Source of the DNA: a virus
DNA: 64,000 nt
Reading direction: 5' to 3' (one strand)
Virus record (IMG/VR): IMGVR_UViG_3300032561_000012
Coordinates: 20,543 to 84,542 of that record
Part shown: one piece after another, positions 1-64,000 of the stretch
Numbering within the stretch: the first letter of the stretch is position 1
Layout: each line of letters begins with the position of its first letter
Translations under genes and position numbers: made by a program
The notes under the pieces: model-generated
What the model was told of the DNA's origin: nothing
Seen by the model: only the letters and a program-made list of their open reading frames with translations
Databases searched by the model: none

Positions 1-676
1 CTGAGCCTACATTGTTTAGATCACTACGGAAATAACTAGCCGCTGGATATGCGCCTAGATAGCTAGCATTATTAGCTGTGCCATAGATAGTATAACTACT
101 ATTCATGTTATAGCCAGCTTGGATAACTGTATTAAAACCTGAGATAGGTGTAGCTAACGTAAATGTTGCTGAGCTAATAATTGCAGTGCGAGTACCATCT
201 AAGTAAATTGATACCACATCGTGTGGATTACTACCAGTATCAAGTAATTGTTCCCATACTGCACCACTACCGTTGCGTTGTGGGCCTACTAAGACCCAAC
301 TGGTGCTGCCAAGACAAACATAAAGTTGGTTGTATGTGGTATCTAGATAAAAGCTACCTGCTACTGCTGAAATTGTAGGAACACCGCTTGATGATCCAGT
401 AATTGCTGTGCCTACAGGTACCCATGCATTGGATCCGTTGTAGACATACATTACGTTGCTGGTTGAATTGTACCACAGTTGTCCCACTTGCGGACTTGTT
501 GGACTTGTGCTATTGGAAAAGTTTACCAATAGTGCCAATTGATCAGTGACCATGATCTGGCCATAGTTACTGTAGTTACGTCCCACCAGCGTCAAGCTAG
601 TAGTGGTATTGTCTACGGTACCATCTGCAATAGTGCCTAGCGTTTGTCCATTGGGTAGTGTTATATTGTACGACAT
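1..676 (-). CDS. Tail-fibre-like structural protein, cut by the left window edge
   Basis: Reads leftwards from an ATG at 676 and leaves the window with no stop, so about 225 N-terminal residues are present and the C-terminus is missing. The protein begins MSYNITLPNG and is rich in Ser, Thr, Asn and Gly with almost no charged stretches, which fits a beta-structured fibre or adaptor. A strand pair with GQLWYNST and then VYNGSNAWVPVG (about residues 70-95) is a style repeated in fibres of T4-like marine phages, and a similar pair (SFYLDTT, then YVCLGSTSWVLVG) follows. An AGGA ribosome site lies 7 nt before the ATG, and the upstream gene stops 13 nt earlier, so it is the distal part of the leftward late operon. 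The exact role is unknown. Confidence 0.65.
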   Translation of the reverse strand, partial: MSYNITLPNGQTLGTIADGTVDNTTTSLTLVGRNYSNYGQIMVTDQLALLVNFSNSTSPTSPQVGQLWYNSTSNVMYVYNGSNAWVPVGTAITGSSSGVPTISAVAGSFYLDTTYNQLYVCLGSTSWVLVGPQRNGSGAVWEQLLDTGSNPHDVVSIYLDGTRTAIISSATFTLATPISGFNTVIQAGYNMNSSYTIYGTANNASYLGAYPAASYFRSDLNNVGS

Positions 677-689
677 TTTATTATCCTAG

Positions 690-1304
690 TTATGCTGTCA
701 AATTAGTTAGCGTTTGAATTCTCACAGTATAATCGATCTGTATAAGTCTATTCAGTGCCTTCTGCACTGGACTGAAAATCACGTGTGTTAGCAGTGGTAA
801 CCCTGCACCTAATCCACTGGCTCCTGCTACTGAACCAAATAAGCCCAATTCGTCAAATACAAAGTCGCCGTTAAGCGTTTGGCTGTTATCATATACTGCT
901 TGCCCGCTAGGTTCACCGTAGTCTAACAAACAGGTCACTACAATGTCAGTGTAGACTAACCCTGGTGTGTGGTTAATAGTAATATTGTTACGCAATGGGT
1001 CTGTATTGGCCGCATTGGTATTGTCTACAATTTTGTAGTATGTTGGGTTATACAAGTCAGCGTTTTGTACGTTGGTATTTGTAGGCAAGTAAGTAATAAC
1101 ACCTGTAGGGTCAACTGTAGTCCCACCATTACCAAAGTGCATTTCAGTAATAAAATTAGTACCTTTGTTGGCTACGTTTTGTGCTAGAGCAACACTCATG
1201 TTTTCATAATGGATAGCATTACACTTATCAACAAAGACTTCTTTGGTGATAGGATTGTGGATTTTTACAAATCCTTTAATGCTTAAATTAGTTGTTGAGT
1301 GCAT
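690..1304 (-). CDS. Virion structural protein, fibre or baseplate adaptor type
   Basis: A 204-residue protein in the leftward fibre cluster. Its N-terminal segment (about residues 8-37) contains KIHNPITKEVFVDK followed by NAIHYENMSVALAQ. The rest is Asn/Thr-rich, with GNGGTTVDPTG near residue 60 and DFVFDELGLFG near residue 150. A DELGLF-type motif is common in phage tail-collar and fibre-attachment proteins; that is family knowledge, not proof. Its ATG is 1 nt downstream of the stop of the tiny upstream gene, with which it shares the KIxxPxTKxVFV motif. It probably connects fibres to the baseplate or is a fibre subunit. No enzymatic motif is visible. Confidence 0.6.
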   Translation of the reverse strand: MHSTTNLSIKGFVKIHNPITKEVFVDKCNAIHYENMSVALAQNVANKGTNFITEMHFGNGGTTVDPTGVITYLPTNTNVQNADLYNPTYYKIVDNTNAANTDPLRNNITINHTPGLVYTDIVVTCLLDYGEPSGQAVYDNSQTLNGDFVFDELGLFGSVAGASGLGAGLPLLTHVIFSPVQKALNRLIQIDYTVRIQTLTNLTA

Positions 1305-1305
1305 C

Positions 1306-1461
1306 TTATGCTCTTCCCTTTACAAATACCTGTTTAGTCTGTGGATCAAATATTTTAATGTGTGCTTCTACACGAATACCACCGCGCTCGTCTGGAGCTT
1401 TTTTTGGTTGTTCAGTTTGTGTATTAGTGGTCATACTCTTATTTATCGCGTTTTTATCCAT
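1306..1461 (-). CDS. Small conserved-looking protein (51 aa), partial paralogue of its neighbour
   Basis: A 51-codon frame from ATG 1461 to TAA 1306; an in-frame ATG at 1434 would give 42 residues. The C-terminal half (IKIFDPQTKQVFVKGRA) matches the N-terminal KIHNPITKEVFVDK segment of the next gene, so the two look related. The N-terminus is Lys/Thr/Gln/Pro-rich and probably disordered. The stop is followed after 1 nt by the next ATG, which suggests translational coupling. A GATAAATA late-promoter match lies inside the first codons. If it is active, transcription would start close to ATG 1434, favouring the shorter form. Function unknown; perhaps a small structural or assembly factor. Confidence 0.55.
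   Translation of the reverse strand: MDKNAINKSMTTNTQTEQPKKAPDERGGIRVEAHIKIFDPQTKQVFVKGRA
1440..1447 (-). promoter_or_regulatory. Possible late promoter (GATAAATA)
   Basis: The minus strand reads GATAAATA, the most frequent form of the late-promoter motif in this window. It lies 5 nt before ATG 1434 but inside the longer reading of the small gene, so it may be fortuitous. Confidence 0.4.
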
Positions 1462-1469
1462 GATTATTC

Positions 1470-2645
1470 TTACCAAATTGCCAAGTTAGCACGGCGCCAT
1501 GTATTAGTAGCAATACATACATAAACATAGCCGCCATCGTAGGTAATTTGTCCTTTGGTGCCCACTGAGTTATTAGCTGTTGGAACATAAACGTTACTAA
1601 CTGTTAGATTACCACCAATTGTAACTCCTGTGTTGGCAAAAGTAGTGACTACGTTTGCGGCTAGCGTGCCACCTACGTGTACCTTAACTGTGGTACCTAA
1701 GGTATCTGTACCAAGCGTTAAATTGCCAGTGTTTACATACAAGTATCCGTCATCTTTACCACTGATAGTCCATGCGCTAGACACAAAGTTATTACCATTG
1801 ATACCCATGTCAATGTACTTGCTACTGTCTGTACCGTCTGGAGCAGTAGCAATAAAGTCTGCACTGTTGTTAGTGCCCACGCTGTCAATATTTTGGATAT
1901 TTAATTGTACAAAGCTATTAGCAGTGTTAACGGCATTTACTACCACATTACCAAATGCTATTGGGCTTGGGAACCCTACGTTTAACGCACCAAACACTGA
2001 GGTATTACCAGTGATGCTTAATGGGCCAATATTTCCAATGTAAGTTGGTAAGTAAGCGGCTACTTTGGTGTTACTGTAAAATGATTGGCTATTAACATAT
2101 CCTGTCATAGCTGTGTTAGCTGTGTTGGCCGCAGTATTAGCCGCAGTTACCTGTTGATTAATATAACTAACCACGCTGGTATTAGCAATATTGGCCGCTG
2201 TGTTAGCCGCTGTTACTTGACTGTTAACATACCCTGTCATTATAATGTTAGCAGTGTTTGCTGATGTGTTGGCCGCAGTTACTTGACTGCTAACATATCC
2301 TAACATGCCTATATTAGCTGAGGCAATGGCAGTTGCTTGTATGGTGTTGCCTCGATCAACGTAACCCTTCATGCCAACGTTGGCCGCAGTGATAGCAGTA
2401 TTTTCACCGCTGGTTGCGGCATCAACGTAGCCTTTCATTCCAACATTGGCTGCAGTAATTGAAGCGTTTACTGTTGCAATGTTAGCTGTAAGAGCTGTGT
2501 ATAAGTTACTGGTAAAATATGTACGCAGTGTACTTACATTAGCTTGTAACGTAGTCAGTGTGTTGGCAACATAGTCAATTACAGGAATACTTGTGGTATC
2601 TGCAGCTATGGTTAAATTTCCTAATTGGCTAATCTTAATTGTCAT
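1470..2645 (-). CDS. Repeat-containing tail-fibre protein
   Basis: A 391-residue protein starting MTIKISQLGN. Residues about 55-200 hold at least six imperfect repeats of roughly 20-25 residues built from (A/S)xTAAN followed by a GYV step (for example MKGYVD, MTGYVNSQ). These fit a trimeric shaft with coiled-coil or triple-helical character. The second half is beta-rich and ends with a SVGTKGQITYDGGYVYVC..W motif that is common at the C-terminus of phage fibre proteins. The start lies 2 nt after the stop of the giant upstream gene, and a GATAAATA late promoter lies 49 nt upstream inside that gene. It is most likely a fibre subunit in the baseplate-fibre operon. The receptor is unknown. Confidence 0.7.
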   Translation of the reverse strand: MTIKISQLGNLTIAADTTSIPVIDYVANTLTTLQANVSTLRTYFTSNLYTALTANIATVNASITAANVGMKGYVDAATSGENTAITAANVGMKGYVDRGNTIQATAIASANIGMLGYVSSQVTAANTSANTANIIMTGYVNSQVTAANTAANIANTSVVSYINQQVTAANTAANTANTAMTGYVNSQSFYSNTKVAAYLPTYIGNIGPLSITGNTSVFGALNVGFPSPIAFGNVVVNAVNTANSFVQLNIQNIDSVGTNNSADFIATAPDGTDSSKYIDMGINGNNFVSSAWTISGKDDGYLYVNTGNLTLGTDTLGTTVKVHVGGTLAANVVTTFANTGVTIGGNLTVSNVYVPTANNSVGTKGQITYDGGYVYVCIATNTWRRANLAIW

Positions 2646-2647
2646 TT

Positions 2648-5600
2648 TTATGTCTCAGTGTAAATTGTTACATTGCCTTCAGTGGCTATCATCATATTTA
2701 TCGCATTTTCAGTTGTTATAGCATTATTCATTCCTGGAATTATATTGCTATAAGTTGCTGGGTATGCCTTCATAACGTTTGCAGCCAATGTATCGCTGCC
2801 ATTCAACCCTGTACCATCTAGGGCTGTACCAGTACCGTTGTTGTAGAATACATTAGCATAGGTAATTAGATTACCGTAAGTGGTATTTGGTATTATTTGA
2901 CTAGCACTAGCATCAAACGCACTAGCACCAGCAAGGTGTGTAGCAGCCGCTGTGCCTTGTGTACCTCTACGTATTTGTCCTAGAGTATTTGTTACTACGT
3001 TAGCAGTCCAGTAAGTAATACGTTCAGCGTCAATGAATATCACACCAGGTTTTAAATTAACTGGGTCTGGCATAGTCAGTGCAGCCGCGTTAGCAACAAA
3101 AATATTGCCGTCTGTTAGGCCTAAACTATGTGTTAGTACAGTTGTGTTGGCGCTGCTGATACGTAGATAACTAGGTTTGTTAATCATGTTATCAAATATT
3201 CTATAGCCTAAAGTAACATTAGCACCATTTACAGTTACATTTGAAGTATAGATACGCATGTCTAATGTGTCAAATGTAATACCTGGCACTAGTTCTTCTG
3301 GAGCATGGCTATAGTATCTGTCAATATATTGTCCGCCACTTAGAACGATCTCTTCTGGTGTATTACCAGCCAGTTCCTCTGTGACATAGTTACTTTGATA
3401 GATTGTATCTAGAACATTAGTTGACAGTAAAGGTATACCGTCTTGGCTGTATTGTACGCTGTCATAACTGCTAAGGTCCCATGTGCGACCAAATCCTGGA
3501 CTTAGATCAAATCCTGCGCCAACCACTGGGCTACTTGGATATGTAATACCAGTTAGCAGTTGATCTAATGCATTGTATGTTGCTGTAATAGTAGTATCTG
3601 TAGCCAAGCTGACGTTGACACTTAGTGAAATTTGTGTTACACTAGTAATAACATTGCTCAAGTTAATTGTAACATTAGAAACTATGTTAGTAATGTATCC
3701 TGCTGTGACATTAGCACCACTGATAGTCATACCTTTTAATAGGTTACTTGCTGGGAACACATAGATAGTATTTGCACTTACCGCTGCATTAGCTACAGTA
3801 ATTGGCACTGTAATTGTGTCAACCACTGGCATTACATTGCTAGGTTCATAGTAACCTACAATACGATCACTGGCATTAGTAAACAGGTTAGCCGCATATA
3901 CTGTATAATCGCCTGAGAAGAATGTTCCAGATGTAATTATATTTGATTTAACCTGATATGCTTGACGTACTAGTACATTACCTTCAGGTTGTGCATAGGT
4001 TACAATTTGTCCTGCAATGTAATTGGTATATGGTTGCCATTGCTGAACTGTACTTGAATATGTAGTACGGTCAAATTTGATTGCTGTGTCAAAAGTTCTA
4101 ACCAATGGGTAAGCATTACCAGTTAGTAACGGTGTGTTGTTAGTGAATGGCAATTTAACCAATTGTGCATAAGCAGTAGCTGACACACTTGAGGTACCGT
4201 TAATAGTAACCACAGGTGTGGTAATATATCCGCTACCTGGGTTAGTAACTGTGATACTAACCACAGTTAAATTAGCATTACCAGTAACCGGTCCGCTCAT
4301 AACTGCGGTAGCAGTTGCTCCTGATCCTTTACCGTCAACACTTGAAATAGTTACCTGAGGAACAAAACTATAGTTTGCTCCTGTTGTTTCTACTATAACT
4401 GCACCGACCTGTAGTGTACGGTTATCGTACCATTGATTATAAGGGAATGTCTGCCAGGTAGCTTCATCTTCGCTGGTGTATGGTACTTCGCCGCTTGGAC
4501 TACGGAATATGCCGTAGCCTGTGCTGGTGTCATAGTATGCTGGCAAATCAAAGTCAGTAACACTACCACTATAAGTATCGTTGCCGGTGTAGTCAATTAA
4601 GTATTCACGTACTTTAGTTCTATATGGTTTTACTTCGTTAATATAGTCTTGATAGTAGGTTTGATTATCAACAATATAACTTGGGAATTGGCTTAGTGTA
4701 CGCAATTTGTGTGTTACACTGATAAAACTTGATTTAAATAGCCAATCAACATAGTTTTGTTCTGTTAGCAAGTAGTTTACTAAGATAAAGAACAAGTTAT
4801 TAAATTCACCTTGTAATTGGTCAATAAAGATATCATTGTTCAGCGCCTGTACAATAGCACGAATTTCATTGTTAGGGTCTTGGTCAAATCTGCTACTGTC
4901 AAAGTCTTGATTACCAAAACCTAAGGCATTATTAACAAAGTCACCAAGGCTGGTATTTAATTGTATAGTACCGTTTTGAATACCAACTACTTGGAATGTG
5001 CCATCAGTATTAACAACAAACAATCTCCAAGTACCATTACCAGTGGCATCACTTACATAGATGATTTCACCAGCCGCTGGTTTCAATGCCAAAGCATCAT
5101 TGGTTGTCATTACAGAAAAATTAGGTTTAGTTGCTGCACTATATCCTGTAGCATACCAATCAGTGTAGGTCCAATACAAGCTAGTCTTGTAGGCCTGTAC
5201 TTGTTCAATCTGCCAAAGTTTATCGGCAGTTAATACATACAACACCCAAAGACCGTTTTGTGTACTGTCGCTGGTCACTAATACCAGATAGCCCGGTGCT
5301 AATGACATAGTATCAATATAATTTAATTCTTCAACTGTTGATACACTTTGATCGTATGCACCCAATTTGTAATCAGGTTGCGGATCTTCTGCATACATGC
5401 CTGCTAGACTGTATTGTTCAACAATAGGATTAGCAATTAAAATACTATTTGCATACTGTACCATTTCTACCACAGCGGTTAGTCTGCCTTTGAACATACT
5501 TTGTCTTGGGCGTATGTCAATACCATAACGATCAGCGTCGCTGAGTGTTGGATCAGGTACTGTTTGACCAATGCTGTCTAATCCAGCCAAACTGTCAACT

Positions 5601-8600
5601 AGTTTATTGACAATTTTTACAGGTATTGGGTCACTAGGATTACCTTTTTGTACTAGTTCGTATTCGCTGTGTATCATATCACTGTTGATCAACAGTTGAT
5701 AGTCTAAGTGCATGATGGTATTGTCAGCTGACAAGTACGATCCTACATTGTAGAATGCAATGGCCTGCGGACTGATTACCGCTGCATAAGCTAGGCCTTG
5801 ATTCTTAGGATTCTGTATATAGTCTGCTATCACACTAGTAGGCAAATGTCTAGTAGGATTATTAGGATCTACAGTAGTTTTGCCTGTGACCCAATAATAG
5901 TAGTTAGTAGTGATAATATTTGTAGTTGGATCTACATAGGTAATCTCTACATAAGCACTGTTATCAGCATATTTAGGTTGACCGTCGCCACCGTTAGCCA
6001 CGTACTGACTTGGTAGGTAGATACTCTTTACCCACTCACAAACTTCAATAACAGCACCTGGGAATAAATTACCCCAATTGATACTACGATATGTTATTTT
6101 ATCATTGAGGTTAGTATCTTGTTCATAGTCTATGTAGCGAACTTGACTTAGGTTCCACCAAACTCGCCCAACTTGTAGATCACCCCAGTAGACATTTGAA
6201 TTGATGTCTGCATTGGCATTAGTACCTACATTGTATTGTGCAGGATCATATTCTGTCTTGTAACTGATTTCTTGCTCAGCTTCGCCTAGTATACGACCTT
6301 TAGCTGGATCAATGAATTGTAGATCATCAATAATTGTATTGGTTAGATTATTGTATAGATATGCTCTGGTTAAACTGTCTGGATCAACTTTAGCCTGTTG
6401 ATATCTAATCAATCCCCAACCGCGAGCCAGCGTTGGGTTTTCAAATATGTACACAGCGCCTGTGCCGCTAGGTTCACCATTGACTGTAGCACCTGGTGCC
6501 GAAACAACAACAAAGGTTTCTTTAACATCAAGAGAGTAACCAAACTCTGCACCTGATGCTAATAGTCCTGGATCTAGGTTTTGACAGTATTGATATCTAC
6601 CTGGAGTATATACGTCATCGCGCGGATCATCGTACAGTTCATAAATGTAAGTACTACCACTGCCAGGAATACTGTCAAACCATTTGGTTGTGGTACGATC
6701 AAATGTAGTACTGTTAGTAGTAGTAGCAACATCAAATGTAGTGTATCTATGTGTAGTACCACGTGCCGCACCAATAACCAACATGTAGGCATTTTGTGCA
6801 ATCTTAACTTGGCTACCAAAGTATTCGCCAGGTTGACCAAATGGATTAACAATAATCTGCATGAATGCGAATAGTCTAAGGTCAGCATCAGCATATACAC
6901 CTGGACTACCAGGAGTACGTATACCTGACAGAATACGCAGTTGGTCTTTAGCTACAGTAACATCTGAGTTTAAGCGCAATAGACCATTTTGATTGACCGC
7001 ACTAACACCTAAGATTTGTGCATCGTTAACATCTTTAACAATACTGTCTAAGCTGGCCATTGGGTAAGCTGTGGTTGTAATTGATGTGTTAGCCCAGATG
7101 TGGCTGTTATTATTCCATACTGGATTTACAATAGCAACAACATTAGCACCTGTTGAACTTTGGCCATAGTTGAATAAGATATTACCAGTGTAGTTTGTAA
7201 CTGTGACAAATTGACTATTGGTTACGTTGGCCAATACTACTACATTAGCATAAACTCCACTGCCTTGATTTTGACTGATGGTCTGACCAGCCACGGCTGT
7301 GATATTACTGCTGAGTGCTAGTATATTAGCCGCCTGTCCGTTATAGGTCGTTGGCATCATACGTGCTGATACAATAACTTCAAAGTTTTGTAAACGTATA
7401 CTATCGCCAGGTGTGAATACTGGATTTACAGCATAGCCAGTGTTGGTACCGTATAAGCGACCTCTGTTATGGAATTTCCAAATAGCACCACTGTTGTATT
7501 CTGTACCATTGGCATAGTAAGGGGCACCTGTATAGATTGCACAGTTAATACCGCAAACTGTTAGACTGGTACCAAATGCTGCACCTGCTTGTAAGGCTGT
7601 TAGAGTATTTTCTAAGCTGTCAACTCCAATTAATCTTTCTAATAGATTAAAGTCATTGACTTCAATGTATAACACATGACCTACTTCTGGTGGGTCAATA
7701 AATTCAATAGTATAAGTACCTGTTACTGTGTAGTTAGTAACTTCATTACCGTCAATAGTTACTTTATAAACTGGACCAATTGGATTTCTAGTTGTGTAGA
7801 TTAATCCACCTGTGGTTTTAAATGCTTCTATCACACGATCGTAGATGTAAATACAACCTGCACCTACTAGTAGATTGCCACCTTCGCCTGCTACAGTATC
7901 ACCAGGTGCACCAATAGCAATCTGTGCGCCATCAAAGCTAGCTGACAGTGAGTGACCAAAATTAGCAAAGGTATTTGCTGGATTTGGATTTTGAATATTC
8001 TTAACTAGTTTATAGTAAGGTTGTTGCACAATACTGATGTCACTTTGTACTACATTTGCAGTAAAGTAAACTGTACTACCACTTAAGGTATAGTCTTGGT
8101 TAGGAATATATGTTTTGTTACTGCTGGTAATTAATAGCGATGTAGCATCGTTAGCGGCATACGGAGTAAATGTCAACGGAATACTATTAGTAACACTGGC
8201 ATTTACAACATTAGTTACATAAACTCCTGCATCAACACTTTGAATGCTGATATTGCCAGCTACATAGGTGTTGCCAATTAAGACATTAGAGCCTATGGCA
8301 AAATTGCTAACTAAATTTGTCAATACAACTACACTAGAATTACTTACTGTTGCAGCCAATGAGCCTTGTGCGCCTGACACTGATTGGTTAATCAATTGAG
8401 TAGCTGTTGCTGAAATATTACCGCTGAGAGTTAGGGTAACTTGATCTTTAACTGACACTGTTTGTTGTTGGAATGGAACAAAACGACTTAGGCCGTAGGC
8501 ATAAACATTGTTGTTACCTGCCGCTCCCACGTATAACCATTCACCGTCTTGATTAAACTGTATGCTAGACCCAAACAAATCACCTACATTGCCACCTACT

Positions 8601-11600
8601 ATGATTTGCTTACGATCAAATGTACTTGAACTTACAGTCTTGCTGTAGATGTACACATATCCTGTATTGCCTGAAGTACCGCTGTTAGGTGCCCCCACAG
8701 CCAATACATCACTGTTATTAGCATCAACAGATAAGTCTACAGCCTGACCAAATGCGCTGGTGTTTGTACCAAGTGGTTGTACAGTTACACCTTCAGCAAA
8801 CGTGCCTGCGTAATTTTTTAAGAATGTGTTAACAGATCCCACGCCGTTTAAAGCAGTTGGCGATCCCACAGCTACCACAAGGTTGTCTGCGCTCATAGCT
8901 ACGCTAGTGCCAAAACCGTCGCCTTGGGTGTATTCATTAACACCTTTAGTCACCTGTTGTGTGAAATTCCAAGGATGTGCTTTTTCATAGACATTCCAAA
9001 GATGTTCAACTGTAGCCACAGGACTTCCCATGGCCAATGTTGTAGCGGCATTATCATCAATCCAGATCTTTTCTCCTACTTGCCATCCGTGTGGCGGATT
9101 ACCTGCATAACCATATAGACGTGCATCTTCCATGTATTGGAAACGCATACTGTCTAATCTATATAAGATACCAGACCCTGTTTGTGTAGTCAGTGATGAG
9201 ACGTTTGAAGGACTACCAAGATATTTTACCATGATGTTGTTGAGATCAACAACTTTGTACACTTGATAGAAACCATCAAATGCTGTGCTAAAATTCTTAA
9301 TTAAAAACACACTGCCTTCAGTAGTGGCTGTACCTGCTACAAAATTATGCGGTGCTTGTGTGGTAAAGGTAATATAATTGTTTAGACTATTAGCTACCTG
9401 AGTTACCAAATTGTTTGTTTCAGTTACACGATAGACATTCCAATCACGTTTAAAGTCTTTGGCTACCCAAATACGATATCCACTGCCCATGCTGGCAATA
9501 TTATTGTCTAGGTCAACGTAATTAGCAAGATCAAATATAGTTAGATCAACGTCTTGTGAGTTAACATATCCTGCTGTAGGAATATCGTTGTCATAGTTAC
9601 TGTGACTGGTTCTAATTAAAGCAATGTTGCCATTATAGGTACCGTATGATCCATATAGTTGACTTTGATTGAATACAGCAACACCATCACCTAGATTATT
9701 ATTTTCTGCTGTGACAAACTGCGCTACACTTGGGTTTACACCAAATGCTTTTTCATTCAATGGAATTTCAATATAAGGATTGCTGTCTAGTGCTCCGTAA
9801 GCACCCACACGTATAGCCCACTCTTCATAGAATTTAATGTCACTGGTCAAGTTATTAAATGTAGCACGCAACATTTGATTAACAGCATTTGCTGAACCTT
9901 TTTGTGCAATATACCCTTTGTAGAATTCTATTTGTGTGGTTTTAGTTAGGCCCAGGTCACTAAGATATTGACGAGGCTTGTAGCCAATTAATGTATGGCT
10001 GTAAGTTAAATTGTCTTTGTCTTTGATCTCACCGTAGCTGTCATAGTATGACTGTGCTTCTACAGCCAATGTTGAGAAGTTAGGTAATAGGCCTTTTTGT
10101 ATTTGATTGCTGGTCAACTGACTCCAATATTGGAATTGGAAAGTTGGGCTAGCAATGATATCTTGCAAGGCTGTATAGTATTGACTCTTGTATTCAACGA
10201 TATCACCTTGAAGGTAATCTTGTCCTTGATTCCAACTGTCGACTACACCTGAACTATAGATAAATCCAGGAGCATATAAACTACCGTCCCACGCAGCAGT
10301 TTTCTGACCAATTAGTTTTAGACGGTATTGACGATTACCTGTTTCTGGTTGATATATCACATCATCAAACACTGTGGTGTTGTCAAATATCAAAATATGT
10401 TCGTACTGTACTAGGTCAACTTCAACATATCCAATAACACTTGCTGGATCAGTCAGTGATAATTTAAATGTTGTAGGAGTACGTAAGACCGAGTAGTTGT
10501 TATTTCTAACTAGGTTAAAGTTTTGATCAATAACTTTACTACCGTACTGACTATCAGTAATACCAGCAGTAATACTGTTGACACTGATAGCAGTTAAAGT
10601 ATCTGCCACAGGACTTAAGACTAAGATACTACCTGGTTTCCAGCCCTGTTGTGCCCAGTATAAGAATTCTTTAACTGATAAGTTCCAGTCACGTATTTCA
10701 CCTAAGTTAGGATCTACAAGTCCAAATGTAAAGCCCTGTGCTACCAAATAACGTTGGTAGCTGATTAAGAAGTCAGCTATCTGTTGTTGTGTGCTAAATT
10801 CAAAACCGTATGGAACTTTTAGTTTTAAGTTTTGATAGTTATTGAATAGTGTAGCTGTGCTGTTCAACACTGTGGTCTTATTAGCATTACTATTAACCAC
10901 ACTAGGGATAATTGTAAAGTAACTGTTTTGTAAATCATAGCCACGAACACTGTAACCATTTGTGGTCTTTTCTACAATAACTGCACTGTAGATTAATTTA
11001 CCTACAGGTACTGGGCCTTCTACAGTCCATACTTTGTAGTTTTCGTTAGGTATGACAATACTGTTATTAGTACTGGTTGGACTGACCTGTTCTGCTAATA
11101 CCTCAAGATATTTTTGATCAGTGAAGCCTGCAGCCGCATAGGCTAGGTTAACAGTAAATGATTTAATAAATGGGCTGATGTATGATTCAGGATTGATACC
11201 TTGATTACGTAGGTATTCTGCTATCCAGTTAATGTATCCTGCACCACGATACACTGTGCCTGAGCTAGTATCACCATTGAAGTCAACTTGATCTTGTGTT
11301 ATGTGATGATTAGTGTTACGTGTTAAATACTGCTCTGACCCTATCACTAATCCACTGCTAGTATCTTGAAGAGTGTTTAATTGATTAAATTGAGAATAAT
11401 TGTAAGTATCAATCAACAACCCAAAATATTTACCTGGTTTAGCCAGTGCAATAGCCTGTTGAACTGCGTATGGGAATTCGCTACTTGAGCGCCAAGCATA
11501 CTCTACTGGACCATATTGGCCCACTGCCCAACTCTGTGCCATTTTTCTGCTGTTGATTGATTTGGCCATTATCTGTGCTGGACTTAGCAAGTTACCGTTT

Positions 11601-14600
11601 TGATCTACAGGGATGACCTGACTTAGGCCAGGGCGAACATAGTGCGGATCAATACCTGCTCTAGCACCTTGTACAATCAACCCAGCTTCTAGGTCATTCC
11701 ATAGTAATGTGTTACCGCCGGTATAAGGTGCAGGACCGTAATAGCTTTCCCACCAAGTAGGCATAGTAGCAAACCCTAGCATTTCCCATGGTGTTAGGTG
11801 TGGGCGTAGTGTGTCGTAGTAGTATTGATAGCAAGCACGCCACGATCCTGGTAGAGCCTCACCAGTAAGTTTATCAGGTTGGCCAGCATAGTTCCAAGTA
11901 AAGCTGTCATTGCTTTCAAATGTACTGTTGGTGCTGAAATCTAATTTATTATTACCAATCCAATTTAAGAAACTATTTGATGCCAGTTGATTGATTTCAG
12001 CCAGGCTATATGCTTCAGGTACACGTCTAAATTTGCCTGGTACCACTGATAAGATATCACCGTAGGTACCTGTATCAGGTAGTTTAATATTGTTGAATAT
12101 ACGTAGTTCTAATTCTAATAAGAACTGATCTCTATAGTCATTGAACACAGGTGTTACACTGCCATCGTGGCCGCGTATAACATCTGTAGGTGTTCTATAG
12201 GTATTGTCATAGAATACTTCTGGTACATATGGTGGCCATAAGCCTAACTTAGTAGGAGTTTCTGGAATATAGTTACCATCAGTGTTGCTGTATTCGTTGA
12301 TGGTAATAATGTCACCAACATTTAATGTTGTTAAGAATGTTATTGCTGGTACTGTTGAACTAAATTCAAAGTCTTGATTATTGACCACTTGCTGACCATT
12401 GACATAGACTAATACTGCTTGATTGCTTAACTGTTGGTCGTTGAATACGTTAGTTAATTGATAGTCAGTGACTAAAGGATCAAATACAGTATAGGTTAAG
12501 GTAGTCTTTAATGGACCATAAGGTACCATGTCACTGTAGTAGAATGGGAATGATTTATTCTTAACAGCATTGATCTTAGTTAAAATTAAATCAACACTGG
12601 CCGCAGGATCTGTAGGAATAATACCTGGTAAACTAACTGCTAGTTCTAAAAATTTATTTTTAAATTTAGTATATTCTTGTTGAGCAAAGCGCAAGGCATT
12701 GATAAAGTTAGCGTTGTCATCTACTAGGAATATTGACAGTGGTGCAGGTGCTGAGTGTTGTAGCAGTGTACCGCCTTGGGCTTTGATATCAATATCACGT
12801 AGGTTACTACTGCCAAGAATATTACCTATAACTGAATTGCTGTTCTGTGCCAGCGCAACTAAATGGTTACGAACCTGTCCTAGGGTCAATGTATTAATAT
12901 CTACGTTCTGTGCATTAACGTCTAGATTCTGTGGTACTTGGTAGAAGCCAAGTTGGCTGACTTGATCACTATAGACTAGAATATCAATTTGGTCACCAGT
13001 GGTCAGTGTTGCAGAAACTGTAACTGCACTATTGGCCAACGCCCATTGACTAGATTGTAAGTACGTGTAATTTTGAAATACTTTTAAGTAAGGTATAGTT
13101 GCAGATGTATTTGGTACTACATCAATAGGGAATGAGCTAGTAGTACCATCATAGGTATAGCTGATCTGTTGATACTGTTTACTGTTTTCTGGAACTGTCT
13201 TCCAGGTATTTTTAGGTTGCAGTGTTTGGCTGTCAACTATAGTTTGTAGATAGCCAAGGTTAATTAGCTCTGTTTGTACTACTCCAGAAGCATCTGAATA
13301 GGTAAATGAGTCTGTGTTAAAGTAATTTTGAAACTCAATATCGCCTTGGGTACTGAAGTTTCTATAGGTCAATGAGAACCCTAGTACAGGATCAACAAAG
13401 CCAGTGGAATTAACTAAATACCCAAATAACCAAGTACCTTTAAATGTACTTCTAGTATAGGTAGAAAAACTCTTGCCACTAACATCTAACACTTCAAATA
13501 GCGGAAATTGATTAACCGCGGTCTTTTGTTGGCTGCTATTCCATTGCACACCATTGTACCACCACTCACTACCTGCGTATTGACCAGTTGCTACTGTGGT
13601 AGTATCATATGGTAATACATCTCCGTCTGCAGCTTTGACTAATTCAATATGATATGGACCTGTAGGTGCTCCATCTAGATCAACTGAATACTGTACTAGT
13701 TTGACCAGATAAATCTTATTCTTAACCAATGGATCTTGATCAGCAGCAAATATCACACGCAGGCCATTGGGGTATATTGGTTTACCGTTAGCGTCTAATA
13801 ATGGTATACCAAATGCAGTTGAATATGTCTGGCCTTGCAGTTGCGTAAATGCATCTGTGGTAGTGGTGTCTAAAATATCAATCGCATCTAGTCCACGGCG
13901 GCCATAGTTAAACAATAATGTATCTGCATCAAATTGAATAATAGGTCGTTGGCCACGAGAATTTTGGTCAAATGATGGTAGTACACCATTGTAGTTTGCT
14001 GTGGCAGTGATAACGTCAACATGGAACCAACGATTGTTACGTGACCAAGCATTACGATCTACACTACTGCGATTAATAGTAATGTAGTCTGGGAACAAGG
14101 TATTAGGATACAATAAAGTATTTTCTTTAATGTAGGCCTCTGGGGTTATCATTTGGTCTACAGGGACTAAACGTATACCACTGTTGTATAATGCTTGATT
14201 ACCAACTTCTTCTACGTAGTATTGATTATTTTGATATTCAGCTGGCGTTACATCTGTGCCAAATTGAATTTTTAATCCTGAAGTAAAATTAACTCCATTT
14301 GGACTAGTATAATTTTGTTGTCCTAGGATGTCAGCATCTACATCAATGGCCCAGTTGTTGTATTCAACAACTTTGATCTTTTCAAAAATATTATAATTTG
14401 TGCCGTCTTGTATCCACAAGGTATCTAGGCCAGCAGTTAACAGCGGCATTGGATAGAATAACCCGTCAAGATCTTTGTAGAATTCTCTGTTGGCATTAAC
14501 TACACCAAATTTAATGTAGACCTTTTGATTCACTGCCACTGCTTGATCAGGAATTAACTGTATTAGTAGGTCATTAGTGCCATCTGCATTTTTAATTCCT

Positions 14601-15658
14601 GCATCAACTAACACAACTTTCCATACGTTGTATCTCAACGATGAGCTGACAATAGTACCTGCGTTATAACCTGGTACTACATTACCTGAGTGATCATGTA
14701 CTACTGGAGCAGTCCAATCAGCATCGCCACCTTTGTGTGGCCAAGTGCTGACACTAGAAAAAACTAGTTTCTTACCTGTGAGCTGTTGAACAATACCGTT
14801 GTATTGTGGGTACTCTGTAGTAAACTGACTGACTGTTTTATTCTGCCAGGTATTGTATGGTACTGGCGTAGAGTAGTCTATATTGTCTACTACCTGCATG
14901 CCTGAGAACTTGTCTTGTGCCGTGCTTTGCGGAACATTGAATGAAATAGTACCAACATCAATACCATTGTTAGTTACGCCATAGACGTCGCGTGAGCTGA
15001 TAGTAGGAGTAGCATTTACTTTACCTGCTAGAGCTAGATTGCCTCGTTCGCTTTGAATCCAAAAAGGTACACCAGGTTGATTGACTATAAATTTATACTC
15101 GCCACCGCGTGCCAGAGTAATACTATAGTCTACTGTGCCAGTCTGATCAGTAAAAATATACTGAAGATTGTTAGGATCACGAGTGACTGTGTATGTTGTA
15201 GTCAGTGGCAGACCTGAGGTGTTAACAGCCACAGCATCAGGACCATTAGGCAACCAGTAGTATTGACTAAAGTTAACAAACTTGTCATATGAAATTAATG
15301 GATCAAAACTGTAGTATTCTTGTTCCCATAGGCGACTTTGATTATTAGTGAATCCGCCATAGTAATTGATTTGATTTAGTAAATCGCGATAGCTAGCAAA
15401 GAATTTAATATTCTGTTGTTGATCTTTGATTACCAAGCTAGGTTCAAGCTGATAGTCTTGACGATCAGCTGTAGGTTCAATTATGTAGCTATCACCGCTC
15501 TTATATGTAGGAGCAAATGTGCGTCCTATGTAACCATATAAGTTTGTTAAATTAGGTTCACTGACCAGTTGATCCATTGTAGCTGATAAGAACTTTTGAT
15601 TCGTATCAGTTTGGAATACACTAGGTAAAAATTTAAGCGTTTTTCTTGTTACGGCCAT
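2648..15658 (-). CDS. Giant baseplate-wedge-associated structural protein (4336 aa)
   Basis: A single frame of 4336 codons directly after gp6, the position gp7 occupies in T4 (T4 gp7 is about 1000 residues). The N-terminus (LPSVFQTDTNQKFL, then TADRQDYQLEPSL and YYWLPNGPDAV within the first 150 residues) resembles large gp6-linked structural proteins of marine T4-like phages as I recall them. Between about residues 2240 and 3060 there are at least six FG-GAP-like repeats (GFGTSVAMSADN, LFGSSIQFNQDG, FGHSLSASFDG, AFGTSLTVCG, YFGSQVKIAQN, EFGYSLDVKE), each followed by an aliphatic-Gly-(A/S)-P-like turn, implying a beta-propeller. Near the C-terminus is an IRRGTQGTAAATHLAG motif seen in other large phage structural proteins. 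It is probably a peripheral wedge or fibre-anchoring component. Equivalence to gp7 is inference. No frameshift interrupts it. Confidence 0.75.
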   Translation of the reverse strand: MAVTRKTLKFLPSVFQTDTNQKFLSATMDQLVSEPNLTNLYGYIGRTFAPTYKSGDSYIIEPTADRQDYQLEPSLVIKDQQQNIKFFASYRDLLNQINYYGGFTNNQSRLWEQEYYSFDPLISYDKFVNFSQYYWLPNGPDAVAVNTSGLPLTTTYTVTRDPNNLQYIFTDQTGTVDYSITLARGGEYKFIVNQPGVPFWIQSERGNLALAGKVNATPTISSRDVYGVTNNGIDVGTISFNVPQSTAQDKFSGMQVVDNIDYSTPVPYNTWQNKTVSQFTTEYPQYNGIVQQLTGKKLVFSSVSTWPHKGGDADWTAPVVHDHSGNVVPGYNAGTIVSSSLRYNVWKVVLVDAGIKNADGTNDLLIQLIPDQAVAVNQKVYIKFGVVNANREFYKDLDGLFYPMPLLTAGLDTLWIQDGTNYNIFEKIKVVEYNNWAIDVDADILGQQNYTSPNGVNFTSGLKIQFGTDVTPAEYQNNQYYVEEVGNQALYNSGIRLVPVDQMITPEAYIKENTLLYPNTLFPDYITINRSSVDRNAWSRNNRWFHVDVITATANYNGVLPSFDQNSRGQRPIIQFDADTLLFNYGRRGLDAIDILDTTTTDAFTQLQGQTYSTAFGIPLLDANGKPIYPNGLRVIFAADQDPLVKNKIYLVKLVQYSVDLDGAPTGPYHIELVKAADGDVLPYDTTTVATGQYAGSEWWYNGVQWNSSQQKTAVNQFPLFEVLDVSGKSFSTYTRSTFKGTWLFGYLVNSTGFVDPVLGFSLTYRNFSTQGDIEFQNYFNTDSFTYSDASGVVQTELINLGYLQTIVDSQTLQPKNTWKTVPENSKQYQQISYTYDGTTSSFPIDVVPNTSATIPYLKVFQNYTYLQSSQWALANSAVTVSATLTTGDQIDILVYSDQVSQLGFYQVPQNLDVNAQNVDINTLTLGQVRNHLVALAQNSNSVIGNILGSSNLRDIDIKAQGGTLLQHSAPAPLSIFLVDDNANFINALRFAQQEYTKFKNKFLELAVSLPGIIPTDPAASVDLILTKINAVKNKSFPFYYSDMVPYGPLKTTLTYTVFDPLVTDYQLTNVFNDQQLSNQAVLVYVNGQQVVNNQDFEFSSTVPAITFLTTLNVGDIITINEYSNTDGNYIPETPTKLGLWPPYVPEVFYDNTYRTPTDVIRGHDGSVTPVFNDYRDQFLLELELRIFNNIKLPDTGTYGDILSVVPGKFRRVPEAYSLAEINQLASNSFLNWIGNNKLDFSTNSTFESNDSFTWNYAGQPDKLTGEALPGSWRACYQYYYDTLRPHLTPWEMLGFATMPTWWESYYGPAPYTGGNTLLWNDLEAGLIVQGARAGIDPHYVRPGLSQVIPVDQNGNLLSPAQIMAKSINSRKMAQSWAVGQYGPVEYAWRSSSEFPYAVQQAIALAKPGKYFGLLIDTYNYSQFNQLNTLQDTSSGLVIGSEQYLTRNTNHHITQDQVDFNGDTSSGTVYRGAGYINWIAEYLRNQGINPESYISPFIKSFTVNLAYAAAGFTDQKYLEVLAEQVSPTSTNNSIVIPNENYKVWTVEGPVPVGKLIYSAVIVEKTTNGYSVRGYDLQNSYFTIIPSVVNSNANKTTVLNSTATLFNNYQNLKLKVPYGFEFSTQQQIADFLISYQRYLVAQGFTFGLVDPNLGEIRDWNLSVKEFLYWAQQGWKPGSILVLSPVADTLTAISVNSITAGITDSQYGSKVIDQNFNLVRNNNYSVLRTPTTFKLSLTDPASVIGYVEVDLVQYEHILIFDNTTVFDDVIYQPETGNRQYRLKLIGQKTAAWDGSLYAPGFIYSSGVVDSWNQGQDYLQGDIVEYKSQYYTALQDIIASPTFQFQYWSQLTSNQIQKGLLPNFSTLAVEAQSYYDSYGEIKDKDNLTYSHTLIGYKPRQYLSDLGLTKTTQIEFYKGYIAQKGSANAVNQMLRATFNNLTSDIKFYEEWAIRVGAYGALDSNPYIEIPLNEKAFGVNPSVAQFVTAENNNLGDGVAVFNQSQLYGSYGTYNGNIALIRTSHSNYDNDIPTAGYVNSQDVDLTIFDLANYVDLDNNIASMGSGYRIWVAKDFKRDWNVYRVTETNNLVTQVANSLNNYITFTTQAPHNFVAGTATTEGSVFLIKNFSTAFDGFYQVYKVVDLNNIMVKYLGSPSNVSSLTTQTGSGILYRLDSMRFQYMEDARLYGYAGNPPHGWQVGEKIWIDDNAATTLAMGSPVATVEHLWNVYEKAHPWNFTQQVTKGVNEYTQGDGFGTSVAMSADNLVVAVGSPTALNGVGSVNTFLKNYAGTFAEGVTVQPLGTNTSAFGQAVDLSVDANNSDVLAVGAPNSGTSGNTGYVYIYSKTVSSSTFDRKQIIVGGNVGDLFGSSIQFNQDGEWLYVGAAGNNNVYAYGLSRFVPFQQQTVSVKDQVTLTLSGNISATATQLINQSVSGAQGSLAATVSNSSVVVLTNLVSNFAIGSNVLIGNTYVAGNISIQSVDAGVYVTNVVNASVTNSIPLTFTPYAANDATSLLITSSNKTYIPNQDYTLSGSTVYFTANVVQSDISIVQQPYYKLVKNIQNPNPANTFANFGHSLSASFDGAQIAIGAPGDTVAGEGGNLLVGAGCIYIYDRVIEAFKTTGGLIYTTRNPIGPVYKVTIDGNEVTNYTVTGTYTIEFIDPPEVGHVLYIEVNDFNLLERLIGVDSLENTLTALQAGAAFGTSLTVCGINCAIYTGAPYYANGTEYNSGAIWKFHNRGRLYGTNTGYAVNPVFTPGDSIRLQNFEVIVSARMMPTTYNGQAANILALSSNITAVAGQTISQNQGSGVYANVVVLANVTNSQFVTVTNYTGNILFNYGQSSTGANVVAIVNPVWNNNSHIWANTSITTTAYPMASLDSIVKDVNDAQILGVSAVNQNGLLRLNSDVTVAKDQLRILSGIRTPGSPGVYADADLRLFAFMQIIVNPFGQPGEYFGSQVKIAQNAYMLVIGAARGTTHRYTTFDVATTTNSTTFDRTTTKWFDSIPGSGSTYIYELYDDPRDDVYTPGRYQYCQNLDPGLLASGAEFGYSLDVKETFVVVSAPGATVNGEPSGTGAVYIFENPTLARGWGLIRYQQAKVDPDSLTRAYLYNNLTNTIIDDLQFIDPAKGRILGEAEQEISYKTEYDPAQYNVGTNANADINSNVYWGDLQVGRVWWNLSQVRYIDYEQDTNLNDKITYRSINWGNLFPGAVIEVCEWVKSIYLPSQYVANGGDGQPKYADNSAYVEITYVDPTTNIITTNYYYWVTGKTTVDPNNPTRHLPTSVIADYIQNPKNQGLAYAAVISPQAIAFYNVGSYLSADNTIMHLDYQLLINSDMIHSEYELVQKGNPSDPIPVKIVNKLVDSLAGLDSIGQTVPDPTLSDADRYGIDIRPRQSMFKGRLTAVVEMVQYANSILIANPIVEQYSLAGMYAEDPQPDYKLGAYDQSVSTVEELNYIDTMSLAPGYLVLVTSDSTQNGLWVLYVLTADKLWQIEQVQAYKTSLYWTYTDWYATGYSAATKPNFSVMTTNDALALKPAAGEIIYVSDATGNGTWRLFVVNTDGTFQVVGIQNGTIQLNTSLGDFVNNALGFGNQDFDSSRFDQDPNNEIRAIVQALNNDIFIDQLQGEFNNLFFILVNYLLTEQNYVDWLFKSSFISVTHKLRTLSQFPSYIVDNQTYYQDYINEVKPYRTKVREYLIDYTGNDTYSGSVTDFDLPAYYDTSTGYGIFRSPSGEVPYTSEDEATWQTFPYNQWYDNRTLQVGAVIVETTGANYSFVPQVTISSVDGKGSGATATAVMSGPVTGNANLTVVSITVTNPGSGYITTPVVTINGTSSVSATAYAQLVKLPFTNNTPLLTGNAYPLVRTFDTAIKFDRTTYSSTVQQWQPYTNYIAGQIVTYAQPEGNVLVRQAYQVKSNIITSGTFFSGDYTVYAANLFTNASDRIVGYYEPSNVMPVVDTITVPITVANAAVSANTIYVFPASNLLKGMTISGANVTAGYITNIVSNVTINLSNVITSVTQISLSVNVSLATDTTITATYNALDQLLTGITYPSSPVVGAGFDLSPGFGRTWDLSSYDSVQYSQDGIPLLSTNVLDTIYQSNYVTEELAGNTPEEIVLSGGQYIDRYYSHAPEELVPGITFDTLDMRIYTSNVTVNGANVTLGYRIFDNMINKPSYLRISSANTTVLTHSLGLTDGNIFVANAAALTMPDPVNLKPGVIFIDAERITYWTANVVTNTLGQIRRGTQGTAAATHLAGASAFDASASQIIPNTTYGNLITYANVFYNNGTGTALDGTGLNGSDTLAANVMKAYPATYSNIIPGMNNAITTENAINMMIATEGNVTIYTET
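2695..2702 (-). promoter_or_regulatory. Late promoter (GATAAATA) for the 2645 fibre gene
   Basis: GATAAATA on the minus strand, in the 3' end of the giant gene and 49 nt before the fibre ATG. It would uncouple fibre expression from the 13-kb gene upstream. Confidence 0.55.
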
Positions 15659-15673
15659 TATACTCTCAATATG

Positions 15674-18600
15674 TTATGAACTTACAACTGCGCCAGTTTG
15701 ATTCAACTGAGCAGCGGTAATTGCTGTAATTATTTTCACGTCTGCCACTGTGGCTGCACTGGTTACTATTTCATTGATGTTACAATTAACCTGCATTAAA
15801 CTACCAAACACGCTGGATTCATTTGCAGGTACAATCGTAATACTTGCTACATTAGGAACTAATTGAACATGTAGGTATGCGGCTAATTCACTGAAGTAGA
15901 ATGTTTCACCAAAGTCCCAATTGGCCACATCAAAATAACTATTAATTGCTGCAATCACTTGGCTTTGTACTTCATTGTCACTGATAACCACATTAGGATT
16001 CTTAATCACTAAGAAATTTGCCTGTAGTGTAGGATCTGCTTTGGCTCCAAACAAAGGTTTAAATGCCGCAGGATTATAAATGATAGTGTCACTGATGGCT
16101 TTGTAATTGTCTAGGCCACTGTAAGCAGTATCAAGTTCTTCACTGGTAGGTGCTGTTGGTTTGCTGATTAATCCAGTAGTGTCTTGTACCCATGCAAGAT
16201 AGTCTGTGCTATATTGTTGCGTTAGAATATACAAGTCAATGATGTTGTTTGGGCTAGGATCAATACGGCGATTATTTGGACTATTATGGCGATACTGGAA
16301 GTAGATACTTTGGCGTCCTACTTTAGCCACATATCCTGACACAGGATTGAGTGTGTAAACAGCGCCACTAACACTCAATTGATAAAAACTATCAATTGGT
16401 GGTATATAGAACAGTTGTCCTGCTTGGTAGGTTGTTGCAGCTACCTGTGCATCGCGCAGTGATTGATATGTTGATACCACAGTACTATTGTCTACACTGG
16501 TCTGTACAATAAAATTATCATAGCCAGTGGTTTCTTGGAAGTAAACGTACTTGCTGTCAATGTTGGTTTCTGGGCTAACAATCAATTCAAACAGTTCAGG
16601 ATTATCTGGGATGCCGTCATTGTTGACATCACTGAATGTAATTAAAATACGATTTTGATCTACATAGCCATCAACTTCAGTAATAGCTTTATAGATATAC
16701 CAAATGTAGTCAAGTGCCAGTGGATTACTGTCATCGGGATTACTATTAACTTTTAACACTTTGATCTGATCGTGTACAGTTTGTCCTGTTGTGGTATCAA
16801 AGATCTTAGTCGTGCCGTCATAGTAGAAGTCTGTTTCTAATACGCTTTCAAACACATAGTTTAGGCCGCGATAGCTAACTGTGTAGGTTTTACCCACAGT
16901 TGTAAATGCGATAAGCCAGCTTGAATCTAACCCTGTACCAGATGTATCACCAGCATGAGCTAAACTAAAATCATTAGCAGTGTTTAAGTCGCCTGGTAGT
17001 ACCATTTGCCAGCTGGCTAAACCTACATCATAGCGTAGACCAAAGTTAGCATAGGCTTGAATATAGCTGACCATTGCAGCTACAATGCTGTTAGAAAATG
17101 TTACATTGAATACTGCAAACACTTTGTCAGCAATAGCACCTGTAGGAACATTTTGGCTGATAGTCACTGGACCACTGCCATTAGGTAAATTACCCTGTCC
17201 TCCATTTGTACCATCACCTACTACTAATTCTACTGCACCATAGATATAGTATTTGTCACCAGGCTTGCTAGGTGTACCTGTTTGTATAGTATTTGTAGCG
17301 TCAAAGTAGTTACCTAGGCCTGCTGAATAACGAATAATACTACCTTGTACTATGTATTTGTTATTGCTGGTCACTGATGAGCCAATTTGTAAGATCTTAC
17401 CTGATGCATCTGTAAAGTATCCTGTACTACCGTTAGCAATCACAGTTGATTTATTCCAGTAGATATTAGTCAATGCTATCAAAGGATAGTTAGCATAGAA
17501 AAATTGTGTAGTCTCAGGTGCTTGCGCAATTGGTGCTACCTTGTCATAGATCACACGATAGATGTCATTGGTAGTGGTGTAGCTGAAACTGAATGTATTG
17601 ATAAAAGGATCACGATATAAGATACCATCATCTGCAAAAATGTTAGTGCTGGAATATTTGCCTGTTACATCAATAACATCAAGATAACGACTAATGCCGC
17701 TACTGGTACGGTTAACTGCTTTGATCTTTAAAATATTACTGAATAATGTGTAAGGTAAGATATTATAATCTTCACCTGTGATCATACGATTCTGTGTGTA
17801 GAACTGTTGTGGTGCTTTCTGACGTACATCGTCAAGACTTTCACGTGTGGCTGAATTTGCCACTGTGTACTGTAGACTGGCTGTGATTGTAATGGTTTCG
17901 ACACGGCCACTTGCACTGATATAGTTAATAGGAACTACTACACCCTGCATTTCGTCAGGAGTAATTTTGTATTGTAGGCCATTGCTGGTTCTGTAATACA
18001 CACGGAAATTGCCTTGTGGAATATTACTAAATGAGCCATCACCAAATACTAGATCAATTTGATCACCTGCACGACTGTTAACTTGATAGATATTTCTATT
18101 AGTGCTTTGATTGTAGATAACATTGGTATTGGCCACAGCTGGAACCTGTTCCCACAATGTGCCTAGATTGCCATTGGTGTCTACACTGTATAACCAAATG
18201 TCACTGTTGTTAATATTGTTAGTATTGATACTGTATACACGATTAGGCACACTTTCAGCAAAGTTAAAGTCTTGGCTTTGTAGTTTACCCTGTACAAAAT
18301 ACAAGAAGTAACCAGTATTAACTGATCCATTACCTAGGTTGTCATTTTTGTATAAGAAATTAAACGGTGCATTCAGATATGGATTTACTTCATATATGTA
18401 TGATTGTCCTGCTGAAGTTGGGCTTACCATTTCAAACGGCATACCGGTGCCCGCCACTGTGGCATTGAAACTATATGTAGCTAACACATTAGGTATTAGA
18501 TTAATCTGATATTCATCATTGGTGATGCCATTGATTAACTGGCTAGCACTAGGCTTACCAATAGCTTGATTGCTGATCAATGCAGCATTTAAGATTAAGG

Positions 18601-19069
18601 TAAATTGTTCTTGCCAGTTACCGTTGCCTGCATCTGCCCAGTTAATCACTAGGTTTGATAGATTAATACCATTGCTGTCGTAAATTGTTTCAGTTGTGCT
18701 AACTGATGTAAATTTTAAGAATCCACGACTGTTGATATTGCGTTTAGGGTTATAGCTAATTAAGCGAGCTAGTTTAAGAATACTGTCACGACGTTGTGCT
18801 GTGTCAATAAAGTTTTCACGTGCGTTTAAGTCGCCACGGAAAGCCAATGATTGGCCTAAAAAGGCAATCATATCAATTAAGGCAATGAACTCACTTGACT
18901 CAATGAAGTCATTAAAGTCTTCTGGATAGTAAAGCTGTAGGTAGCTTACCATTGAAGCACGAAGTGTTTCGTAATCGTAACTTTGGAAGTCAGCGTTACG
19001 GAATGTTTGATATAGTTTAGTCCAGTCTTCAGCGACTAATAAACTGGTTTGTCGTGTGGTGGTTGCCAT
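15674..19069 (-). CDS. gp6: Baseplate wedge protein gp6
   Basis: A 1131-residue protein whose N-terminus carries the diagnostic gp6 block: SMVSYLQLYYPEDFNDF, SSEFIALIDMIAFLGQSLAF, then RGDLNARENFIDTAQRRDS (residues about 40-90). In T4, gp6 dimers form the inner ring that holds the wedges together around the hub. This copy is much longer than T4 gp6 (660 residues), with the extra length in Asn/Thr-rich beta regions. A LFELIVSPETNIDSKY segment and a C-terminal LAAYLHVQLVPNV segment fit the family. The ATG has an AGGGA ribosome site and a GATAAATA late promoter 20 nt upstream. gp25 precedes it, as is usual, and the giant protein follows 15 nt downstream. Confidence 0.9.
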   Translation of the reverse strand: MATTTRQTSLLVAEDWTKLYQTFRNADFQSYDYETLRASMVSYLQLYYPEDFNDFIESSEFIALIDMIAFLGQSLAFRGDLNARENFIDTAQRRDSILKLARLISYNPKRNINSRGFLKFTSVSTTETIYDSNGINLSNLVINWADAGNGNWQEQFTLILNAALISNQAIGKPSASQLINGITNDEYQINLIPNVLATYSFNATVAGTGMPFEMVSPTSAGQSYIYEVNPYLNAPFNFLYKNDNLGNGSVNTGYFLYFVQGKLQSQDFNFAESVPNRVYSINTNNINNSDIWLYSVDTNGNLGTLWEQVPAVANTNVIYNQSTNRNIYQVNSRAGDQIDLVFGDGSFSNIPQGNFRVYYRTSNGLQYKITPDEMQGVVVPINYISASGRVETITITASLQYTVANSATRESLDDVRQKAPQQFYTQNRMITGEDYNILPYTLFSNILKIKAVNRTSSGISRYLDVIDVTGKYSSTNIFADDGILYRDPFINTFSFSYTTTNDIYRVIYDKVAPIAQAPETTQFFYANYPLIALTNIYWNKSTVIANGSTGYFTDASGKILQIGSSVTSNNKYIVQGSIIRYSAGLGNYFDATNTIQTGTPSKPGDKYYIYGAVELVVGDGTNGGQGNLPNGSGPVTISQNVPTGAIADKVFAVFNVTFSNSIVAAMVSYIQAYANFGLRYDVGLASWQMVLPGDLNTANDFSLAHAGDTSGTGLDSSWLIAFTTVGKTYTVSYRGLNYVFESVLETDFYYDGTTKIFDTTTGQTVHDQIKVLKVNSNPDDSNPLALDYIWYIYKAITEVDGYVDQNRILITFSDVNNDGIPDNPELFELIVSPETNIDSKYVYFQETTGYDNFIVQTSVDNSTVVSTYQSLRDAQVAATTYQAGQLFYIPPIDSFYQLSVSGAVYTLNPVSGYVAKVGRQSIYFQYRHNSPNNRRIDPSPNNIIDLYILTQQYSTDYLAWVQDTTGLISKPTAPTSEELDTAYSGLDNYKAISDTIIYNPAAFKPLFGAKADPTLQANFLVIKNPNVVISDNEVQSQVIAAINSYFDVANWDFGETFYFSELAAYLHVQLVPNVASITIVPANESSVFGSLMQVNCNINEIVTSAATVADVKIITAITAAQLNQTGAVVSS

Positions 19070-19089
19070 CTTTATTCCCTAATATAATG

Positions 19090-19097
19090 TATTTATC
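19090..19097 (-). promoter_or_regulatory. Late promoter (GATAAATA) for gp6
   Basis: GATAAATA on the minus strand in the gp25-gp6 gap, 20 nt before the gp6 ATG and upstream of its AGGGA ribosome site. Confidence 0.7.
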
Positions 19098-19123
19098 AGG
19101 TTTAAAAACTGCGCAGTTAATAA

Positions 19124-19501
19124 TTAGTGTGCTGTAAGGGTATTGGTTGCGTTGTTGAAGTTCATTAGCATGGTATTAACTTGATTAGTTAGTACATAGC
19201 GTAATTGTACTTCAATTTGTATGCCTTGATCATATTCTGTGATAACAATATTATCAAAACTCACACGCGGATCATAGGTAGCCACTGATTGTACATCTTG
19301 GCTGATCACTGATTTTAGGTCTTCTGTAAAAGGCTCGTGTAAGACATTCCAAATAATAGTACCAAAATTTGGATTCATTAGCTTTTCGCCCTTGCGGATA
19401 TTAAAATGATTAAGTATATCGCGTTTAATCAAGTCAAAATCTGTCAAGCGCCAGTTTCTTGTGCCTGCTAGTGTACTAAAACCTTTATATGTGTTTGCCA
19501 T
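19124..19501 (-). CDS. gp25: Baseplate wedge protein gp25
   Basis: A 125-residue protein with the gp25/GpW-type layout: YKGFST at the N-terminus, DFDLIKRDILNHFNIRKGEK (about residues 22-41), then NPNFGTIIWNVLHEPFTED. gp25 is the small lysozyme-like-fold wedge subunit conserved in contractile injection systems, where it joins gp6 and gp53 at the sheath-baseplate interface. Length is typical (T4 gp25 is 132 residues). The gene lies between gp5 and gp6. No clear Shine-Dalgarno sequence is visible. A GATAAATA late motif overlaps the gp5 stop and ends 5 nt before this ATG, so the predicted transcript start would coincide with the A of the start codon. Confidence 0.93.
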   Translation of the reverse strand: MANTYKGFSTLAGTRNWRLTDFDLIKRDILNHFNIRKGEKLMNPNFGTIIWNVLHEPFTEDLKSVISQDVQSVATYDPRVSFDNIVITEYDQGIQIEVQLRYVLTNQVNTMLMNFNNATNTLTAH

Positions 19502-19506
19502 ACAAA

Positions 19507-19514
19507 TATTTATC
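19507..19514 (-). promoter_or_regulatory. Possible late promoter (GATAAATA) at gp25
   Basis: GATAAATA on the minus strand, overlapping the TAA of gp5 and ending 5 nt before the gp25 ATG. By T4 late-promoter geometry, transcription would begin at the ATG (leaderless); otherwise it may be chance. Confidence 0.45.
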
Positions 19515-21588
19515 CGGCATTTACTGTTGATAATTGTGGCGCAAGTACCTGCACAGCATATTTGCCTTTGTTAAAATATGTGGCTCCAGTGGTGCCATAA
19601 GCATCTGCACCGCTTTTACCGTTGCGATAATCGCGTGCCCCGCCAGGGCCTAATAGGTGTGCCACAGCCAACATACCTGCTACGTCTTCTGGTGATTGAT
19701 CAGATGTAACACAGCCCAATTTACACATACTGGTGTAATTGCGTTTGGTATAAGCACACATTGCGGCTTCTTGTTCTGCTGGACTACCTAAGAATGTCTG
19801 TAGGCTATCCATGCCGTTTTTGCCAGTCCAATTATTGGGATTGTTTAACTGTGCGTTTGACTTACAGGTACTCTTGACATAACGGCCATCAACCAGTGCA
19901 GGCCAACCAAATTGATATTTGCCTACGTAGCCAATGCTGTTGACTGTGTTATATTTGCCACCACTTTCACTCTTACCAATAGTGGTGTAGTAGGCAGTAA
20001 GTTGTGCAGAAGTCAGACTACCAATAGTACAGTCACAAGGTGGTTGGTTGCGTAGATCAGTTGCGGTTGCAGGATTTTTTATTCCTGTGTCTTGTGCTTG
20101 TTTAGTAGCATCTACAGGTGCATTATATGTTCCAGGCTGTATACCTGGACTTTGTGGCACAAAGAATGCTGCGGCTGTGGTTCTAGTAAATGGTTCGTGT
20201 GTTGGCGCAACCGTAACAATCGTATCTAATGTGCCAGGATTAATTACCCATTGTCCTACAGTGTTTTGTGCTGTATCAGGCAAACTCTGATGTTGAATAC
20301 CTTTTACTTCTTTGGCTGATTTTGATTTTCCTGACTGTGCGTACCATCCGCTGCCATCTACAGCAACCACCCCACCTGATTTAAGTGATACTTGTCCTGT
20401 GGCATCTACAATAAATTCTCCGCCAAGTTTTAACTGTGTTGCTCCTGCTTGTAGATTAAATGCACCTGGACTTAGTATGTTAGTCGTTGACGTGTTCATT
20501 TGGAATGTGCTGGTGGCATTCATATTGATATTCTGTGCATTAAAGTTAATGTCAGCATCACTGTGGAAGTTAATAGTTCCAAGACTTCTAACATTAAAAT
20601 TACTGCCAGCAAATATATTCAATGCGCCATCACTGCCTAACTCAATCCAATTATCACCATTGGCATTGGCAATATAAAGAATATTGTTAGTGTCATTCAT
20701 CAGGATTTGATGTCCACCTGCTGAACGCAGACGTATCAATTGATCTATGCCTAGGGCTGTACCATCATCCATAACAAATGAATGTCCACCTTTACGTGTT
20801 TTAACAGTAAAGTAGTCAGGAGGTAAGTTGCCGCTGTTTAATTTAGTAACATATTCTTTGTCGTCTGCTGGATCGTTGACAAATGGACGGCCTGGGGTGG
20901 ATATACCAAATACCTGACTAGGGCTTTCGCGCTGACTTGAGCTTGAAATAGCACCACGCACTGGATCTTTTTCAAGACCCTGTTGTTGTAGTATACCGTA
21001 TTGGAATTTGTGTATGGGTTTATTGTTATTGTAGAAACTTGAATTAGTAACATCTGCTGTCTGATACTCATTGAATTCCACTACAGGAACAATGTCACCT
21101 TGTTTGTATGTGTTGTTTTCGTTTTTACCAAGACTAGTAGTATCTACATTAGGAGTACCAGCAATAGCTGGAATCATATAGTGACTTAGGCTTGAGTCAA
21201 CACAGGCCAACCAGTATCCACGTAAAGGATCCCCTGCGATAAACAGAACAATCACTTCAACTTCAAGGTCTGGTGGTACTGCCCACATACCATAGCTGTG
21301 TGACACAGTTTCAAAACTGTTGGTTGTTGGAGACTGTGCTCCAGACTTCTGTACTTGACTGGTATAGCCCATGAATGGACTAGCATATGACACTGTGCGC
21401 CAATTGTTAGGATCATCAGCAGGTCCGCCTAGATCAGGAATATATACCTGTAGTCGACCACTGCGTGTTGGATCTAGATTGTTTTTAACCACACCAATGT
21501 ATGGATACGGATCAACACGTGTGCCGCTGGCTTCTTCTCTGCGTAGATTTTTTGCTACTTTACTTGCTATTCTATGATCGATTGCCAT
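19510..21588 (-). CDS. gp5: Baseplate central spike protein gp5 with C-terminal muralytic domain
   Basis: A 692-residue protein. The N-terminal 100 residues (YIGVVKNN, DPTRSGRLQVYIPDLGG, DPNNWRTVSYASPFMG) form the OB-fold of gp5-like spikes. The middle (about residues 300-420) has alternating hydrophobic beta-prism segments such as INFHSDADINFNAQNINMNA, typical of a trimeric spike. From about residue 517 there is a separate domain with CDC, then SESGGKYN, SIGYVGKYQFG and LLGPGGARDY. The ESGG...YVGKYQF pattern resembles lytic-transglycosylase-like peptidoglycan cleavers, with the Glu as likely catalytic residue. In T4 the lysozyme domain sits between the OB-fold and the spike; here it is C-terminal. 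It would puncture the envelope and open peptidoglycan locally. It follows the hub gene by 7 nt. Confidence 0.88.
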   Translation of the reverse strand: MAIDHRIASKVAKNLRREEASGTRVDPYPYIGVVKNNLDPTRSGRLQVYIPDLGGPADDPNNWRTVSYASPFMGYTSQVQKSGAQSPTTNSFETVSHSYGMWAVPPDLEVEVIVLFIAGDPLRGYWLACVDSSLSHYMIPAIAGTPNVDTTSLGKNENNTYKQGDIVPVVEFNEYQTADVTNSSFYNNNKPIHKFQYGILQQQGLEKDPVRGAISSSSQRESPSQVFGISTPGRPFVNDPADDKEYVTKLNSGNLPPDYFTVKTRKGGHSFVMDDGTALGIDQLIRLRSAGGHQILMNDTNNILYIANANGDNWIELGSDGALNIFAGSNFNVRSLGTINFHSDADINFNAQNINMNATSTFQMNTSTTNILSPGAFNLQAGATQLKLGGEFIVDATGQVSLKSGGVVAVDGSGWYAQSGKSKSAKEVKGIQHQSLPDTAQNTVGQWVINPGTLDTIVTVAPTHEPFTRTTAAAFFVPQSPGIQPGTYNAPVDATKQAQDTGIKNPATATDLRNQPPCDCTIGSLTSAQLTAYYTTIGKSESGGKYNTVNSIGYVGKYQFGWPALVDGRYVKSTCKSNAQLNNPNNWTGKNGMDSLQTFLGSPAEQEAAMCAYTKRNYTSMCKLGCVTSDQSPEDVAGMLAVAHLLGPGGARDYRNGKSGADAYGTTGATYFNKGKYAVQVLAPQLSTVNAG

Positions 21589-21595
21589 TTTTTAA

Positions 21596-24500
21596 TTATC
21601 CTGTAACTGCTGCTTGGCCAGGAACTTGATTCCCTTTAATACTTATTGGTGTAAAATTAGGAACGATTGCTTGTGGTTCTGTTTGATCTGTAATAACAGC
21701 ACTAGGCGCTGTTTCGTTTACGGCCATCAAATCCTGTTGTCCAGGAGTAAATCCTCCGCCGCTGGTTTCTGTTTGATCACCATAGTAGCCTCCAGAATAG
21801 TCAGGGCCAATGGCCTGAGTAATCTGTTGGTCTTGGCCAGGTGTTTGATTATTAGCACTGTCTGCAGCAGAAGCAGTGCTTGGGTCTGGACCACCTCCAG
21901 CTACTTCTACAGTAGGCACAGGAGTTGGTGGAGTTACACCAGGAGTTATTTGAGCTGTTGGTGTTCTATTGTCACTGGTTTGATTATTTTGTCCATTGAC
22001 ATAATCGTATGCCTGCTGTCTTACCAATCTAACCAGTTCTAGTTCTTGTGTAAATTGTCCGTTGGTAAAGTGACTAGATACTTTAGTTACTATGTACAGT
22101 CCTGAAAACACACTCTGTTTGTAGTTGGTGTTAAACTTCATAAACCCAGTGGTTTCGTCAATGTCTGACGGAATTCTAAACAATAGCTGTACGTAAAGTC
22201 CGCCCTTGTCCATGACTAAACTACTGTTACCAGCAGTTAAACGTGGATCTGTACTGGGTTTAGATGCAACATTAAATCCTTCTAGCGGAGGTCTATAGAA
22301 CACATCATCCTGTTTAATGTAGTCAGGATCTCCAATGATTTTTAATTTAACATTCAGCATGTCAGCTTGACTGTTGGTCATGATGCTGGCTTCTAGATCC
22401 ACTGACGCAGTTTCTTTGGCTGTGCTAGCACCACCAGTGGCATTGCTTCTAGAGTTTTGTACTACTGGTTTCATTACCAGTGGCATCACAGCATCATATT
22501 GACTGCTGGCCGCAGTGGTAGTCGTAGGAGCATTACCACCGCCGTTGTAGTTTGGATAGTTTTGTGTTTGATTATCCGTGGTGTTGCTGGCCGCAGTTGG
22601 ATTAACATCTGTTAGACTATTTCTATAGGCAGTGACCTGATTAAAGTATAGTGCATTAAATTTAATATCAAAATCTAAAACGTCATCATTTTGTCCTGTA
22701 TACAGATAGTTGTAGTATTTCACAGGATATAGTTGCACACCTTGTGGGCCTATGTCAGCACGTAGATTGTAAATTTTATATGGTATTACACTGTAGGTAA
22801 TTTCTCTGGCCCACACACGTTTACGTACATCAAAATCTAATAGTCTGACTGTAGGAATAATTTTAAACCAATACAGTGGTTTATCTTTTAATGCTTCTTT
22901 CTTGCTGGCATAGTCAGGATCTTCAGGCACAATCAATTGATTCTGTATGTAATCGCTATTTCTAACTATGTAGTCAATGAGCCTGTCAATAGTTGTGCCT
23001 GCTTGTATTTGAAATATAGCTTTAGTAGGATCATATAACGCTACGTTTGGGGTAGCTGGTGCCGCTGGAGCTGGTATTGTAGTTGTTACTCCAAGTCTAG
23101 CATTCTGTTGAGTAGCGTAGTCTTGCATACGTTTAGCATAGGCTGCATCTGACTCACCAGGTGCTTTGATAAAATATGTTTTGTCATATGAACCAGCAAT
23201 GGCATTATTTGTTGTAGTGGCAGAAGCCGTGGCTGCTTTAATTGCGGCATTTTGAGTATTAGCATAATCTCTCATACGTTTAGCATAGGCTGCATCTGAC
23301 TCACCAGGTGCTTTGATAAAGTATGTCTGATCTACTACCCCTGAAGTGTAGGTTGGTGTTGCACTGGTAGTAGCAGGTGTGGGGTTGGCTGTGGTTGTTT
23401 TAACCGTGCCGCCAACTGTCTGTCCTAGATCAGCACGCTTCATAGCCACAATGTCACCTGGGGTTTGATTGCCCTTCATTGATGTTTCTTTTGGTGTATG
23501 TCTAAGTTGATCTGTAAATAAACTGTCGCCTATGCTGATGGTTGTACCATCATCTAGTGTGGTCTTAGGAAATTCAAATCTATAGACATCAGCTACACTG
23601 ATTTTATTATACTGCACCAACGCCTGCATCCATTGATTAATCGCACTGCCATAACTTGAGAATTTATTATATGCTGGAGGGGTTGATGGTGTTGGTTTAG
23701 CAGTGGCAGTGTTAGGCTGCGGAGTAGTTGGGATTGACGCAAATCTATTTTTCCCTGTGGTCTGCGTTGCTGAATTTGTTGGGGCAGGTGTTGATCCATT
23801 GGCCGCCTGCACTTCTGCTCTGACTGCGTTTAGTGCTGTGACTTCATCAGCAGTTGTGCCTTCTACACTTTGGAAAAAGTTAGCCACAGTGCTGGCAGTA
23901 ATTTCAAAGTTTGCAGGAGTTGAACAGGTAGACATATCATATGCTGAATGATGGAATGGCACATAGGTGATTTTATATTCTGCACCTTTGACTGTTACTC
24001 TGATTTCCAAATTGGTGATTTTACATGGTACACGTTTTCTTAGATCTTCAATTGAGCCCAAGATACTGCCATCATCGCCCATGGCAAAGAAATCAATTTG
24101 AATTAGATATGGCATATCTAAATAGTTTTGTGCATTGATGTCTTTGGCCGCTAACAATAATCTTTCTACAAAGGTAAATCCATAGGGTTCAATTAAGGTA
24201 AATGACCCTTCTATGGCATTGGTATTTCTACTAAGGTCATTAGGCGCAATAACTGTGGTCATGCTAAAGTCTTCAAAATAGAAGTCTTCACTAAAGAATT
24301 GATTTCTAGGAAAATTATCGGGACTGTAACGGCCAGCACTGGCCACTAGAACATTTTTTGGTGTATAGGTTTGAGTTTCTACAGTATGATTATAGTCTGA
24401 ATCTGATAGTAGATGTAAACTTAGACCGTAGATATAGCTAGGATAGTCTTTTAATCTATTAGGCAAAGGTTTGTTAGTATTAGTATCAGGTGTTGCTGTA

Positions 24501-24916
24501 GTAGGTTTACTAGGAGCATTAGGACTATTATAGTTTGGTGCTGTGTTTAAATTTTGTGTAGTATCTGCCGCAGGATTAGGTGCTGTGTCTGCTACACTTG
24601 CTTCATTGGCCACAGGTCCTGTTGTTATAGTTTCAGCACTAGGATCAAATCCGCCGCCACTGGCTTCATTTTGATCACCGTAGTATCCACCTGCATAACT
24701 TGGTGCAAGATTTTGTTGTTCGCTGGCAGACAATGCCGCAGGACCTGGAACATTGTTAGCCGTAGCTATAGTAGAACCGCCGCCACTGGCTTCTGTTTGT
24801 TCGCCATAGTAGCCGCCTGAATAGTCAGGTGCTAGGCCTGTAACACTAGGAGGAGGTGAACTAGGAGTATTGACTAACTGGGTTTCAGCGTTATCTTGAG
24901 TAATCACGTCAGTCAT
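21596..24916 (-). CDS. Baseplate hub protein, gp27-like, with repeat-bearing linkers
   Basis: A 1106-residue protein directly upstream of gp5 and 3 nt after gp53, where a hub subunit is expected. Residues about 160-350 (SYIYGLSLHLL, EDFYFEDFSMTT, GFTFVERLLLAA, YLIQIDFFAMGDDG) and about 650-980 look like the two halves of a gp27-type hub barrel; the assignment to gp27 is inference. Long Pro/Thr/Ala-rich linkers carry two repeat families. A GGYYGDQxEASGGG motif occurs three times (residues 31-47, 73-89, 1039-1055). A block with YFIKAPGESDAAYAKRM occurs twice in the central linker. The repeats suggest flexible, perhaps binding, extensions on the hub. The protein would form the centre of the baseplate where tube and spike meet. 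Confidence 0.65.
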   Translation of the reverse strand: MTDVITQDNAETQLVNTPSSPPPSVTGLAPDYSGGYYGEQTEASGGGSTIATANNVPGPAALSASEQQNLAPSYAGGYYGDQNEASGGGFDPSAETITTGPVANEASVADTAPNPAADTTQNLNTAPNYNSPNAPSKPTTATPDTNTNKPLPNRLKDYPSYIYGLSLHLLSDSDYNHTVETQTYTPKNVLVASAGRYSPDNFPRNQFFSEDFYFEDFSMTTVIAPNDLSRNTNAIEGSFTLIEPYGFTFVERLLLAAKDINAQNYLDMPYLIQIDFFAMGDDGSILGSIEDLRKRVPCKITNLEIRVTVKGAEYKITYVPFHHSAYDMSTCSTPANFEITASTVANFFQSVEGTTADEVTALNAVRAEVQAANGSTPAPTNSATQTTGKNRFASIPTTPQPNTATAKPTPSTPPAYNKFSSYGSAINQWMQALVQYNKISVADVYRFEFPKTTLDDGTTISIGDSLFTDQLRHTPKETSMKGNQTPGDIVAMKRADLGQTVGGTVKTTTANPTPATTSATPTYTSGVVDQTYFIKAPGESDAAYAKRMRDYANTQNAAIKAATASATTTNNAIAGSYDKTYFIKAPGESDAAYAKRMQDYATQQNARLGVTTTIPAPAAPATPNVALYDPTKAIFQIQAGTTIDRLIDYIVRNSDYIQNQLIVPEDPDYASKKEALKDKPLYWFKIIPTVRLLDFDVRKRVWAREITYSVIPYKIYNLRADIGPQGVQLYPVKYYNYLYTGQNDDVLDFDIKFNALYFNQVTAYRNSLTDVNPTAASNTTDNQTQNYPNYNGGGNAPTTTTAASSQYDAVMPLVMKPVVQNSRSNATGGASTAKETASVDLEASIMTNSQADMLNVKLKIIGDPDYIKQDDVFYRPPLEGFNVASKPSTDPRLTAGNSSLVMDKGGLYVQLLFRIPSDIDETTGFMKFNTNYKQSVFSGLYIVTKVSSHFTNGQFTQELELVRLVRQQAYDYVNGQNNQTSDNRTPTAQITPGVTPPTPVPTVEVAGGGPDPSTASAADSANNQTPGQDQQITQAIGPDYSGGYYGDQTETSGGGFTPGQQDLMAVNETAPSAVITDQTEPQAIVPNFTPISIKGNQVPGQAAVTG
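21752..24826 (-). repeat. Three copies of a 17-residue GGYYG motif within the hub gene
   Basis: Copies lie at 24776-24826, 24650-24700 and 21752-21802. They encode DYSGGYYGEQTEASGGG, SYAGGYYGDQNEASGGG and DYSGGYYGDQTETSGGG. Two are near the N-terminus and one near the C-terminus, all in disordered-looking linkers. Confidence 0.85.
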
Positions 24917-24919
24917 TTG

Positions 24920-25222
24920 TTACAATCCCAATGCTGATGTTAGATTCTGTTTCTGTGGTACGTAGATAACAACACCTGGCACAAAGTCAAAAATTGGATC
25001 TTGTATAACATTAGGATTTCTAACAGCAAATACCCACCATAGGCCTGGATCTCCATATAAGTCAAAGGCCAACAGATCAGGACGATTACCATATATCTTA
25101 TCAATTTGGTATTGTACATCTGTAGAATTAATTGGTATGTTAGGAATATTAGCCACATCTAAGAAAAAACTGTAGATGTCTGTGTTAGCATACGGGCTGG
25201 TCTTGTTATAAGCCACGGTCAT
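24920..25222 (-). CDS. gp53: Baseplate wedge protein gp53
   Basis: A 100-residue protein containing the family core DVQYQIDKIYGNRPDLLAFD, LYGDPGLWWVFAVRNPN and DPIFDFVPGVVIYVP. gp53 binds gp6 and gp25 and links neighbouring wedges in the T4 baseplate. It is shorter than T4 gp53 (about 196 residues) but has the conserved GDPGLWW core. The start codon overlaps the gp48 stop (TAATG) and the hub ATG lies 3 nt after its stop, so the three genes are tightly coupled. gp48, gp53, hub, gp5, gp25 and gp6 therefore form one baseplate operon. Confidence 0.88.
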   Translation of the reverse strand: MTVAYNKTSPYANTDIYSFFLDVANIPNIPINSTDVQYQIDKIYGNRPDLLAFDLYGDPGLWWVFAVRNPNVIQDPIFDFVPGVVIYVPQKQNLTSALGL

Positions 25223-26244
25223 TAGATGAATCCTCCGACACCTGTTTTGGTGTCTTTGATTAATTTACCCTGCGCAAAGTCAGTTAGGTTAAATCTATTG
25301 TGTAAATTATTGCGACTATACATTGGGCGTAGAGTCACTGCAATGGTACTGGTAGTAGGCACACGAGTATGTGTGGTTATGGTACTAAATCCTGTGGTGT
25401 TGCCTGCAGCCACAATGGCTTTAGTTGCCGCTGTTGTAGCCTGTGTACTAGACTGCAACAGACTAGGTACTGTACCTGGATCCAGTGCGCTGGTATCTAC
25501 ACTACTGTTTGGTCCTTGTGTATTTTGTGGACTTTCTGTAGATGTTGTTAGACTAGTTTGGCTAATTGGCACTTGTATGTAGTCAGCTTCATTTGGTAAG
25601 GTATGAGTGAAACTAGTAATCACGCAAGGAACGTGCGGGAAGTAGTGACTGCCGTAGCCGTCTAAGAATACAATAGGTGGAGGATTGCCTACGTTAGCGC
25701 CTTGACCAAAGAACATTTTAGTCACACTACGGAAGAAGTAGACTGCGGCCATTAGATATTGTCCGTCTGCCACTGTCTGTACAGTAAATTCACCAGATAC
25801 CTGTATGTCTGCCACTTCTGAATAGTTGTAGAAATGTGCGGGATAATTACTATGTGTAAGCTGTGCAGTGCTGTAGTTGGCGTTATGTGTCACTGCAATC
25901 TGTGGTGTGTATGGCCAAATAACTCCGTTAGTTTCTACCAATGGATACATCAATGAATTTGCTGGGATTCCAGGATCTTGATAGAATATTTGTGCGCTAG
26001 GTGCTAGACTTACACGCACACGCCAATCATCTTCAGCAGCCGCAGTTGCTCCGCCCTGTGCGCTAGCTGATTGAAAGCCAATATTAGGTACATTTACAGG
26101 AGCACTAGAAGCGCCGCCAGGCAACAGTCCAGCAACACTTAGTCTGCTGGTACTGGGATTTAGTAAATCAAATGCAGTGTTACTGCCGCCACCTAGGCCT
26201 GGTACGCTGCCTGATTGTCCAAATAATCCGCCAAATATTGACAT
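25222..26244 (-). CDS. gp48: Baseplate tail-tube initiator gp48
   Basis: A 340-residue protein, MSIFGGLFGQSG at the start, followed by a Gly/Ser-rich stretch. A beta-rich core has DDWRVRVSLAPSAQIFY, WPYTPQIAVTH and YNYSEVADIQVSGEFTV (about residues 85-170), then FLDGYGSHYFPHVPCVITSF. This order is characteristic of the gp48/gp54 tube-cap family, related to the tail-tube fold, from which tube polymerisation begins. An in-frame ATG at 26268 is rejected because it sits next to the TATAAATA late promoter and would lie upstream of the predicted transcript start. ATG 26244 has an AGAGG ribosome site in a leader of about 20 nt. It is the first gene of the leftward baseplate operon. Confidence 0.85.
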   Translation of the reverse strand: MSIFGGLFGQSGSVPGLGGGSNTAFDLLNPSTSRLSVAGLLPGGASSAPVNVPNIGFQSASAQGGATAAAEDDWRVRVSLAPSAQIFYQDPGIPANSLMYPLVETNGVIWPYTPQIAVTHNANYSTAQLTHSNYPAHFYNYSEVADIQVSGEFTVQTVADGQYLMAAVYFFRSVTKMFFGQGANVGNPPPIVFLDGYGSHYFPHVPCVITSFTHTLPNEADYIQVPISQTSLTTSTESPQNTQGPNSSVDTSALDPGTVPSLLQSSTQATTAATKAIVAAGNTTGFSTITTHTRVPTTSTIAVTLRPMYSRNNLHNRFNLTDFAQGKLIKDTKTGVGGFI

Positions 26245-26259
26245 GTTGTAAAATACCTC

Positions 26260-26288
26260 TTGTATCATGTATTTATAGGTTATATAAT
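26260..26288 (+). promoter_or_regulatory. Sigma70-type promoter for gp55
   Basis: TTGTAT, a 17-nt spacer, then TATAAT on the plus strand, 29 nt before the gp55 ATG. The match to the bacterial consensus is close and the spacing optimal. The spacer contains the late promoter of the opposite strand. Confidence 0.7.
26270..26277 (-). promoter_or_regulatory. Late promoter (TATAAATA) of the baseplate operon
   Basis: A perfect T4-type late promoter, TATAAATA, on the minus strand 25 nt before the gp48 ATG. It lies inside the 17-nt spacer of the divergent sigma70-like promoter of gp55. Confidence 0.8.
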
Positions 26289-26317
26289 AGTAGTAGTTTA
26301 AAAGGAACCCCTGAACT

Positions 26318-27199
26318 ATGAGAAAGGTAAATTATCTTAATAATAAAGATATTCTTAAAGAAATTGCAAAAAGTAAGCTGACATACTGTAGTTTTATAGA
26401 TGATTCAGTTAAAAATTATGATATGATTGTTACTGGTGTAGGAGCAATCACTAAAAAAGCAGTAACAGAAGCACGTAAGCTACGTGCAGAACGCCTAGCT
26501 AAAGAACAACAAGAAGCAGAACTACTGTTAGGAAATAAGCGCAAGCTAGATGAATTCCTAACTCCTGCCAAAGATATTCCAGTCACTGATGTGGTTTTTC
26601 GTGTGATGACCTGGGACCACATACCCATCGACGAAGCAAAACAAAAGAAAGCTGACGCTAAAGCCCAAGAAGAATACGATTCTGATGAAGATAACTTTGA
26701 AACAGAATACGACGAGCCTGTAGTAGTCAAAGGCGCAACCAAGTATACCAAAGTAAACTTTCCTCCGTTCCAACACTACAAAGTAGATGAAGAATTAAAT
26801 CCTATTTGTGTAGGTAAAAGTCATTGGAAAGGTGGTTTAGAAAAAGGCAAGTTCAGTAAAGATCATGGCACTATGACTGCTAAACTAGCACACATGTTTA
26901 TTAAACTATGTGAACGCTATGCTACTAGGTCTAACTGGCGTGGTTATACTTATAATGATGAAATGCGTAGCCAAGCATTATTACAACTAAGTCAAATCGG
27001 CCTACAATTTGATGAAGCAAAGAGTCAAAATCCATTTGCCTATTACACAGCGGCAATCACCAACAGCTTTACCCGTGTTCTTAATATTGAAAAGCGCAAT
27101 CAAAACATTCGTGATGATATTTTAGAAATGAATAATTATTCTCCAAGCTACACACGCCAAGGAGACTGGGGCGGAGGTGGTGGCCACTACGAAGAATAA
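26318..27199 (+). CDS. gp55: Late-transcription sigma factor gp55
   Basis: A 293-residue protein. The C-terminal half carries the gp55 signature: LAHMFIKLCERYATRSNWRG, then MRSQALLQLSQIG, FDEAKSQNPFAYYTAAITNS and FTRVLNIEKRNQNIRDD. This is the region-2-like domain that recognises the -10 element TATAAATA on host RNA polymerase core, together with the gp33 and gp45 proteins in T4. It is longer than T4 gp55 (185 residues). The extra part is a Lys/Glu-rich N-terminal region with EARKLRAERLAKEQQEAELL, probably helical, and an acidic stretch DSDEDNFETEYDEP. The start has AAAAGGAACC upstream and a good sigma70-type promoter, so gp55 is probably made early by the host polymerase and then activates the NATAAATA promoters listed here. 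Confidence 0.9.
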   Translation: MRKVNYLNNKDILKEIAKSKLTYCSFIDDSVKNYDMIVTGVGAITKKAVTEARKLRAERLAKEQQEAELLLGNKRKLDEFLTPAKDIPVTDVVFRVMTWDHIPIDEAKQKKADAKAQEEYDSDEDNFETEYDEPVVVKGATKYTKVNFPPFQHYKVDEELNPICVGKSHWKGGLEKGKFSKDHGTMTAKLAHMFIKLCERYATRSNWRGYTYNDEMRSQALLQLSQIGLQFDEAKSQNPFAYYTAAITNSFTRVLNIEKRNQNIRDDILEMNNYSPSYTRQGDWGGGGGHYEE

Positions 27200-27215
27200 T
27201 TTGGCAATTCGCAAT

Positions 27216-27244
27216 TTGCACTTTGACCTTAACTAACTTATACT
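27216..27244 (+). promoter_or_regulatory. Possible sigma70-type promoter for gp47
   Basis: TTGCAC, 17 nt, TATACT, between gp55 and gp47. The -10 ends 6 nt before the gp47 ATG, so a transcript would begin at about the start codon, and no Shine-Dalgarno sequence is visible there. GCAATTcGCAATT repeats overlap the -35. Confidence 0.5.
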
Positions 27245-27250
27245 ATATAC

Positions 27251-28270
27251 ATGGCTAACCTATTTAAAAAAGCGGCTGTTTGCACGGATATTCACTTTGG
27301 ATTAAAGTCTAACAGCCAAACACACAACGACGATTGTCTTAATTTTATCAAGTGGTTTATTGCTACCGCCAAAGCTGAAGGTTGTGAGACCTGCTTCTTT
27401 ACAGGTGACTGGCATAATAACCGCGCGGCAATTAACATCGTCACACTTAATTACAGTCTACAAGCCCTGGAGTTATTAAATGCCGCTTTTGATCGTGTAT
27501 ATTTTATCCCTGGCAATCACGATCTCTACTATAGAGATAAGCGTGATGTACAAAGTGTCGAATGGGCAAAGCATCTACCCAATGTACAAATTGTTAACGA
27601 TTGGTTTTCAGACGGTGACGTTGTCATTGCTCCTTGGCTCGTTGGTGACGATCACAAACGGGTACCTAAACTAAAAGGTCAATACTGTTTTGGGCACTTT
27701 GAACTACCGCATTTCTACATGAATGCCATGGTACAGATGCCAGACACAGGTGAAATCCAAGCTGATGCTTTCCGAGGGTTTGATAAGGTGTTCAGTGGAC
27801 ACTTCCATAAGCGTCAAGAAAAAGGCAACATTGTCTACTTAGGTAACTGTTTCCCACATAACTACGCAGATGCAGGCGATGATAGTCGTGGCATGATGAT
27901 CATTGAATGGGGTAAAGAGCCAGAATATCGCACATGGGCTAACCAACCTAAATATAGAGTATATAATCTAAGTGATGTTCTACGCACTCCAGAAAATTTA
28001 CTACTGCCAAACATGCACTGTCGTGTTAATCTAGACATTGACATCAGTTACGAAGAAGCAACATTTATCAAAGAAACATTTGTTGGTACATACAATCTGC
28101 GTGAATTAACACTACTACCTGTTAAAGATGTTACTGTTGGTAGTGACATTGTTATGGGTAATATACAATTTGAAAGTATTGACACCATTGTTACTAATCA
28201 ATTGACTAATATTGCAGGTGATGGGCACTACGATCCTAACTTACTACTTGATATCTATAGGCATCTATAA
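27251..28270 (+). CDS. gp47: Recombination endonuclease subunit gp47 (Mre11/SbcD-like)
   Basis: A 339-residue calcineurin-type metallophosphoesterase with all main blocks: TDIHFG (D13, H15), TGDWHNN (D53, H55, N56), PGNHD (about 88-91) and SGHFHKRQ (about 180). It pairs with gp46 to resect DNA ends for recombination-dependent replication and, in T4, to degrade host DNA. Length equals T4 gp47 (339). The ATG starts ANLFKK and has no visible Shine-Dalgarno sequence. The stop TAA abuts the TTG start of gp46, so subunit synthesis is coupled. Confidence 0.95.
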   Translation: MANLFKKAAVCTDIHFGLKSNSQTHNDDCLNFIKWFIATAKAEGCETCFFTGDWHNNRAAINIVTLNYSLQALELLNAAFDRVYFIPGNHDLYYRDKRDVQSVEWAKHLPNVQIVNDWFSDGDVVIAPWLVGDDHKRVPKLKGQYCFGHFELPHFYMNAMVQMPDTGEIQADAFRGFDKVFSGHFHKRQEKGNIVYLGNCFPHNYADAGDDSRGMMIIEWGKEPEYRTWANQPKYRVYNLSDVLRTPENLLLPNMHCRVNLDIDISYEEATFIKETFVGTYNLRELTLLPVKDVTVGSDIVMGNIQFESIDTIVTNQLTNIAGDGHYDPNLLLDIYRHL

Positions 28271-30043
28271 TTGTTTAAAATCAAATATCTAACTGTTAAA
28301 AACTTTATGAGTGTAGGTAACGCTACACAGGCTGTTAACTTTGACCGCAGAGACTTAACCTTAGTCTTAGGTGAAAACGTTGACCTAGGTGGTGATGACA
28401 CAGGTGCACGTAATGGTACAGGTAAAACTACTATTATCAACGCACTGAGTTATGCTCTATACGGACAAGCACTGACTAACATTCGTAAAGACAATCTAGT
28501 TAATAAAACCAATCAAAAGGCCATGCTGGTTACTATTGACTTTGAAGTTAATGGTGTTGAATATAGAATTGAGCGTGGTCGCAAATCTAATGTACTTAAA
28601 TTCTATATTGGTGATCAAGAACAAGAAGCCAAGGACGATAACAGTCAAGGTGACAGCAGAGAAACACAGCAAGAAATAGAACGTTTATTAGGCATGAGTC
28701 ACGAGATGTTCAAGCACGTGGTTGCATTGAACACCTACACTGAGCCATTTTTAGCACTAAAATCAAATGATCAACGTGCTATCATCGAACAACTGCTAGG
28801 TATTACCTTATTGAGTGAAAAAGCAGAAGCACTCAAAGAGCAAAGTAAGGCCACAAGGGACGCCATTCAGCAGGAAGAAGCCAACATCAAAGCTGTGTCT
28901 GATGCTAATAAACGTATTGAAGAGCAGATTGAAGCGGCACAGCGTCGTCAGATGCTATGGTTAACTAAACACAAAGATGATGTTCGTAAACTACAAGAAG
29001 CACTTGACGAATTGCAAAAACTAGATATCGATGCAGAGATTCAAGCACATAAAGAACTGTCAGCGTACAATCAAAAAAGCAAAGACATTGCTGATTTAAA
29101 CACTGCTATTCAACGATCTACACAGGATCTACAGCGCGAAGTCAAAGGCATTGCTAACTTAACCAGTGATATAGAAACTCTTCGTGATCACAAGTGTAAT
29201 ACCTGCGGTCAGGATCTGCATGATGAAAAACATGCAGAATTGTTGTCTATCAAAGAAAGCAAACTACGTGATGCTGAGTTACAACAGAATACACATGCTA
29301 GTCAATTAGAAGAACTAATTGCAGCCAAAGCATCTATAGGTGAGCTAGGTGTTAAACCTACCACATTCTATGATACTGAAGCAGATGCTATTCAACATCG
29401 TAGCAGTGTTGCTGGATTACAGCAACAGTTAGCTGCTAAGTCAAAAGAAGAAGATCCTTATACAGAGCAGATTGCAGACATGAAAACCACTGCCCTGGCT
29501 GAGATTGACTATTCTATGATGAATGAACTGACTCGCCTTAAAGAACATCAAGAGTTCTTACACAAACTATTAACTAACAAAGATTCTTATATACGTAAAC
29601 GTATTATTGATCAAAATTTAAGCTACCTAAACGCAAGATTAAGTCAATACCTAGATCGTATTGGTTTACCGCATACTGTGGTGTTTATGAACGACCTAAG
29701 CGTTAATATTACAGAACTAGGTCGTGAACTAGACTTTGATAACCTAAGTCGTGGTGAACGCAATAGACTTATCCTTAGCTTGTCGTGGGCATTCCGTGAT
29801 GTATGGGAAAGTTTATATCAACCAATTAACTTGTTGTTTATTGATGAATTAGTAGACAGCGGCATGGATGCATCAGGTGTAGAAAATGCCTTGGCTATTC
29901 TTAAAAAGATGTCGCGTGATGCACACAAATCAATTTGGTTAGTAAGTCATAGAGATGAACTAGGCGGGCGTGTAAACAACATCCTTACAGTGGTAAAAGA
30001 AAATGGCTTTACCAGTTATAACACTGATGTTGAGATTGCATAG
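28271..30043 (+). CDS. gp46: Recombination endonuclease ATPase gp46 (Rad50/SbcC-like)
   Basis: A 590-residue SMC-like ATPase. The Walker A segment is GARNGTGKTT (residues 45-54). A long coiled coil (about 175-300 and 320-440) surrounds a zinc hook CNTCGQ near residue 310. An ABC signature LSRGERNRL is near 490, Walker B LLFIDELVDSG near 520, and an H-loop SHRDE near 560. It binds gp47 and drives ATP-dependent DNA-end processing. The start is TTG, immediately after the gp47 TAA; no ATG is available before the conserved FKIKYLTVKNFMSVG segment. The TAG stop overlaps the GTG start of the radical SAM gene by one base, placing that enzyme in the same operon. Confidence 0.95.
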   Translation: MFKIKYLTVKNFMSVGNATQAVNFDRRDLTLVLGENVDLGGDDTGARNGTGKTTIINALSYALYGQALTNIRKDNLVNKTNQKAMLVTIDFEVNGVEYRIERGRKSNVLKFYIGDQEQEAKDDNSQGDSRETQQEIERLLGMSHEMFKHVVALNTYTEPFLALKSNDQRAIIEQLLGITLLSEKAEALKEQSKATRDAIQQEEANIKAVSDANKRIEEQIEAAQRRQMLWLTKHKDDVRKLQEALDELQKLDIDAEIQAHKELSAYNQKSKDIADLNTAIQRSTQDLQREVKGIANLTSDIETLRDHKCNTCGQDLHDEKHAELLSIKESKLRDAELQQNTHASQLEELIAAKASIGELGVKPTTFYDTEADAIQHRSSVAGLQQQLAAKSKEEDPYTEQIADMKTTALAEIDYSMMNELTRLKEHQEFLHKLLTNKDSYIRKRIIDQNLSYLNARLSQYLDRIGLPHTVVFMNDLSVNITELGRELDFDNLSRGERNRLILSLSWAFRDVWESLYQPINLLFIDELVDSGMDASGVENALAILKKMSRDAHKSIWLVSHRDELGGRVNNILTVVKENGFTSYNTDVEIA

Positions 30044-31056
30044 TGAAATTAGCAACATGGCATTGGCACATTGAAATATCTAGCAAGTGTACACTTAAGT
30101 GTCCGCGATGTGCTCGCACAGAAGTGCCTGACACATTAGTAAACACAGAATTAAGTTTAGACTTTTTTAAAAAGAACTTTACACCAGAGTTTATACAGAA
30201 AAACGTAGAAAAGATTACATTCTGCGGTGATGACGGTGATCCTATATATGCACACGACCTAATTCCAGTCATTCGTTATATTAAAAGTGTTAAACCTGTT
30301 AAAATTGTTATAGTTACCAATGGTAGCTATAAGAAAACTGAATGGTGGCAACAATTAGGACTTGCTTTAGATGCTGATGATCATGTACACTTTAGTTTAG
30401 ACGGGTGGGATCAAGCCAGCAACGAACAGTATAGAGTAAACAGTGATTGGTCTAGCATCATAGCTGGTATTACTGCTTTTAATTTTACCACACAAGCATA
30501 TACTACCTGGGATGCTATCGCATTTAGTTTTAATCAAGATCGTTTAGACTACATGCAAGAACTAGCACGTACACTAGAATTTGATCAGTTTCAATTGACT
30601 CGCAGTACTAAATTTAACAAAGTCTACACTGTATATCCAGAAGGCGACCCATTACAGCCTAGAAATGAGTTGATCAGCAGTAACTACAGGTTTCAACGAG
30701 AAATTATTAATCTTTCTGGGCGTAAAGAATCCACAGTAGGCTACGAAACTAATTTAAACCTCTATCAATCAGCTGAGGAAATAAATGGAGTTAAAGCACT
30801 GTGTGGGATTGGGGCCAAAGGACTGTTTATCAACAGTCAAGGACATTTCTTTCCTTGCTGTTGGGTAGCAAATAGATATTCACACAATAATGAGTGGTTA
30901 GACTTAGCAAAAAGTTTTAATTTAAATGAAAAACCACTAGATATTGTGTTACAAGATTCATTCTGGGACAAAAAATTTGAAAATTTTTCCTGGACTGAGT
31001 GCAAGACTAAATGTAATATATCAGTAGTAAATCAACAATACGCAACCGAATGGTAA
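30043..31056 (+). CDS. Radical SAM enzyme, substrate unknown
   Basis: A 337-residue protein with the iron-sulphur motif CTLKCPRC (C16, C20, C23) and a following TFCGDDGDP loop in place of GGEP. The barrel continues with VIVTNGSYKK and HFSLDGWDQAS. The C-terminal region has ALCGIGAKGLFINSQGHFFP, then CCW and later CKTKC, a Cys pattern like a reduced SPASM or twitch domain that could hold an auxiliary cluster. It starts with GTG overlapping the gp46 stop and is followed by an AAGGAG site for the next gene. Relatives modify peptides, proteins or small molecules. Nothing here fixes the substrate, but a second, full SPASM enzyme is encoded at 56.2 kb. Confidence 0.8.
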   Translation: MKLATWHWHIEISSKCTLKCPRCARTEVPDTLVNTELSLDFFKKNFTPEFIQKNVEKITFCGDDGDPIYAHDLIPVIRYIKSVKPVKIVIVTNGSYKKTEWWQQLGLALDADDHVHFSLDGWDQASNEQYRVNSDWSSIIAGITAFNFTTQAYTTWDAIAFSFNQDRLDYMQELARTLEFDQFQLTRSTKFNKVYTVYPEGDPLQPRNELISSNYRFQREIINLSGRKESTVGYETNLNLYQSAEEINGVKALCGIGAKGLFINSQGHFFPCCWVANRYSHNNEWLDLAKSFNLNEKPLDIVLQDSFWDKKFENFSWTECKTKCNISVVNQQYATEW

Positions 31057-31066
31057 GGAGAATTGC

Positions 31067-31243
31067 ATGGCAGATAAACCACACCCAAGTAAACGACACA
31101 ATAACCCAATGCAGTATAAGAGTGGTAAGGCCAGATTAGGTCCATTGAATGTCAAACAGCTTTCAGAATTGTTAAATAAAACACAACGTAAGAAAGATAA
31201 AGCAAAAATTACGAGAGAACTTGCTCGTAGACAAGCAGTATAA
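31067..31243 (+). CDS. Small basic conserved-type protein (58 aa)
   Basis: 58 residues with a strong AAGGAG ribosome site 6 nt before the ATG. The sequence starts MADKPHPSKRHNNP and contains ARLGPLNVKQLSELL followed by a Lys/Arg-rich helix. Small proteins with a GPLNxxQL core followed by a basic helix are, as I recall, frequent in T4-like marine phages, but no function is known to me. The high positive charge would allow nucleic-acid binding. It lies between the radical SAM gene and another small basic protein, all apparently cotranscribed from the gp55/gp47 promoters. Confidence 0.7.
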   Translation: MADKPHPSKRHNNPMQYKSGKARLGPLNVKQLSELLNKTQRKKDKAKITRELARRQAV

Positions 31244-31263
31244 TTTTTAAAAAGGAAAAGAAA

Positions 31264-31443
31264 ATGGCAACATTACATGAACAAATTTTAGAAGCAATTG
31301 AAACATACAAAGCAGAATCAGAAAAGTTTGACGGTAAGGGTGTTAAAGCCGCTGCCGCACGTGCTCGTGGTGCATTAGGTGACTTAGGCAAACTAGCCAA
31401 AGCTCGTCGTGCAGAAATCCAAGAGAAGAAAAACAGTTTATAA
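31264..31443 (+). CDS. Histone H1-like (Hc1-type) small DNA-binding protein candidate
   Basis: 59 residues, ATG after an AAAAAGGAAAAG site. The sequence HEQILEAIETYKAESEKF, then a GKGVKAAAARARGALGDL segment and RRAEIQEKKNSL, resembles the short helical hairpin of bacterial Hc1/histone-H1-like proteins (EKFxxKGxKAAxxRxRxxLxxL pattern). Such proteins bind DNA non-specifically. In a phage this could condense or protect DNA or affect the host nucleoid. The family link is by motif recall only. The TAA stop directly abuts the TTG start of the next gene. Confidence 0.6.
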   Translation: MATLHEQILEAIETYKAESEKFDGKGVKAAAARARGALGDLGKLAKARRAEIQEKKNSL

Positions 31444-32148
31444 TTGAAAAAGATTTTATACATCAACGGAGACAGTTATTCTGCACCAACTGAGTATGGG
31501 ATGTATGGCAATGTTTTATCACATCAATATAATATTGGGTTAGTAAACAAAGCTGTCATTGGTAGTTCAAACCACAGAATAATTCGATCTACTCTAGAAG
31601 ATTGTATAAAATTTAAAAGACAAAATATAAACGTATATGTGATCATTGGCTTATCATTTTTCACACGTGAAGAAATATGGGCTAACACAGATAATGAATT
31701 TGTTAAAAGACTTAACGAATGCCCTGAAGGAAAATTTGTTACTTTAGACTCAGTTCGTAAAGAAGATTTAACTATTTTTGATAAACGACGATTAGTTGAT
31801 TTAAATATTAATGTGCAGGTTGTACAATTACTTGTTAATATTTTTATGTTAACTAACACATTAACTTTATTAAATATTCCTCATTTTATTTTTTCTGCGG
31901 CGCATAATCAGCCCAACAGTGAATTAAAATGGGGATATTTAAATCAATTAGAAGTTTATCAAGATATTAAAAAAAGAAAGAATATTTTAGATATTTTTAA
32001 TTTCAGTATCCCAACCTGGGCTAAAGAAAATAATGTAGATACTTCTGATACTGGGCATTTAGTGAGTATTGGCACACATAAAATATTTGCTGATTATCTC
32101 TATGATAATCATCTATCAAAATTAAATTGGGACATCAATGATGTATGA
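31444..32148 (+). CDS. SGNH/GDSL-hydrolase-like protein
   Basis: A 234-residue protein that starts with TTG immediately after the preceding TAA. The first strand leads to INGDSYSAP (GDS block, candidate nucleophile Ser), followed by GSSNHRIIR, which supplies Gly and Asn oxyanion positions. SDTGHLVSIGTHKIFADYL near the C-terminus has the DxxH pair expected for the catalytic Asp and His. SGNH enzymes deacylate or hydrolyse esters on lipids, glycans or peptidoglycan. No signal peptide is visible, so action inside the cell or on the virion is likelier than secretion. The last 11 nt overlap the next gene. Codon use here is more AT-rich than in the flanking genes, which hints at later acquisition. 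Confidence 0.6.
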   Translation: MKKILYINGDSYSAPTEYGMYGNVLSHQYNIGLVNKAVIGSSNHRIIRSTLEDCIKFKRQNINVYVIIGLSFFTREEIWANTDNEFVKRLNECPEGKFVTLDSVRKEDLTIFDKRRLVDLNINVQVVQLLVNIFMLTNTLTLLNIPHFIFSAAHNQPNSELKWGYLNQLEVYQDIKKRKNILDIFNFSIPTWAKENNVDTSDTGHLVSIGTHKIFADYLYDNHLSKLNWDINDV

Positions 32149-32572
32149 ATATCCGTGGACTTACAATGGAAAAATATTTGAGTCTGAGGATATCAACAAC
32201 TATTATGGCTTTATATATAGGATAACTAATACTGTTAACGGGCATGATTATGTTGGCAGAAAATACTTCAAAACCATCAAAAAGAGACCACCTCTAAAAG
32301 GCAAGAAAAACAAACGTAGGGAAACAGTTGAAACTGATTGGAAAACTTACTGGGGCAGTAGTCCTAGACTCCAAGCAGATATAGACAAACTAGGCCGGGA
32401 CAAGTTCACACGTGAAATCATACATCTATGTGAGTCACGTGGCGAAACTAATTACTTGGAAGCCTATTATCAGTTTAAGGAAAATGTATTGTTACGTGAA
32501 AACAACTACAATGGCATTATTCAAGTTAGACTAGGTAAGAATTCCGTTAAAGATTTAAAGATTACAAAATAA
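32138..32572 (+). CDS. GIY-YIG nuclease-domain protein
   Basis: A 144-residue protein with GFIYRI (residues 24-29) and YVGRKYF (38-44), the paired GIY and YIG strands with the following Arg. A Glu in TNYLEAYYQF (about residue 107) could be the metal ligand. A conserved-looking TDWKTYWGSSPRLQADI segment lies between. Stand-alone proteins of this form are common in T4-like phages and may be mobile or DNA-processing endonucleases. It starts with two consecutive ATGs overlapping the upstream gene by 11 nt. The 400 nt downstream is non-coding and structured, so an association with a mobile RNA element is possible but unproven. Confidence 0.75.
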   Translation: MMYEYPWTYNGKIFESEDINNYYGFIYRITNTVNGHDYVGRKYFKTIKKRPPLKGKKNKRRETVETDWKTYWGSSPRLQADIDKLGRDKFTREIIHLCESRGETNYLEAYYQFKENVLLRENNYNGIIQVRLGKNSVKDLKITK

Positions 32573-32972
32573 CAGCCCTTTTGCAGATTAAGTTCTGTGT
32601 CATGAGGAGATGGTGCTCGCGTAATGGCCGCACTTGGAACGTCTAGAGTAGACTAGACACATGACGGCACGGCAATCAATTAGGTGTAAAAACCAAAAGA
32701 TTCAGGCTCTGAAACAACTCAACCTGAGAGCAAAACAACAGTTGGCTAACTACGGCTGTTTGAGCTACCGCCAGAGAAATCTAGAGTAGGGAGTACAGGC
32801 TGACCGCTTCCGTGCTGATGATAGCAATCTCTTTTAGTTAGTGTGCGAGTAGGACTCAGATAAAGCTCTCGTTGCAATTTGCCTGTAATAGGTAAATTGT
32901 GACTGAAGGATCTAGATAAAGCATTTAAGAACGTACAATAGTTCAATATATCTTAGATTAAAGAGATTAGAA
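32573..32972. ncRNA. Gene-free 400-nt segment, candidate structured RNA
   Basis: No convincing reading frame occupies this gap between convergent genes. It contains several complementary segments. The strongest is a 13-bp stem at 32871-32903 with a 7-nt loop: GUUGCAAUUUGCC pairs with GGUAAAUUGUGAC if three G-U pairs are allowed. Another stem joins GTCATG (32609 region) to CATGAC about 60 nt later and encloses GTCTA-GAG-TAGAC and GTGC/GCAC pairs. A third joins AGC..CAACAG to CTGTTTG-A-GCT around a 14-nt loop. I do not recognise a tRNA, tmRNA or group I intron core. Strand and function are unknown; the G-U pairs fit the plus strand as written. Confidence 0.4.
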
Positions 32973-33001
32973 GAAAAAGCATTGAGCGCAAGCGAAAATG
33001 C
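32973..33001 (-). terminator. Rho-independent terminator of the gp26 operon
   Basis: On the minus strand a GCATT...AATGC stem with an inner CGC/GCG pair is followed by TTTTT. It lies just after a 7-bp hairpin (AGATGTC-GTA-GACATCT, 33002-33018) that overlaps the stop codon of the last gene. Confidence 0.65.
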
Positions 33002-33017
33002 AGATGTCGTAGACATC

Positions 33018-33194
33018 TTAAAAGAATGGAAACTTACTCTTTTTAGTTGTTTCTAAGTTATCTTTGATTATCTCACCAATAATGTCTCTTTCTGATTTAC
33101 TTAACAGCATAGATTCATCATAGCTAAGACCACCACGCATGTACCAACACATTCTTAAGGCGTCTTCTTTAAAGGCTCTTACCTCTTTGTCCAT
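33018..33194 (-). CDS. Small tail-assembly protein downstream of gp26 (gp51 position)
   Basis: 58 residues from ATG 33194, with MCWYMRGGLSYDESMLLSKS and a C-terminal RDIIGEIIKDNLETTKK. A WYMRGG..Y..ML..S.xER.....I pattern with a C-terminal helix recurs, as I recall, in small T4-like proteins placed after gp26, sometimes labelled hub assembly catalyst gp51. T4 gp51 itself is much longer, so the name is not adopted. The ATG has no good ribosome site. The frame stays open upstream through the end of gp26 for 20 more codons without any ATG, GTG or TTG, and a -1 slippery heptamer sits there, so it may be expressed as a gp26 extension. Terminator hairpins follow. Confidence 0.6.
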   Translation of the reverse strand: MDKEVRAFKEDALRMCWYMRGGLSYDESMLLSKSERDIIGEIIKDNLETTKKSKFPFF

Positions 33195-33232
33195 CTTTTC
33201 TAACTGCTGGACAATTTCTTCGTTACTTAGAG

Positions 33233-34081
33233 CTAAGAGCCTAGACCGAAAAAATTTGCGTAGTCAAACGTAACTTCTGTTTTATATTCATGCTGACATT
33301 CGTCACAGACATTATCATATGGTTTAAGACCAGCAGTACTGGCAATCTCAGCTAGTTTTTCCTGTACTTTGCGTACCGTTGCACTGCTGGTGCTAGAATA
33401 AAACTCTCTAATAAACCCGCTGTCAACTACCTTGGTTCCATCACTCATTAGAATATATTCTGTGCTGGCTGTTAGGTTGTCTAGATTTAATTCAATTAGT
33501 TCTTCTGTAATGGCCTTAAGGTTAGCATCACGGTCTTCTTTGCTGATTTCATTTTCGCCTTGAGCTAGAACATTTAAAATACGTTGTTCTTTATATGTGA
33601 TGCTGTTGGCGTTGTTGACTGCAAAATAGTTCTGTGGTTTAAGTTTGATAGTCAAATCAGGTTCTTGAATCAAATTATCAAAGTTTGGCATGGTGATTTG
33701 ATCCAGGGCCGCGTTAAGATTAACAGTATGATCATTAGTGTGTTTGCACTTAGGACAACTGGTATTGATGTCCATATCACTGCCATAACTGGCAATACGT
33801 ATAGCAATCAAACAAGCATCAACGTCTACACTAGGCATAGCCCACGGGTCTTGAATACTAGGAATACAGCTTTTGACTACTTCTACAATGGCTGATCCGT
33901 TGATTAAACTATCTGGTGTACGCAGGGTAATTTCATCTTTGGTAGTCATAGGGTACACAGGCAGTTCACCTGTAGCACTGAGTGTTAGTGCGCCCTCAGG
34001 CCAATATTTGCCCTTACTAGGTAACTTTAAAAAGATCGCAGGTTGGCGAAAATGCTTGGCTAAAGGATTAGTTTGATTCAT
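33233..34081 (-). CDS. gp26: Baseplate hub assembly protein gp26
   Basis: 282 residues from ATG 34081 (MNQTNPLAKHFRQP). An upstream in-frame TTG at 34096 is rejected in favour of the ATG. The N-terminus FLKLPSKGKYWPEGAL, then YPMTTKDEITLRTPD and INGSAIVEVVKSCIPSI, is the conserved gp26 family core. Two CxxC pairs (SCPKCKH and VCDECQH) form a probable zinc site. In T4, gp26 acts in hub assembly. It reads away from the tape-measure-like gene, and its own promoter is unclear: a TTGGTG-17 nt-TATCAT match lies in the divergent gap. The C-terminus ends FFGLGS at a slippery site. Confidence 0.82.
   Translation of the reverse strand: MNQTNPLAKHFRQPAIFLKLPSKGKYWPEGALTLSATGELPVYPMTTKDEITLRTPDSLINGSAIVEVVKSCIPSIQDPWAMPSVDVDACLIAIRIASYGSDMDINTSCPKCKHTNDHTVNLNAALDQITMPNFDNLIQEPDLTIKLKPQNYFAVNNANSITYKEQRILNVLAQGENEISKEDRDANLKAITEELIELNLDNLTASTEYILMSDGTKVVDSGFIREFYSSTSSATVRKVQEKLAEIASTAGLKPYDNVCDECQHEYKTEVTFDYANFFGLGS
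33251..33257 (-). promoter_or_regulatory. Candidate -1 frameshift site at the end of gp26
   Basis: The gp26 frame reads GCA AAT TTT TTC, giving the heptamer A AAT TTT of the X XXY YYZ type, five codons before the TAG stop. A -1 slip enters the open frame that runs into the 58-aa gene without a stop. Confidence 0.45.
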
Positions 34082-34094
34082 GGTGATTTTTTCC

Positions 34095-34102
34095 AATAAA
34101 TA
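34095..34102 (+). promoter_or_regulatory. Possible late promoter (AATAAATA) for the tape-measure gene
   Basis: AATAAATA on the plus strand, 49 nt before the ATG at 34152. It has a weaker first base than the GATAAATA forms. A TATACT hexamer at 34108 is an alternative -10 without a clear -35. Confidence 0.4.
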
Positions 34103-34151
34103 TATGATATACTACGTAATATTTAGCACCAATAAAGTGAGCATATAATAA

Positions 34152-36314
34152 ATGGATGAAGAAAAATTACTGGAGATGTTCCAGCGCCTGTTTGAAAAGA
34201 TGGGAGCTTCTGTGGACAACTGGTCAGAAGAACTAGACAAATCCACTAAAGGTCAAACTAAGCAAGAAAAATTAATTGACCGAATCACTAAACAGTTCAC
34301 TAAACTTAACTCAGATCTTGAAAAAGGTCGTAAAAAGATCATTGACCTTGGCCCTACTATCAAAGATCTTGATCAACAAATTGAAGATCTTGATGAAGGT
34401 GTAAAAAAATCTGAATTAGAAATAGAACGCCAACGTCTGGCCAACCAATTCCTCACAGCACAGTACAAAAAAGCCGCGGTACAACTAACATCAGCTATTG
34501 GCGATACACTGGTCAAGGGCATATTCAAAGGTACTAAAACACTAGTAAATGATCTGCAGAGCAACAGTAGTGGCATAGCACTAGCTGGCGATCTAATGAC
34601 GCAGGCTATAGATTCGTCACAAGCTGGCATGACCGCAGTAGGAAAAACAGGCGAAGCTCTTGGGTCTGGTATGGCACAGCTTGGTGGCAAAACAGGCAAA
34701 TTTGGTATAGCCTTATCTGCTGGGTCGGCCGCATTAGAATACTTTACAGCAGGTGTTGCTGAAGCTGCTAAAGCCGGCATTGACATGCTGGTTAAAGAAG
34801 TTGAAAAAACAGTCAAAGCATTTAATGACACAACAGCATCAGGCGCACTATTTGCACACGGCATGGATGATCTGCGTGCAAACGCATCACGTGCTGGTCT
34901 AACAGTTGAACAGTTTGGTGCAGTGATTAAAAATAACAATGCGGCTCTAGCAGAATCTGGTATGACAGTAGAAACAGCAGCCAGAGCTGTAGCTGATGTT
35001 ACTAGTAGATATGCTGTTCAAACAGGCAAAAGCGGATTAACCTTACAGCGTGAAATGCAAAACCTAGGTATTGGTTTCCAAGAACAAGCAGAAATCACAG
35101 CACAGGTTATTGCCAGTTATAAAAAAACAGGTGCGCAGGCTACTAACTCACAGGTAGCGGCAGCCACTGTTGAAATGGCTAAAAACATGAAAGCCATGTC
35201 AGACATCATGGGCGAAGAATACAAAGCACGACAAGATGCCGCTAAAAAACAAGCAGAGCAGTATGCATTCCAAGCTAAAGTTAACGAGATAGCTAGAAAA
35301 ACTAACGATCCTGGATTGGTAAATCGTGTAAATCAAGCATTGGGTGCGATGAGCGAAAGTAATCGTAGAGCGGCTATTCAAGCCACAGTATTAGGTGGTG
35401 CTGTTACTGACGTAGCAGCCAATCTAACAGGTGCCGCGGCTGCAGGGCAAGATTTTGGTAATGCACTGTTAAGTGGCAGAACAGATATTAAATCTTTAAC
35501 TGACGGTACTGCTAAACTCAATGATTCATTCCAAGCTGGCACTAGCGAAATGGGCGCAGCTATTAGCCGTGCTACTATTGCTACTGGTGACCTAGCAGAT
35601 GTGTCACAGGCCTATGATCAACAGCAACAAGATTCATTTAAAATGAATACCAAGAATAGAGACAAAGCACTATCAGATGCAGACAAACTATCAGCGGCAC
35701 ACGGTGGCCTACAAGAAGAGGTAATGGGCGCAGAAAAATCTGCACAAGATTTGAAGATGGCATTACAAAAAGAATTAACTCCCGCAATTAAGAGTTTTGC
35801 TAGTGTAGCCAATCAAATACTTGACGGAGTTAAGAAAACTCTAGCCAAAGCAGGCATAGGTAATCCAGGCGAAACAGGACGAGACTGGACAAAAATAGCA
35901 GAAGGTGCTGGATTAGCTATTGCAGGTGTAGTTGGTGGTATTGCAACATCATGGACTGGTGTTGGCGGAGTTGCTGGCGGTATTGCCGCAGAGCAAGGCG
36001 CATCAATGATGATGTCTGGGTGGAATGACCCAGTAGTCAAAAAAGCCGACGGGGGCATTGCAGATGGTCCTGTAAGCGGTTATGCGGCTCAATTACACGG
36101 CACAGAAGCAGTGGTACCACTACCAGACGGTAAAAATATTCCAGTAGAAGTTAAACAAAACACAATGGGCGGAATTGATCCTAAGATGATGTCAGACATG
36201 CTGCATGAACTGAAAAAAGGTCACGAAATGACCAAACACAGCATGGATGAATTAGTGCGACATGCTAGAACCACCGCTGGCTACTCATCACAATTAGTTC
36301 AACTAGCTAGTTAA
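34152..36314 (+). CDS. Tape-measure-like tail protein
   Basis: A 720-residue, Ala-rich, mainly helical protein. Residues about 30-100 form a coiled coil (KLNSDLEKGRKKIIDLGPTI, then DLDEGVKKSELEIERQRL). Hydrophobic Gly/Ala stretches follow near 140-215 and 605-640 (AGLAIAGVVGGIATSWTGVG). The C-terminal KKADGGIADGPVSGY and AQLHGTEAVVPLPDG is a motif typical of phage tape-measure proteins. In T4 the tape-measure function belongs to gp29, but the similarity here is only architectural, so no symbol is given. It would fill the tail tube, set its length and perhaps interact with the host membrane on infection. It is divergent from gp26 and followed by the portal gene behind its own late promoter. 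Confidence 0.72.
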   Translation: MDEEKLLEMFQRLFEKMGASVDNWSEELDKSTKGQTKQEKLIDRITKQFTKLNSDLEKGRKKIIDLGPTIKDLDQQIEDLDEGVKKSELEIERQRLANQFLTAQYKKAAVQLTSAIGDTLVKGIFKGTKTLVNDLQSNSSGIALAGDLMTQAIDSSQAGMTAVGKTGEALGSGMAQLGGKTGKFGIALSAGSAALEYFTAGVAEAAKAGIDMLVKEVEKTVKAFNDTTASGALFAHGMDDLRANASRAGLTVEQFGAVIKNNNAALAESGMTVETAARAVADVTSRYAVQTGKSGLTLQREMQNLGIGFQEQAEITAQVIASYKKTGAQATNSQVAAATVEMAKNMKAMSDIMGEEYKARQDAAKKQAEQYAFQAKVNEIARKTNDPGLVNRVNQALGAMSESNRRAAIQATVLGGAVTDVAANLTGAAAAGQDFGNALLSGRTDIKSLTDGTAKLNDSFQAGTSEMGAAISRATIATGDLADVSQAYDQQQQDSFKMNTKNRDKALSDADKLSAAHGGLQEEVMGAEKSAQDLKMALQKELTPAIKSFASVANQILDGVKKTLAKAGIGNPGETGRDWTKIAEGAGLAIAGVVGGIATSWTGVGGVAGGIAAEQGASMMMSGWNDPVVKKADGGIADGPVSGYAAQLHGTEAVVPLPDGKNIPVEVKQNTMGGIDPKMMSDMLHELKKGHEMTKHSMDELVRHARTTAGYSSQLVQLAS

Positions 36315-36317
36315 GGC

Positions 36318-36325
36318 GATAAATA
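36318..36325 (+). promoter_or_regulatory. Late promoter (GATAAATA) for the capsid operon
   Basis: GATAAATA 24 nt before the gp20 ATG, followed by an AAAGAGAG ribosome site. Confidence 0.75.
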
Positions 36326-36349
36326 CTGTATCTTTAAAGAGAGCATAAT

Positions 36350-38074
36350 ATGGCCTGGAAAAAATATTTCAAAACAGCAAACTCAAATTCTGCGGGATTA
36401 ATGAGTCCAATTGGTAGCGGTGGTAATCTACCAGATCCACGTTATAGCAACTATGCTAGCCAACTACCAGAAGTTTACATTGGACACCCAAATCGTACAG
36501 AACGCTACAATCAATACGAACAAATGGACATGGACAGTGAAGTAAACGCGGCACTAGATATCCTTGCTGAGTTCATGACGCAACCTAATATTGAAAACGG
36601 CACAGGTTTTGATTTATTCTTTAAAGAAGATCCAACAGACAACGAAGTTAAGATACTTAAAGACCAATTACAACAATGGGTTAGTTTAAACGATCTTAAC
36701 AAACGCCTATTCAAACTAGTGCGTAATACTATCAAATACGGTGATCAGGTATTCTTGCGTGACCCAGAAACATTTAAGTTATTTTGGACAGAAATGTTCA
36801 AAGTGACCAAGGTTATTGTTAACGAAGCAGAAGGCAAAAAGCCAGAGCAATATGTTATCAAAGACCTAAACATCAATTTTCAAAACCTAACAGCCACAGC
36901 ATTGAGCAGTAGTGATACCTTTGTTAATCACCCGCAGGTAGGTGGACCAAGTGGTAGTTATGTACAACCACAAACACCCTACAGTGGCGGCAGTCGTTTT
37001 AGTCACGCTAAAAATGAAGCTGTTATTGATGCAGAACACGTAGTACACCTAAGCCTAACAGAAGGTTTGGACTTAAACTGGCCATTTGGTAACAGTGTAT
37101 TAGAAAGTATCTTTAAGATCTTTAAACAAAAAGAACTACTAGAAGATGCTATTATTATCTATCGTATACAACGTGCTCCAGAACGCAGAATCTTTAAGAT
37201 TGACGTAGGTAACATGCCAACACACATGGCTATGGCCTATGTTGATCGTATCAAAAATGAAATCCACCAACGTCGTATTCCTACGCAAACAGAAGGTGGA
37301 CAAAACATGATGGATGCTACCTACAATCCATTATCAACTAACGAAGACTACTTTTTCCCAACTACAGCAGATGGTCGTGGATCAACAGTAGAAGTATTCC
37401 CAGGTGGACAAAACCTTGGTGAAATTACAGACTTGCGTTATTTTACTAACAAGATGTTCCGTGGTCTACGTATTCCCTCAAGCTACTTGCCAAACGGTAT
37501 TGACGAAAGTGAACGCACATTCAGTGACGGTAAAACAACCACAGCACTTATTCAAGAATGGCGTTTTAACCAATACTGTATGCGCCTACAACGTTTGATT
37601 GTTGAAAAACTAGACATGGAATTTAAAATGTTCATGCGCTGGAGAGGTGTAAACATTGACAACAGCTTATTTGAACTACGTTTCAATGAACCACAAAACT
37701 TTGCCAAATATCGTCAAGCTGAGCTTGATCAAACACGTATTGCTACATTCACGAGCCTAGAAGGTATTGGGTATTTGAGCAAACGTTTCCTACTAGAACG
37801 TTACCTAGATCTAAGCGAAGAAGAAATGACACGCAACGATGAGCTATGGGCTCAGGAAAACGGTGTAGTAGAAGATACTACTGCTCCTGATGCTGGTCTA
37901 CGTAGCGTTGGCGTAAGTAATGCAGGTATTCAACAGGATTTAGAAACTCTAACGCCAAATCCTGAAGGACAACTGCCGGCTGGCGCAGTGCCAGGAGGCC
38001 CAGAAGAAGCAGGTGCTCCAGGTAGCGCACCAGCTGGCGGTGGTGGTGCTCCCGCTGGTGGATTAGGTTTGTAG
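36350..38074 (+). CDS. gp20: Portal protein gp20
   Basis: A 574-residue portal subunit. Diagnostic gp20 segments include RTERYNQYEQMDMDSEVNAA, LDILAEFMTQ, FKLVRNTIKYGDQVFLRD, YRIQRAPERRIFKIDVGNMP, FFPTTADGRGSTVEVFPGGQ and DLRYFTNKMFRGLRIPSSYL. Twelve copies form the vertex through which DNA is packaged and to which neck and tail attach; the portal also nucleates prohead assembly. Length is close to T4 gp20 (524). The extra C-terminal tail (about residues 530-574) is Pro/Gly/Ala-rich and probably disordered. It is the first gene of the capsid operon: portal, small core protein, acidic core protein, protease, scaffold, major capsid. Confidence 0.96.
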   Translation: MAWKKYFKTANSNSAGLMSPIGSGGNLPDPRYSNYASQLPEVYIGHPNRTERYNQYEQMDMDSEVNAALDILAEFMTQPNIENGTGFDLFFKEDPTDNEVKILKDQLQQWVSLNDLNKRLFKLVRNTIKYGDQVFLRDPETFKLFWTEMFKVTKVIVNEAEGKKPEQYVIKDLNINFQNLTATALSSSDTFVNHPQVGGPSGSYVQPQTPYSGGSRFSHAKNEAVIDAEHVVHLSLTEGLDLNWPFGNSVLESIFKIFKQKELLEDAIIIYRIQRAPERRIFKIDVGNMPTHMAMAYVDRIKNEIHQRRIPTQTEGGQNMMDATYNPLSTNEDYFFPTTADGRGSTVEVFPGGQNLGEITDLRYFTNKMFRGLRIPSSYLPNGIDESERTFSDGKTTTALIQEWRFNQYCMRLQRLIVEKLDMEFKMFMRWRGVNIDNSLFELRFNEPQNFAKYRQAELDQTRIATFTSLEGIGYLSKRFLLERYLDLSEEEMTRNDELWAQENGVVEDTTAPDAGLRSVGVSNAGIQQDLETLTPNPEGQLPAGAVPGGPEEAGAPGSAPAGGGGAPAGGLGL

Positions 38075-38093
38075 GTTTTTGGTAAATAATAAC

Positions 38094-38318
38094 ATGAACC
38101 TACTAGAAGTCTTTGACCAAATGCCGCAGGGCTATCGCAGCGAAAAAGAAGATCATACTGAGATAAAACTCAAAGATCTACGTAAAACCAAGCTGACTCT
38201 AAAGCAGATTAATCGCCTACGTATTATGAATGATGTACGTAAGTTAGAACACGAACAAAAGATCACAGGCGTACAAAAACAGTACAAAGCCCCTCCAGCT
38301 GAAGCGTCAGTAGCATAG
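38094..38318 (+). CDS. Small prohead-module protein between gp20 and the acidic core protein
   Basis: 74 residues from ATG 38094 (MNLLEVFDQMPQGY); an upstream in-frame TTG at 38079 is less likely. The protein is charged and helical, with DHTEIKLKDLRKTKLTLKQI and NRLRIMNDVRKLEHEQKI. Similar short genes sit after the portal gene in related marine phages, as I recall, without an assigned role. The context suggests a prohead core or scaffolding accessory. It ends in AEASVA and is followed by 132 nt with an AAGGAG site for the next gene. No catalytic motif is visible. Confidence 0.65.
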   Translation: MNLLEVFDQMPQGYRSEKEDHTEIKLKDLRKTKLTLKQINRLRIMNDVRKLEHEQKITGVQKQYKAPPAEASVA

Positions 38319-38450
38319 TTATCCTCCAAAACGATTCAAAAAACTAGCATTTAACCCCCTTTTCTGTAATAAAAAGTAAATATATTAACATAATACATTT
38401 ACTCTCAAGTATTAGTCCGGATTTAATATTAATTTTTAAGGAGTTCTTAA

Positions 38451-39389
38451 ATGAGCAACAAATACGAACAATTAGTCGAATTCATCATTAACGATGAAAC
38501 AGACAAAGCTCGTGAACTTTTCCACAAGATCGTTGTAGAAAAATCACGTGATATCTATGAAAGTCTAGTTGAAGAAGAAGACCTAGACGAAGTAATGGGT
38601 GGCAACGAAGTTGAAGAAATGGTTAACGACGTTCAAATGGACGAAGAAGGCATTTCAGAAGAAGAAGAAGAGTTTGGTGACGAAGAAGATTCTGAAGAAG
38701 ACGAAGATGGTGCTTTTGATCACGACGAAGGTCACGAAGAAGCTGGTGAAGCTGAATTAGAAGATCGCGTGGTTGACCTAGAGTCAGCACTTGACGAACT
38801 TAAAGCAGAATTTGATGCACTAATGGCTGATGAACAACATGAACCAGAACATCATGATGGTGTTGACGATCCAAATTTTGGCGGCGAAGAAGACATGATG
38901 TACGAGTCAGCTGAAGACGACGAAGAAGATGACGAAGAAGACGACGAAGAAGATTTAGAAGAATCTATCGTTCGTGAATACGTTGAAAACGTTGGTACAC
39001 CTTACTCAGGTGAATTAGATGGTAAAGAAGGTAAAACAGTTGGTACAGGTAAAAGCTTCAAATCACCTATCCAAACTAAAGACCCTGTAGCATCTAAGAA
39101 CGACATGGGTGGTTCAGCTAAGAATATCGCTACTGGTAAAGCTAATGCTAATCCAGATGGCAACACACCAGCTAAAGAAGGTGCTGCAAACGCTTACAAG
39201 AAAGGCGAAACAAAAATGCCACACAGCGGTCAATTTAAAAACGTACCAGGCAGCAAGAAAGTTTGGGATGGTGGCGGAGATGGCGGTCACGGTGCTGAAA
39301 AGAAAGGCGCTGGTGAAGGTAAACTAGCTGGTAACGACGGTAGTCGCCCAATTGGCAAAACACCTGTTATCAAAACAACACCACGTTAA
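38451..39389 (+). CDS. gp67: Acidic prohead core protein, gp67-like
   Basis: A 312-residue, very acidic protein. The N-terminal QLVEFIINDETDKARELFHK followed by IVVEKSRDIYESLVEEED resembles the start of T4 gp67 (short helix, then an acidic run). Residues about 60-170 are mostly Glu and Asp, and the C-terminal 120 residues are Gly/Lys/Asn-rich. T4 gp67 (80 residues) is an internal core protein cut by gp21 into small peptides; this version is about four times longer. A central helix VDLESALDELKAEFDALM looks like a coiled coil. It has an AAGGAG ribosome site and precedes the protease gene. The gp67 name rests on the N-terminus, composition and position. Confidence 0.6.
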   Translation: MSNKYEQLVEFIINDETDKARELFHKIVVEKSRDIYESLVEEEDLDEVMGGNEVEEMVNDVQMDEEGISEEEEEFGDEEDSEEDEDGAFDHDEGHEEAGEAELEDRVVDLESALDELKAEFDALMADEQHEPEHHDGVDDPNFGGEEDMMYESAEDDEEDDEEDDEEDLEESIVREYVENVGTPYSGELDGKEGKTVGTGKSFKSPIQTKDPVASKNDMGGSAKNIATGKANANPDGNTPAKEGAANAYKKGETKMPHSGQFKNVPGSKKVWDGGGDGGHGAEKKGAGEGKLAGNDGSRPIGKTPVIKTTPR

Positions 39390-39408
39390 TTATTAGGAAA
39401 CCATAGCA

Positions 39409-40050
39409 ATGGCATTTTATCTTAAAGAGAACTTAACTTTTGACGCAGCTAGAATGGAGGTTCTAACAGAATCTTCAGCTGACGGCAAAGGTAAGAATCT
39501 TTACATGAAAGGTATTTTCATTCAAGGTGGCGTTAAAAACCACAATGAACGTGTATACCCAGTAACTGAGATTGAAAGAGCCGTTAGCACACTAAATGAA
39601 CAAATCAAGGGTGGCTACAGCGTCTTAGGCGAAGTAGATCACCCTGATGATTTGAAAATCAATTTAGATCGCGTGTCACATATGATTACTGATATGTGGA
39701 TGGATGGTCCTAATGGTTTTGGCAAATTAAAGATTCTTCCTACTCCAATGGGTCAGTTAGTTCAGACCATGTTGGAATCAGGAGTAAAACTTGGTGTTTC
39801 ATCTCGTGGTAGCGGCAACGTGAACGAGGGAGACGGCAAAGTAAGTGACTTTGAAATAGTCACAGTAGATGTAGTTGCGCAACCAAGCGCACCAAATGCA
39901 TATCCAACAGCTATCTACGAGGGGTTGATGAATATGCGCGGTGGCAGTAAGGTATTCGAGATGGCAAAAGAAGCCAGCGCAGATCAAAAGGTACAAAAAT
40001 ATTTGAAAGAGCAAGTTACTCGCTTGATCAAAGATTTGAAAATTAAATAG
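39409..40050 (+). CDS. gp21: Prohead protease gp21
   Basis: A 213-residue serine protease of the T4 prohead family. Visible landmarks are MKGIFIQGGVKNHNERVYP, YSVLGEVDHPDDLKINL (the DHP His is the likely catalytic His), GVKLGVSSRGSG (Ser nucleophile) and DFEIVTVDVVAQPSAPNAY. It is activated inside the prohead, cleaves core proteins and trims the capsid protein after Glu in L-x-E type sites, then destroys itself. Length matches T4 gp21 (212). It lies between the acidic core protein and the scaffold, as expected. Confidence 0.95.
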   Translation: MAFYLKENLTFDAARMEVLTESSADGKGKNLYMKGIFIQGGVKNHNERVYPVTEIERAVSTLNEQIKGGYSVLGEVDHPDDLKINLDRVSHMITDMWMDGPNGFGKLKILPTPMGQLVQTMLESGVKLGVSSRGSGNVNEGDGKVSDFEIVTVDVVAQPSAPNAYPTAIYEGLMNMRGGSKVFEMAKEASADQKVQKYLKEQVTRLIKDLKIK

Positions 40051-40059
40051 GAGATCACA

Positions 40060-41154
40060 ATGTTAGACGCTATCAAACCATTGTTGGAAAGCGGCATCAT
40101 TAATGAAGATACTAAGCAAGCTATCAGCGAAGCTTGGGAATCACAAATTAATGAAGCACGTGAAGCTGTTCGCTCTGAATTGCGCGAAGAGTTTGCACAA
40201 CGCTATACACATGACAAACAAGTAATGGTTGAAGCTCTAGACAAAATGGTTACTGAAAGTCTCGCCGCTGAACTCAAAGAGTTCGCCGAAGAGAAACAAG
40301 CTCTTGTTGAAGACCGCGTGAAATTTAAACGTCACATGGTTGAATCAGCAGGTAAGTTTAATGACTTTATGGTTACTAAACTTGCAGAAGAAATCAAAGA
40401 ACTACGTGCAGATAAGAAAGTTCAAAACGAAGCAGTAGCTAAGTTAGAACGTTTTGTTATTCATGCGCTAGCTGAAGAGATCAAAGAGTTTGACCAAGAC
40501 AAGCAAGCTGTTGTTGAAACTAAAGTAAAACTAGTAGCAGAAGCTAAACAAAAATTAGCTAAACTACAAGAAGCTTTTGTTGCTCGCAGTGCTAAACTTG
40601 TTAAGGAAGCAGTGGCAAACAATCTAGGCTCAGAACTAGCTCAACTTAAAGAAGATATCCAAGCTGCTCGTGAGAACATGTTTGGTCGTCGCTTATTTGA
40701 AGCATTTGCTCAAGAATTCGCTGTTACACACTTAAGTGAAAACGCTGAATTCGCAAAACTTAAAGCAGAAATTGCAACGAAAGATGCAGTGATCGCTGAA
40801 AGCAAAAAAGCACTAGCTGAAAAAGAAGTATTAGTTGAGTCAAAAGAAAAAGAAGTTCGAGTAATCAAAGAAAGTGTAACTCGCAAGGAAGCACTAAACG
40901 GTTTACTCAAAACATTAAACAAAGAGAAAGCTGAAGTAATGAGCAGCCTACTCGAGAATGTGCAAACTGATCGTCTTCAGGCTGCATATGAAAAGTATCT
41001 ACCAGCAGTTCTAAACAACACTCCAGCTGTTAAAGCTGAAAAAGCTGTATTAGCTGAGAGTCGTGTAGAAGTGACAGGTGATAAATCTGCTAAAACAGAC
41101 GTAGAAGTTGCTACTAATGTAGTCGACATCAAACGTTTAGCAGGGCTAAAATAG
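40060..41154 (+). CDS. gp22: Prohead core scaffolding protein gp22
   Basis: A 364-residue, Lys/Glu/Ala-rich, almost entirely helical protein with long heptad stretches such as LAEEIKELRADKKVQNEAVA and AEAKQKLAKLQEAFVARSAK. NMFGRRLFEAFAQEFAVTHL (about residues 206-225) is a recognisable gp22 block. It forms the internal core around which gp23 assembles and is then degraded by gp21. It is longer than T4 gp22 (269). The start MLDAIKPLLESGIIN has a GGAGA site 6 nt upstream, and gp23 follows after 28 nt. Confidence 0.9.
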   Translation: MLDAIKPLLESGIINEDTKQAISEAWESQINEAREAVRSELREEFAQRYTHDKQVMVEALDKMVTESLAAELKEFAEEKQALVEDRVKFKRHMVESAGKFNDFMVTKLAEEIKELRADKKVQNEAVAKLERFVIHALAEEIKEFDQDKQAVVETKVKLVAEAKQKLAKLQEAFVARSAKLVKEAVANNLGSELAQLKEDIQAARENMFGRRLFEAFAQEFAVTHLSENAEFAKLKAEIATKDAVIAESKKALAEKEVLVESKEKEVRVIKESVTRKEALNGLLKTLNKEKAEVMSSLLENVQTDRLQAAYEKYLPAVLNNTPAVKAEKAVLAESRVEVTGDKSAKTDVEVATNVVDIKRLAGLK

Positions 41155-41182
41155 TAGTAAATTTTAAAAGGAAAATAAAGAA

Positions 41183-42361
41183 ATGACAACCCAACTATTA
41201 GAAGGCCGTTGGAACGAGACCAAAGACGCCCTGTTAGAAGGTCTACAAGGTTCAAAAAGAACCTCAATGGCAATTATTTTGGAAAACACTAAGAAGCACT
41301 TGATGGAAACTGCAACTAGTGGTGCTACAGCAGTAGGTAACGTAGCAACATTAAACCGCGTGATTCTTCCAGTGATTCGTCGTGTAATGCCAACTGTTAT
41401 CGCTAACGAAATCATCGGTGTTCAACCAATGACTGGCCCTGTAGCGCAAATCCACACTCTACGTGTGCGTTATGCTGACTCACAAGCTGCTGGTTCAATT
41501 GGTGGCGACGCTGCAAGTCCAGGCGATGAAGCATTATCACCATTCAAAATTGCTGTAGCATACTCAAGCCAAACTTCAACAGGTTTAGCTGCATCTACAA
41601 GCTCTTTAGAAGGTACACCAGGTAACAGAATCAACGTTCAAATCTTAAAACAAGTTGTTGAAGCGAAAACTCGCAAACTATCAGCTCGTTGGACATTTGA
41701 AGCTGCGCAAGATGCACAATCTATGCACGGTCTAGACGTTGAAGCTGAAATCATGGCTGCTCTAGCACAAGAAATCACTGTTGAAATCGACCAAGAGATT
41801 TTAAACAGCTTGTTAGCTTTAGCACCAAACACATACAACTACAACCAAGCTACTGTATCAGGTACTGCTACATTCGTTGGTGACGAACACGCTGCTCTAG
41901 CTGTTCTAATCAATCGTTCAGCAAACTTGATTGCACAACGTACACGTCGTGGTGCTGGTAACTGGGCAGTTGTAAGTCCAGAAGCTTTAACAGTGTTACA
42001 ATCTGCAACTACTTCAGCTTTTGCTCGTAGTACAGAAGGTACATTTGAAGCTCCAACAAACAACAAATTTGTTGGTACATTAAACAATGCTATGAAGATC
42101 TATGTAAACAGCTATGCTGCTACTGGTACTTCAGTATTGTTAGGTTATAAAGGTTCTAGCGAAGCTGATGCAGCTGCGTTTTATTGCCCTTATATTCCTC
42201 TAATGAGTTCTGGTGTTGTGTTGGATCCTAGCACATTTGAACCAGTAGTAGGTTTCATGACACGTTATGGTTATGCTGAACTTACAAATACTGCTTCATC
42301 TCTAGGTAACGCAGCTGACTACTTAGAAACAATCGGTATCTCAAACCTATCATTCCAATAA
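41183..42361 (+). CDS. gp23: Major capsid protein gp23
   Basis: A 392-residue HK97-fold capsid protein. Landmarks are SMAIILENTKKHLMETAT, LPVIRRVMPTVIANEIIGVQ, PMTGPVAQIHTLRVRY, RKLSARWTFEAAQDAQSMHG and VEIDQEILNSLLALA. HLME followed by TATSGAT (after Glu42) is the probable gp21 cleavage site, so the mature protein would start near residue 43. It is shorter than T4 gp23 (521). The ribosome site is AAAAGGAAAA. A perfect terminator follows, closing the capsid operon. No gp24-like vertex protein is seen next to it. Confidence 0.96.
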   Translation: MTTQLLEGRWNETKDALLEGLQGSKRTSMAIILENTKKHLMETATSGATAVGNVATLNRVILPVIRRVMPTVIANEIIGVQPMTGPVAQIHTLRVRYADSQAAGSIGGDAASPGDEALSPFKIAVAYSSQTSTGLAASTSSLEGTPGNRINVQILKQVVEAKTRKLSARWTFEAAQDAQSMHGLDVEAEIMAALAQEITVEIDQEILNSLLALAPNTYNYNQATVSGTATFVGDEHAALAVLINRSANLIAQRTRRGAGNWAVVSPEALTVLQSATTSAFARSTEGTFEAPTNNKFVGTLNNAMKIYVNSYAATGTSVLLGYKGSSEADAAAFYCPYIPLMSSGVVLDPSTFEPVVGFMTRYGYAELTNTASSLGNAADYLETIGISNLSFQ

Positions 42362-42386
42362 TATTGGTTTAGTAGTTTTAAGAAAT

Positions 42387-42416
42387 AAAAATAGCACCTT
42401 CGGGTGCTATTTTTTT
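42387..42416. terminator. Bidirectional terminator after gp23
   Basis: The stem AATAGCACC-TTCG-GGTGCTATT is flanked by an A-tract on the left and T6 on the right, so it can stop transcription of gp23 and of the convergent gene at 42419-42745. Confidence 0.9.
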
Positions 42417-42418
42417 AT

Positions 42419-42745
42419 CTAAGCATAATACTCAAAACGTTTTGTTATATCATAGCCATCTTTGCGTTTAATATTTCTTACAGCTTGTAGCAGTACGTTA
42501 GCATCTTTTTGACAAAAGTTGGGATGCCTAAAATTCCACGCACGCTTGCTTTCTGCACGTTCTAAACAGTATAACAAATCCATTTTAACATCAAAACTTT
42601 TAGTAGTTCTAAGCAATTCATTCATATCTTGTATGTCTAAAAAATATTCTACATAATTCTTAGTAGCGTTAATAGTATTGTAGTTAGTAGCACCACCTTT
42701 AAAAACAGGTTTAACACCTTTGTATTTTGCAGTATACCAAGTCAT
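42419..42745 (-). CDS. Unknown 108-aa protein under an early-type promoter (moron-like)
   Basis: 108 residues with MTWYTAKYKGVKPVFKGG at the N-terminus, a helical middle (YVEYFLDIQDMNELLRTTKS) and a basic C-terminus (CQKDANVLLQAVRNIKRKDG, then TKRFEYYA). I do not recognise a family. It is the only minus-strand gene between 34.1 and 61.9 kb. It has its own consensus-like sigma70 promoter (TTGACT-17-TATACT), an AGGAG site 7 nt before the ATG, and a terminator shared with gp23. So it is an independent early unit inside a late block, as with morons. A role in host takeover or superinfection is possible, but nothing in the sequence names one. Confidence 0.75.
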   Translation of the reverse strand: MTWYTAKYKGVKPVFKGGATNYNTINATKNYVEYFLDIQDMNELLRTTKSFDVKMDLLYCLERAESKRAWNFRHPNFCQKDANVLLQAVRNIKRKDGYDITKRFEYYA

Positions 42746-42772
42746 TATCTGCTCCTAGTAAAAAGAAATGCT

Positions 42773-42801
42773 AGTATAACATATTTTGGTTAAAAAGTCA
42801 A
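42773..42801 (-). promoter_or_regulatory. Strong sigma70-type promoter for the 108-aa gene
   Basis: On the minus strand TTGACT, 17 nt, TATACT, 28 nt upstream of the ATG. It is among the best consensus matches in the window. Confidence 0.8.
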
Positions 42802-42830
42802 GCATAATTATTGAGTATCAATGGATTACA

Positions 42831-42838
42831 TATAAATA
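42831..42838 (+). promoter_or_regulatory. Late promoter (TATAAATA) for the membrane-protein gene
   Basis: A perfect TATAAATA 38 nt before ATG 42877, divergent from the early promoter at 42773-42801. It rules out the TTG start at 42811. Confidence 0.8.
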
Positions 42839-42876
42839 CAGTTACTATACTATCAAATTCCTTAAGGAGAATTCAA

Positions 42877-43281
42877 ATGGCAGATGAACAAGTAGTAGAC
42901 CCAGTACCAACTCCAGCACAACTAGCGGCTGGTGCAACAGAACCAGTACCAGCTCCAACTGTAGCAGAACCAGCGGTAGCACCAACTACTCCTGAAGTTG
43001 TGACTCATAGTGAAAGTTTATTGGCTAAAGTAGCTAAAGATTTGGAAAACAGCAAATTAGTAGTTGCGGCTGAACAGGCAAAACAAAAAGCCCTTTTAGC
43101 AGTAGTAGCAGATACTAAAGCTGGCATTGACAAACTACATGCTGACTTAACAGCATTTACTTCAACAATTAAAGCTGAAGAACAAAAAGTTGTAAGTTGG
43201 ACAGAAACACACAAAACTAAAGTGGCTGCGATTGTTATCGCTGTCGCAGTTCTTGCTTGGTTAGTAGTTACTAAACTATAA
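42877..43281 (+). CDS. Late tail-anchored membrane protein, function unknown
   Basis: 134 residues from ATG 42877, chosen because a TAAGGAGA site lies 6-7 nt upstream and a TATAAATA promoter precedes it. Residues 1-45 are Pro/Ala/Thr-rich. Residues about 46-110 form a helix with AKDLENSKLVVAAEQAKQKA and HADLTAFTSTIKAEEQKV. The end is a single transmembrane segment (VAAIVIAVAVLAWLVVTKL) preceded by KTK. This tail-anchored layout could suit a holin-, spanin- or membrane-remodelling function, or a virion protein, but there is no specific motif. It is a single-gene late unit followed by its own terminator. Confidence 0.75.
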   Translation: MADEQVVDPVPTPAQLAAGATEPVPAPTVAEPAVAPTTPEVVTHSESLLAKVAKDLENSKLVVAAEQAKQKALLAVVADTKAGIDKLHADLTAFTSTIKAEEQKVVSWTETHKTKVAAIVIAVAVLAWLVVTKL

Positions 43282-43294
43282 ACTAAAGTGATTC

Positions 43295-43319
43295 AAAAAG
43301 CCCCTTATAGGGGCTTTTT
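43295..43319. terminator. Terminator after the membrane-protein gene
   Basis: AAAAAGCCCC-TTATA-GGGGCTTTTT, a 6-bp GC-rich stem extended by A-T pairs and ending in a T-tract. Confidence 0.88.
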
Positions 43320-43332
43320 CTTTGGCTATTGC

Positions 43333-43340
43333 GATAAATA
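43333..43340 (+). promoter_or_regulatory. Late promoter (GATAAATA) for the 43419 gene
   Basis: GATAAATA, 78 nt before the ATG. The leader contains a 12-codon frame from ATG 43369 (MQPHCVGLERHL) with a GAGAG element before it. Confidence 0.65.
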
Positions 43341-43418
43341 TACTTGTTCACTCAGACAAGAGAGTTTATGCAGCCCCACTGCGTAGGCCTAGAACGCCAT
43401 TTATAAAGGAGAAAACAA

Positions 43419-43850
43419 ATGGGACGTCCAATTAAATTAACACAAAGCAGTTCAATTGACAAAGGTTACAACACTGGCTACGGTGGCACTATTGGTGCTG
43501 GCCATGCCATTACAAGCGTTTATACTATTGCTTTCAATTACAAAACAGCTGGTAATGTATTAGTCACAAATGGTTATGCATCAACACAAAAAGGCGCACA
43601 AAAGTTTACAGTTGCTAACGCGGCTGGCGGACAAACTACATCAGTTTATCTAGTAAACCCAACAAGTGGTTTTGCAAATATGGCTGCTAACACAGCGGCA
43701 GTATTATGCTATAACACAAGTAATGTAGCTTTCTATGCTAAACGTATTACAGACCATTGGGTTAAAGACTGGAATGGTAACAGATATGTTTACAAATCTG
43801 GACTTAACGTAGTAGCAACAGCTAACTGGGCAAACGTTGCAACAAACTAA
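43419..43850 (+). CDS. Small virion-type structural protein (143 aa)
   Basis: 143 residues beginning MGRPIKLTQSSSIDKGYN, with an AAGGAGAAAA site. The sequence is Gly/Thr/Asn/Ala-rich and beta-like (TTSVYLVNPTSGFANMAANT, FYAKRITDHWVKDWNGNRYV). Proteins starting MGRPI are, as I recall, common small structural proteins in marine T4-like phages, possibly capsid decorations or fibre parts. It is expressed as its own late unit with a promoter 78 nt upstream and a strong terminator downstream, just after the capsid operon. High-level expression and a head-decoration role would fit, but that is inference. Confidence 0.6.
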   Translation: MGRPIKLTQSSSIDKGYNTGYGGTIGAGHAITSVYTIAFNYKTAGNVLVTNGYASTQKGAQKFTVANAAGGQTTSVYLVNPTSGFANMAANTAAVLCYNTSNVAFYAKRITDHWVKDWNGNRYVYKSGLNVVATANWANVATN

Positions 43851-43866
43851 TTGATTTAGTTAAATT

Positions 43867-43897
43867 AAAAATAGCACCTACGGGTGCTATTTTTTTT
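43867..43897. terminator. Bidirectional-looking terminator after the 143-aa gene
   Basis: AAAAATAGCACC-TACG-GGTGCTATTTTTTTT. The 9-bp stem is identical to that of the terminator at 42387-42416; only the loop differs. Confidence 0.9.
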
Positions 43898-43919
43898 GTC
43901 TCTGGTGTTGAATAAAACA

Positions 43920-43927
43920 GATAAATA
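43920..43927 (+). promoter_or_regulatory. Late promoter (GATAAATA) for the first fibre gene
   Basis: GATAAATA, 20 nt before ATG 43948, with a TGGAAG ribosome site in between. Confidence 0.72.
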
Positions 43928-43947
43928 ATAGAAACTGGAAGATTTAA

Positions 43948-44550
43948 ATGGCAATCGTTAAAAAACTTGGTGCACCTTATACCATAACAACTACCAATAA
44001 CAGCGATACTATTACGCTAGCAACTACATCACCTCTTGGTGTAATCATTGCCGGCAATTTAACTGTAATAGGCAATACTGCGCAAGTAGAGTCAAATGTT
44101 ACTAGTATCACTGACAATTTTGTAACTCTAAATGCAGGTGAAACTGGTCATGGGGTTAGCTTACTCGGCACAACTTCAGGTATTATTATTGATCGTGGAT
44201 TGTATGCTAATGTAAAATTACAATGGCAAGAAGGCGCAAACGTTTGGCAAGTAAGTGATAACACAGGCATAAACTTTGTTAATATAGCCACTAGCTCAAC
44301 AACCATTGCTAATCTACAAGCAGATCCAAATCCAACTTTAGGTGGTAATCTGCTGACCAATGGATATCACATAGAATTTGACTACACTAATATAATTCCA
44401 AGTGCAACAGCTAACGTTGCTACAGCCACACAAATTTATGCGGCAGCTCCAGGTAGTGCTGGTAGCGGATTATATGTGACCAATTCTAGTACAGCTAACC
44501 AAGAATTAGTAACTAAGAGTAAAGCAATTGTTTACTCATTAATATTATAG
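43948..44550 (+). CDS. Fibre-type structural protein (200 aa)
   Basis: 200 residues. After MAIVKKLGAPYTITTTNNSD comes a domain with TDNFVTLNAGETGHGVS and GIIIDRGLYANVKLQWQEG (about residues 55-95). This DNxxxLNxGETGxGV / IxIDRG pair occurs in many T4-like marine fibre proteins. The C-terminal half has PNPTLGGNLLTNGYHI, another recurrent fibre motif. It opens a run of six or more overlapping or closely spaced fibre and decoration genes on the plus strand. It is likely a short fibre subunit or fibre-base protein. No catalytic residues are seen. Confidence 0.65.
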   Translation: MAIVKKLGAPYTITTTNNSDTITLATTSPLGVIIAGNLTVIGNTAQVESNVTSITDNFVTLNAGETGHGVSLLGTTSGIIIDRGLYANVKLQWQEGANVWQVSDNTGINFVNIATSSTTIANLQADPNPTLGGNLLTNGYHIEFDYTNIIPSATANVATATQIYAAAPGSAGSGLYVTNSSTANQELVTKSKAIVYSLIL

Positions 44551-44559
44551 GATTTTAAA

Positions 44560-44868
44560 ATGGCAATACAAAATACATTACTCACAACAGTTCCTAGCAG
44601 TGTCTATACCAGTACAGGTAACAGTGCTGTTACATCAGTATATTTCTGTAACAGCGGAGCAACCGCAGTTAACTTCAGCGTGTGGGCTGTGCCTAATGGC
44701 AGTACTGCTAACATCAATACTCGCATCTACAATAATATACAGTTAGCATCAGCTGATACTTACGTGCTAGACGTAGAAAAATTGATCTTAGGCAACGGTG
44801 ATAGTGTACAGGCTAACGCTACTGCAAATACATCAATCTCTACTACACTTAGCTACATAGGAATCTAA
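44560..44868 (+). CDS. Small beta-rich virion protein (102 aa)
   Basis: 102 residues: MAIQNTLLTTVPSSVYTSTG, then VTSVYFCNSGATAVNFSVWA, IYNNIQLASADTYVLDVEKL and ILGNGDSVQANA. It reads as a compact beta-sandwich: early strands, a CNSG turn, and a late GDSVQA strand. A second gene of the same type is at 51080-51412 (GYSSVILLCQISN, MIYGDSLQFSAN). Such proteins recur in T4-like marine phage fibre clusters as small structural or fibre-capping proteins. Start 10 nt after the preceding stop. Confidence 0.6.
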   Translation: MAIQNTLLTTVPSSVYTSTGNSAVTSVYFCNSGATAVNFSVWAVPNGSTANINTRIYNNIQLASADTYVLDVEKLILGNGDSVQANATANTSISTTLSYIGI

Positions 44869-44872
44869 TCTA

Positions 44873-45298
44873 ATGGGACGTTTTGCTAAAAATACAGTAT
44901 TCCGTTCAGGCACGCACGCCATTGGAATTCCCGTTGGAACTAGTAGTGTAGGACCTGATAGTCCCACTGTAGGTCAAGCACGATGGAACACAACAACATC
45001 ACGTTTTGAATACTACAACTCAGACAATGCATGGGTCGCAACAGCACATGAAGGCACAGTGAACATTGTTAAAGACAGTTTCAGTGGCAATACTGTGCAG
45101 ACACAGTTTACTATGAGCAAATCATATACTTCAGGTAGCGAAGCTAACGTTCTAGTATTTGTGGGTCAAGTGTATCAAAATCCTGGAGTTGCATATACAT
45201 TTAATGGTACTACCACAGTAACATTTACATCAGCACCAGCAACTGGTACAAATAACATTCTTTTATTACATAACTTTTCAAGTACAACAGCCATCTAA
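44873..45298 (+). CDS. Fibre/decoration protein (141 aa)
   Basis: 141 residues, MGRFAKNTVFRSGTHAIGIP, then SPTVGQARWNTTTSRFEYYN and WVATAHEG. The GQxRWNTTTxxFExYxxxxW motif is a hallmark of phage fibre C-terminal or linker modules. A second half (FTMSKSYTSGSEANVLVFVG, YQNPGVAYTFNGTTTVTFTS, APATGTNNILLLH) is another widespread fibre module, found also in the 48245 and 57680 genes as VSLNGTxQxPGYAYxV. It begins 4 nt after the previous stop. Probably virion; exact place unknown. Confidence 0.62.
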   Translation: MGRFAKNTVFRSGTHAIGIPVGTSSVGPDSPTVGQARWNTTTSRFEYYNSDNAWVATAHEGTVNIVKDSFSGNTVQTQFTMSKSYTSGSEANVLVFVGQVYQNPGVAYTFNGTTTVTFTSAPATGTNNILLLHNFSSTTAI

Positions 45299-45306
45299 CT
45301 TTTTCT

Positions 45307-45314
45307 GATAAATA
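45307..45314 (+). promoter_or_regulatory. Late promoter (GATAAATA) for the 968-aa fibre gene
   Basis: GATAAATA, 22 nt before ATG 45337, followed by a GAAGGGG ribosome site. Confidence 0.72.
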
Positions 45315-45336
45315 GTAGAAGAAGGGGTTATAATTA

Positions 45337-48243
45337 ATGGCAATCAGTCGCGTTCCGGGGTATGCCTTAGTATCTGCACTAGACAGACAAGGCACGGATC
45401 TTTCATTCATTAGTACAACCAACGGTGGCACTTTTGGTAATACTTTGGTTTATATGGACTTCACTGGATTTACAGTGGGGATCAATGAACCTAACCCCTA
45501 TAACTTTGGTCAAAGCCTAGTAGTCAACGGTAGTATCTTAATTGAAGCCGGCGGCCTACTGACCACAGGCAATCTACAATACGATCTAGGTAACGTTACT
45601 AATCAATGGCGCAGTGTTTGGGCTGGTAATATCTACGGCACACTACAAACAGCTAATCAACCTAATATCACAACCTTAGGCAGTTTAACAACATTAACAG
45701 TGGCACCTGGGTCAGCCATTAATGTTAGTAACAATAGAATACAGTATGTAGGTACACCAATAGCTAGTACAGATGCTGTGACCAAAGGTTATGTTGACAC
45801 TGCCACAGCAAATTTATCAGCAAACATTATATCGTCAACTGTAGGTAATGTAATACCACTAGGCACACCTAGTGATGGAAACCTTGGCGGCAACAATGCT
45901 GCCTATTTAGGATTCTCAACTACTACCACAGTCACTGATGCCATTGATATCTTAAACTCAGTAGCAGAAAATCTATTTACAAATACATTTGTTCGTAGTG
46001 TTACATTCTCAAGCAATGTAACAGCAGGAGGCCAAGGTCAAAGCGTTTTACTAACAATGGTACCGCAAGGCAATGTTAATCAATATGTGATTAACTGGGG
46101 TGATGGATCAGGCAATACAACTACAAGTTCTACTACGGCGGCACATCAATATAATACCAATGCTGGTACTCCATTTACAGTTACAGTGGTAGCAAGTAAT
46201 ACCAACGGTGCAGTGCCGAGTAATAGTGCTTCATTCCAAATCCCTGGGTACATACAGATATATGGTCCTAACCCAGTATTAAGCTATAACTTGTACAGAA
46301 CAAGTTCAGGCGGAACAATACTTAGTGGCAATAACTTGTATGCTATTCAAGGTAACGCAATTTACCTACAGAACACCACAACCAATACCAACACTTCAGT
46401 GGTAACATGGAGTGTAACATGGGGTGATGGTACAACATCTAATATTGCCAATAACTCAAATCCAGGCGGTGTACTTGGAGCCAATTTGAGCTACACCTAT
46501 AATACCAATAGCGGTACAGGATCAGACACAGTAACATTGAACTTGTTAACAGACAATTTAGCTAACCCAGCTATACTGCCTTTGAGTACAAGCCAAACAT
46601 TGAAAGTTTATGCGAATGTAATTAATCCTCCAGCTGGAGTTAATACTAGAACACTAACAGGTGTTACTAACACCTCAGGTACTAGCCCTTACTTAGCCTA
46701 CGGATTTGCAGACAACACAGGCGGTACAACGTTAACAGCAGGCACCGCAGTCAGCAGAATTGCTACTACAACATCATTGGTAGGCATTGCAGGCAACGTT
46801 ACTTCGTCTTACAGTTATACAGCCAACGTTGGATATTTAACATCAGTGATCAATGGAGCTGTACAAGGCAATATTACTCTTGCTACACAGTCAACTCCTA
46901 CATTGGTGGGTAATATTGGATTAACTAGTATTGTTGATTTTAATCTATATACATCAGCGGGGATAGCAACAACGTTTGCTAGCAGTACTTATTACCCAAT
47001 GCTGTACTATGGATTTACAGCTAATATTCAAACACCAGTAAGTAAACTTGCTACTGGCGTAAGTAGATTCAGTATAAATCATTCAACTACAGGATCAACA
47101 CCTAATGTTGACTTTGTGGTAGATAACATTACAGCTACTCCAGTAGTTACAGCTGGATACACAGCTAATGCTACTAACGGTACTTACAGATATATATCAG
47201 GTATACCATACTATAACACAAGTAGCCCAACTATCAACCTAGGTAACATTACAGTATCGAACTTAACTGGACAAACTTACTATAACGGTAGCCCATTCAC
47301 TGTGGCCACAGGGCAGTTCCAAGAAGGCACCAGTAGTGCTATTACGGGTACTAATACCTATACCTACACACAGGTCAGCAATTCGTCAGTGGGTATCCTA
47401 AATGGTAGTATACCGTATGCTAACGTTGGTGTAGGTAATGTCTATACTATAGCTACATTGAGTGTGCCAATTACAGCCAGCGCAGTGCGAAGTGTAGCAA
47501 ACTTGGTAGTATCTGCGGTTAACGTTAACGGTACTAGCTCTAATGCTTATAATACAACCAACGTGCAGGTACATACAGCTAGCCAAAGCGGTATCAGTGA
47601 AATTGCTATATCAGCTACGACCAGCGCAAATACTAACCCGGCAGTGCGTAGCACATACTTCTTAGCCAACACAACTAATACGCCAGCGTATGTTAGCTCA
47701 ACTAACTTTATGACTACCCCAAATGTCTACACTGAAACAGCAGACCCAGGCGTAGCAGGTACACGTGAAGCAACAATCAGACTTGGTGTACTAAAATTCT
47801 CTGCTAACAATTACAGCGTAGGTTACTTACCTGTTGGTCCTAATCGTAGTGGTGATGGTGCTAACAATCAATACTTTACAATGGGATTTCAACGTGCAGG
47901 GGTATCATCATTTACTTTAAATATTACAGCACCTGTAGGTATTGTTGGATGTTGGATCGCCGCACCAGGAACAGCAATTGATAGTACTAGTACGTTAAAT
48001 GGTTGGTTAGATGCTACAGTTAGTTATGCTGGTAGCGGTAAACCAGGAGCTAATACAGGAGCTGGCGGTAACGGATCAAACGGATGCGGATCAGGCGGAC
48101 TAATTGCAGCCAACGTAGCCCTAAGTGGTAGTTACACAATAACATTAGGTACAGTTAGTTTAACCTCAGCGACTAATAACGTTGCTTTAATTAGAATAGC
48201 ATTAGCAAGTGGACAATATGTGTCTACATTAGGATTAGCATAA
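45337..48243 (+). CDS. Long tail fibre with PKD/Ig-like domains
   Basis: 968 residues. The N-terminal domain (MAISRVPGYALVSALDRQGT, then DLGNVTNQWRSVWAGNIYGT) is typical of fibre attachment and first-shaft segments, followed by STDAVTKGYVDTATANLS. Two PKD-like domains are visible near residues 240-295 (YVINWGDGSGNTTT, AAHQYNTNAGTPFTVTVVAS) and 330-420 (VTWSVTWGDGTTSN, LSYTYNTNSGTGSDTVTL). Long Asn/Thr-rich beta repeats follow. The C-terminus (GVSSFTLNITAPVGIVGCWI, then NGCGSGGLIAANVALSGSY) looks like a distal tip domain. PKD folds often bind glycans or proteins, so it is a candidate receptor-binding fibre. Its stop is separated by 1 nt from the next ATG. Confidence 0.72.
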   Translation: MAISRVPGYALVSALDRQGTDLSFISTTNGGTFGNTLVYMDFTGFTVGINEPNPYNFGQSLVVNGSILIEAGGLLTTGNLQYDLGNVTNQWRSVWAGNIYGTLQTANQPNITTLGSLTTLTVAPGSAINVSNNRIQYVGTPIASTDAVTKGYVDTATANLSANIISSTVGNVIPLGTPSDGNLGGNNAAYLGFSTTTTVTDAIDILNSVAENLFTNTFVRSVTFSSNVTAGGQGQSVLLTMVPQGNVNQYVINWGDGSGNTTTSSTTAAHQYNTNAGTPFTVTVVASNTNGAVPSNSASFQIPGYIQIYGPNPVLSYNLYRTSSGGTILSGNNLYAIQGNAIYLQNTTTNTNTSVVTWSVTWGDGTTSNIANNSNPGGVLGANLSYTYNTNSGTGSDTVTLNLLTDNLANPAILPLSTSQTLKVYANVINPPAGVNTRTLTGVTNTSGTSPYLAYGFADNTGGTTLTAGTAVSRIATTTSLVGIAGNVTSSYSYTANVGYLTSVINGAVQGNITLATQSTPTLVGNIGLTSIVDFNLYTSAGIATTFASSTYYPMLYYGFTANIQTPVSKLATGVSRFSINHSTTGSTPNVDFVVDNITATPVVTAGYTANATNGTYRYISGIPYYNTSSPTINLGNITVSNLTGQTYYNGSPFTVATGQFQEGTSSAITGTNTYTYTQVSNSSVGILNGSIPYANVGVGNVYTIATLSVPITASAVRSVANLVVSAVNVNGTSSNAYNTTNVQVHTASQSGISEIAISATTSANTNPAVRSTYFLANTTNTPAYVSSTNFMTTPNVYTETADPGVAGTREATIRLGVLKFSANNYSVGYLPVGPNRSGDGANNQYFTMGFQRAGVSSFTLNITAPVGIVGCWIAAPGTAIDSTSTLNGWLDATVSYAGSGKPGANTGAGGNGSNGCGSGGLIAANVALSGSYTITLGTVSLTSATNNVALIRIALASGQYVSTLGLA

Positions 48244-48244
48244 G

Positions 48245-51049
48245 ATGGCAATACAGAACGCATCAGACAGTCAAAAAGTAGACTACCTTTGGAAGAAGAT
48301 AGGGTATGGTGTTGCCAAGACTGATATTTCTGGCAACATTGATGCTACTAATGAACCATACGCAAGCCCATTACTAATTCGTGCTGACACTCTGTGGCAA
48401 CAGTCAGGCAGTATTCCTAACGTTGCTCCAACTAGTAATGTAGGTGTAGTCACTGCTTATCCTACTACATTCCCAATACAGTGTACTAATGACGCAGGTA
48501 TTCCAACACCAAACTTAACTTGGGTAACAGGAGTTACCAATTGGATTCCACCTGAGTTTGGGTCAACATATCAGATCAAAGTCTATATAGCACCAGCAGG
48601 CCAAGCGGCTAATGTGTTAACCAAAGGCACACAGGTATTTGCTACTGGTAGTGGTAATAACGACTTATGGTACTTTGACTATAAAGCAGGTATCTTAAAC
48701 TTTAACAGCAACAACACCCCATACGCAGGCGGTGTTCCTATCAGCTTTACTGGTAATGCTGTTTACATCAGCGGCGGAGTTTACAGCGGCTTAATTGGAT
48801 TACCTAACGGTATTGGTAACCTAACAGTCAGTAACACAACAATCTCAAGTCTTGGTGGTAATATTAGTTTTAACTCAGCTAGCGGATACATTTATGCTGG
48901 CAATGCTATTATTGCTAATATAGCTAATCCTATAAACTCACAAGATGCAGTAACAGTATCAAACTTATTAAGTGCTATTGGTAGTATTTCTTCAATCACA
49001 GGTAATCTAAATGTTACTAATAATTTAACTGTTGGTGGATATGCAAACATCACAGGAAACCTGTCACTGTCTAGCACCAGTGATCTTTTAATCAGCGGTA
49101 ATGCAGGGTTAAATGGACAGTATTTGACATCAACAGGTAATGGTCTACAATGGACAACGGTTAGTTTTAATTCTAGTCAAATTAGTTCTGGTGCAAGTAA
49201 TGTTACTGTAACTGCTAACTATGTTAATGTGGCCATCAACGGTAGTAATGTTGCATCCTTTAGCAGTACTGGGTTTACCACTGGTAATTTAACAATTAGC
49301 AACAGCACACTGTCTTCAGTTGATGGAGCCAATCTAGTACTTAATGCACCTGGGACAGGTATAGTACAGATAGCAGGCAGTGATGCACTAGGTTTACCAT
49401 ATGGTAACATTTATACACGCCCAGGAAATCCAACAATTGGGTATATTCGTTACAACACAGATGCACCTGGATTAGAAGTATGGACAGGTAATGCGTGGCT
49501 TGCACCAGGCACTGCACAAATTTTATCTCAAACAATATTCCCTGATGGTGTTAGCAACGTATTTACATTAAGCAGTAACGCATCTACTACTGGCGTACTA
49601 GTAAGTCTTAATGGTACACTACAACGCCCAGGATATGCCTACACTGTATCTAATAATAGTATTGCATTTAGTGAAGTTCCACTGACCACTGACATAGTTG
49701 AAGTTAGATACATGATCAATGGTCAAACAGTGGTATCAGCTAGTCAACTGCAATACGGTAATACTACCAGTGTTGTCTTGGACGCGACAAATGTCACAGT
49801 TACTTCACAAAATATTAACCAGTCTGGTAACTTGTCAGTTCAAGGTAACATCACCAGCGGCACACTACAAACAGGTGTTACACATATACCAACTAGTGCC
49901 AATGTAATTTATGTAGCTAAAAATGGCAATGACAGTTTTGACGGTACCATTAATGCACCATTCTTAACAATCAAAGCGGCCTTAGCTGCGGCGGCAAACA
50001 TTTCTACATCAGGAGTTAGCGTACACGTTGCTCCTGGAACATATTACGAAAATAATCCAGTGACTATTCCACAAAATGTGTCATTGATGGGCGACAATAT
50101 ACGTAATATCACAGTTATACCAAATACTCCAACAGCTGATTTATTCTATGTAACAAATGGCTGTTATGTTTGGGGTATTACAATTAAAAACTATCTAGCC
50201 AACGGATTCAGTTATAGTTCAGCAACTAGCAGTGCTAATGTTTTTGTTAGTCCTTACATACAAAATATAACATCTAGTACCACAACAGGTACCGCAGTTT
50301 ATGTTGACGGTAACAACACCAGCAGTATCAGTACCAAAGCAATGATTGTAGGTTTCTTTACTATTATCAACCAAGGCGGTGTTGGTGTACGATTAAGCAA
50401 TGGTGCTTATGCACAGTTAGTTAATATCTACACCATTGGCGCTAACGTTGGTATTTGGAGTGATTCAGGTAGCTTCTGTACACTTAACGGTTCTGACAAC
50501 AGTATTGGTAACATTGGTCTACGTGCTGACGGATACGGTACACTACAAAGTTATGGCAACACATCAGGTTATAGTACTTTTGGATCATTTACAATAAAAA
50601 ATCCAACAGCTCAGCCGCATGTTAACACTGTGATGATTATCAATGGTGATCCAGCATACTACAGTATTGATAAAATTAATAAAGTAGATGCTGTGACTTA
50701 TACTATCACAGTACAACAAACATACCTAGGTAATTTGGCACCTAACACTAATATTGCATTTTATAATCGCAGTGAAGTTGTGGCCAGCGCACATACATTT
50801 GAATATGTGGGCGCAGGAACTAACGCAGCCACAGCACTACCACAGTATGGTGGTATACCAAATGCTAACTTAAACGTAGTGACCACAGGTGGCGGCAGTG
50901 TAACATATACAGCCACAGACGAAAAAGGACAATTTTGGATTGGGCCTAATTTAGTTATCAATCAAGCAACAGGCACAATCAGCGGTGCGGCATTTAGTAA
51001 GAGTTTATTTGCATTAATGACACCATACATTTTAGCGTTGGAAATATAA
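48245..51049 (+). CDS. Long tail fibre with parallel beta-helix domain
   Basis: 934 residues. The start has SDSQKVDYLWKKIGYGVAKT, a conserved opening of marine T4-like fibres. A middle module (IYTRPGNPTIGYIRYNTDAP, LEVWTGNAWLAPG, then GVLVSLNGTLQRPGYAYTVS) recurs in other fibres here. From about residue 548, VIYVAKNGNDSFDGTINAPF and ALAAAANISTSGVSVHVAPG, then TYYENNPVTIPQNVSLMGDN start a DUF1565/pectate-lyase-like right-handed beta-helix of about 200 residues, a fold used by fibres and tailspikes that bind or cut polysaccharide. Catalytic residues cannot be named from sequence alone. The C-terminal FWIGPNLVINQATGTISGAA segment is likewise common in fibres. Confidence 0.75.
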   Translation: MAIQNASDSQKVDYLWKKIGYGVAKTDISGNIDATNEPYASPLLIRADTLWQQSGSIPNVAPTSNVGVVTAYPTTFPIQCTNDAGIPTPNLTWVTGVTNWIPPEFGSTYQIKVYIAPAGQAANVLTKGTQVFATGSGNNDLWYFDYKAGILNFNSNNTPYAGGVPISFTGNAVYISGGVYSGLIGLPNGIGNLTVSNTTISSLGGNISFNSASGYIYAGNAIIANIANPINSQDAVTVSNLLSAIGSISSITGNLNVTNNLTVGGYANITGNLSLSSTSDLLISGNAGLNGQYLTSTGNGLQWTTVSFNSSQISSGASNVTVTANYVNVAINGSNVASFSSTGFTTGNLTISNSTLSSVDGANLVLNAPGTGIVQIAGSDALGLPYGNIYTRPGNPTIGYIRYNTDAPGLEVWTGNAWLAPGTAQILSQTIFPDGVSNVFTLSSNASTTGVLVSLNGTLQRPGYAYTVSNNSIAFSEVPLTTDIVEVRYMINGQTVVSASQLQYGNTTSVVLDATNVTVTSQNINQSGNLSVQGNITSGTLQTGVTHIPTSANVIYVAKNGNDSFDGTINAPFLTIKAALAAAANISTSGVSVHVAPGTYYENNPVTIPQNVSLMGDNIRNITVIPNTPTADLFYVTNGCYVWGITIKNYLANGFSYSSATSSANVFVSPYIQNITSSTTTGTAVYVDGNNTSSISTKAMIVGFFTIINQGGVGVRLSNGAYAQLVNIYTIGANVGIWSDSGSFCTLNGSDNSIGNIGLRADGYGTLQSYGNTSGYSTFGSFTIKNPTAQPHVNTVMIINGDPAYYSIDKINKVDAVTYTITVQQTYLGNLAPNTNIAFYNRSEVVASAHTFEYVGAGTNAATALPQYGGIPNANLNVVTTGGGSVTYTATDEKGQFWIGPNLVINQATGTISGAAFSKSLFALMTPYILALEI

Positions 51050-51079
51050 TAAAATAAGTAATTAATAAGGAAATAAAAT

Positions 51080-51412
51080 ATGGCAGCAGCAATTAATAAT
51101 TTTACCACAGTGACAGCTAATCTAACAGCTAACGTAGCTTCAGTTTACAGTACACCTGTTGGATATTCATCTGTGATATTGCTATGTCAAATTAGTAATG
51201 TTAGTAATAATGCTATAGCAACTAGTGGTTATCATTTAAGATCAGGTACTCCTACAGCACTATTACAAAACTATCCAGTACCAGTTAATGACGCGGTGAG
51301 TATGCTAACAGGTAGATTAGTTATGATCTACGGTGACAGTCTGCAATTCAGTGCTAACGTTAACTCTGGCGCACAATTACTATTAAGCGTTTTAGAGACA
51401 AGCACATCATAA
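51080..51412 (+). CDS. Small beta-rich virion protein (110 aa), relative of the 44560 gene
   Basis: 110 residues with a TAAGGAAATAAA ribosome site. MAAAINNFTTVTANLTANVA leads to VYSTPVGYSSVILLCQISNV, then SMLTGRLVMIYGDSLQFSAN and LLLSVLETSTS. The pattern of N-terminal strand, central Val/Leu/Ile strand with a Cys, and GDSLQ strand is shared with the 102-aa protein at 44560-44868, so the two look like distant paralogues. It lies between two long fibre genes and is followed 1 nt later by the next. A fibre-associated structural role is likely. Confidence 0.6.
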   Translation: MAAAINNFTTVTANLTANVASVYSTPVGYSSVILLCQISNVSNNAIATSGYHLRSGTPTALLQNYPVPVNDAVSMLTGRLVMIYGDSLQFSANVNSGAQLLLSVLETSTS

Positions 51413-51413
51413 T

Positions 51414-52418
51414 ATGGCAATAGTTACTACCCATTTAGTCAGCGGTCGTGTTCCGGTAGTTGCACCAACTAGCGTTACACCTGATCGTTATACATATCTA
51501 GGACTTAGTCAAGCAGAGCCTAACCTTGGTTACAGTGGCAATGGTAACGTCTTAACTACAAATATCTATGGACAACGCATTTGGTCTAGCAATATTAATC
51601 TAACTAATATTCAGGTTACTGGAACTATTGTTGCAGGAGCAGTAATAGCTGGCGGTATTAACCAATACGTTAGTAACACTGTACCCGCAACAGCTGCAGT
51701 AGGCGACCAATGGTATGACACTAGCACTGATATTTTATTCCAATATGAAAATACTGGTTCTAGTAATGTTTGGGTAGATGTATCATCAGTGGCACTGAAT
51801 ACCAACGTTGCTACTATTTTAGGCACAACATTAAGTATCACAGGCAACGGCACAATTACCAGCGGATTAACTGTTGGCAGTTTGACTATCAACGGCAGTG
51901 AAACTGCAACAGGTACATTGACTATTAACAGTTCAGGAAACCCAACTGCTATTCTTAACGGTAATGTTTCTGGAGTTGGTAATATTGGCTCAGCGGGTAC
52001 TACATTTAATACTGTGTTTGCTAAAGCCACAACAGCACAGTACGCTGACTTGGCTGAGATATATGCCAGCGACAGTTTATACCCAGCAGGCACAGTGGTC
52101 ATCTTTGGCGGTGTTGCAGAAGTTACCGCAAGTACAACCAATCACGATTCAGCAGTGGCCGGGGTAGTAAGTACAAATCCAGCATACTTAATGAACACAG
52201 CAGCATCAGGTGTAGCAGTAGCACTGCAAGGTCGAGTACATTGTTCTGTGCTAGGCCCAATTAACAAGGGCGACTTAGTGGTTACTAGTGATGTACCTGG
52301 AGTAGCGCAACGACTAGATCCTACGCTATGGAAACCAGGTTGTGTTATAGGTAAGAGTTTAGAAATAATTACTTCAAATCAAATAGCAACTATTGAAGTT
52401 GTGGTAGGGAGAGACTAA
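51414..52418 (+). CDS. Tail-fibre protein (334 aa)
   Basis: 334 residues. A first part has YLGLSQAEPNLGYSGNGN and AVGDQWYDTSTDILFQYENT, a standard fibre module. The C-terminal 140 residues (TFNTVFAKATTAQYADLAEI, YPAGTVVIFGGVAEVTAS, VAVALQGRVHCSVLGPINKG, DLVVTSDVPGVAQRL, GCVIGKSLE) form a domain repeatedly found at the ends of T4-like fibres, where it may act in trimerisation or folding. Its stop overlaps the next ATG (TAATG), coupling it to the S74-domain fibre. Confidence 0.68.
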   Translation: MAIVTTHLVSGRVPVVAPTSVTPDRYTYLGLSQAEPNLGYSGNGNVLTTNIYGQRIWSSNINLTNIQVTGTIVAGAVIAGGINQYVSNTVPATAAVGDQWYDTSTDILFQYENTGSSNVWVDVSSVALNTNVATILGTTLSITGNGTITSGLTVGSLTINGSETATGTLTINSSGNPTAILNGNVSGVGNIGSAGTTFNTVFAKATTAQYADLAEIYASDSLYPAGTVVIFGGVAEVTASTTNHDSAVAGVVSTNPAYLMNTAASGVAVALQGRVHCSVLGPINKGDLVVTSDVPGVAQRLDPTLWKPGCVIGKSLEIITSNQIATIEVVVGRD

Positions 52419-53242
52419 TGGGATTTCCACAGAACCCACTCAATGGTAACATAGCAACTGTAAATGGTATTACCTATACCTACAACAGTACTAAAACTGC
52501 TTGGCTACGAGCTACTACTACAGGCGCTAATCTTACTGCTAATAGCTTAACATTAACATCAAATGCTAGTGCTATATCAAGTTCTTCTGGAGCATTGATA
52601 GTCACAGGTGGCGCGGGTATTGGGGGCAACTTATATGTTGCAGGATCACTATACGGAAATATTACAGGTAACATTAATGGTATCGGTAGTATAAATTCTA
52701 CCACTGCCGCATTTAGTAATTTAATTTCTACATTGGCAACAGTTACAGGTAATATCACAGCAGGCAACATTACAGCAGGTAATGTAACTGCTAGTTATTT
52801 TGCGGGTGCGTTACTTACTGCATCGCAACCACTGCTAACAACATTAGCCAATATACAAATTTATTCGTTGGGTGTAGGCACCCCACCATCGCAAACACAA
52901 GGTGAAATACGTGCTACAAACCAAATTACATCATACTACTCAGACGAACGATTAAAAACACGTTTAGGTAGAATTGAAAACGCTTTAGACAAAGTAGATC
53001 AAATCTCAGGGTTCTATCATGAGGCCAATGACACTGCGGTAGAATTAGGTTTTTCTAAGGTGCGCGAAGTTGGTGTAAGTGCGCAAGAAATACAATCAGT
53101 ACTGCCAGAAGTTGTTACTCTAGCACCATTTGATGAACGCTACCTAACAGTTCGTTACGAAAGATTAACTCCGTTGCTGATTGAAGCAATTAAAGAACTA
53201 CGTCAAGAAGTTAACGCTATTAAAAAACAGCTTGGCGGTTAA
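52418..53242 (+). CDS. Tail-fibre protein with S74 intramolecular chaperone
   Basis: 274 residues. An N-terminal FPQNPLNGNIATVNGITYTY and W module is followed by GALIVTGGAGIGGNLYVAGS, a frequent fibre repeat. The last 100 residues contain YYSDERLKTRLGRIENALDK (Ser175, Lys180), GVSAQEIQSVLPEVV and YLTVRYERLTPLLIEAIKEL, the peptidase S74/endosialidase chaperone domain. This domain trimerises fibres and cuts itself off, using the Ser of SDxRLK. The mature fibre would therefore end near residue 174. It overlaps the preceding gene by one base and is followed 1 nt later by an oxygenase gene. Confidence 0.85.
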   Translation: MGFPQNPLNGNIATVNGITYTYNSTKTAWLRATTTGANLTANSLTLTSNASAISSSSGALIVTGGAGIGGNLYVAGSLYGNITGNINGIGSINSTTAAFSNLISTLATVTGNITAGNITAGNVTASYFAGALLTASQPLLTTLANIQIYSLGVGTPPSQTQGEIRATNQITSYYSDERLKTRLGRIENALDKVDQISGFYHEANDTAVELGFSKVREVGVSAQEIQSVLPEVVTLAPFDERYLTVRYERLTPLLIEAIKELRQEVNAIKKQLGG

Positions 53243-53243
53243 A

Positions 53244-53804
53244 ATGACTTTTGATCAATTCAAAGTCATAGACAACTTCATACCTTTGTCACTACAAGAA
53301 CAAATAAAGTCAACACTACTGGGACCAAAATTTGCTTGGTTCTACACTGTAGATGTGACTTATAACGCAGATGCTCCTATAGATCGTAGAAATCCAGGAT
53401 TTAGCTACTTGTTTAATCAGAATGATAGTATAGCTCCAGACATTGCAACATTGGCCTACACTGGCGCAATGACAGCAGGAGTGCAATATACAAATATCCT
53501 GCAGGCACGAGCATTCTTGCAACTGCCGCTAAGTGATAGATTTTTAACCGCAGGTGTTGATCCTTTACATGTTGACACTCAAACTCCACATTTAGTGGTG
53601 TTGTATTACGTTGTAGATTCAGATGGCGATACTCTACTAACTAACAGCACTCACAGTGATAGCTTACAGGTCGAAGATCATACTATCATAGCACGAGTTA
53701 GTCCTAAACAAGGCAGGGCACTGTTATTTGATGGCGGCTTGTATCACACAGCAGAACAACCAAAAGACAATGTTCGCTGTGTTATTAACCTGGACCTAGC
53801 TTAA
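53244..53804 (+). CDS. 2OG-Fe(II) oxygenase-like protein
   Basis: 186 residues from ATG 53244; in-frame upstream codons lie inside the S74 gene and are not used. The iron triad of a 2-oxoglutarate dioxygenase is visible: H109 and D111 in DPLHVDTQTPHLVVLYYV, and H168 in LFDGGLYHTAEQP, with R178 in NVRCVINLDL as the likely 2OG-binding Arg. The proline-hydroxylase/PKHD-like layout suggests hydroxylation of a protein side chain. It ends at the late promoter of the Asn-Cys cassette and is cotranscribed with the fibre genes, so fibre proteins or the cassette products are plausible substrates. The substrate is unproven. Confidence 0.78.
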   Translation: MTFDQFKVIDNFIPLSLQEQIKSTLLGPKFAWFYTVDVTYNADAPIDRRNPGFSYLFNQNDSIAPDIATLAYTGAMTAGVQYTNILQARAFLQLPLSDRFLTAGVDPLHVDTQTPHLVVLYYVVDSDGDTLLTNSTHSDSLQVEDHTIIARVSPKQGRALLFDGGLYHTAEQPKDNVRCVINLDLA

Positions 53805-53812
53805 AATAAATA
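53805..53812 (+). promoter_or_regulatory. Possible late promoter (AATAAATA) of the Asn-Cys cassette
   Basis: AATAAATA immediately after the oxygenase stop and 15 nt before ATG 53828, followed by a TAGGAGA ribosome site. Confidence 0.55.
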
Positions 53813-53827
53813 AGGTAGGAGACTGAA

Positions 53828-54115
53828 ATGGCAACAACATTAGGCAATGGAATAGTAACATTTGGAGATGGCACTCGTTTGGGGTCAAACGTCATTCCTT
53901 ACGGTAATATTACCAACCCTAAAACTAACCTTACACAGTTTACTAACGATTTAGGTAACTATGGTAATTTTCTTACAGCTAACTCAATTAATACTACTCA
54001 GATTAATACAGGCGCATGGGCTAGTATGTATCTTACTTTGACTAACTGTGGAAGTAGTACTACATTGGGGTTAGCTACAGATAACTGTAATTGTAATTGT
54101 GCATGTAACTGTTAG
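53828..54115 (+). CDS. Asn-Cys-tailed small protein 1 (candidate modified peptide precursor)
   Basis: 95 residues in two parts. Residues 1-55 (TTLGNGIVTFGDGTRLGS, then NLTQFTNDLGNYGNFL) match a module of T4-like fibre proteins. The C-terminus is NCNCNCACNC, reached after LTNCGSSTTLGLATD. The tail is written as alternating AAY and TGT codons plus one GCA. Such a conserved front with a short repetitive Cys tail, next to a radical SAM/SPASM gene, resembles the leader and core of a RiPP precursor, but the leader here looks structural. Good TAGGAGA site; 9 nt to the next paralogue. Confidence 0.72.
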   Translation: MATTLGNGIVTFGDGTRLGSNVIPYGNITNPKTNLTQFTNDLGNYGNFLTANSINTTQINTGAWASMYLTLTNCGSSTTLGLATDNCNCNCACNC

Positions 54116-54124
54116 GAATAAGTA

Positions 54125-54403
54125 ATGTCAACAACGTTAGGAAATGGTGTAGTAACTTTTGGAGATGGAACTAGTTTGCGCAGTTCACAGATTCAACTGG
54201 CCAATGTCAGCGGAGCGCCAACTAATCTTAGTGGGTTTACTAACAATTTAGGTAACTATGGTAATTTTATAGATGCTACAATAATTAACACAGCCAGCAG
54301 TGGATATTATAGTGCAAGTGAATATGGTCCTAAATTTTTAAATTGGAACGGTAATACTCTGCAGATAACAGCTAGTAACTGTAATTGTAATTGTAATTGT
54401 TAG
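54125..54403 (+). CDS. Asn-Cys-tailed small protein 2
   Basis: 92 residues, a paralogue of the previous gene: TTLGNGVVTFGDGTSLRSSQ, NLSGFTNNLGNYGNFIDA, a divergent middle (GYYSASEYGPKFLNWNGNTL) and the tail SNCNCNCNC. No other Cys occurs in the protein, so all four Cys are in the repeat. The first 35 nt of the conserved TFGDGT block are identical at DNA level to the third paralogue, implying recent duplication or conversion. Separated by 9 and 8 nt from its neighbours, with weak ribosome sites (AGGAATA). Confidence 0.72.
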   Translation: MSTTLGNGVVTFGDGTSLRSSQIQLANVSGAPTNLSGFTNNLGNYGNFIDATIINTASSGYYSASEYGPKFLNWNGNTLQITASNCNCNCNC

Positions 54404-54464
54404 GATAATATATGTCAGACATACTAGGCAATGGTGTAGTAACTTTTGGAGATGGAACTAGTTT
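54143..54464 (+). repeat. 35-nt perfect direct repeat in paralogues 2 and 3
   Basis: Copies at 54143-54177 and 54430-54464 are identical and encode the NGVVTFGDGTSL block. The flanking sequence diverges, which fits tandem duplication followed by drift or selection. Confidence 0.85.
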
Positions 54465-54759
54465 AAGTAGTGCTGTCATTCCTTGGACTAATTTTACCAG
54501 TCGCCCAACACAGTTAAGTCAGTTTACCAATGATTTAGGCAACTATGGCGCTTTCTTGACCACTACCGCTAATGTTTTCACTGGTGACAGTGGGTACGGT
54601 GCAGGCAATGAATTTGACAATCCCAACGGTACTGTTAATGCCTGCGGTAGTGGACGCGGGGGTATTGGTCACTTAACCAGCGGAGTATGGAGTCTGACAT
54701 GGAATGGTACCTATCCGGGGCTAGCTGTTTATAACTGTAATTGTGCCTGTAACTGTTAA
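54412..54759 (+). CDS. Asn-Cys-tailed small protein 3
   Basis: 115 residues. MSDILGNGVVTFGDGTSLSS, then PTQLSQFTNDLGNYGAFL shows the same front domain as the two genes before it. The middle differs (GDSGYGAGNEFDNPNGTV, a single NACGSG Cys, VWSLTWNGTYPGLAVY) and the tail is NCNCACNC. The middle could be a separate beta domain that carries the tail. It is followed by 50 nt without a clear terminator and then the 254-aa gene. The tails of all three paralogues end exactly with NC and the stop codon, so the repeat is terminal in each. Confidence 0.72.
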   Translation: MSDILGNGVVTFGDGTSLSSAVIPWTNFTSRPTQLSQFTNDLGNYGAFLTTTANVFTGDSGYGAGNEFDNPNGTVNACGSGRGGIGHLTSGVWSLTWNGTYPGLAVYNCNCACNC

Positions 54760-54809
54760 AAAATAGTTGCACCTTAACATTAAGATATATATATTAAAGG
54801 ACTTGTAGT

Positions 54810-55574
54810 ATGGATTTTTATGCATTAACCACAAATAGAATATTACCAACTAATGATATTAGTATTGTTGGCGATACACTAACTATTAATATTTCTGATG
54901 TAACTATGGCCAATAGTTTTGGTAATACCAGTACATCAGATAGTTTTAGTTTGTCTAATTTGATTAGTAACTATGCTGTAGATCACGGTTGTATTGCTAT
55001 AATTCCTCAAGGCATGCAGGCCAATGCTAGAATGATGACCATAGAAACAACCCAACTCAGCCTAGTAGAAAAGGCTGCACCAGGTAGCAGCTACACATCA
55101 TATCAAACCACTGAAGGCAAACACTATGCTGGTAGTCCTTACAGCGTTATTGACAGTCGTTATCGTTCATACGGATATGTGTATATTCTAACACCAAGAA
55201 TTAACTGTACAGTAGATGAATGTTCAGTGATCTATAGAGACTCAAACGCTAATGTAACTGTTAATGGTAGTCAAATAACCCCAACAGCCTCAATAACTTC
55301 AACACATGCTTTCTTAGCCAATTGGATGCCCATTACTATCAGTGGCGGCTCTACAATTACAGCAGGCGATACTGCTACATATACCGTATCAGGTACAGCT
55401 AATACAACAATCTATGTCAGCGCAGACATTGGCACAGTTAATCGTGGGCGAGTAGCAGAAGGCGGGAGTTTTCAATTAAACACAGCAGGACTCGAAGCTG
55501 GTGAAACTGTGACAATCAAAGTAGGCTACAAAACTTGGAGTGGAGTAGCAACTAAGGTGGTAACTCTTGAATAA
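54810..55574 (+). CDS. Beta-rich protein of the Asn-Cys cassette, function unknown
   Basis: 254 residues with an AAAGGAC site. MDFYALTTNRILPTNDISIV and GDTLTINISDVTMANSF suggest a virion-type beta protein. The middle has GCIAIIPQGMQANARMMTIE and RYRSYGYVYILTPRINCTVD. The C-terminal 80 residues (GGSTITAGDTATYTVSGTAN, GGSFQLNTAGLEAGETVTIK, then VGYKTWSGVATKVV) look like an Ig-like domain. I do not recognise the family. It lies between the tailed proteins and the oxygenase/radical SAM pair, and its stop overlaps the oxygenase start by 8 nt. It may carry, or be bound by, the modified proteins. Confidence 0.65.
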   Translation: MDFYALTTNRILPTNDISIVGDTLTINISDVTMANSFGNTSTSDSFSLSNLISNYAVDHGCIAIIPQGMQANARMMTIETTQLSLVEKAAPGSSYTSYQTTEGKHYAGSPYSVIDSRYRSYGYVYILTPRINCTVDECSVIYRDSNANVTVNGSQITPTASITSTHAFLANWMPITISGGSTITAGDTATYTVSGTANTTIYVSADIGTVNRGRVAEGGSFQLNTAGLEAGETVTIKVGYKTWSGVATKVVTLE

Positions 55575-56205
55575 CATAGTTTCACTATGGCCAACTAATG
55601 TTCTTTATGAGCAACAGGCTGTTGAAGCTACACAAGATTTTTTGTCTGAAATCTTAGCCATTGGCGAAGAATACGAACTACAACACCCAGAAGCCCACGT
55701 GCCTGTGGCTATGCGCAAAAACAAAGAAAATGTCTACAACTTACTCGCAGATCCTCGTCCAGCCTGTCAACTATTTAAACAGATGCTAAAGTCGCGTATG
55801 CTAGACCTAGCGGGCGTAGAAGGATTTTTAAACACTGTAGAATTTGAAGCTGTTACTAGCCTGCGCAAGTTTGCTCCAGGTGATTATGCTAAACCACACA
55901 ATCACCGTAGTGTGGACTATGTGGCAGTGTTGTGGTTAGCATTAGAAGACACAGATCCGCCAAGCAATAACACACATCAACGCATGACAGGTAATCGTTT
56001 TCATATGATTGATCCAATGCCCTCACGCAGCAGATTTTTAAATCACACTATGTTATTCCCTGTGAGTCCCCGTCCTGGTACCTTTCTAATACACCCAGCA
56101 TCAACATTTCATACTACAGAAGCCAACCTAGGCTCAGTGGATACCATAGCATTGGCTACTAATATCAAAGTTATAGACCCAGCCAGGAACTACGTTACTT
56201 TATAA
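55567..56205 (+). CDS. Putative 2OG-Fe(II) oxygenase
   Basis: 212 residues starting at TTG 55567, with AAGGTGG upstream inside the preceding gene. The opening SLWPTNVLYEQQAV is typical of the phage oxygenase type that starts with a (F/W)PTxV strand. Metal-ligand candidates are H111 and H113 in AKPHNHRSVDYVAVLWLALE and H182 in RPGTFLIHPASTFHTTEAN. The 2OG-binding Arg normally near the last strand is not obvious (VDTIALATNIKV), so activity or cosubstrate could differ. It ends by overlapping the radical SAM ATG by one base, which argues that the two act on the same product. Confidence 0.62.
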   Translation: MNNIVSLWPTNVLYEQQAVEATQDFLSEILAIGEEYELQHPEAHVPVAMRKNKENVYNLLADPRPACQLFKQMLKSRMLDLAGVEGFLNTVEFEAVTSLRKFAPGDYAKPHNHRSVDYVAVLWLALEDTDPPSNNTHQRMTGNRFHMIDPMPSRSRFLNHTMLFPVSPRPGTFLIHPASTFHTTEANLGSVDTIALATNIKVIDPARNYVTL

Positions 56206-57566
56206 TGGCTAAATTTACTATCCGTGCAGTAAAACCTATTACTAACGAAGAATACACATTTGTGTATGATAATCTAACATCTGAAATATTTGACAGCACT
56301 GGCACTAGATTAGAGTTTAAATCAACAGAAACAATCAACTACGGTACAGTTTTTGCTACTAGTCAATCAACCCCAGCTGGTAAATCACATGATATTACCT
56401 CACTTAAAATACAACTAGGATTGAGTTGCAATTACGAATGTGTATATTGTAGCCAACGGTTCGTGCCTAAGGCAGATGAAACCAACAAAGATGATGTCGG
56501 CCCATTCTTAGCTGAATTGCCTACATGGTTCAATGGTGGTGATGGTACAGGAATTAAAGTTGAATTTTGGGGAGGTGAGCCATTTGTCTATTGGAAAACA
56601 CTTAAACCCTTGGCAGAAGGCATACGTAATTTATACCCAAACATTAAATTTGGCATAGTAACCAATGGTACTCTATTAGATCTAGAAAAGAATCAATGGC
56701 TAGATGATCTAGGATTTAGTGTAGGTATTAGCCACGACGGCCCTGGATACCATGCTCGCGGATTAGATCCGTTTGATAATCCAGAACAGTTTGCTATGAT
56801 CATGGACTTGTGGAATAGATTAAATCCTAGTCGCCGCATAAGTTTCAATGCAATGGTTCATAAAAATAATTCAAGTAGAGCGGCGATTGTTGATTGGTTT
56901 AAAGATCGCCTGGGAGTTGAAGTACCAATGGGCGAAGGTGCTTTTATTGATCCCTATGACGAGGGTGGTGCTAGTCTATGTATGACAGACCCAGCAGAAC
57001 ATGTTGCTTATAGAGTCAATAGTTTTAAAGAATTACGTAACAACCAAGGTACAAATTTGGATGTAGTACGTAGAAGAATCAGTGATTTTATTCGAAGTAT
57101 AGTAACACAACGCCCAGGCACAGCACTAGGGCAAAAATGCGGCATGGATAAACCTGATCAACTAGCAGTAGACTTAACAGGTAATGTGCTGACCTGTCAA
57201 AATGTGTCAGCAGTGGCCACAAGCTTCAATGGTGCTAGTCACCAAATTGGACACGTTAAAGATTTTGACAATATCAAACTCAAATCATCAACACATTGGA
57301 GTCACAGAGCTGAATGCCCTAACTGCCCGGTACTACAGATCTGTCAAGGTAGTTGTATGTTCCTAGAAGGTGACATGTGGAACCTAGCCTGTGACAATGC
57401 CTACAGTGATAATATTCCTTTCTTTATGGCCGCCTGGGAAATACTCACAGGCACAATTCCCTACTATATCGATGGGCCACAAGCAGAAGCACGCAAAGAC
57501 ATTATTGGTACTGTTAACGGAATCCCCGCTAAAAGAACTAAAATAATCCCTATAATCGCTGAATAA
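56205..57566 (+). CDS. Radical SAM/SPASM peptide- or protein-modifying enzyme
   Basis: 453 residues. The SAM cluster motif is CNYECVYC (C75, C79, C82), and WGGEP lies at 122-126. The C-terminal SPASM domain is complete in Cys spacing: C312-x13-G-x4-C331, then CPNCPVLQICQGSC (C371, C374, C380, C384; CX2CX5CX3C) and C396. This arrangement matches sulfatase-maturase-type and peptide-maturase enzymes that carry two auxiliary clusters and act on Cys, Ser or other residues in peptides. An N-terminal region of about 65 residues precedes the barrel and could bind substrate. With three Cys-repeat proteins just upstream, those tails are the obvious candidate substrates. Start ATG overlaps the oxygenase stop (TAATG). 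The reaction is unknown. Confidence 0.88.
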   Translation: MAKFTIRAVKPITNEEYTFVYDNLTSEIFDSTGTRLEFKSTETINYGTVFATSQSTPAGKSHDITSLKIQLGLSCNYECVYCSQRFVPKADETNKDDVGPFLAELPTWFNGGDGTGIKVEFWGGEPFVYWKTLKPLAEGIRNLYPNIKFGIVTNGTLLDLEKNQWLDDLGFSVGISHDGPGYHARGLDPFDNPEQFAMIMDLWNRLNPSRRISFNAMVHKNNSSRAAIVDWFKDRLGVEVPMGEGAFIDPYDEGGASLCMTDPAEHVAYRVNSFKELRNNQGTNLDVVRRRISDFIRSIVTQRPGTALGQKCGMDKPDQLAVDLTGNVLTCQNVSAVATSFNGASHQIGHVKDFDNIKLKSSTHWSHRAECPNCPVLQICQGSCMFLEGDMWNLACDNAYSDNIPFFMAAWEILTGTIPYYIDGPQAEARKDIIGTVNGIPAKRTKIIPIIAE

Positions 57567-57582
57567 TTTTTTCAGTTATCCG

Positions 57583-57590
57583 CATAAATA
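57583..57590 (+). promoter_or_regulatory. Late promoter (CATAAATA) for the 1152-aa fibre gene
   Basis: CATAAATA, 89 nt before ATG 57680 and 16 nt after the radical SAM stop. Confidence 0.6.
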
Positions 57591-57620
57591 CTACTAAACA
57601 CACATCTAGCCAAGGGGAAT

Positions 57621-57650
57621 ATGGAACCGCAGGCTGTAACAATAGTGTAA
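57621..57650 (+). other. Nine-residue leader frame before the long fibre
   Basis: CAAGGGGAAT precedes ATG, then MEPQAVTIV and TAA. The ribosome site is better than that of the main gene. Complementary CCGCA and TGCGG segments enclose it. It may be a leader peptide or chance. Confidence 0.3.
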
Positions 57651-57679
57651 AATTATTATTGCGGAGCTAAGTCCATAAC

Positions 57680-60600
57680 ATGGCAAATCTAACCAGAATT
57701 CTTAATAATCAGATTACTAATAGTACCATTATTGCTAGTCAGAAAATTGCAGCAGGTACTATTGTAGGTAGTCTGTTTGCTAGTAACGTTACAGTCCCAG
57801 GTGACTTGTTGATTACAGGTAACTTGTTTGTCTTAGGTAACAGTGTACAAACAACTATTGCATCAACTAACACCTACGTTAATGATCCCCTACTTACTCT
57901 AAACAACGGTTTTACTGGTACTAACACCTATGATGAAGGGTTAATATTTAACCGCGGATCTAGTACTAACCAAGCATTTATTTGGAGTGAAACCTATAAA
58001 GAATTCCGTGTGGTTAGCACAACAGAAACTGGTACTACCTACGGTAATATCAATGCTACTGGTCTAGCAAACTTATCAGTCGGCAGTTTTGTTGCTACTG
58101 GTATTGGTAATATTTCTACACTTTATTCAGCAACTGCTACAATCTTAAATGCATATCATACAACATTAAATGTAACTGGTAACGTATTGCTTGGGCTAAC
58201 ACAGGCTGCGGCTATCAATGCTACACCAATTGGTAACATAACACAAGCTTCAGGTCAATTTACGACCTTATCAGCAACAGCAAGTTTCTATGCAAATGCT
58301 GGTACACCAAGCACATCGACATCAACAGGAGCCGCAGTAGTAATTGGCGGGGTAGGGGTTGCAGGTAACATCTACGCTAACAGCATTTATCTAAGTGCTG
58401 GTTCTGTATCTTCAGGTGTATATGCTGGCGCATACACAGATGGTATTGTATTAGATTACCAAACAGGCATGGGTCGTATTAGTGTTGGCTCTAATGACGG
58501 TATTACACTATATAATAACACAGACACAACCAGAGTTGCACTAGTAACAGTTGGGTCTAACGGTAACCTAACAGCAATATCTATCAATGCTACACCAATC
58601 GGTAATGTAACACCAAGCACAGGTGTATTTACAGTATTAAGTGCTAATCAAAACTTATGGGCTAACGCAAGTATAGCAACTACCGCACAAGGTATTGGCG
58701 CAGTTGTAGTACCAAACGGGGGTATTAGTGTTGCAGGCGCAGCAAACATTGCTCTAGGTACAACAATTGGTGGTGCAACACAAATTAACAACACATTAGG
58801 TGTTGGTGGCGTAACTTCAATTACTAATACCACAAATGCGACCGGAGCATCAACTGGTGCATTACAAGTAGCAGGCGGCGCTAGTTTCTCACAAGATGTA
58901 TGGATTGGTGGCAACTTATTTGTTAGCAATATTATAGGGGTTCAAGCTAACATTATTACAGTAACAGACCCGTTACTATACCTAAGAAATTCTAATGTAA
59001 GTGTATACAATTATGATATTGGTTTCTACAGTGCGTTTACTGGCACAGGTCTAGGTACAATTAATCAATATCAACACACCGCTGTTTTCCGTAATCCTTT
59101 AAATAACACATGGAATTTTGTAAGTAACCTTGCAGAACCTAGTGCAAGTTACATTACTATTGACAGTACTACTGTCTACGATCCAATTAAAGCTGGTAAC
59201 TTGCAATTAACAGTTACTACAGACAGTATAAATGCAACTACTGGTGCGCTGATTGTAGCTGGTGGTGCTGGTATTGGTGGTAACATATTCCAGACTGGTG
59301 CATACCATGATTCAAGTTCTAGCAACTTTATCCATATGCCAACGCCAACTACGGCTAACAACTTTGCAAGTGCTACAACAATATTCTATGGTGCACCTAC
59401 TGGCGACTTTGTTATTCGTAACCAAAATATCAGTACAGTACAAACAGGCACAGTAAACCTACTCAATGCCAATGTTACAACACTAAACTTTGCTGGAGCC
59501 GCAACCACAATCAGCGTAGGCGCTGCAACAGGTACAACAACATTTAACTCAGCTACCAATGGCGCTACTTATAGAGCAGGTGCTGTGGTAATCAGTGGTG
59601 GTGTTGGTGTAAACGGTAACTTAAATTTATCTAGAAGTAATTACATAACACTCGGTGCTGACCTAAACAGTAATATTGTTTATCCAGAAAACTCAGTACA
59701 GGTAACAACAACTTCTAACGCAAGTTCTAGAATCAGTATTCAAAATACTAATACAGGACTGTTAGCAACTAGTGAATTTAATGTAATATCTAGCAATGGT
59801 TCTAACACGTCAGCTTACATGTCAGTTGGTATCACTGGTCAAAATTACCAATCAGCCTCTGCACCAATACTTAAACCTCAAGACGGGTATACATACACTT
59901 CAACTGGTAATTTAATATTAGCTAGTGCGAAAGACATATTAATGTCTGCAGGCGGATTAACGGCTATTGACATTATTGTTAGCAATGCAAACGGTAATGT
60001 TGGTGTACAAAATTCAACAGCGGCAACATCGAGTACTACCGGTGCATTAACATCGGTTGGTGGTATTAGTACACAGGCTAACTTATACACAGGCACAGGG
60101 GCAACAATCAATACTAATAATGGTATTGAAGGATTTACTGTTAAGAGCAGTAAATCAGGTAACGTGGCTATATTTGCTAACGTTGCCACACAAAATGGTG
60201 CCGCAACAGAATCAGTGATTATTGGTGGCGGCAACTTAGCTGTACAACCTGGGGTACTATTAAAAGTCAGTGGCGTAACATCAATGATGGTACCGGTTGG
60301 TCCTACATCAGCACGCCCAAGTAGCATATTAGGTGCAGGATATGATGCACAGGGTATGATACGTTTTAATACTACTAGCACCTTGTTAGAGTATTATGAT
60401 GGTACACAATGGCAGGCTGCAGGTAGTGCGTTTACTGTTATTAGCGATCGCCAATTCCAAGGTAATGTACCGGCAGGCTACGGTAACGTTGACGGCACTA
60501 ACACAACATTTACTATCCAAAGTAATTCAACCACAGCAGGTACACTGGTAAGCATCAACGGTGTGATGCAGTTCCCAGTACTGGCCTACAGTGTTAGTGG

Positions 60601-61138
60601 TACAACACTGACATTTACAGAACCGCCAGCACCAACAGATATTATTGACGTTCGTGTGTTGACAACAACTACATCGGTTACTACTATTTCTAGTGCCAAT
60701 GGTCTGAATCAATTAATTGCTGACACCACAGGTGTGAGCTTATGGTCTGGTACTAGTGCAACTACGGAACGTATATTAGTTGACCCAGTGGGCAATTTTA
60801 ACATCTTAACTGGTAGTAAAATTACCTACACACAAACACCAACTAATATACCAACTACAGCTACTCCTGTACTAATTGACAGTTGGAGTCAAACAGCTTA
60901 TACTAGTGCAACATATGAAGCACAAGCTAAAGTTGGCTCAACTAATATGGAAGTCTATAATGTTAAAGCATTAACAGATGGTGCTGGTAATGCGTTTGTG
61001 TCGGTGTACGGAGTAATCAATAACGGTACAACATTTGGTACATTTAGTGCCAACGTTGGTGGCGGTAATGTAAATGTCTACTACACATCATCAATAGCAC
61101 AGGCCAATGTTAAAGCATTTGGTACTTACATAGTATAA
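57680..61138 (+). CDS. Long tail fibre (1152 aa)
   Basis: 1152 residues. The N-terminus (ANLTRILNNQITNSTIIASQ, KIAAGTIVGSLFASNVTVPG) is followed by LLITGNLFVLGNSVQTTIAS and an NDPLLTLNNGFTGTNTYDEG module. A second copy-like module (GGNLFVSNIIGVQANIITVT, DPLLYLRNSNVSVYNYDIGF) lies near residue 415. The phrase STGALxVxGGxxxxxNxxxG occurs at least five times, marking shaft repeats. Near residue 890 comes GYDAQGMIRFNTTSTLLEYY with DGTQWQA, then GTLVSINGVMQFPVLAYSVS, modules shared with the 44873 and 48245 genes. A C-terminal QAKVGSTNMEVYNVKALTDG module ends it. Its own late promoter lies upstream. Likely a major fibre. Confidence 0.74.
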   Translation: MANLTRILNNQITNSTIIASQKIAAGTIVGSLFASNVTVPGDLLITGNLFVLGNSVQTTIASTNTYVNDPLLTLNNGFTGTNTYDEGLIFNRGSSTNQAFIWSETYKEFRVVSTTETGTTYGNINATGLANLSVGSFVATGIGNISTLYSATATILNAYHTTLNVTGNVLLGLTQAAAINATPIGNITQASGQFTTLSATASFYANAGTPSTSTSTGAAVVIGGVGVAGNIYANSIYLSAGSVSSGVYAGAYTDGIVLDYQTGMGRISVGSNDGITLYNNTDTTRVALVTVGSNGNLTAISINATPIGNVTPSTGVFTVLSANQNLWANASIATTAQGIGAVVVPNGGISVAGAANIALGTTIGGATQINNTLGVGGVTSITNTTNATGASTGALQVAGGASFSQDVWIGGNLFVSNIIGVQANIITVTDPLLYLRNSNVSVYNYDIGFYSAFTGTGLGTINQYQHTAVFRNPLNNTWNFVSNLAEPSASYITIDSTTVYDPIKAGNLQLTVTTDSINATTGALIVAGGAGIGGNIFQTGAYHDSSSSNFIHMPTPTTANNFASATTIFYGAPTGDFVIRNQNISTVQTGTVNLLNANVTTLNFAGAATTISVGAATGTTTFNSATNGATYRAGAVVISGGVGVNGNLNLSRSNYITLGADLNSNIVYPENSVQVTTTSNASSRISIQNTNTGLLATSEFNVISSNGSNTSAYMSVGITGQNYQSASAPILKPQDGYTYTSTGNLILASAKDILMSAGGLTAIDIIVSNANGNVGVQNSTAATSSTTGALTSVGGISTQANLYTGTGATINTNNGIEGFTVKSSKSGNVAIFANVATQNGAATESVIIGGGNLAVQPGVLLKVSGVTSMMVPVGPTSARPSSILGAGYDAQGMIRFNTTSTLLEYYDGTQWQAAGSAFTVISDRQFQGNVPAGYGNVDGTNTTFTIQSNSTTAGTLVSINGVMQFPVLAYSVSGTTLTFTEPPAPTDIIDVRVLTTTTSVTTISSANGLNQLIADTTGVSLWSGTSATTERILVDPVGNFNILTGSKITYTQTPTNIPTTATPVLIDSWSQTAYTSATYEAQAKVGSTNMEVYNVKALTDGAGNAFVSVYGVINNGTTFGTFSANVGGGNVNVYYTSSIAQANVKAFGTYIV

Positions 61139-61147
61139 AGGTAAAAG

Positions 61148-61885
61148 ATGTTAAACATTTCAAAAAGGTATCGCACAGATTATCAAGGCGAAGACATACT
61201 TACCGCTCGTACACACGAAGGGCACAATTGGCATGATGTCGTAGAAACAGTGCCTAATGCCATTACTAATAGTCAGTTATCAAACCGTGCTGTAGTAATT
61301 GGCAACGGTGTTAATAGATTAGATTTTAATCTTAATAACCTAAAACATCCTAGCGGATTATTGGGTGCAAGAACTCTGCAAACCTACGGTTGTAATGCAT
61401 TGTACAGAGATTTTAGTCCTGATTTTTTAATAGTAGTAGGTGATGCTATTATCCAAGAAATCGCCACCACAGGTCCTTATGTAAACGATAATATTGTCTA
61501 TACCAGAGCACAATCTTTATTAGCTTACCCAGGAAAGTTTTACCTAATTCCATATGACCCATATGCAGATGCAGGCACTACTGCGGCATACATTGCGGCC
61601 TTTGATGGACATAAAACTATCTATATGTTGGGGTTTGATGGACAAGACAGTGCAGGGTGGAATAATAATGTCTATGCTGGTACTAATGGCTACGACTCAG
61701 CACAAGCCGACGTAGGACACGACAAATGGATTGGCAGTCGTGCTGCATTATTTACAACCTACGATGAAGTTGATTTTGTTTGGGTTACACCGCGCGGAAC
61801 TAATCTAGTACCAGAACTACACAAAGCCTGTCAAAACTTTAGACAAATTAGTTTTAGAGATTTTGTAACAGAAGCTGACTTATAA
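61148..61885 (+). CDS. Rossmann-like conserved phage protein, role unknown
   Basis: 245 residues. RAVVIGNGVNRLDFNLNNLK (about residues 48-67) resembles a nucleotide-binding GNG loop, followed by LQTYGCNALYRDFSPDFLIV and VGDAIIQEI. Later KTIYMLGFDGQDSAGWNNNV has a GFD motif. This VIGNG-YGCNALYRD-GFD order recalls conserved phage proteins distantly like MptE/DUF115-type transferases; that is recall, not a search result. It lies 9 nt after the long fibre and overlaps the convergent Nudix gene by 6 nt. It may alter a fibre or surface sugar, but the sequence does not prove it. Confidence 0.55.
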   Translation: MLNISKRYRTDYQGEDILTARTHEGHNWHDVVETVPNAITNSQLSNRAVVIGNGVNRLDFNLNNLKHPSGLLGARTLQTYGCNALYRDFSPDFLIVVGDAIIQEIATTGPYVNDNIVYTRAQSLLAYPGKFYLIPYDPYADAGTTAAYIAAFDGHKTIYMLGFDGQDSAGWNNNVYAGTNGYDSAQADVGHDKWIGSRAALFTTYDEVDFVWVTPRGTNLVPELHKACQNFRQISFRDFVTEADL

Positions 61886-62362
61886 GACTGATTCTAAGGT
61901 CTTGATCTTTTTACTCACAGCATCAAAATTAATAGTACGCCAAACCCCTGGATGTAAGGGCTTAGGGTGATCTTCTAACGGCACCCAACAAAATCCGCGA
62001 TGCTCATGATTTAATTTTGGTGTAAATTCTTCGTCTACTGGAATTAAAAAAGTATTGTATGAAAATTTACCATTGTCGCTGGTAAATTTTTCTATAGGAA
62101 TAACCTTGACATCATAGAAGTTGTAGCCTAATTCTTCACTAAGCTCTCTATATAACGATTCTAAAAGCAATTCACCTGGATCAATTTTACCGCCAGCTAG
62201 GCCCCAAGTACCTGAATACTTGTCACCGTCACGTAATAGGAATAGATAACGACCAGTTGAAACGCTGTAGATGAATGTGCCTACACCTGCTATATGACCA
62301 AGGTCCATAGGCCGTTTTTGTACTCGCCCTCGTAGCTTTTCACCCATTGTTGAAGAGTCCAT
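61880..62362 (-). CDS. Nudix hydrolase
   Basis: Up to 160 residues, with a full Nudix box: G-x5-E-x7-REL-x-EE-x-G in GGKIDPGELLLESLYRELSE and ELGY (about residues 74-97). The first conserved strand is AGVGTFIYSVSTGRYLFLLR. The longest frame begins at 62362, inside gp15 in another frame. ATG 62308 (MDLGHIAG) is the likelier start because it keeps only the domain and reduces the overlap to 19 nt. Nudix enzymes cut nucleoside diphosphates linked to other groups (NAD, nucleotide sugars, ADP-ribose, capped RNA); the substrate cannot be told here. Related T4-like phages carry such enzymes. It is convergent with the gene before it. Confidence 0.85.
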   Translation of the reverse strand: MDSSTMGEKLRGRVQKRPMDLGHIAGVGTFIYSVSTGRYLFLLRDGDKYSGTWGLAGGKIDPGELLLESLYRELSEELGYNFYDVKVIPIEKFTSDNGKFSYNTFLIPVDEEFTPKLNHEHRGFCWVPLEDHPKPLHPGVWRTINFDAVSKKIKTLESVL

Positions 62363-63717
62363 TTGTATTGAGTTCCTGTTGTGAGATTGCTTACATATTG
62401 TAGCGTAGTATCGTTCTGGCTGTCAAATGATACAAACCAATGACTGCCATTCCACTGTATAATATCATTGGCATTGGCTATTAGATCTTGTCCATCTGTG
62501 CCCTGCCAAAGTACAGGACCAGATCCACTAGGATTGTTAGAACTGCCAATGGCACCTAAGATTAAATATCTTGTGTTTACTGCACTTGGGTGCGTGATAG
62601 CAGTGGTTAAACTGCTACTAGTTGGATTAATAATAGCATTGATTGGTGCTAGGGTATTACCAGGTATGGTATCAACGTCAACATTAAATAACATCAATGT
62701 AGGATCAGTTGGATGATAGCTAACTGTGCCTACTACTTCTGTAATACCATCTGGTTGTAGTAAGCGTACTTCGCTGATGCCAGGAGCAAGCACACCGTAG
62801 ACATTGACAAAGTTTGCCCAATTATCAGGAGTGCCTACTTTAACTGGGGTACTGGTGATATCTTCACCACCAATGTCTCTAGGGGTTTCTATGTCCTGCA
62901 TTTTTAACAATGTAAGAGTGTTGCCAATTAATAAGGTACCATAGTTCAATGGAGTGAAGTATTGGCGGTTACCTAACAGGTTATCATCGTTTAATACTGC
63001 ATCACTAAGATCACCGTCGCTGTTGTGAATGCTGGCAACAATCTTTTGAATAACTCCTAACTTTTTAACTTTGGCTGGAGGAGTAATCCACACAGGTAGT
63101 TTGAATGTTAGGGTAGCAACATCAATAGGATTGTCTGTACCAATTGGCACTGATCTTGTATTCCAATTTGGACTTTCTAAATAAACAACGCTTAGGCTAG
63201 TCCAATCAATATAGTTGTCTGTTGACTGTATTTCCATAGCTGGATTGAATAAGACAATCAACTGTTCTAGTAACTGTAATTTTTGTTTGGTATTGCTGGT
63301 CCAAATATCTAACTTTAATTCTATAGTATACGGCACAGGCATACTGCGTTCAATAGTAAAGGCATTACCCTGACGATTTTCGTATTCTTGTGTGTCTTCA
63401 TTGTAGTATTTTTGGCGTATGTTCATTTTGCCAACAAAAGTAGGATCCTGCACACGATCACGATCATAGGTTATGTTATTAACATACACAGTCATAGCCG
63501 GTACAGCATTTAAAGTGTTGGGTGCAGCATTGTTGGTGATAATCTGTGCTACTTGACGACTACCATCACCCCAATACACAGGCACACGTTGTAGTGTTTG
63601 GTTGCCTTGACGATCAGCACCAAATTCCACTTGAAATCCCGATACCATACGGATAAACTGCGCTAAAAAGCGTTCTATCTGTCCGTCATAAAAAAACTGT
63701 TGATTAGCTGTAGACAT
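62290..63717 (-). CDS. gp15: Tail sheath stabiliser/completion protein gp15
   Basis: 475 residues. The first 230 carry the family pattern: QFFYDGQIERFLAQFIRMVS, RVPVYWGDGSRQVAQII, PAMTVYVNNITYDRDRVQDP, ERSMPVPYTIELKLDIWTSN, LQLLEQLIVLFNPAMEIQST and PVWITPPAKVKKLGVIQKIV. gp15 forms the ring that caps the tail and binds the neck. T4 gp15 has 272 residues. The C-terminal extension (about residues 300-475) is beta-rich and ends in a module with VLWQGTDGQDLI, IIQWNGSHWFVSFDS and YKWTLQQWVKSYEGEYKNG. The start overlaps the stop of the upstream gene (TAATG). Confidence 0.78.
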   Translation of the reverse strand: MSTANQQFFYDGQIERFLAQFIRMVSGFQVEFGADRQGNQTLQRVPVYWGDGSRQVAQIITNNAAPNTLNAVPAMTVYVNNITYDRDRVQDPTFVGKMNIRQKYYNEDTQEYENRQGNAFTIERSMPVPYTIELKLDIWTSNTKQKLQLLEQLIVLFNPAMEIQSTDNYIDWTSLSVVYLESPNWNTRSVPIGTDNPIDVATLTFKLPVWITPPAKVKKLGVIQKIVASIHNSDGDLSDAVLNDDNLLGNRQYFTPLNYGTLLIGNTLTLLKMQDIETPRDIGGEDITSTPVKVGTPDNWANFVNVYGVLAPGISEVRLLQPDGITEVVGTVSYHPTDPTLMLFNVDVDTIPGNTLAPINAIINPTSSSLTTAITHPSAVNTRYLILGAIGSSNNPSGSGPVLWQGTDGQDLIANANDIIQWNGSHWFVSFDSQNDTTLQYVSNLTTGTQYKWTLQQWVKSYEGEYKNGLWTLVI

Positions 63718-64000
63718 TATACTGTTTCCATGTTTCTTAATTTATTCAAATGATCAACCATCTCACAGGTAGCAATTTCATCTGAATTAAAAAAATCAAA
63801 TACTTTTAATATATTATTGTAATATTCTTTATCACTTTCAAAAATTTTATTTTTTAATACACTTTGATGTAGCATTCGTTTTTTAGATATTTTAAAAGAG
63901 CCTTGTGCTGTGCGGAATGACATAGCTACTCTTTTAGTTAATGCGTCTTGTGTTTTGTGTATAAGATCCCCACGCATGATCAGTAAATCCCCCTCAGCTA
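63717..64000 (-). CDS. C-terminal part of a probable 2OG-Fe(II) oxygenase, cut by the right edge
   Basis: The frame is open to the window edge, 94 codons plus 2 nt; ATG 63977 lies within it but is probably not the start. The visible N-terminal part reads GDLLIMRGDLIHKTQDAL and then TKRVAMSFRT, resembling the last strands of phytanoyl-CoA-type dioxygenases, with His of LIHKT as third iron ligand and Arg of KRVAMSF as 2OG ligand. The remaining 60 residues (KKRMLHQSVLKNKIFESDKE, VDHLNKLRNMETV) are helical and charged. Its TAA overlaps the gp15 ATG. The family call rests on one short segment, so it is tentative. Confidence 0.5.
   Translation of the reverse strand, partial: AEGDLLIMRGDLIHKTQDALTKRVAMSFRTAQGSFKISKKRMLHQSVLKNKIFESDKEYYNNILKVFDFFNSDEIATCEMVDHLNKLRNMETV

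What the first reader, a model, noticed from the sequence alone, without database searches (positions are those of the whole stretch)
53244..57566. RiPP-like cassette whose apparent substrates are virion-type proteins with Asn-Cys tails
Seen: three tandem small genes end in NCNCNCACNC, NCNCNCNC and NCNCACNC. Their front halves share a fibre-type module (TFGDGT... and FTN(D/N)LGNYG). A beta-rich protein, an oxygenase-like protein (HNH and distal His) and a complete radical SAM/SPASM enzyme (CX3CX2C, GGEP, CX2CX5CX3C) follow, with overlapping starts and stops for the last three. A second oxygenase lies directly upstream, and a late-type promoter precedes the tailed genes. Known: SPASM enzymes often install thioether or C-C bonds in Cys-containing peptides, and 2OG oxygenases hydroxylate Asn, Asp or Pro. 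Inference: the Asn-Cys tails are modified late in infection, perhaps to make a cross-linked or metal-binding fibre tip. I know of no described phage system like this.
Basis: partly seen in the sequence, partly recalled or inferred. Interest (0 to 1): 0.92.

Follow-up and report, generated by a model that had tools for sequence, protein, structure and literature searches.

The report
Phage enzyme modifies tail-fibre tips
Many phages of freshwater, soil and marine proteobacteria carry a radical enzyme next to tail-fibre proteins that end in a repeated asparagine-cysteine tail, so the virus probably remodels the tip of its own fibre with chemistry known so far mainly from bacterial peptide natural products.

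Summary
Three small genes end in NCNCNCACNC, NCNCNCNC and NCNCACNC. A late promoter motif precedes them. A beta-rich protein, a 2OG-oxygenase-like protein and a complete radical SAM/SPASM enzyme follow in one unit.

The enzyme belongs to phrog_1802. I collected 162 non-redundant loci (T4-like phages, lambda-like phages, prophages). Of the 138 with at least 4 kb upstream, 123 carry an (NC)n protein nearby; most of the rest are contig ends, filter artefacts or chromosomal relatives. The carriers are unrelated tail-fibre tips of 70 to 1082 aa.

Reverse test: 33 of 38 proteins ending in (NC)3 have the enzyme downstream, against 0 of 35 control loci. Cysteines elsewhere in the tips are also preceded by Asn (94 of 119; about 8% expected). 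Some carriers have a Hint (intein-like) domain right after the tail.

The SPASM domain lacks the anSME cysteine that closes AuxI, as in the thioether synthase CteB. So the likely mechanism is thioether cross-linking at Asn-Cys units of fibre tips. The substrate is strongly supported; the chemistry is inferred. The oxygenase is optional (89 of 162 loci), and the oxygenase upstream of the promoter is not a core part. I found no paper on such a system.

The parts
53806..53812 (+). T4-type late promoter motif ATAAATA, start of the late unit
   Evidence: 13 copies in the window (24 expected by chance); this one lies 16 bases before the first tailed gene
53828..54115 (+). tailed small fibre-tip protein 1 (95 aa), ends NCNCNCACNC; proposed substrate
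   Evidence: relatives in L005-L014
54083..54112 (+). codons of the (NC)n tail of protein 1
54125..54403 (+). tailed small fibre-tip protein 2 (92 aa), ends NCNCNCNC; proposed substrate
54377..54400 (+). codons of the (NC)n tail of protein 2
54412..54759 (+). tailed small fibre-tip protein 3 (115 aa), ends NCNCACNC; proposed substrate
54733..54756 (+). codons of the (NC)n tail of protein 3
54810..55574 (+). beta-rich companion protein (254 aa, Ig-like C-terminal part), uncharacterised; proposed chaperone or scaffold
   Evidence: HMM hit in 122 of 162 rSAM loci; fold seen only in uncharacterised phage proteins, best TM 0.83
55567..56205 (+). 2OG-Fe(II)-oxygenase-like protein, optional accessory
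   Evidence: PF13759 E 5.9e-6, phrog_81 E 2.9e-13; family in 87 of 162 loci
56205..57566 (+). radical SAM/SPASM maturase (453 aa, phrog_1802 family)
   Evidence: phrog_1802 E 6.8e-63; TIGR04085; AlphaFold2 pLDDT 95
56427..56450 (+). radical SAM core motif CX3CX2C (C75, C79, C82)
   Evidence: invariant in 68 of 68 relatives
57138..57392 (+). SPASM cysteines C312, C331, C371, C374, C380, C384, C396; the anSME C261 counterpart is missing
57584..57590 (+). next late promoter motif, marks the end of the unit
53244..53804 (+). upstream 2OG-oxygenase-like protein (phrog_274); judged not a core part
   Evidence: homologs only in loci L004/L190, L106, L107, L129, L177 and the window's own

Best explanation
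This is a phage-encoded post-translational modification system for tail-fibre tips. Late in infection the phage makes fibre-tip proteins whose distal domain is studded with Asn-Cys units and ends in an (NC)n ladder. The radical SAM/SPASM enzyme made from the same unit acts on these units. Most likely it binds a substrate Cys at the open site of auxiliary cluster I, removes a hydrogen from a neighbouring residue (usually Asn, sometimes Ala or Asp) and joins the Cys sulfur to that carbon, giving thioether rings along the tip. The result would be a rigid, protease-resistant and redox-stable receptor-binding tip. The beta-rich protein (replaced in some phages by an unrelated 240-aa protein) probably presents or chaperones the tip; 2OG oxygenases are optional extra decorators. 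In phages with a Hint domain after the tail, self-cleavage would expose (NC)n as the C-terminus. Shown by sequence: parts, late unit, association, motif enrichment, cluster ligands. Inferred: that the enzyme modifies the tips (my estimate about 0.9), thioether as product (about 0.55), role in adsorption or stability (about 0.5).
For: (1) Association both ways: 123 of 138 rSAM loci with at least 4 kb upstream have an (NC)n carrier; 33 of 38 non-redundant (NC)3-terminal proteins with at least 4.5 kb downstream have the rSAM on the same strand, against 0 of 35 loci where the DNA pattern is not a protein end; 21 of 21 complete NC-tailed carriers of one fibre family have it. (2) Carriers are unrelated bodies, many matching tail-fibre families, next to central tail fibre J in many siphophages. 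(3) Asn-Cys is the unit: 414 of 591 interior Cys follow Asn, all of them within 150 aa of the tail; one carrier per rSAM group gives 94 of 119; companion proteins show 2-6%. (4) Homologous cyanophage fibres with no rSAM hit lack NC. (5) Hint domains start directly after (or within 3 residues of) the tail in JWF, 2-1, B. paludis MSh1, L238, L273, L276, L277, L074 and L321. (6) Closest folds are peptide/protein maturases anSME, ChlB, CteB; chromosomal relatives sit beside YcaO, a RiPP enzyme. (7) Three Cys ligands for AuxI, as in CteB, where PMC8326336 describes an open site that can bind a substrate Cys. (8) One late unit.
Against: No direct chemical evidence exists. Ala precedes Cys in 15% of tail units, which fits alpha-thioether better than the beta-thioether of NxxC peptides. 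D315 is invariant and could be a fourth cluster ligand. The predicted structure has no N-terminal RRE, unlike CteB and SkfB. A few (NC)3-ended proteins in other phages have no such enzyme in the stretch held. Virion location of the carriers is inferred from homology. The cyanophage comparison covers one fibre family.
Confidence: 0.62

Rival explanations
1. The enzyme acts on the Asn-Cys tips but does other chemistry: epimerisation, C-C or C-O cross-link, or oxidation of Cys to formylglycine as in anaerobic sulfatase maturation.
For: anSME is the top structural match and one of the best sequence matches; JWF's enzyme is annotated as a sulfatase maturase; an alternating sequence suits alternating epimerisation as in polytheonamide (own knowledge).
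Against: The cysteine closing AuxI in anSME is missing in 67 of 68 relatives; the anSME CXPXR target motif is absent from the tails; NCBIfam scores lie far below the cut-offs (43.9 against 349). Cys is the fixed residue, the preceding one varies.
Confidence: 0.2
2. The tails are metal ligands: Cys at every second residue lines the inside of a trimeric needle, like the His-X-His iron sites of the T4 gp37 tip, and the rSAM enzyme only assists or adds a minor change.
For: Alternation would put all Cys on one face of a strand; T4 tips bind seven irons through HxH (PMC11705849); some tips are both His-rich and NC-rich (HLDTNHHFDPHHHHNNCTNCNCNC).
Against: Metal sites need no radical enzyme and would not require Asn before Cys; isolated NC pairs through the tip domain do not fit a needle of CXC sites.
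Confidence: 0.12
3. The rSAM and its companions modify something else (a host peptide or another virion protein); the tailed proteins merely travel in the same module and form disulfides.
For: Virion cysteines can form disulfides (a disulfide network is reported for phage Milano, PMC10811340, seen); no direct test of substrate here.
Against: Unrelated fibre bodies share only the NC tip and the enzyme; both-way association and Asn-Cys bias; cyanophage fibres of the same body lack NC.
Confidence: 0.06
4. The 2OG oxygenases are the main enzymes, hydroxylating Asn in the tails; the rSAM is secondary.
For: An oxygenase often sits directly upstream of the rSAM gene.
Against: Oxygenase found in only 89 of 162 loci; lineages mostly without it keep Asn-Cys; rSAM and tails are the constant pair.
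Confidence: 0.03

Closest known systems
Ranthipeptide / sactipeptide rSAM-SPASM maturases (PapB, CteB, NxxcB, RumMC)
   Same: rSAM/SPASM enzyme beside a Cys-rich substrate; three-Cys AuxI as in CteB; PapB is the best-scoring NCBIfam model; overlapping NxxC units occur inside (NC)n
   Different: Substrate is a tail-fibre protein of 70 to over 1000 aa modified at its C-terminal tip, with no leader peptide seen and no RRE in the predicted structure; scores far below family cut-offs; phage-borne
QhpD (quinohemoprotein amine dehydrogenase maturase)
   Same: SPASM enzyme that cross-links a protein subunit rather than a secreted peptide, by Cys to Asp/Glu thioethers (PMC8326336)
   Different: Different substrate, not phage; TIGR03906 38 bits against a cut-off of 453
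Anaerobic sulfatase maturase (anSME)
   Same: Top structural match of the model; modifies Cys in a protein
   Different: Lacks the fourth AuxI cysteine; no CXPXR target; far below the family cut-off
T4 gp37 long-tail-fibre tip (HxH iron needle)
   Same: Alternating residues at the distal fibre tip
   Different: No modifying enzyme and His instead of Cys
Phage fibres with C-terminal processing domains (peptidase S74 chaperones)
   Same: C-terminal domain removed after assembly; here a Hint domain in some loci
   Different: Hint (intein-like) autoprocessing placed directly after an (NC)n tail; I know of no description

Membership tests
Radical SAM / SPASM superfamily | CX3CX2C cluster motif and GGEP in the core | tested here: met
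   C75, C79, C82 and GGE invariant in 68 relatives; PF04055 29.8 bits, cut-off 29.5
Radical SAM / SPASM superfamily | seven-Cys SPASM domain | tested here: met
   seven invariant Cys; TIGR04085 34.3 bits, cut-off 27
PapB ranthipeptide maturase (NF047865) | score above the curated cut-off | tested here: not met
   59.6 bits against 340
SCIFF maturase (TIGR03974) | score above the curated cut-off | tested here: not met
   29.8 bits against 425
Thioether synthases (CteB, SkfB type) | auxiliary cluster with only three Cys ligands (open site) | tested here: inconclusive
   anSME C261 counterpart absent; 67 of 68 have no extra Cys between C312 and C331; a non-Cys ligand such as D315 is not excluded
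Thioether synthases (CteB, SkfB type) | forms a Cys thioether | not testable with these tools
   needs mass spectrometry or NMR
RiPP biosynthesis | N-terminal RRE (winged helix) on the maturase (common, not universal) | tested here: not met
   the AlphaFold2 model has a small beta N-terminus, no helix before residue 95
RiPP biosynthesis | short precursor with leader, released as a small peptide | tested here: not met
   carriers are fibre proteins up to 1082 aa; no peptidase or exporter among the recurrent neighbours
Anaerobic sulfatase maturase (TIGR03942) | eight-Cys SPASM, score above cut-off, CXPXR substrate | tested here: not met
   seven Cys, 43.9 bits against 349.45, no CXPXR in the tails
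phrog_1802 | profile match over most of the protein | tested here: met
   E 6.8e-63; Achromobacter phage JWF protein is a member
Hint domain (PF05203) in carriers of other loci | profile match above cut-off, starting at a Cys | tested here: met
   JWF carrier 47.5 bits, cut-off 32.1, starting at residue 308 directly after NCNCDCNCNCS; the other carriers scanned are below the cut-off

The most novel reading that the evidence does not exclude
Phages of several unrelated lineages convert the tips of their tail fibres into RiPP-like, radical-made multi-ring (perhaps metal-binding) peptides that serve as the receptor ligand itself, for example by mimicking a metallophore to dock on TonB-dependent receptors. 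This would be a new class of virion modification, with the fibre as the precursor protein and Hint autocleavage as the leader-release step turned around.
Probability: 0.15. Interest if true: 0.97.

Novelty: new variant of a known kind. Interest (0 to 1): 0.9.

Why it matters
If right, a widespread set of phages and prophages uses radical SAM chemistry, known mainly from peptide natural products and a few enzymes, to build a virion part that touches the host. That would change how receptor-binding tips are modelled (standard structure prediction would miss the product), give a large new set of rSAM substrates with a readable code (Asn-Cys), explain an orphan phage family (phrog_1802) and offer a way to cross-link protein needles. 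Cultured phages (Achromobacter phages JWF and 2-1) make it directly testable.

Tried and rejected
Chance or DNA repeat expansion: rejected, because identical tails have many codings and the pattern outside protein ends never comes with the enzyme (0 of 35). The upstream oxygenase as part of the unit: rejected (before the promoter, few homologs). Asn as oxygenase target as the reason for its conservation: unlikely. A strict NxxC register (Asn three before each Cys): composition by position shows no clear register; the second-last position is often Ala, Gln, Arg or Asp, so left open. Fold search of the beta-rich protein against PDB: only weak Ig-like matches, no functional lead. PHROGs on the beta-rich family: nothing. 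Small tailed proteins in the phage collection: no match. Paper searches found no phage rSAM virion system; the library lacks most subscription journals. Burkholderia jumbo phage S13 has rSAM and 2OG genes, but I did not check whether they belong to this family.
Full report
WHAT IS THERE. The window is part of an 84.5-kb virus record of a T4-like phage: portal phrog_213, major head protein phrog_138 and an SbcCD pair, and a tail sheath stabiliser. The finding lies in a fibre region: tail-fibre genes and a peptidase-S74 protein upstream (48245-53242) and a further long, repetitive protein downstream (57680-61138, no PHROG match). Three small ORFs end in NCNCNCACNC, NCNCNCNC and NCNCACNC. They are followed by a beta-rich protein, a 2OG-oxygenase-like protein and an rSAM/SPASM protein; the last three genes overlap. 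ATAAATA, the T4-type late promoter core, occurs 13 times in the window (24 expected), once 16 bases before the first tailed gene and next at 57584, after the rSAM gene. So 53828-57566 looks like one late unit, and the oxygenase at 53244-53804 is outside it.

ASSOCIATION. A scan of viral contigs with the rSAM protein gave 76 loci, and nearly all had a gene ending in (NC)n nearby. A scan of bacterial genomes with an alignment of 19 family members gave 80 more, many of them prophages of Limnohabitans, Burkholderia, Polynucleobacter, Magnetospirillum, Bradyrhizobium and Rhodobacteraceae. Of 162 loci non-redundant at 95% identity (42 groups at 60%), 138 have at least 4 kb upstream and 123 of those carry an (NC)n protein. 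The 15 others include contig-edge cases, tails my filter missed (L050 NCRCNC; L272 and L278 YCSYCSYCTCACSDCSC) and relatives in non-phage settings (L252, L259, L274, L279-L281); L074, with less than 4 kb upstream, has a Cys-rich tail before a Hint domain. The reverse test used a DNA pattern for (NC)3-stop: of 65 non-redundant (NC)3-terminal proteins, 38 have at least 4.5 kb downstream and 33 of these have the rSAM on the same strand. In 35 loci where the pattern is not a protein end there are none (Fisher p about 1e-15). The five exceptions include proteins of different families without rSAM in the stretch held (L135, L141, L146, L180) and L179, a carrier that also appears in the rSAM-based list.

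CARRIERS. The carriers range from 70-aa proteins to a 1082-aa fibre. Many match tail-fibre families, and in many siphophages they follow the central tail fibre J. Tails have 3 to 10 repeats; the residue before Cys is Asn 67%, Ala 15%, Asp 9%. The tail is at the C-terminus or within 6 residues of it in most, or is followed by a Hint domain starting with CF(P/V). The Hint cases are JWF, 2-1, Burkholderia paludis MSh1, L238, L273, L276, L277, L074 and L321; Pfam PF05203 is above cut-off in JWF. Self-cleavage at that Cys would leave (NC)n as the end of the fibre (inference from Hint chemistry).

THE MOTIF IS ASN-CYS, NOT ONLY THE TAIL. Upstream of the tail, 414 of 591 Cys follow an Asn (8% expected), and all 414 lie within 150 residues of the tail. 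The beta-rich, oxygenase and J-type proteins of the same loci show 2-6%. With one carrier per 60% group the count is 94 of 119, and 25 of 27 groups have at least half. Lineages mostly without oxygenase show it too (group 4: 77/90; group 5: 41/68; group 1: 32/41). A fibre body shared over about 770 residues with cyanophages S-CAM1 and S-CAM3 (41-43% identity) ends there without any NC in those phages, which gave no rSAM hit; the rSAM phages add a roughly 120-residue NC tip.

COMPANIONS. HMM searches find the beta-rich family in 122 of 162 loci and an unrelated 240-aa protein (as in JWF) in 17, never both, which suggests one replaces the other. Oxygenases of either type occur in 89 of 162, so they are optional. 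The beta-rich model is confident (pLDDT 92.6) and matches only uncharacterised phage proteins.

THE ENZYME. Ten Cys are invariant in 68 relatives. The alignment to anSME (4k36) places C312 and C331 on its C255 and C276 and leaves its C261 without a counterpart; CteB (5wgg) shows the same two-Cys pattern (anSME residue numbers and ligand assignment from own knowledge of that structure). Only one of 68 has another Cys in between. PMC8326336 states that CteB and SkfB have a cluster with open coordination that can bind the substrate, while anSME, SuiB and PqqE clusters are fully ligated. This favours thioether chemistry, with the caveat of the invariant D315. The model (pLDDT 95) has no N-terminal RRE and its best structural matches are anSME, ChlB and CteB at TM about 0.5. 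Chromosomal relatives in Ramlibacter, Variovorax and a gammaproteobacterial MAG sit beside YcaO proteins, a RiPP setting.

MECHANISM AND RIVALS. The best reading is modification of fibre tips by thioether formation at Asn-Cys units. Precedents are NxxcA (Cys23-Asn20, beta-carbon), freyrasin (six Cys-Asp) and QhpD on a protein subunit (PMC8326336). Ala as the preceding residue in 15% leaves alpha-thioether possible. Metal binding as in the HxH iron needle of T4 gp37 (PMC11705849) is a rival that may coexist. I rate 'the enzyme acts on these tips' near 0.9 and thioether near 0.55.

NOVELTY. No paper in the searched library describes it, and NCBIfam has no matching equivalog. The enzyme class is known; its use on virion fibre tips appears undescribed.

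Noticed in passing
L095 1835-2389, L141 2672-3226, L154 2777-3349, L135 4896-5450, L098, L127, L146, L162, L180: Proteins of other families ending in NCNCNC in phages with no such rSAM in the stretch held; one is a 202-aa structural-looking protein. Function of these tails unknown.
   Followed up: partly
L279, L280, L281: Chromosomal relatives of the rSAM beside a YcaO protein (with a nitroreductase domain in L279 and L280): a possible undescribed RiPP cluster type in Ramlibacter, Variovorax and a gammaproteobacterial MAG.
   Followed up: partly
L061 749-4015; L272 and L278 around 7100-10600: Two rSAM genes in tandem next to the tailed fibre and the beta-rich gene; in L272 and L278 the tail is YCSYCSYCTCACSDCSC, without Asn.
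   Followed up: no
L080 8231-8953 and relatives: A 240-aa protein takes the place of the beta-rich protein; the two were never found in the same locus.
   Followed up: partly
window 53244-53804 and L202 7231-7815: phrog_274, labelled DNA endonuclease V, matches 2OG-oxygenase-like proteins; the label looks wrong.
   Followed up: partly
window, both strands: ATAAATA is rarer than expected (13 against 24) and most copies lie just upstream of genes on the same strand: T4-type late promoters.
   Followed up: partly
window 2648-15658, minus strand: A 4336-aa ORF with an FG-GAP repeat match, unusually large for this phage.
   Followed up: no
L209, L220, L255: rSAM contigs binned as Akkermansia muciniphila or Klebsiella pneumoniae MAGs; probably misbinned phage contigs.
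   Followed up: no

What the first reader, a model, noticed from the sequence alone, without database searches (positions are those of the whole stretch)
54061..54759. Asn-Cys tails are strictly C-terminal and kept in all three paralogues while the middles diverge
The repeat stands immediately before the stop in each gene. Cys is always TGT, but Asn alternates between AAC and AAT and an Ala replaces one Asn in two copies. That pattern suggests selection for the peptide rather than recent microsatellite slippage. The middles differ in length and sequence, so the tail and the front domain are the conserved parts, as leader and core are in precursor peptides.
Basis: partly seen in the sequence, partly recalled or inferred. 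Interest (0 to 1): 0.7.

Follow-up and report, generated by a model that had tools for sequence, protein, structure and literature searches.

The report
Radical-SAM-linked Asn-Cys tails on phage fibres
Three small phage proteins end in a strongly conserved Asn-Cys repeat that turns up, on otherwise unrelated tail-fibre-type proteins of many phages, almost only beside a gene for one particular radical-SAM enzyme, which suggests that these viruses chemically weld the tips of their own fibres in a way otherwise known mainly from small peptide natural products.

Summary
In detail: three paralogues end in NCNCNCACNC, NCNCNCNC and NCNCACNC directly before the stop. Selection is strong: pN/pS 0.36 head, 0.55 middle, 0.05 tail; no tail Cys lost in related lineages although codons vary. 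The same enzyme family lies downstream of Cys-x-Cys tails in 114 of 130 distinct loci. Conversely, 42 of 45 contigs with an (Asn-Cys)4-stop ORF carry it; the other three are cut. Among proteins sharing a fibre motif, tailed ones have the enzyme in 19 of 19 uncut cases, tailless ones in 0 of 33. The tail rides on 15 unrelated head types, many of them tail fibres; several relatives carry a Hint domain right behind it. Best reading: the enzyme forms Cys-to-Asn/Asp thioethers in the tail, like NxxcA/freyrasin maturases, hardening a fibre tip. The substrate assignment is strong; chemistry and role are inferred. The leader/core analogy holds only for the 'core'. No published description was found in the library at hand.

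The parts
53828..54115 (+). NC-tail paralogue P1 (95 aa); conserved head, variable middle, tail NCNCNCACNC
54083..54112 (+). P1 tail NCNCNCACNC
54125..54403 (+). NC-tail paralogue P2 (92 aa), tail NCNCNCNC
54377..54400 (+). P2 tail NCNCNCNC
54412..54759 (+). NC-tail paralogue P3 (115 aa), tail NCNCACNC
54733..54756 (+). P3 tail NCNCACNC
54810..55574 (+). partner protein (254 aa), C-terminal Ig-like domain; homologues directly downstream of the NC-tail gene in about 40 of the 76 viral loci
55567..56205 (+). 2OG-Fe(II) oxygenase-like protein (PF13759 at its cut-off; phrog_81); optional member of the cassette
56205..57566 (+). radical SAM/SPASM enzyme (453 aa), the proposed maturase of the tails
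53244..53804 (+). second 2OG-Fe(II)-oxygenase-like gene just upstream of P1; link to the system uncertain

Best explanation
The (Asn-Cys)n tails are the substrate of the radical SAM/SPASM enzyme encoded about 1.4 kb downstream in the same tightly packed gene block. The enzyme most likely joins Cys sulfur to the side-chain carbon of Asn/Asp (or another small residue) a few positions away, giving several thioether rings in each tail. The tail is the C-terminus of a short protein encoded in the tail-fibre region, in many relatives of a full (sometimes collagen-like, hence probably trimeric) fibre, so the product would be a rigid, protease-resistant distal tip used in receptor contact or fibre stability. 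The three paralogues, kept as a trio in nine related lineages, may form a hetero-trimeric tip. Shown by sequence: the tails, their selection, the enzyme class, the association in both directions, the modular swapping of heads. Inferred: the chemistry, the location at a tip, the trimer, the biological role.
For: (1) Radical SAM core CX3CX2C and the seven-Cys SPASM motif are invariant in 39 homologues; TIGR04085 SPASM above cut-off, best specific model is the PapB ranthipeptide maturase at 2.9e-16, though far under its cut-off; a confident model (pLDDT 90.6) matches anSME, ChlB, TigE, CteB, SuiB and SkfB and CteB best on re-alignment, Z 23.4 over 359 residues, rmsd 4.2. (2) Forward association: 114 of 130 distinct enzymes have a Cys-x-Cys tail gene within 8 kb, nearly always upstream. 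(3) Converse association: 42 of 45 contigs with an in-frame (NC)4-stop carry the enzyme; three are cut at a contig edge; five with the pattern outside any ORF have none. (4) Controlled comparison: proteins sharing the FTNDLGNYG module have the enzyme in 19/19 uncut tailed cases and 0/33 tailless contigs, Fisher about 1e-14 if independent. (5) Fifteen head clusters with about 23 head changes on a quick enzyme tree, while tail and enzyme stay together. (6) Chemistry: the inner spacer residues are N 259, A 64, D 30 of 369; in NxxcA a radical SAM enzyme links Cys23 to Asn20 C-beta (PMC8326336), the Asn(i)-Cys(i+3) spacing present in every NCNC; only seven SPASM Cys, so by alignment Aux I has three Cys ligands as in the thioether enzyme CteB rather than the fully ligated anSME (PMC6231123). 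(7) Relatives in three parts of the tree, two cultivated phages among them (JWF, 2-1), carry a Hint domain starting directly after the tail, whose N-terminal cleavage would leave the tail as the C-terminus.
Against: No modification has been measured. PapB is described as needing a carboxylate acceptor (PMC9413430) whereas Asn dominates here. The most variable position is the penultimate spacer, which a uniform Asn(i)-Cys(i+3) ladder would want to keep. No conserved leader and no complete RRE were seen, so recognition would have to be unusual. An invariant Asp (D315) near the first SPASM Cys could be a non-Cys cluster ligand and close the 'open' site. Bacterial relatives of the enzyme in Variovorax and Bacteriovorax have no such tail nearby.
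Confidence: 0.6

Rival explanations
1. The enzyme modifies the tail but by other radical chemistry: oxidation of Cys to formylglycine as anSME does, giving a tip with several aldehydes that could bond covalently to the host surface.
For: anSME is among the best fold and profile matches; Cys is the invariant residue of the tail.
Against: The residue aligned with anSME Asp277 (its catalytic base, from my own knowledge) is Gln in 38 of 39; the eighth SPASM Cys of anSME is absent; conserved Asn would be unexplained.
Confidence: 0.1
2. The enzyme epimerises every second residue, making an alternating D/L tail like polytheonamide, perhaps able to insert into membranes.
For: The strict two-residue period matches the 1,3-pattern of PoyD, which acts without a leader (PMC8326336); the epimerase EpeE is among the structural matches.
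Against: Peptide epimerases need a conserved Cys as hydrogen donor (PMC8326336); outside the ten cluster Cys no Cys is conserved here. Proteusin epimerases have only the radical SAM cluster (PMC8326336).
Confidence: 0.08
3. The tail is an unmodified metal- or disulfide-bonding knot that locks fibre chains together, and the radical SAM enzyme acts on something else in the same virion module, such as the partner protein.
For: CxC repeats bind soft metals in general (own knowledge); some heads are collagen-like, where end-locking of chains would make sense.
Against: The tail-enzyme link is nearly exclusive in both directions and survives head changes; the partner is not universal and is replaced by an unrelated protein in one clade.
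Confidence: 0.12
4. A small diffusible RiPP (signal or bacteriocin) cut from the proteins, with the head as leader, as in classical ranthipeptide clusters.
For: Short paralogues next to a maturase-like gene resemble precursor arrays.
Against: No peptidase or exporter was recognised in the cassette; heads are fibre modules up to about 1080 residues long in relatives; Hint placement implies keeping the tail on the head.
Confidence: 0.08

Closest known systems
NxxcA/NxxcB (streptococcal ranthipeptide)
   Same: radical SAM/SPASM enzyme; Cys and Asn residues; Asn(i)-Cys(i+3) spacing occurs within NCNC
   Different: short leader-bearing peptide of a bacterium with one C-beta bridge; here protein C-termini of phages with 3-10 Cys, and no measured bridge
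PapA/PapB (freyrasin)
   Same: best specific family model hit; several rings per substrate; nested rings accepted
   Different: Cys-X3-Asp/Glu motifs, needs carboxylate, leader plus RRE; score here far under the family cut-off
CteA/CteB (SCIFF) maturase
   Same: closest re-aligned structure; SPASM with a three-Cys Aux I
   Different: clostridial small peptide; full RRE domain
QhpD acting on the quinohemoprotein amine dehydrogenase subunit
   Same: radical SAM thioether formation inside a functional protein, not a diffusible peptide
   Different: Cys-Asp/Glu bridges inside an enzyme subunit; not viral, not a terminal repeat
Phage tail fibres with C-terminal Peptidase_S74 or collagen-like repeats
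   Same: same fibre modules and genome position; other C-terminal ends, often of S74 type, stand where the NC tail is in relatives
   Different: different C-terminal device, and no radical SAM enzyme

Membership tests
Radical SAM/SPASM enzymes | CX3CX2C radical SAM motif | tested here: met
   C75, C79, C82 invariant in 39 of 39; PF04055 above cut-off
Radical SAM/SPASM enzymes | seven-Cys SPASM motif CX9-15GX4C-gap-CX2CX5CX3C-gap-C | tested here: met
   C312, G326, C331, C371, C374, C380, C384, C396; the seven Cys invariant; TIGR04085 34.3 bits, cut-off 27
PapB family ranthipeptide maturases (NF047865) | score above the curated cut-off | tested here: not met
   59.6 bits against 340
RiPP biosynthetic systems | conserved leader shared by the precursors of homologous enzymes | tested here: not met
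   15 unrelated head clusters; several fibre-type heads
RiPP biosynthetic systems | RRE domain in or beside the maturase | tested here: inconclusive
   N-terminal 60 residues of the model show a three-strand element without RRE helices, yet align into the N-terminal part of CteB
RiPP biosynthetic systems | post-translational modification of the core | not testable with these tools
   needs mass spectrometry
NxxcA-type Asn-Cys beta-thioether peptides | Asn(i)-Cys(i+3) pairs kept | tested here: inconclusive
   present in every NCNC, but the penultimate X, which faces the last Cys at i+3, is the least conserved
Anaerobic sulfatase maturases | catalytic Asp277 and eight Cys in the C-terminal part | tested here: not met
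   aligned residue is Gln in 38 of 39; only seven Cys conserved
Radical SAM peptide epimerases | conserved non-cluster Cys as hydrogen donor | tested here: not met
   no further Cys column conserved; best other column 10 of 37
Phage tail fibre proteins | recognised fibre modules in the tailed proteins | tested here: met
   tail-fibre PHROGs in seven of ten relatives scanned, down to 3e-200; two with collagen repeats. For the window's own three proteins no informative family matched, so for them it rests on position and relatives
Hint autoprocessing domains | Hint block beginning with Cys directly after the tail | tested here: met
   in relatives only: PF05203 3e-12 in phage JWF and weaker in others; CFPAGT-type start directly behind the tail; none in the window; cleavage not tested

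The most novel reading that the evidence does not exclude
A widespread, unrecognised virion-maturation system: tailed phages encode their own radical SAM enzyme that builds several thioether rings in the C-terminal (Asn-Cys)n tip of fibre-type proteins, with the tip sometimes exposed by a self-cleaving Hint domain and sometimes assembled from three dedicated paralogues.
Probability: 0.45. Interest if true: 0.95.

Novelty: new variant of a known kind. Interest (0 to 1): 0.85.

Why it matters
If true, viruses use radical SAM chemistry, known from peptide natural products and a few enzyme cofactors, to harden or functionalise the part of the particle that meets the host. That would explain an orphan phage enzyme family (phrog_1802), give a new covalent tip chemistry for adhesion, and offer an enzyme that apparently needs only a short terminal tag and no shared leader, useful for stapling protein ends. 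Two cultivated phages (JWF, 2-1) and likely prophages of cultured Limnohabitans make it directly testable.

Tried and rejected
Microsatellite slippage: rejected, synonymous sites are saturated while Cys stays and repeat number is fixed. Front domain as leader: rejected across clades. JWF first looked like an enzyme without a tail; the tail is there, inside the protein in front of a Hint domain. Loci that seemed to lack tails: L018 has one just outside the fetched stretch; L071 has a Cys-rich stretch plus Hint; L242 seemed to lack the enzyme only because of my motif filter. PDB fold search of the partner gave only Ig-like partial matches of low TM-score, no functional clue. A search of INPHARED with P2 found nothing. 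Ten paper searches found no description of Asn-Cys tails or radical SAM-modified virion proteins; the library lacks most subscription journals and preprints. The careful tree did not finish; a quick tree was used.

Full report
What is there. Three short genes, 53828-54115, 54125-54403 and 54412-54759, are 54-56% alike to the first by alignment and end in NCNCNCACNC, NCNCNCNC and NCNCACNC directly before the stop. They stand in the tail-fibre region of a phage record of 84.5 kb, after a fibre protein with a Peptidase_S74 end. They are packed with 8-9 bases between genes and followed by a 254-residue protein, a 2OG-Fe(II)-oxygenase-like gene overlapping it by 8 bases, and a radical SAM gene overlapping that by one base.

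Selection. In eight lineages with orthologues of each paralogue, pN/pS pooled over pairs is 0.36 in the head, 0.55 in the middle and 0.05 in the tail; synonymous sites are saturated, so these are rough ratios. Tail Cys is never replaced; Cys is TGT or TGC, Asn AAT or AAC; P1 tails always have 10 residues, P2 and P3 eight. The one free position is, with one exception, the penultimate spacer (N, A, V, Q, R or Y). All three paralogues are present in each of nine lineages counted.

The enzyme. The gene at 56205-57566 has the radical SAM motif and the complete seven-Cys SPASM motif, invariant in 39 homologues. Profile matches are to peptide maturases, the best being PapB at 2.9e-16 but far under its cut-off, and to phrog_1802 at 7e-63. 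Its predicted structure is confident (pLDDT 90.6); Foldseek ranks anSME, ChlB, TigE, CteB, SuiB and SkfB on top, and re-alignment gives CteB Z 23.4 (359 residues, rmsd 4.2).

Association tested in three ways. Forward: scans with the enzyme gave 76 viral and 80 bacterial-genome loci; together with the converse set and phage JWF, 114 of 130 enzymes distinct at 95% have a tail gene within 8 kb, six lack upstream sequence, and of the ten others L018 has the tail just outside the stretch while most of the rest are host-like orphans or fragments. The tail test fires on 207 of 4567 same-strand ORFs against 12 of 4559 opposite-strand ones, and 205 of 207 are upstream. Converse: of 50 contigs holding an (NC)4-stop DNA pattern, 42 hold the enzyme at 3e-55 or better; the eight others are five where the pattern is not in an ORF and three where the contig stops soon after the tail. 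Controlled: proteins sharing the FTNDLGNYG module either end in the NC tail (enzyme in 19 of 19 contigs that are not cut) or otherwise, often in an S74-type end by eye (enzyme in 0 of 33). Sequences are related, so the p-value of 1e-14 is only a guide. Among 50,697 phage records only JWF (two records) and 2-1 have a full-length homologue of the enzyme, and both have the tail.

Modularity. The tailed proteins fall into 15 head clusters, including long fibres and collagen-like fibres. On a quick enzyme tree the head label changes about 23 times. So tail and enzyme travel together while the rest of the protein is exchanged. In phage JWF, phage 2-1, Burkholderia paludis MSh1, four Rhodospirillales loci and one viral contig, a Hint domain begins right after the Cys-rich tail (...NCNCDCNCNCS|CFPAGTMVLMADG...). 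Hint domains cut at their first Cys (my own knowledge), so processing would leave the tail terminal. That fits a need for a free C-terminal tail; the cut is inferred, not shown.

How it may work. Because the only constant in the substrates is the Cys-rich tail, the enzyme should recognise the tail itself. Known radical SAM enzymes link Cys to Asn C-beta over the i to i+3 spacing in NxxcA (PMC8326336) and Cys to Asp in freyrasin (PMC9413430). (NC)n contains overlapping NxxC motifs. The lack of an eighth SPASM Cys leaves Aux I with three Cys ligands, as in CteB, where a substrate Cys binds the free site (PMC6231123); an invariant Asp near it (D315) is a caution. The anSME base and the epimerase donor Cys are missing. 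I therefore favour thioether rings. The exact pairing is open: the penultimate spacer is free, which a simple ladder does not predict. In other clades further Cys clusters inside the protein may be modified too.

The other genes. The partner at 54810-55574 has homologues directly after the tail gene in about 40 of the 76 viral loci and ends in an Ig-like domain; its only full-length structural matches are unnamed phage proteins. In one siphophage clade a different protein takes its place (cluster 13). The 2OG oxygenase is common but absent from whole clades, so it is an accessory; Asn hydroxylation would be one possible role (speculation).

What is shown and what is not. Shown: tails, selection, enzyme class, two-way association, head exchange, Hint placement. 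Inferred: that the enzyme acts on the tail (about 0.9), that it forms thioethers (about 0.6), that the tail is at a fibre tip (about 0.6), that the trio is a hetero-trimer (about 0.3). No published description was found in the open library at hand, which does not exclude one elsewhere.

Noticed in passing
L081 9793-11244 (phage JWF gp028), L225 802-2244 (phage 2-1), L071 1790-2575, L171, L212, L215, L216, L219: Hint (intein-like) domain fused directly behind the Cys-rich tail of fibre-type proteins, in three parts of the enzyme tree.
   Followed up: yes
L054 4819-7215, L057 4813-7215, L058 1672-4015: Two different radical SAM/SPASM genes in tandem (about 340 and 450 aa) behind the NC-tail gene, perhaps two reactions or a hetero-complex.
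   Followed up: partly
L045 4011-5090, L120 9321-10104: Three tandem NC-tail paralogues also occur with heads unlike those of the window, so a trio may be functionally required.
   Followed up: partly
window 53244-53804: Hits phrog_274 named 'DNA endonuclease V' at 1.3e-29 but looks like a 2OG-Fe(II) oxygenase (weak PF13640); the PHROG name may be wrong.
   Followed up: no
L028-L042, about 5303-6001: About 232-aa protein (cluster 13) replaces the Ig-like partner in one siphophage clade; JWF gp029 looks similar by eye.
   Followed up: no
L211, L214 (Bacteriovorax), L217, L220, L221 (Variovorax): Relatives of the enzyme (34-38% identical) in bacterial genomes with no Cys-rich tail nearby; substrate unknown.
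   Followed up: partly
L152, L163 (labelled Akkermansia muciniphila MAG), L195 (labelled Klebsiella pneumoniae MAG): Contigs with this phage-type enzyme in metagenome bins of unlikely hosts, probably misbinned phage contigs.
   Followed up: no
window 2648-15658, minus strand: Single ORF of 4336 aa in this phage; not examined.
   Followed up: no
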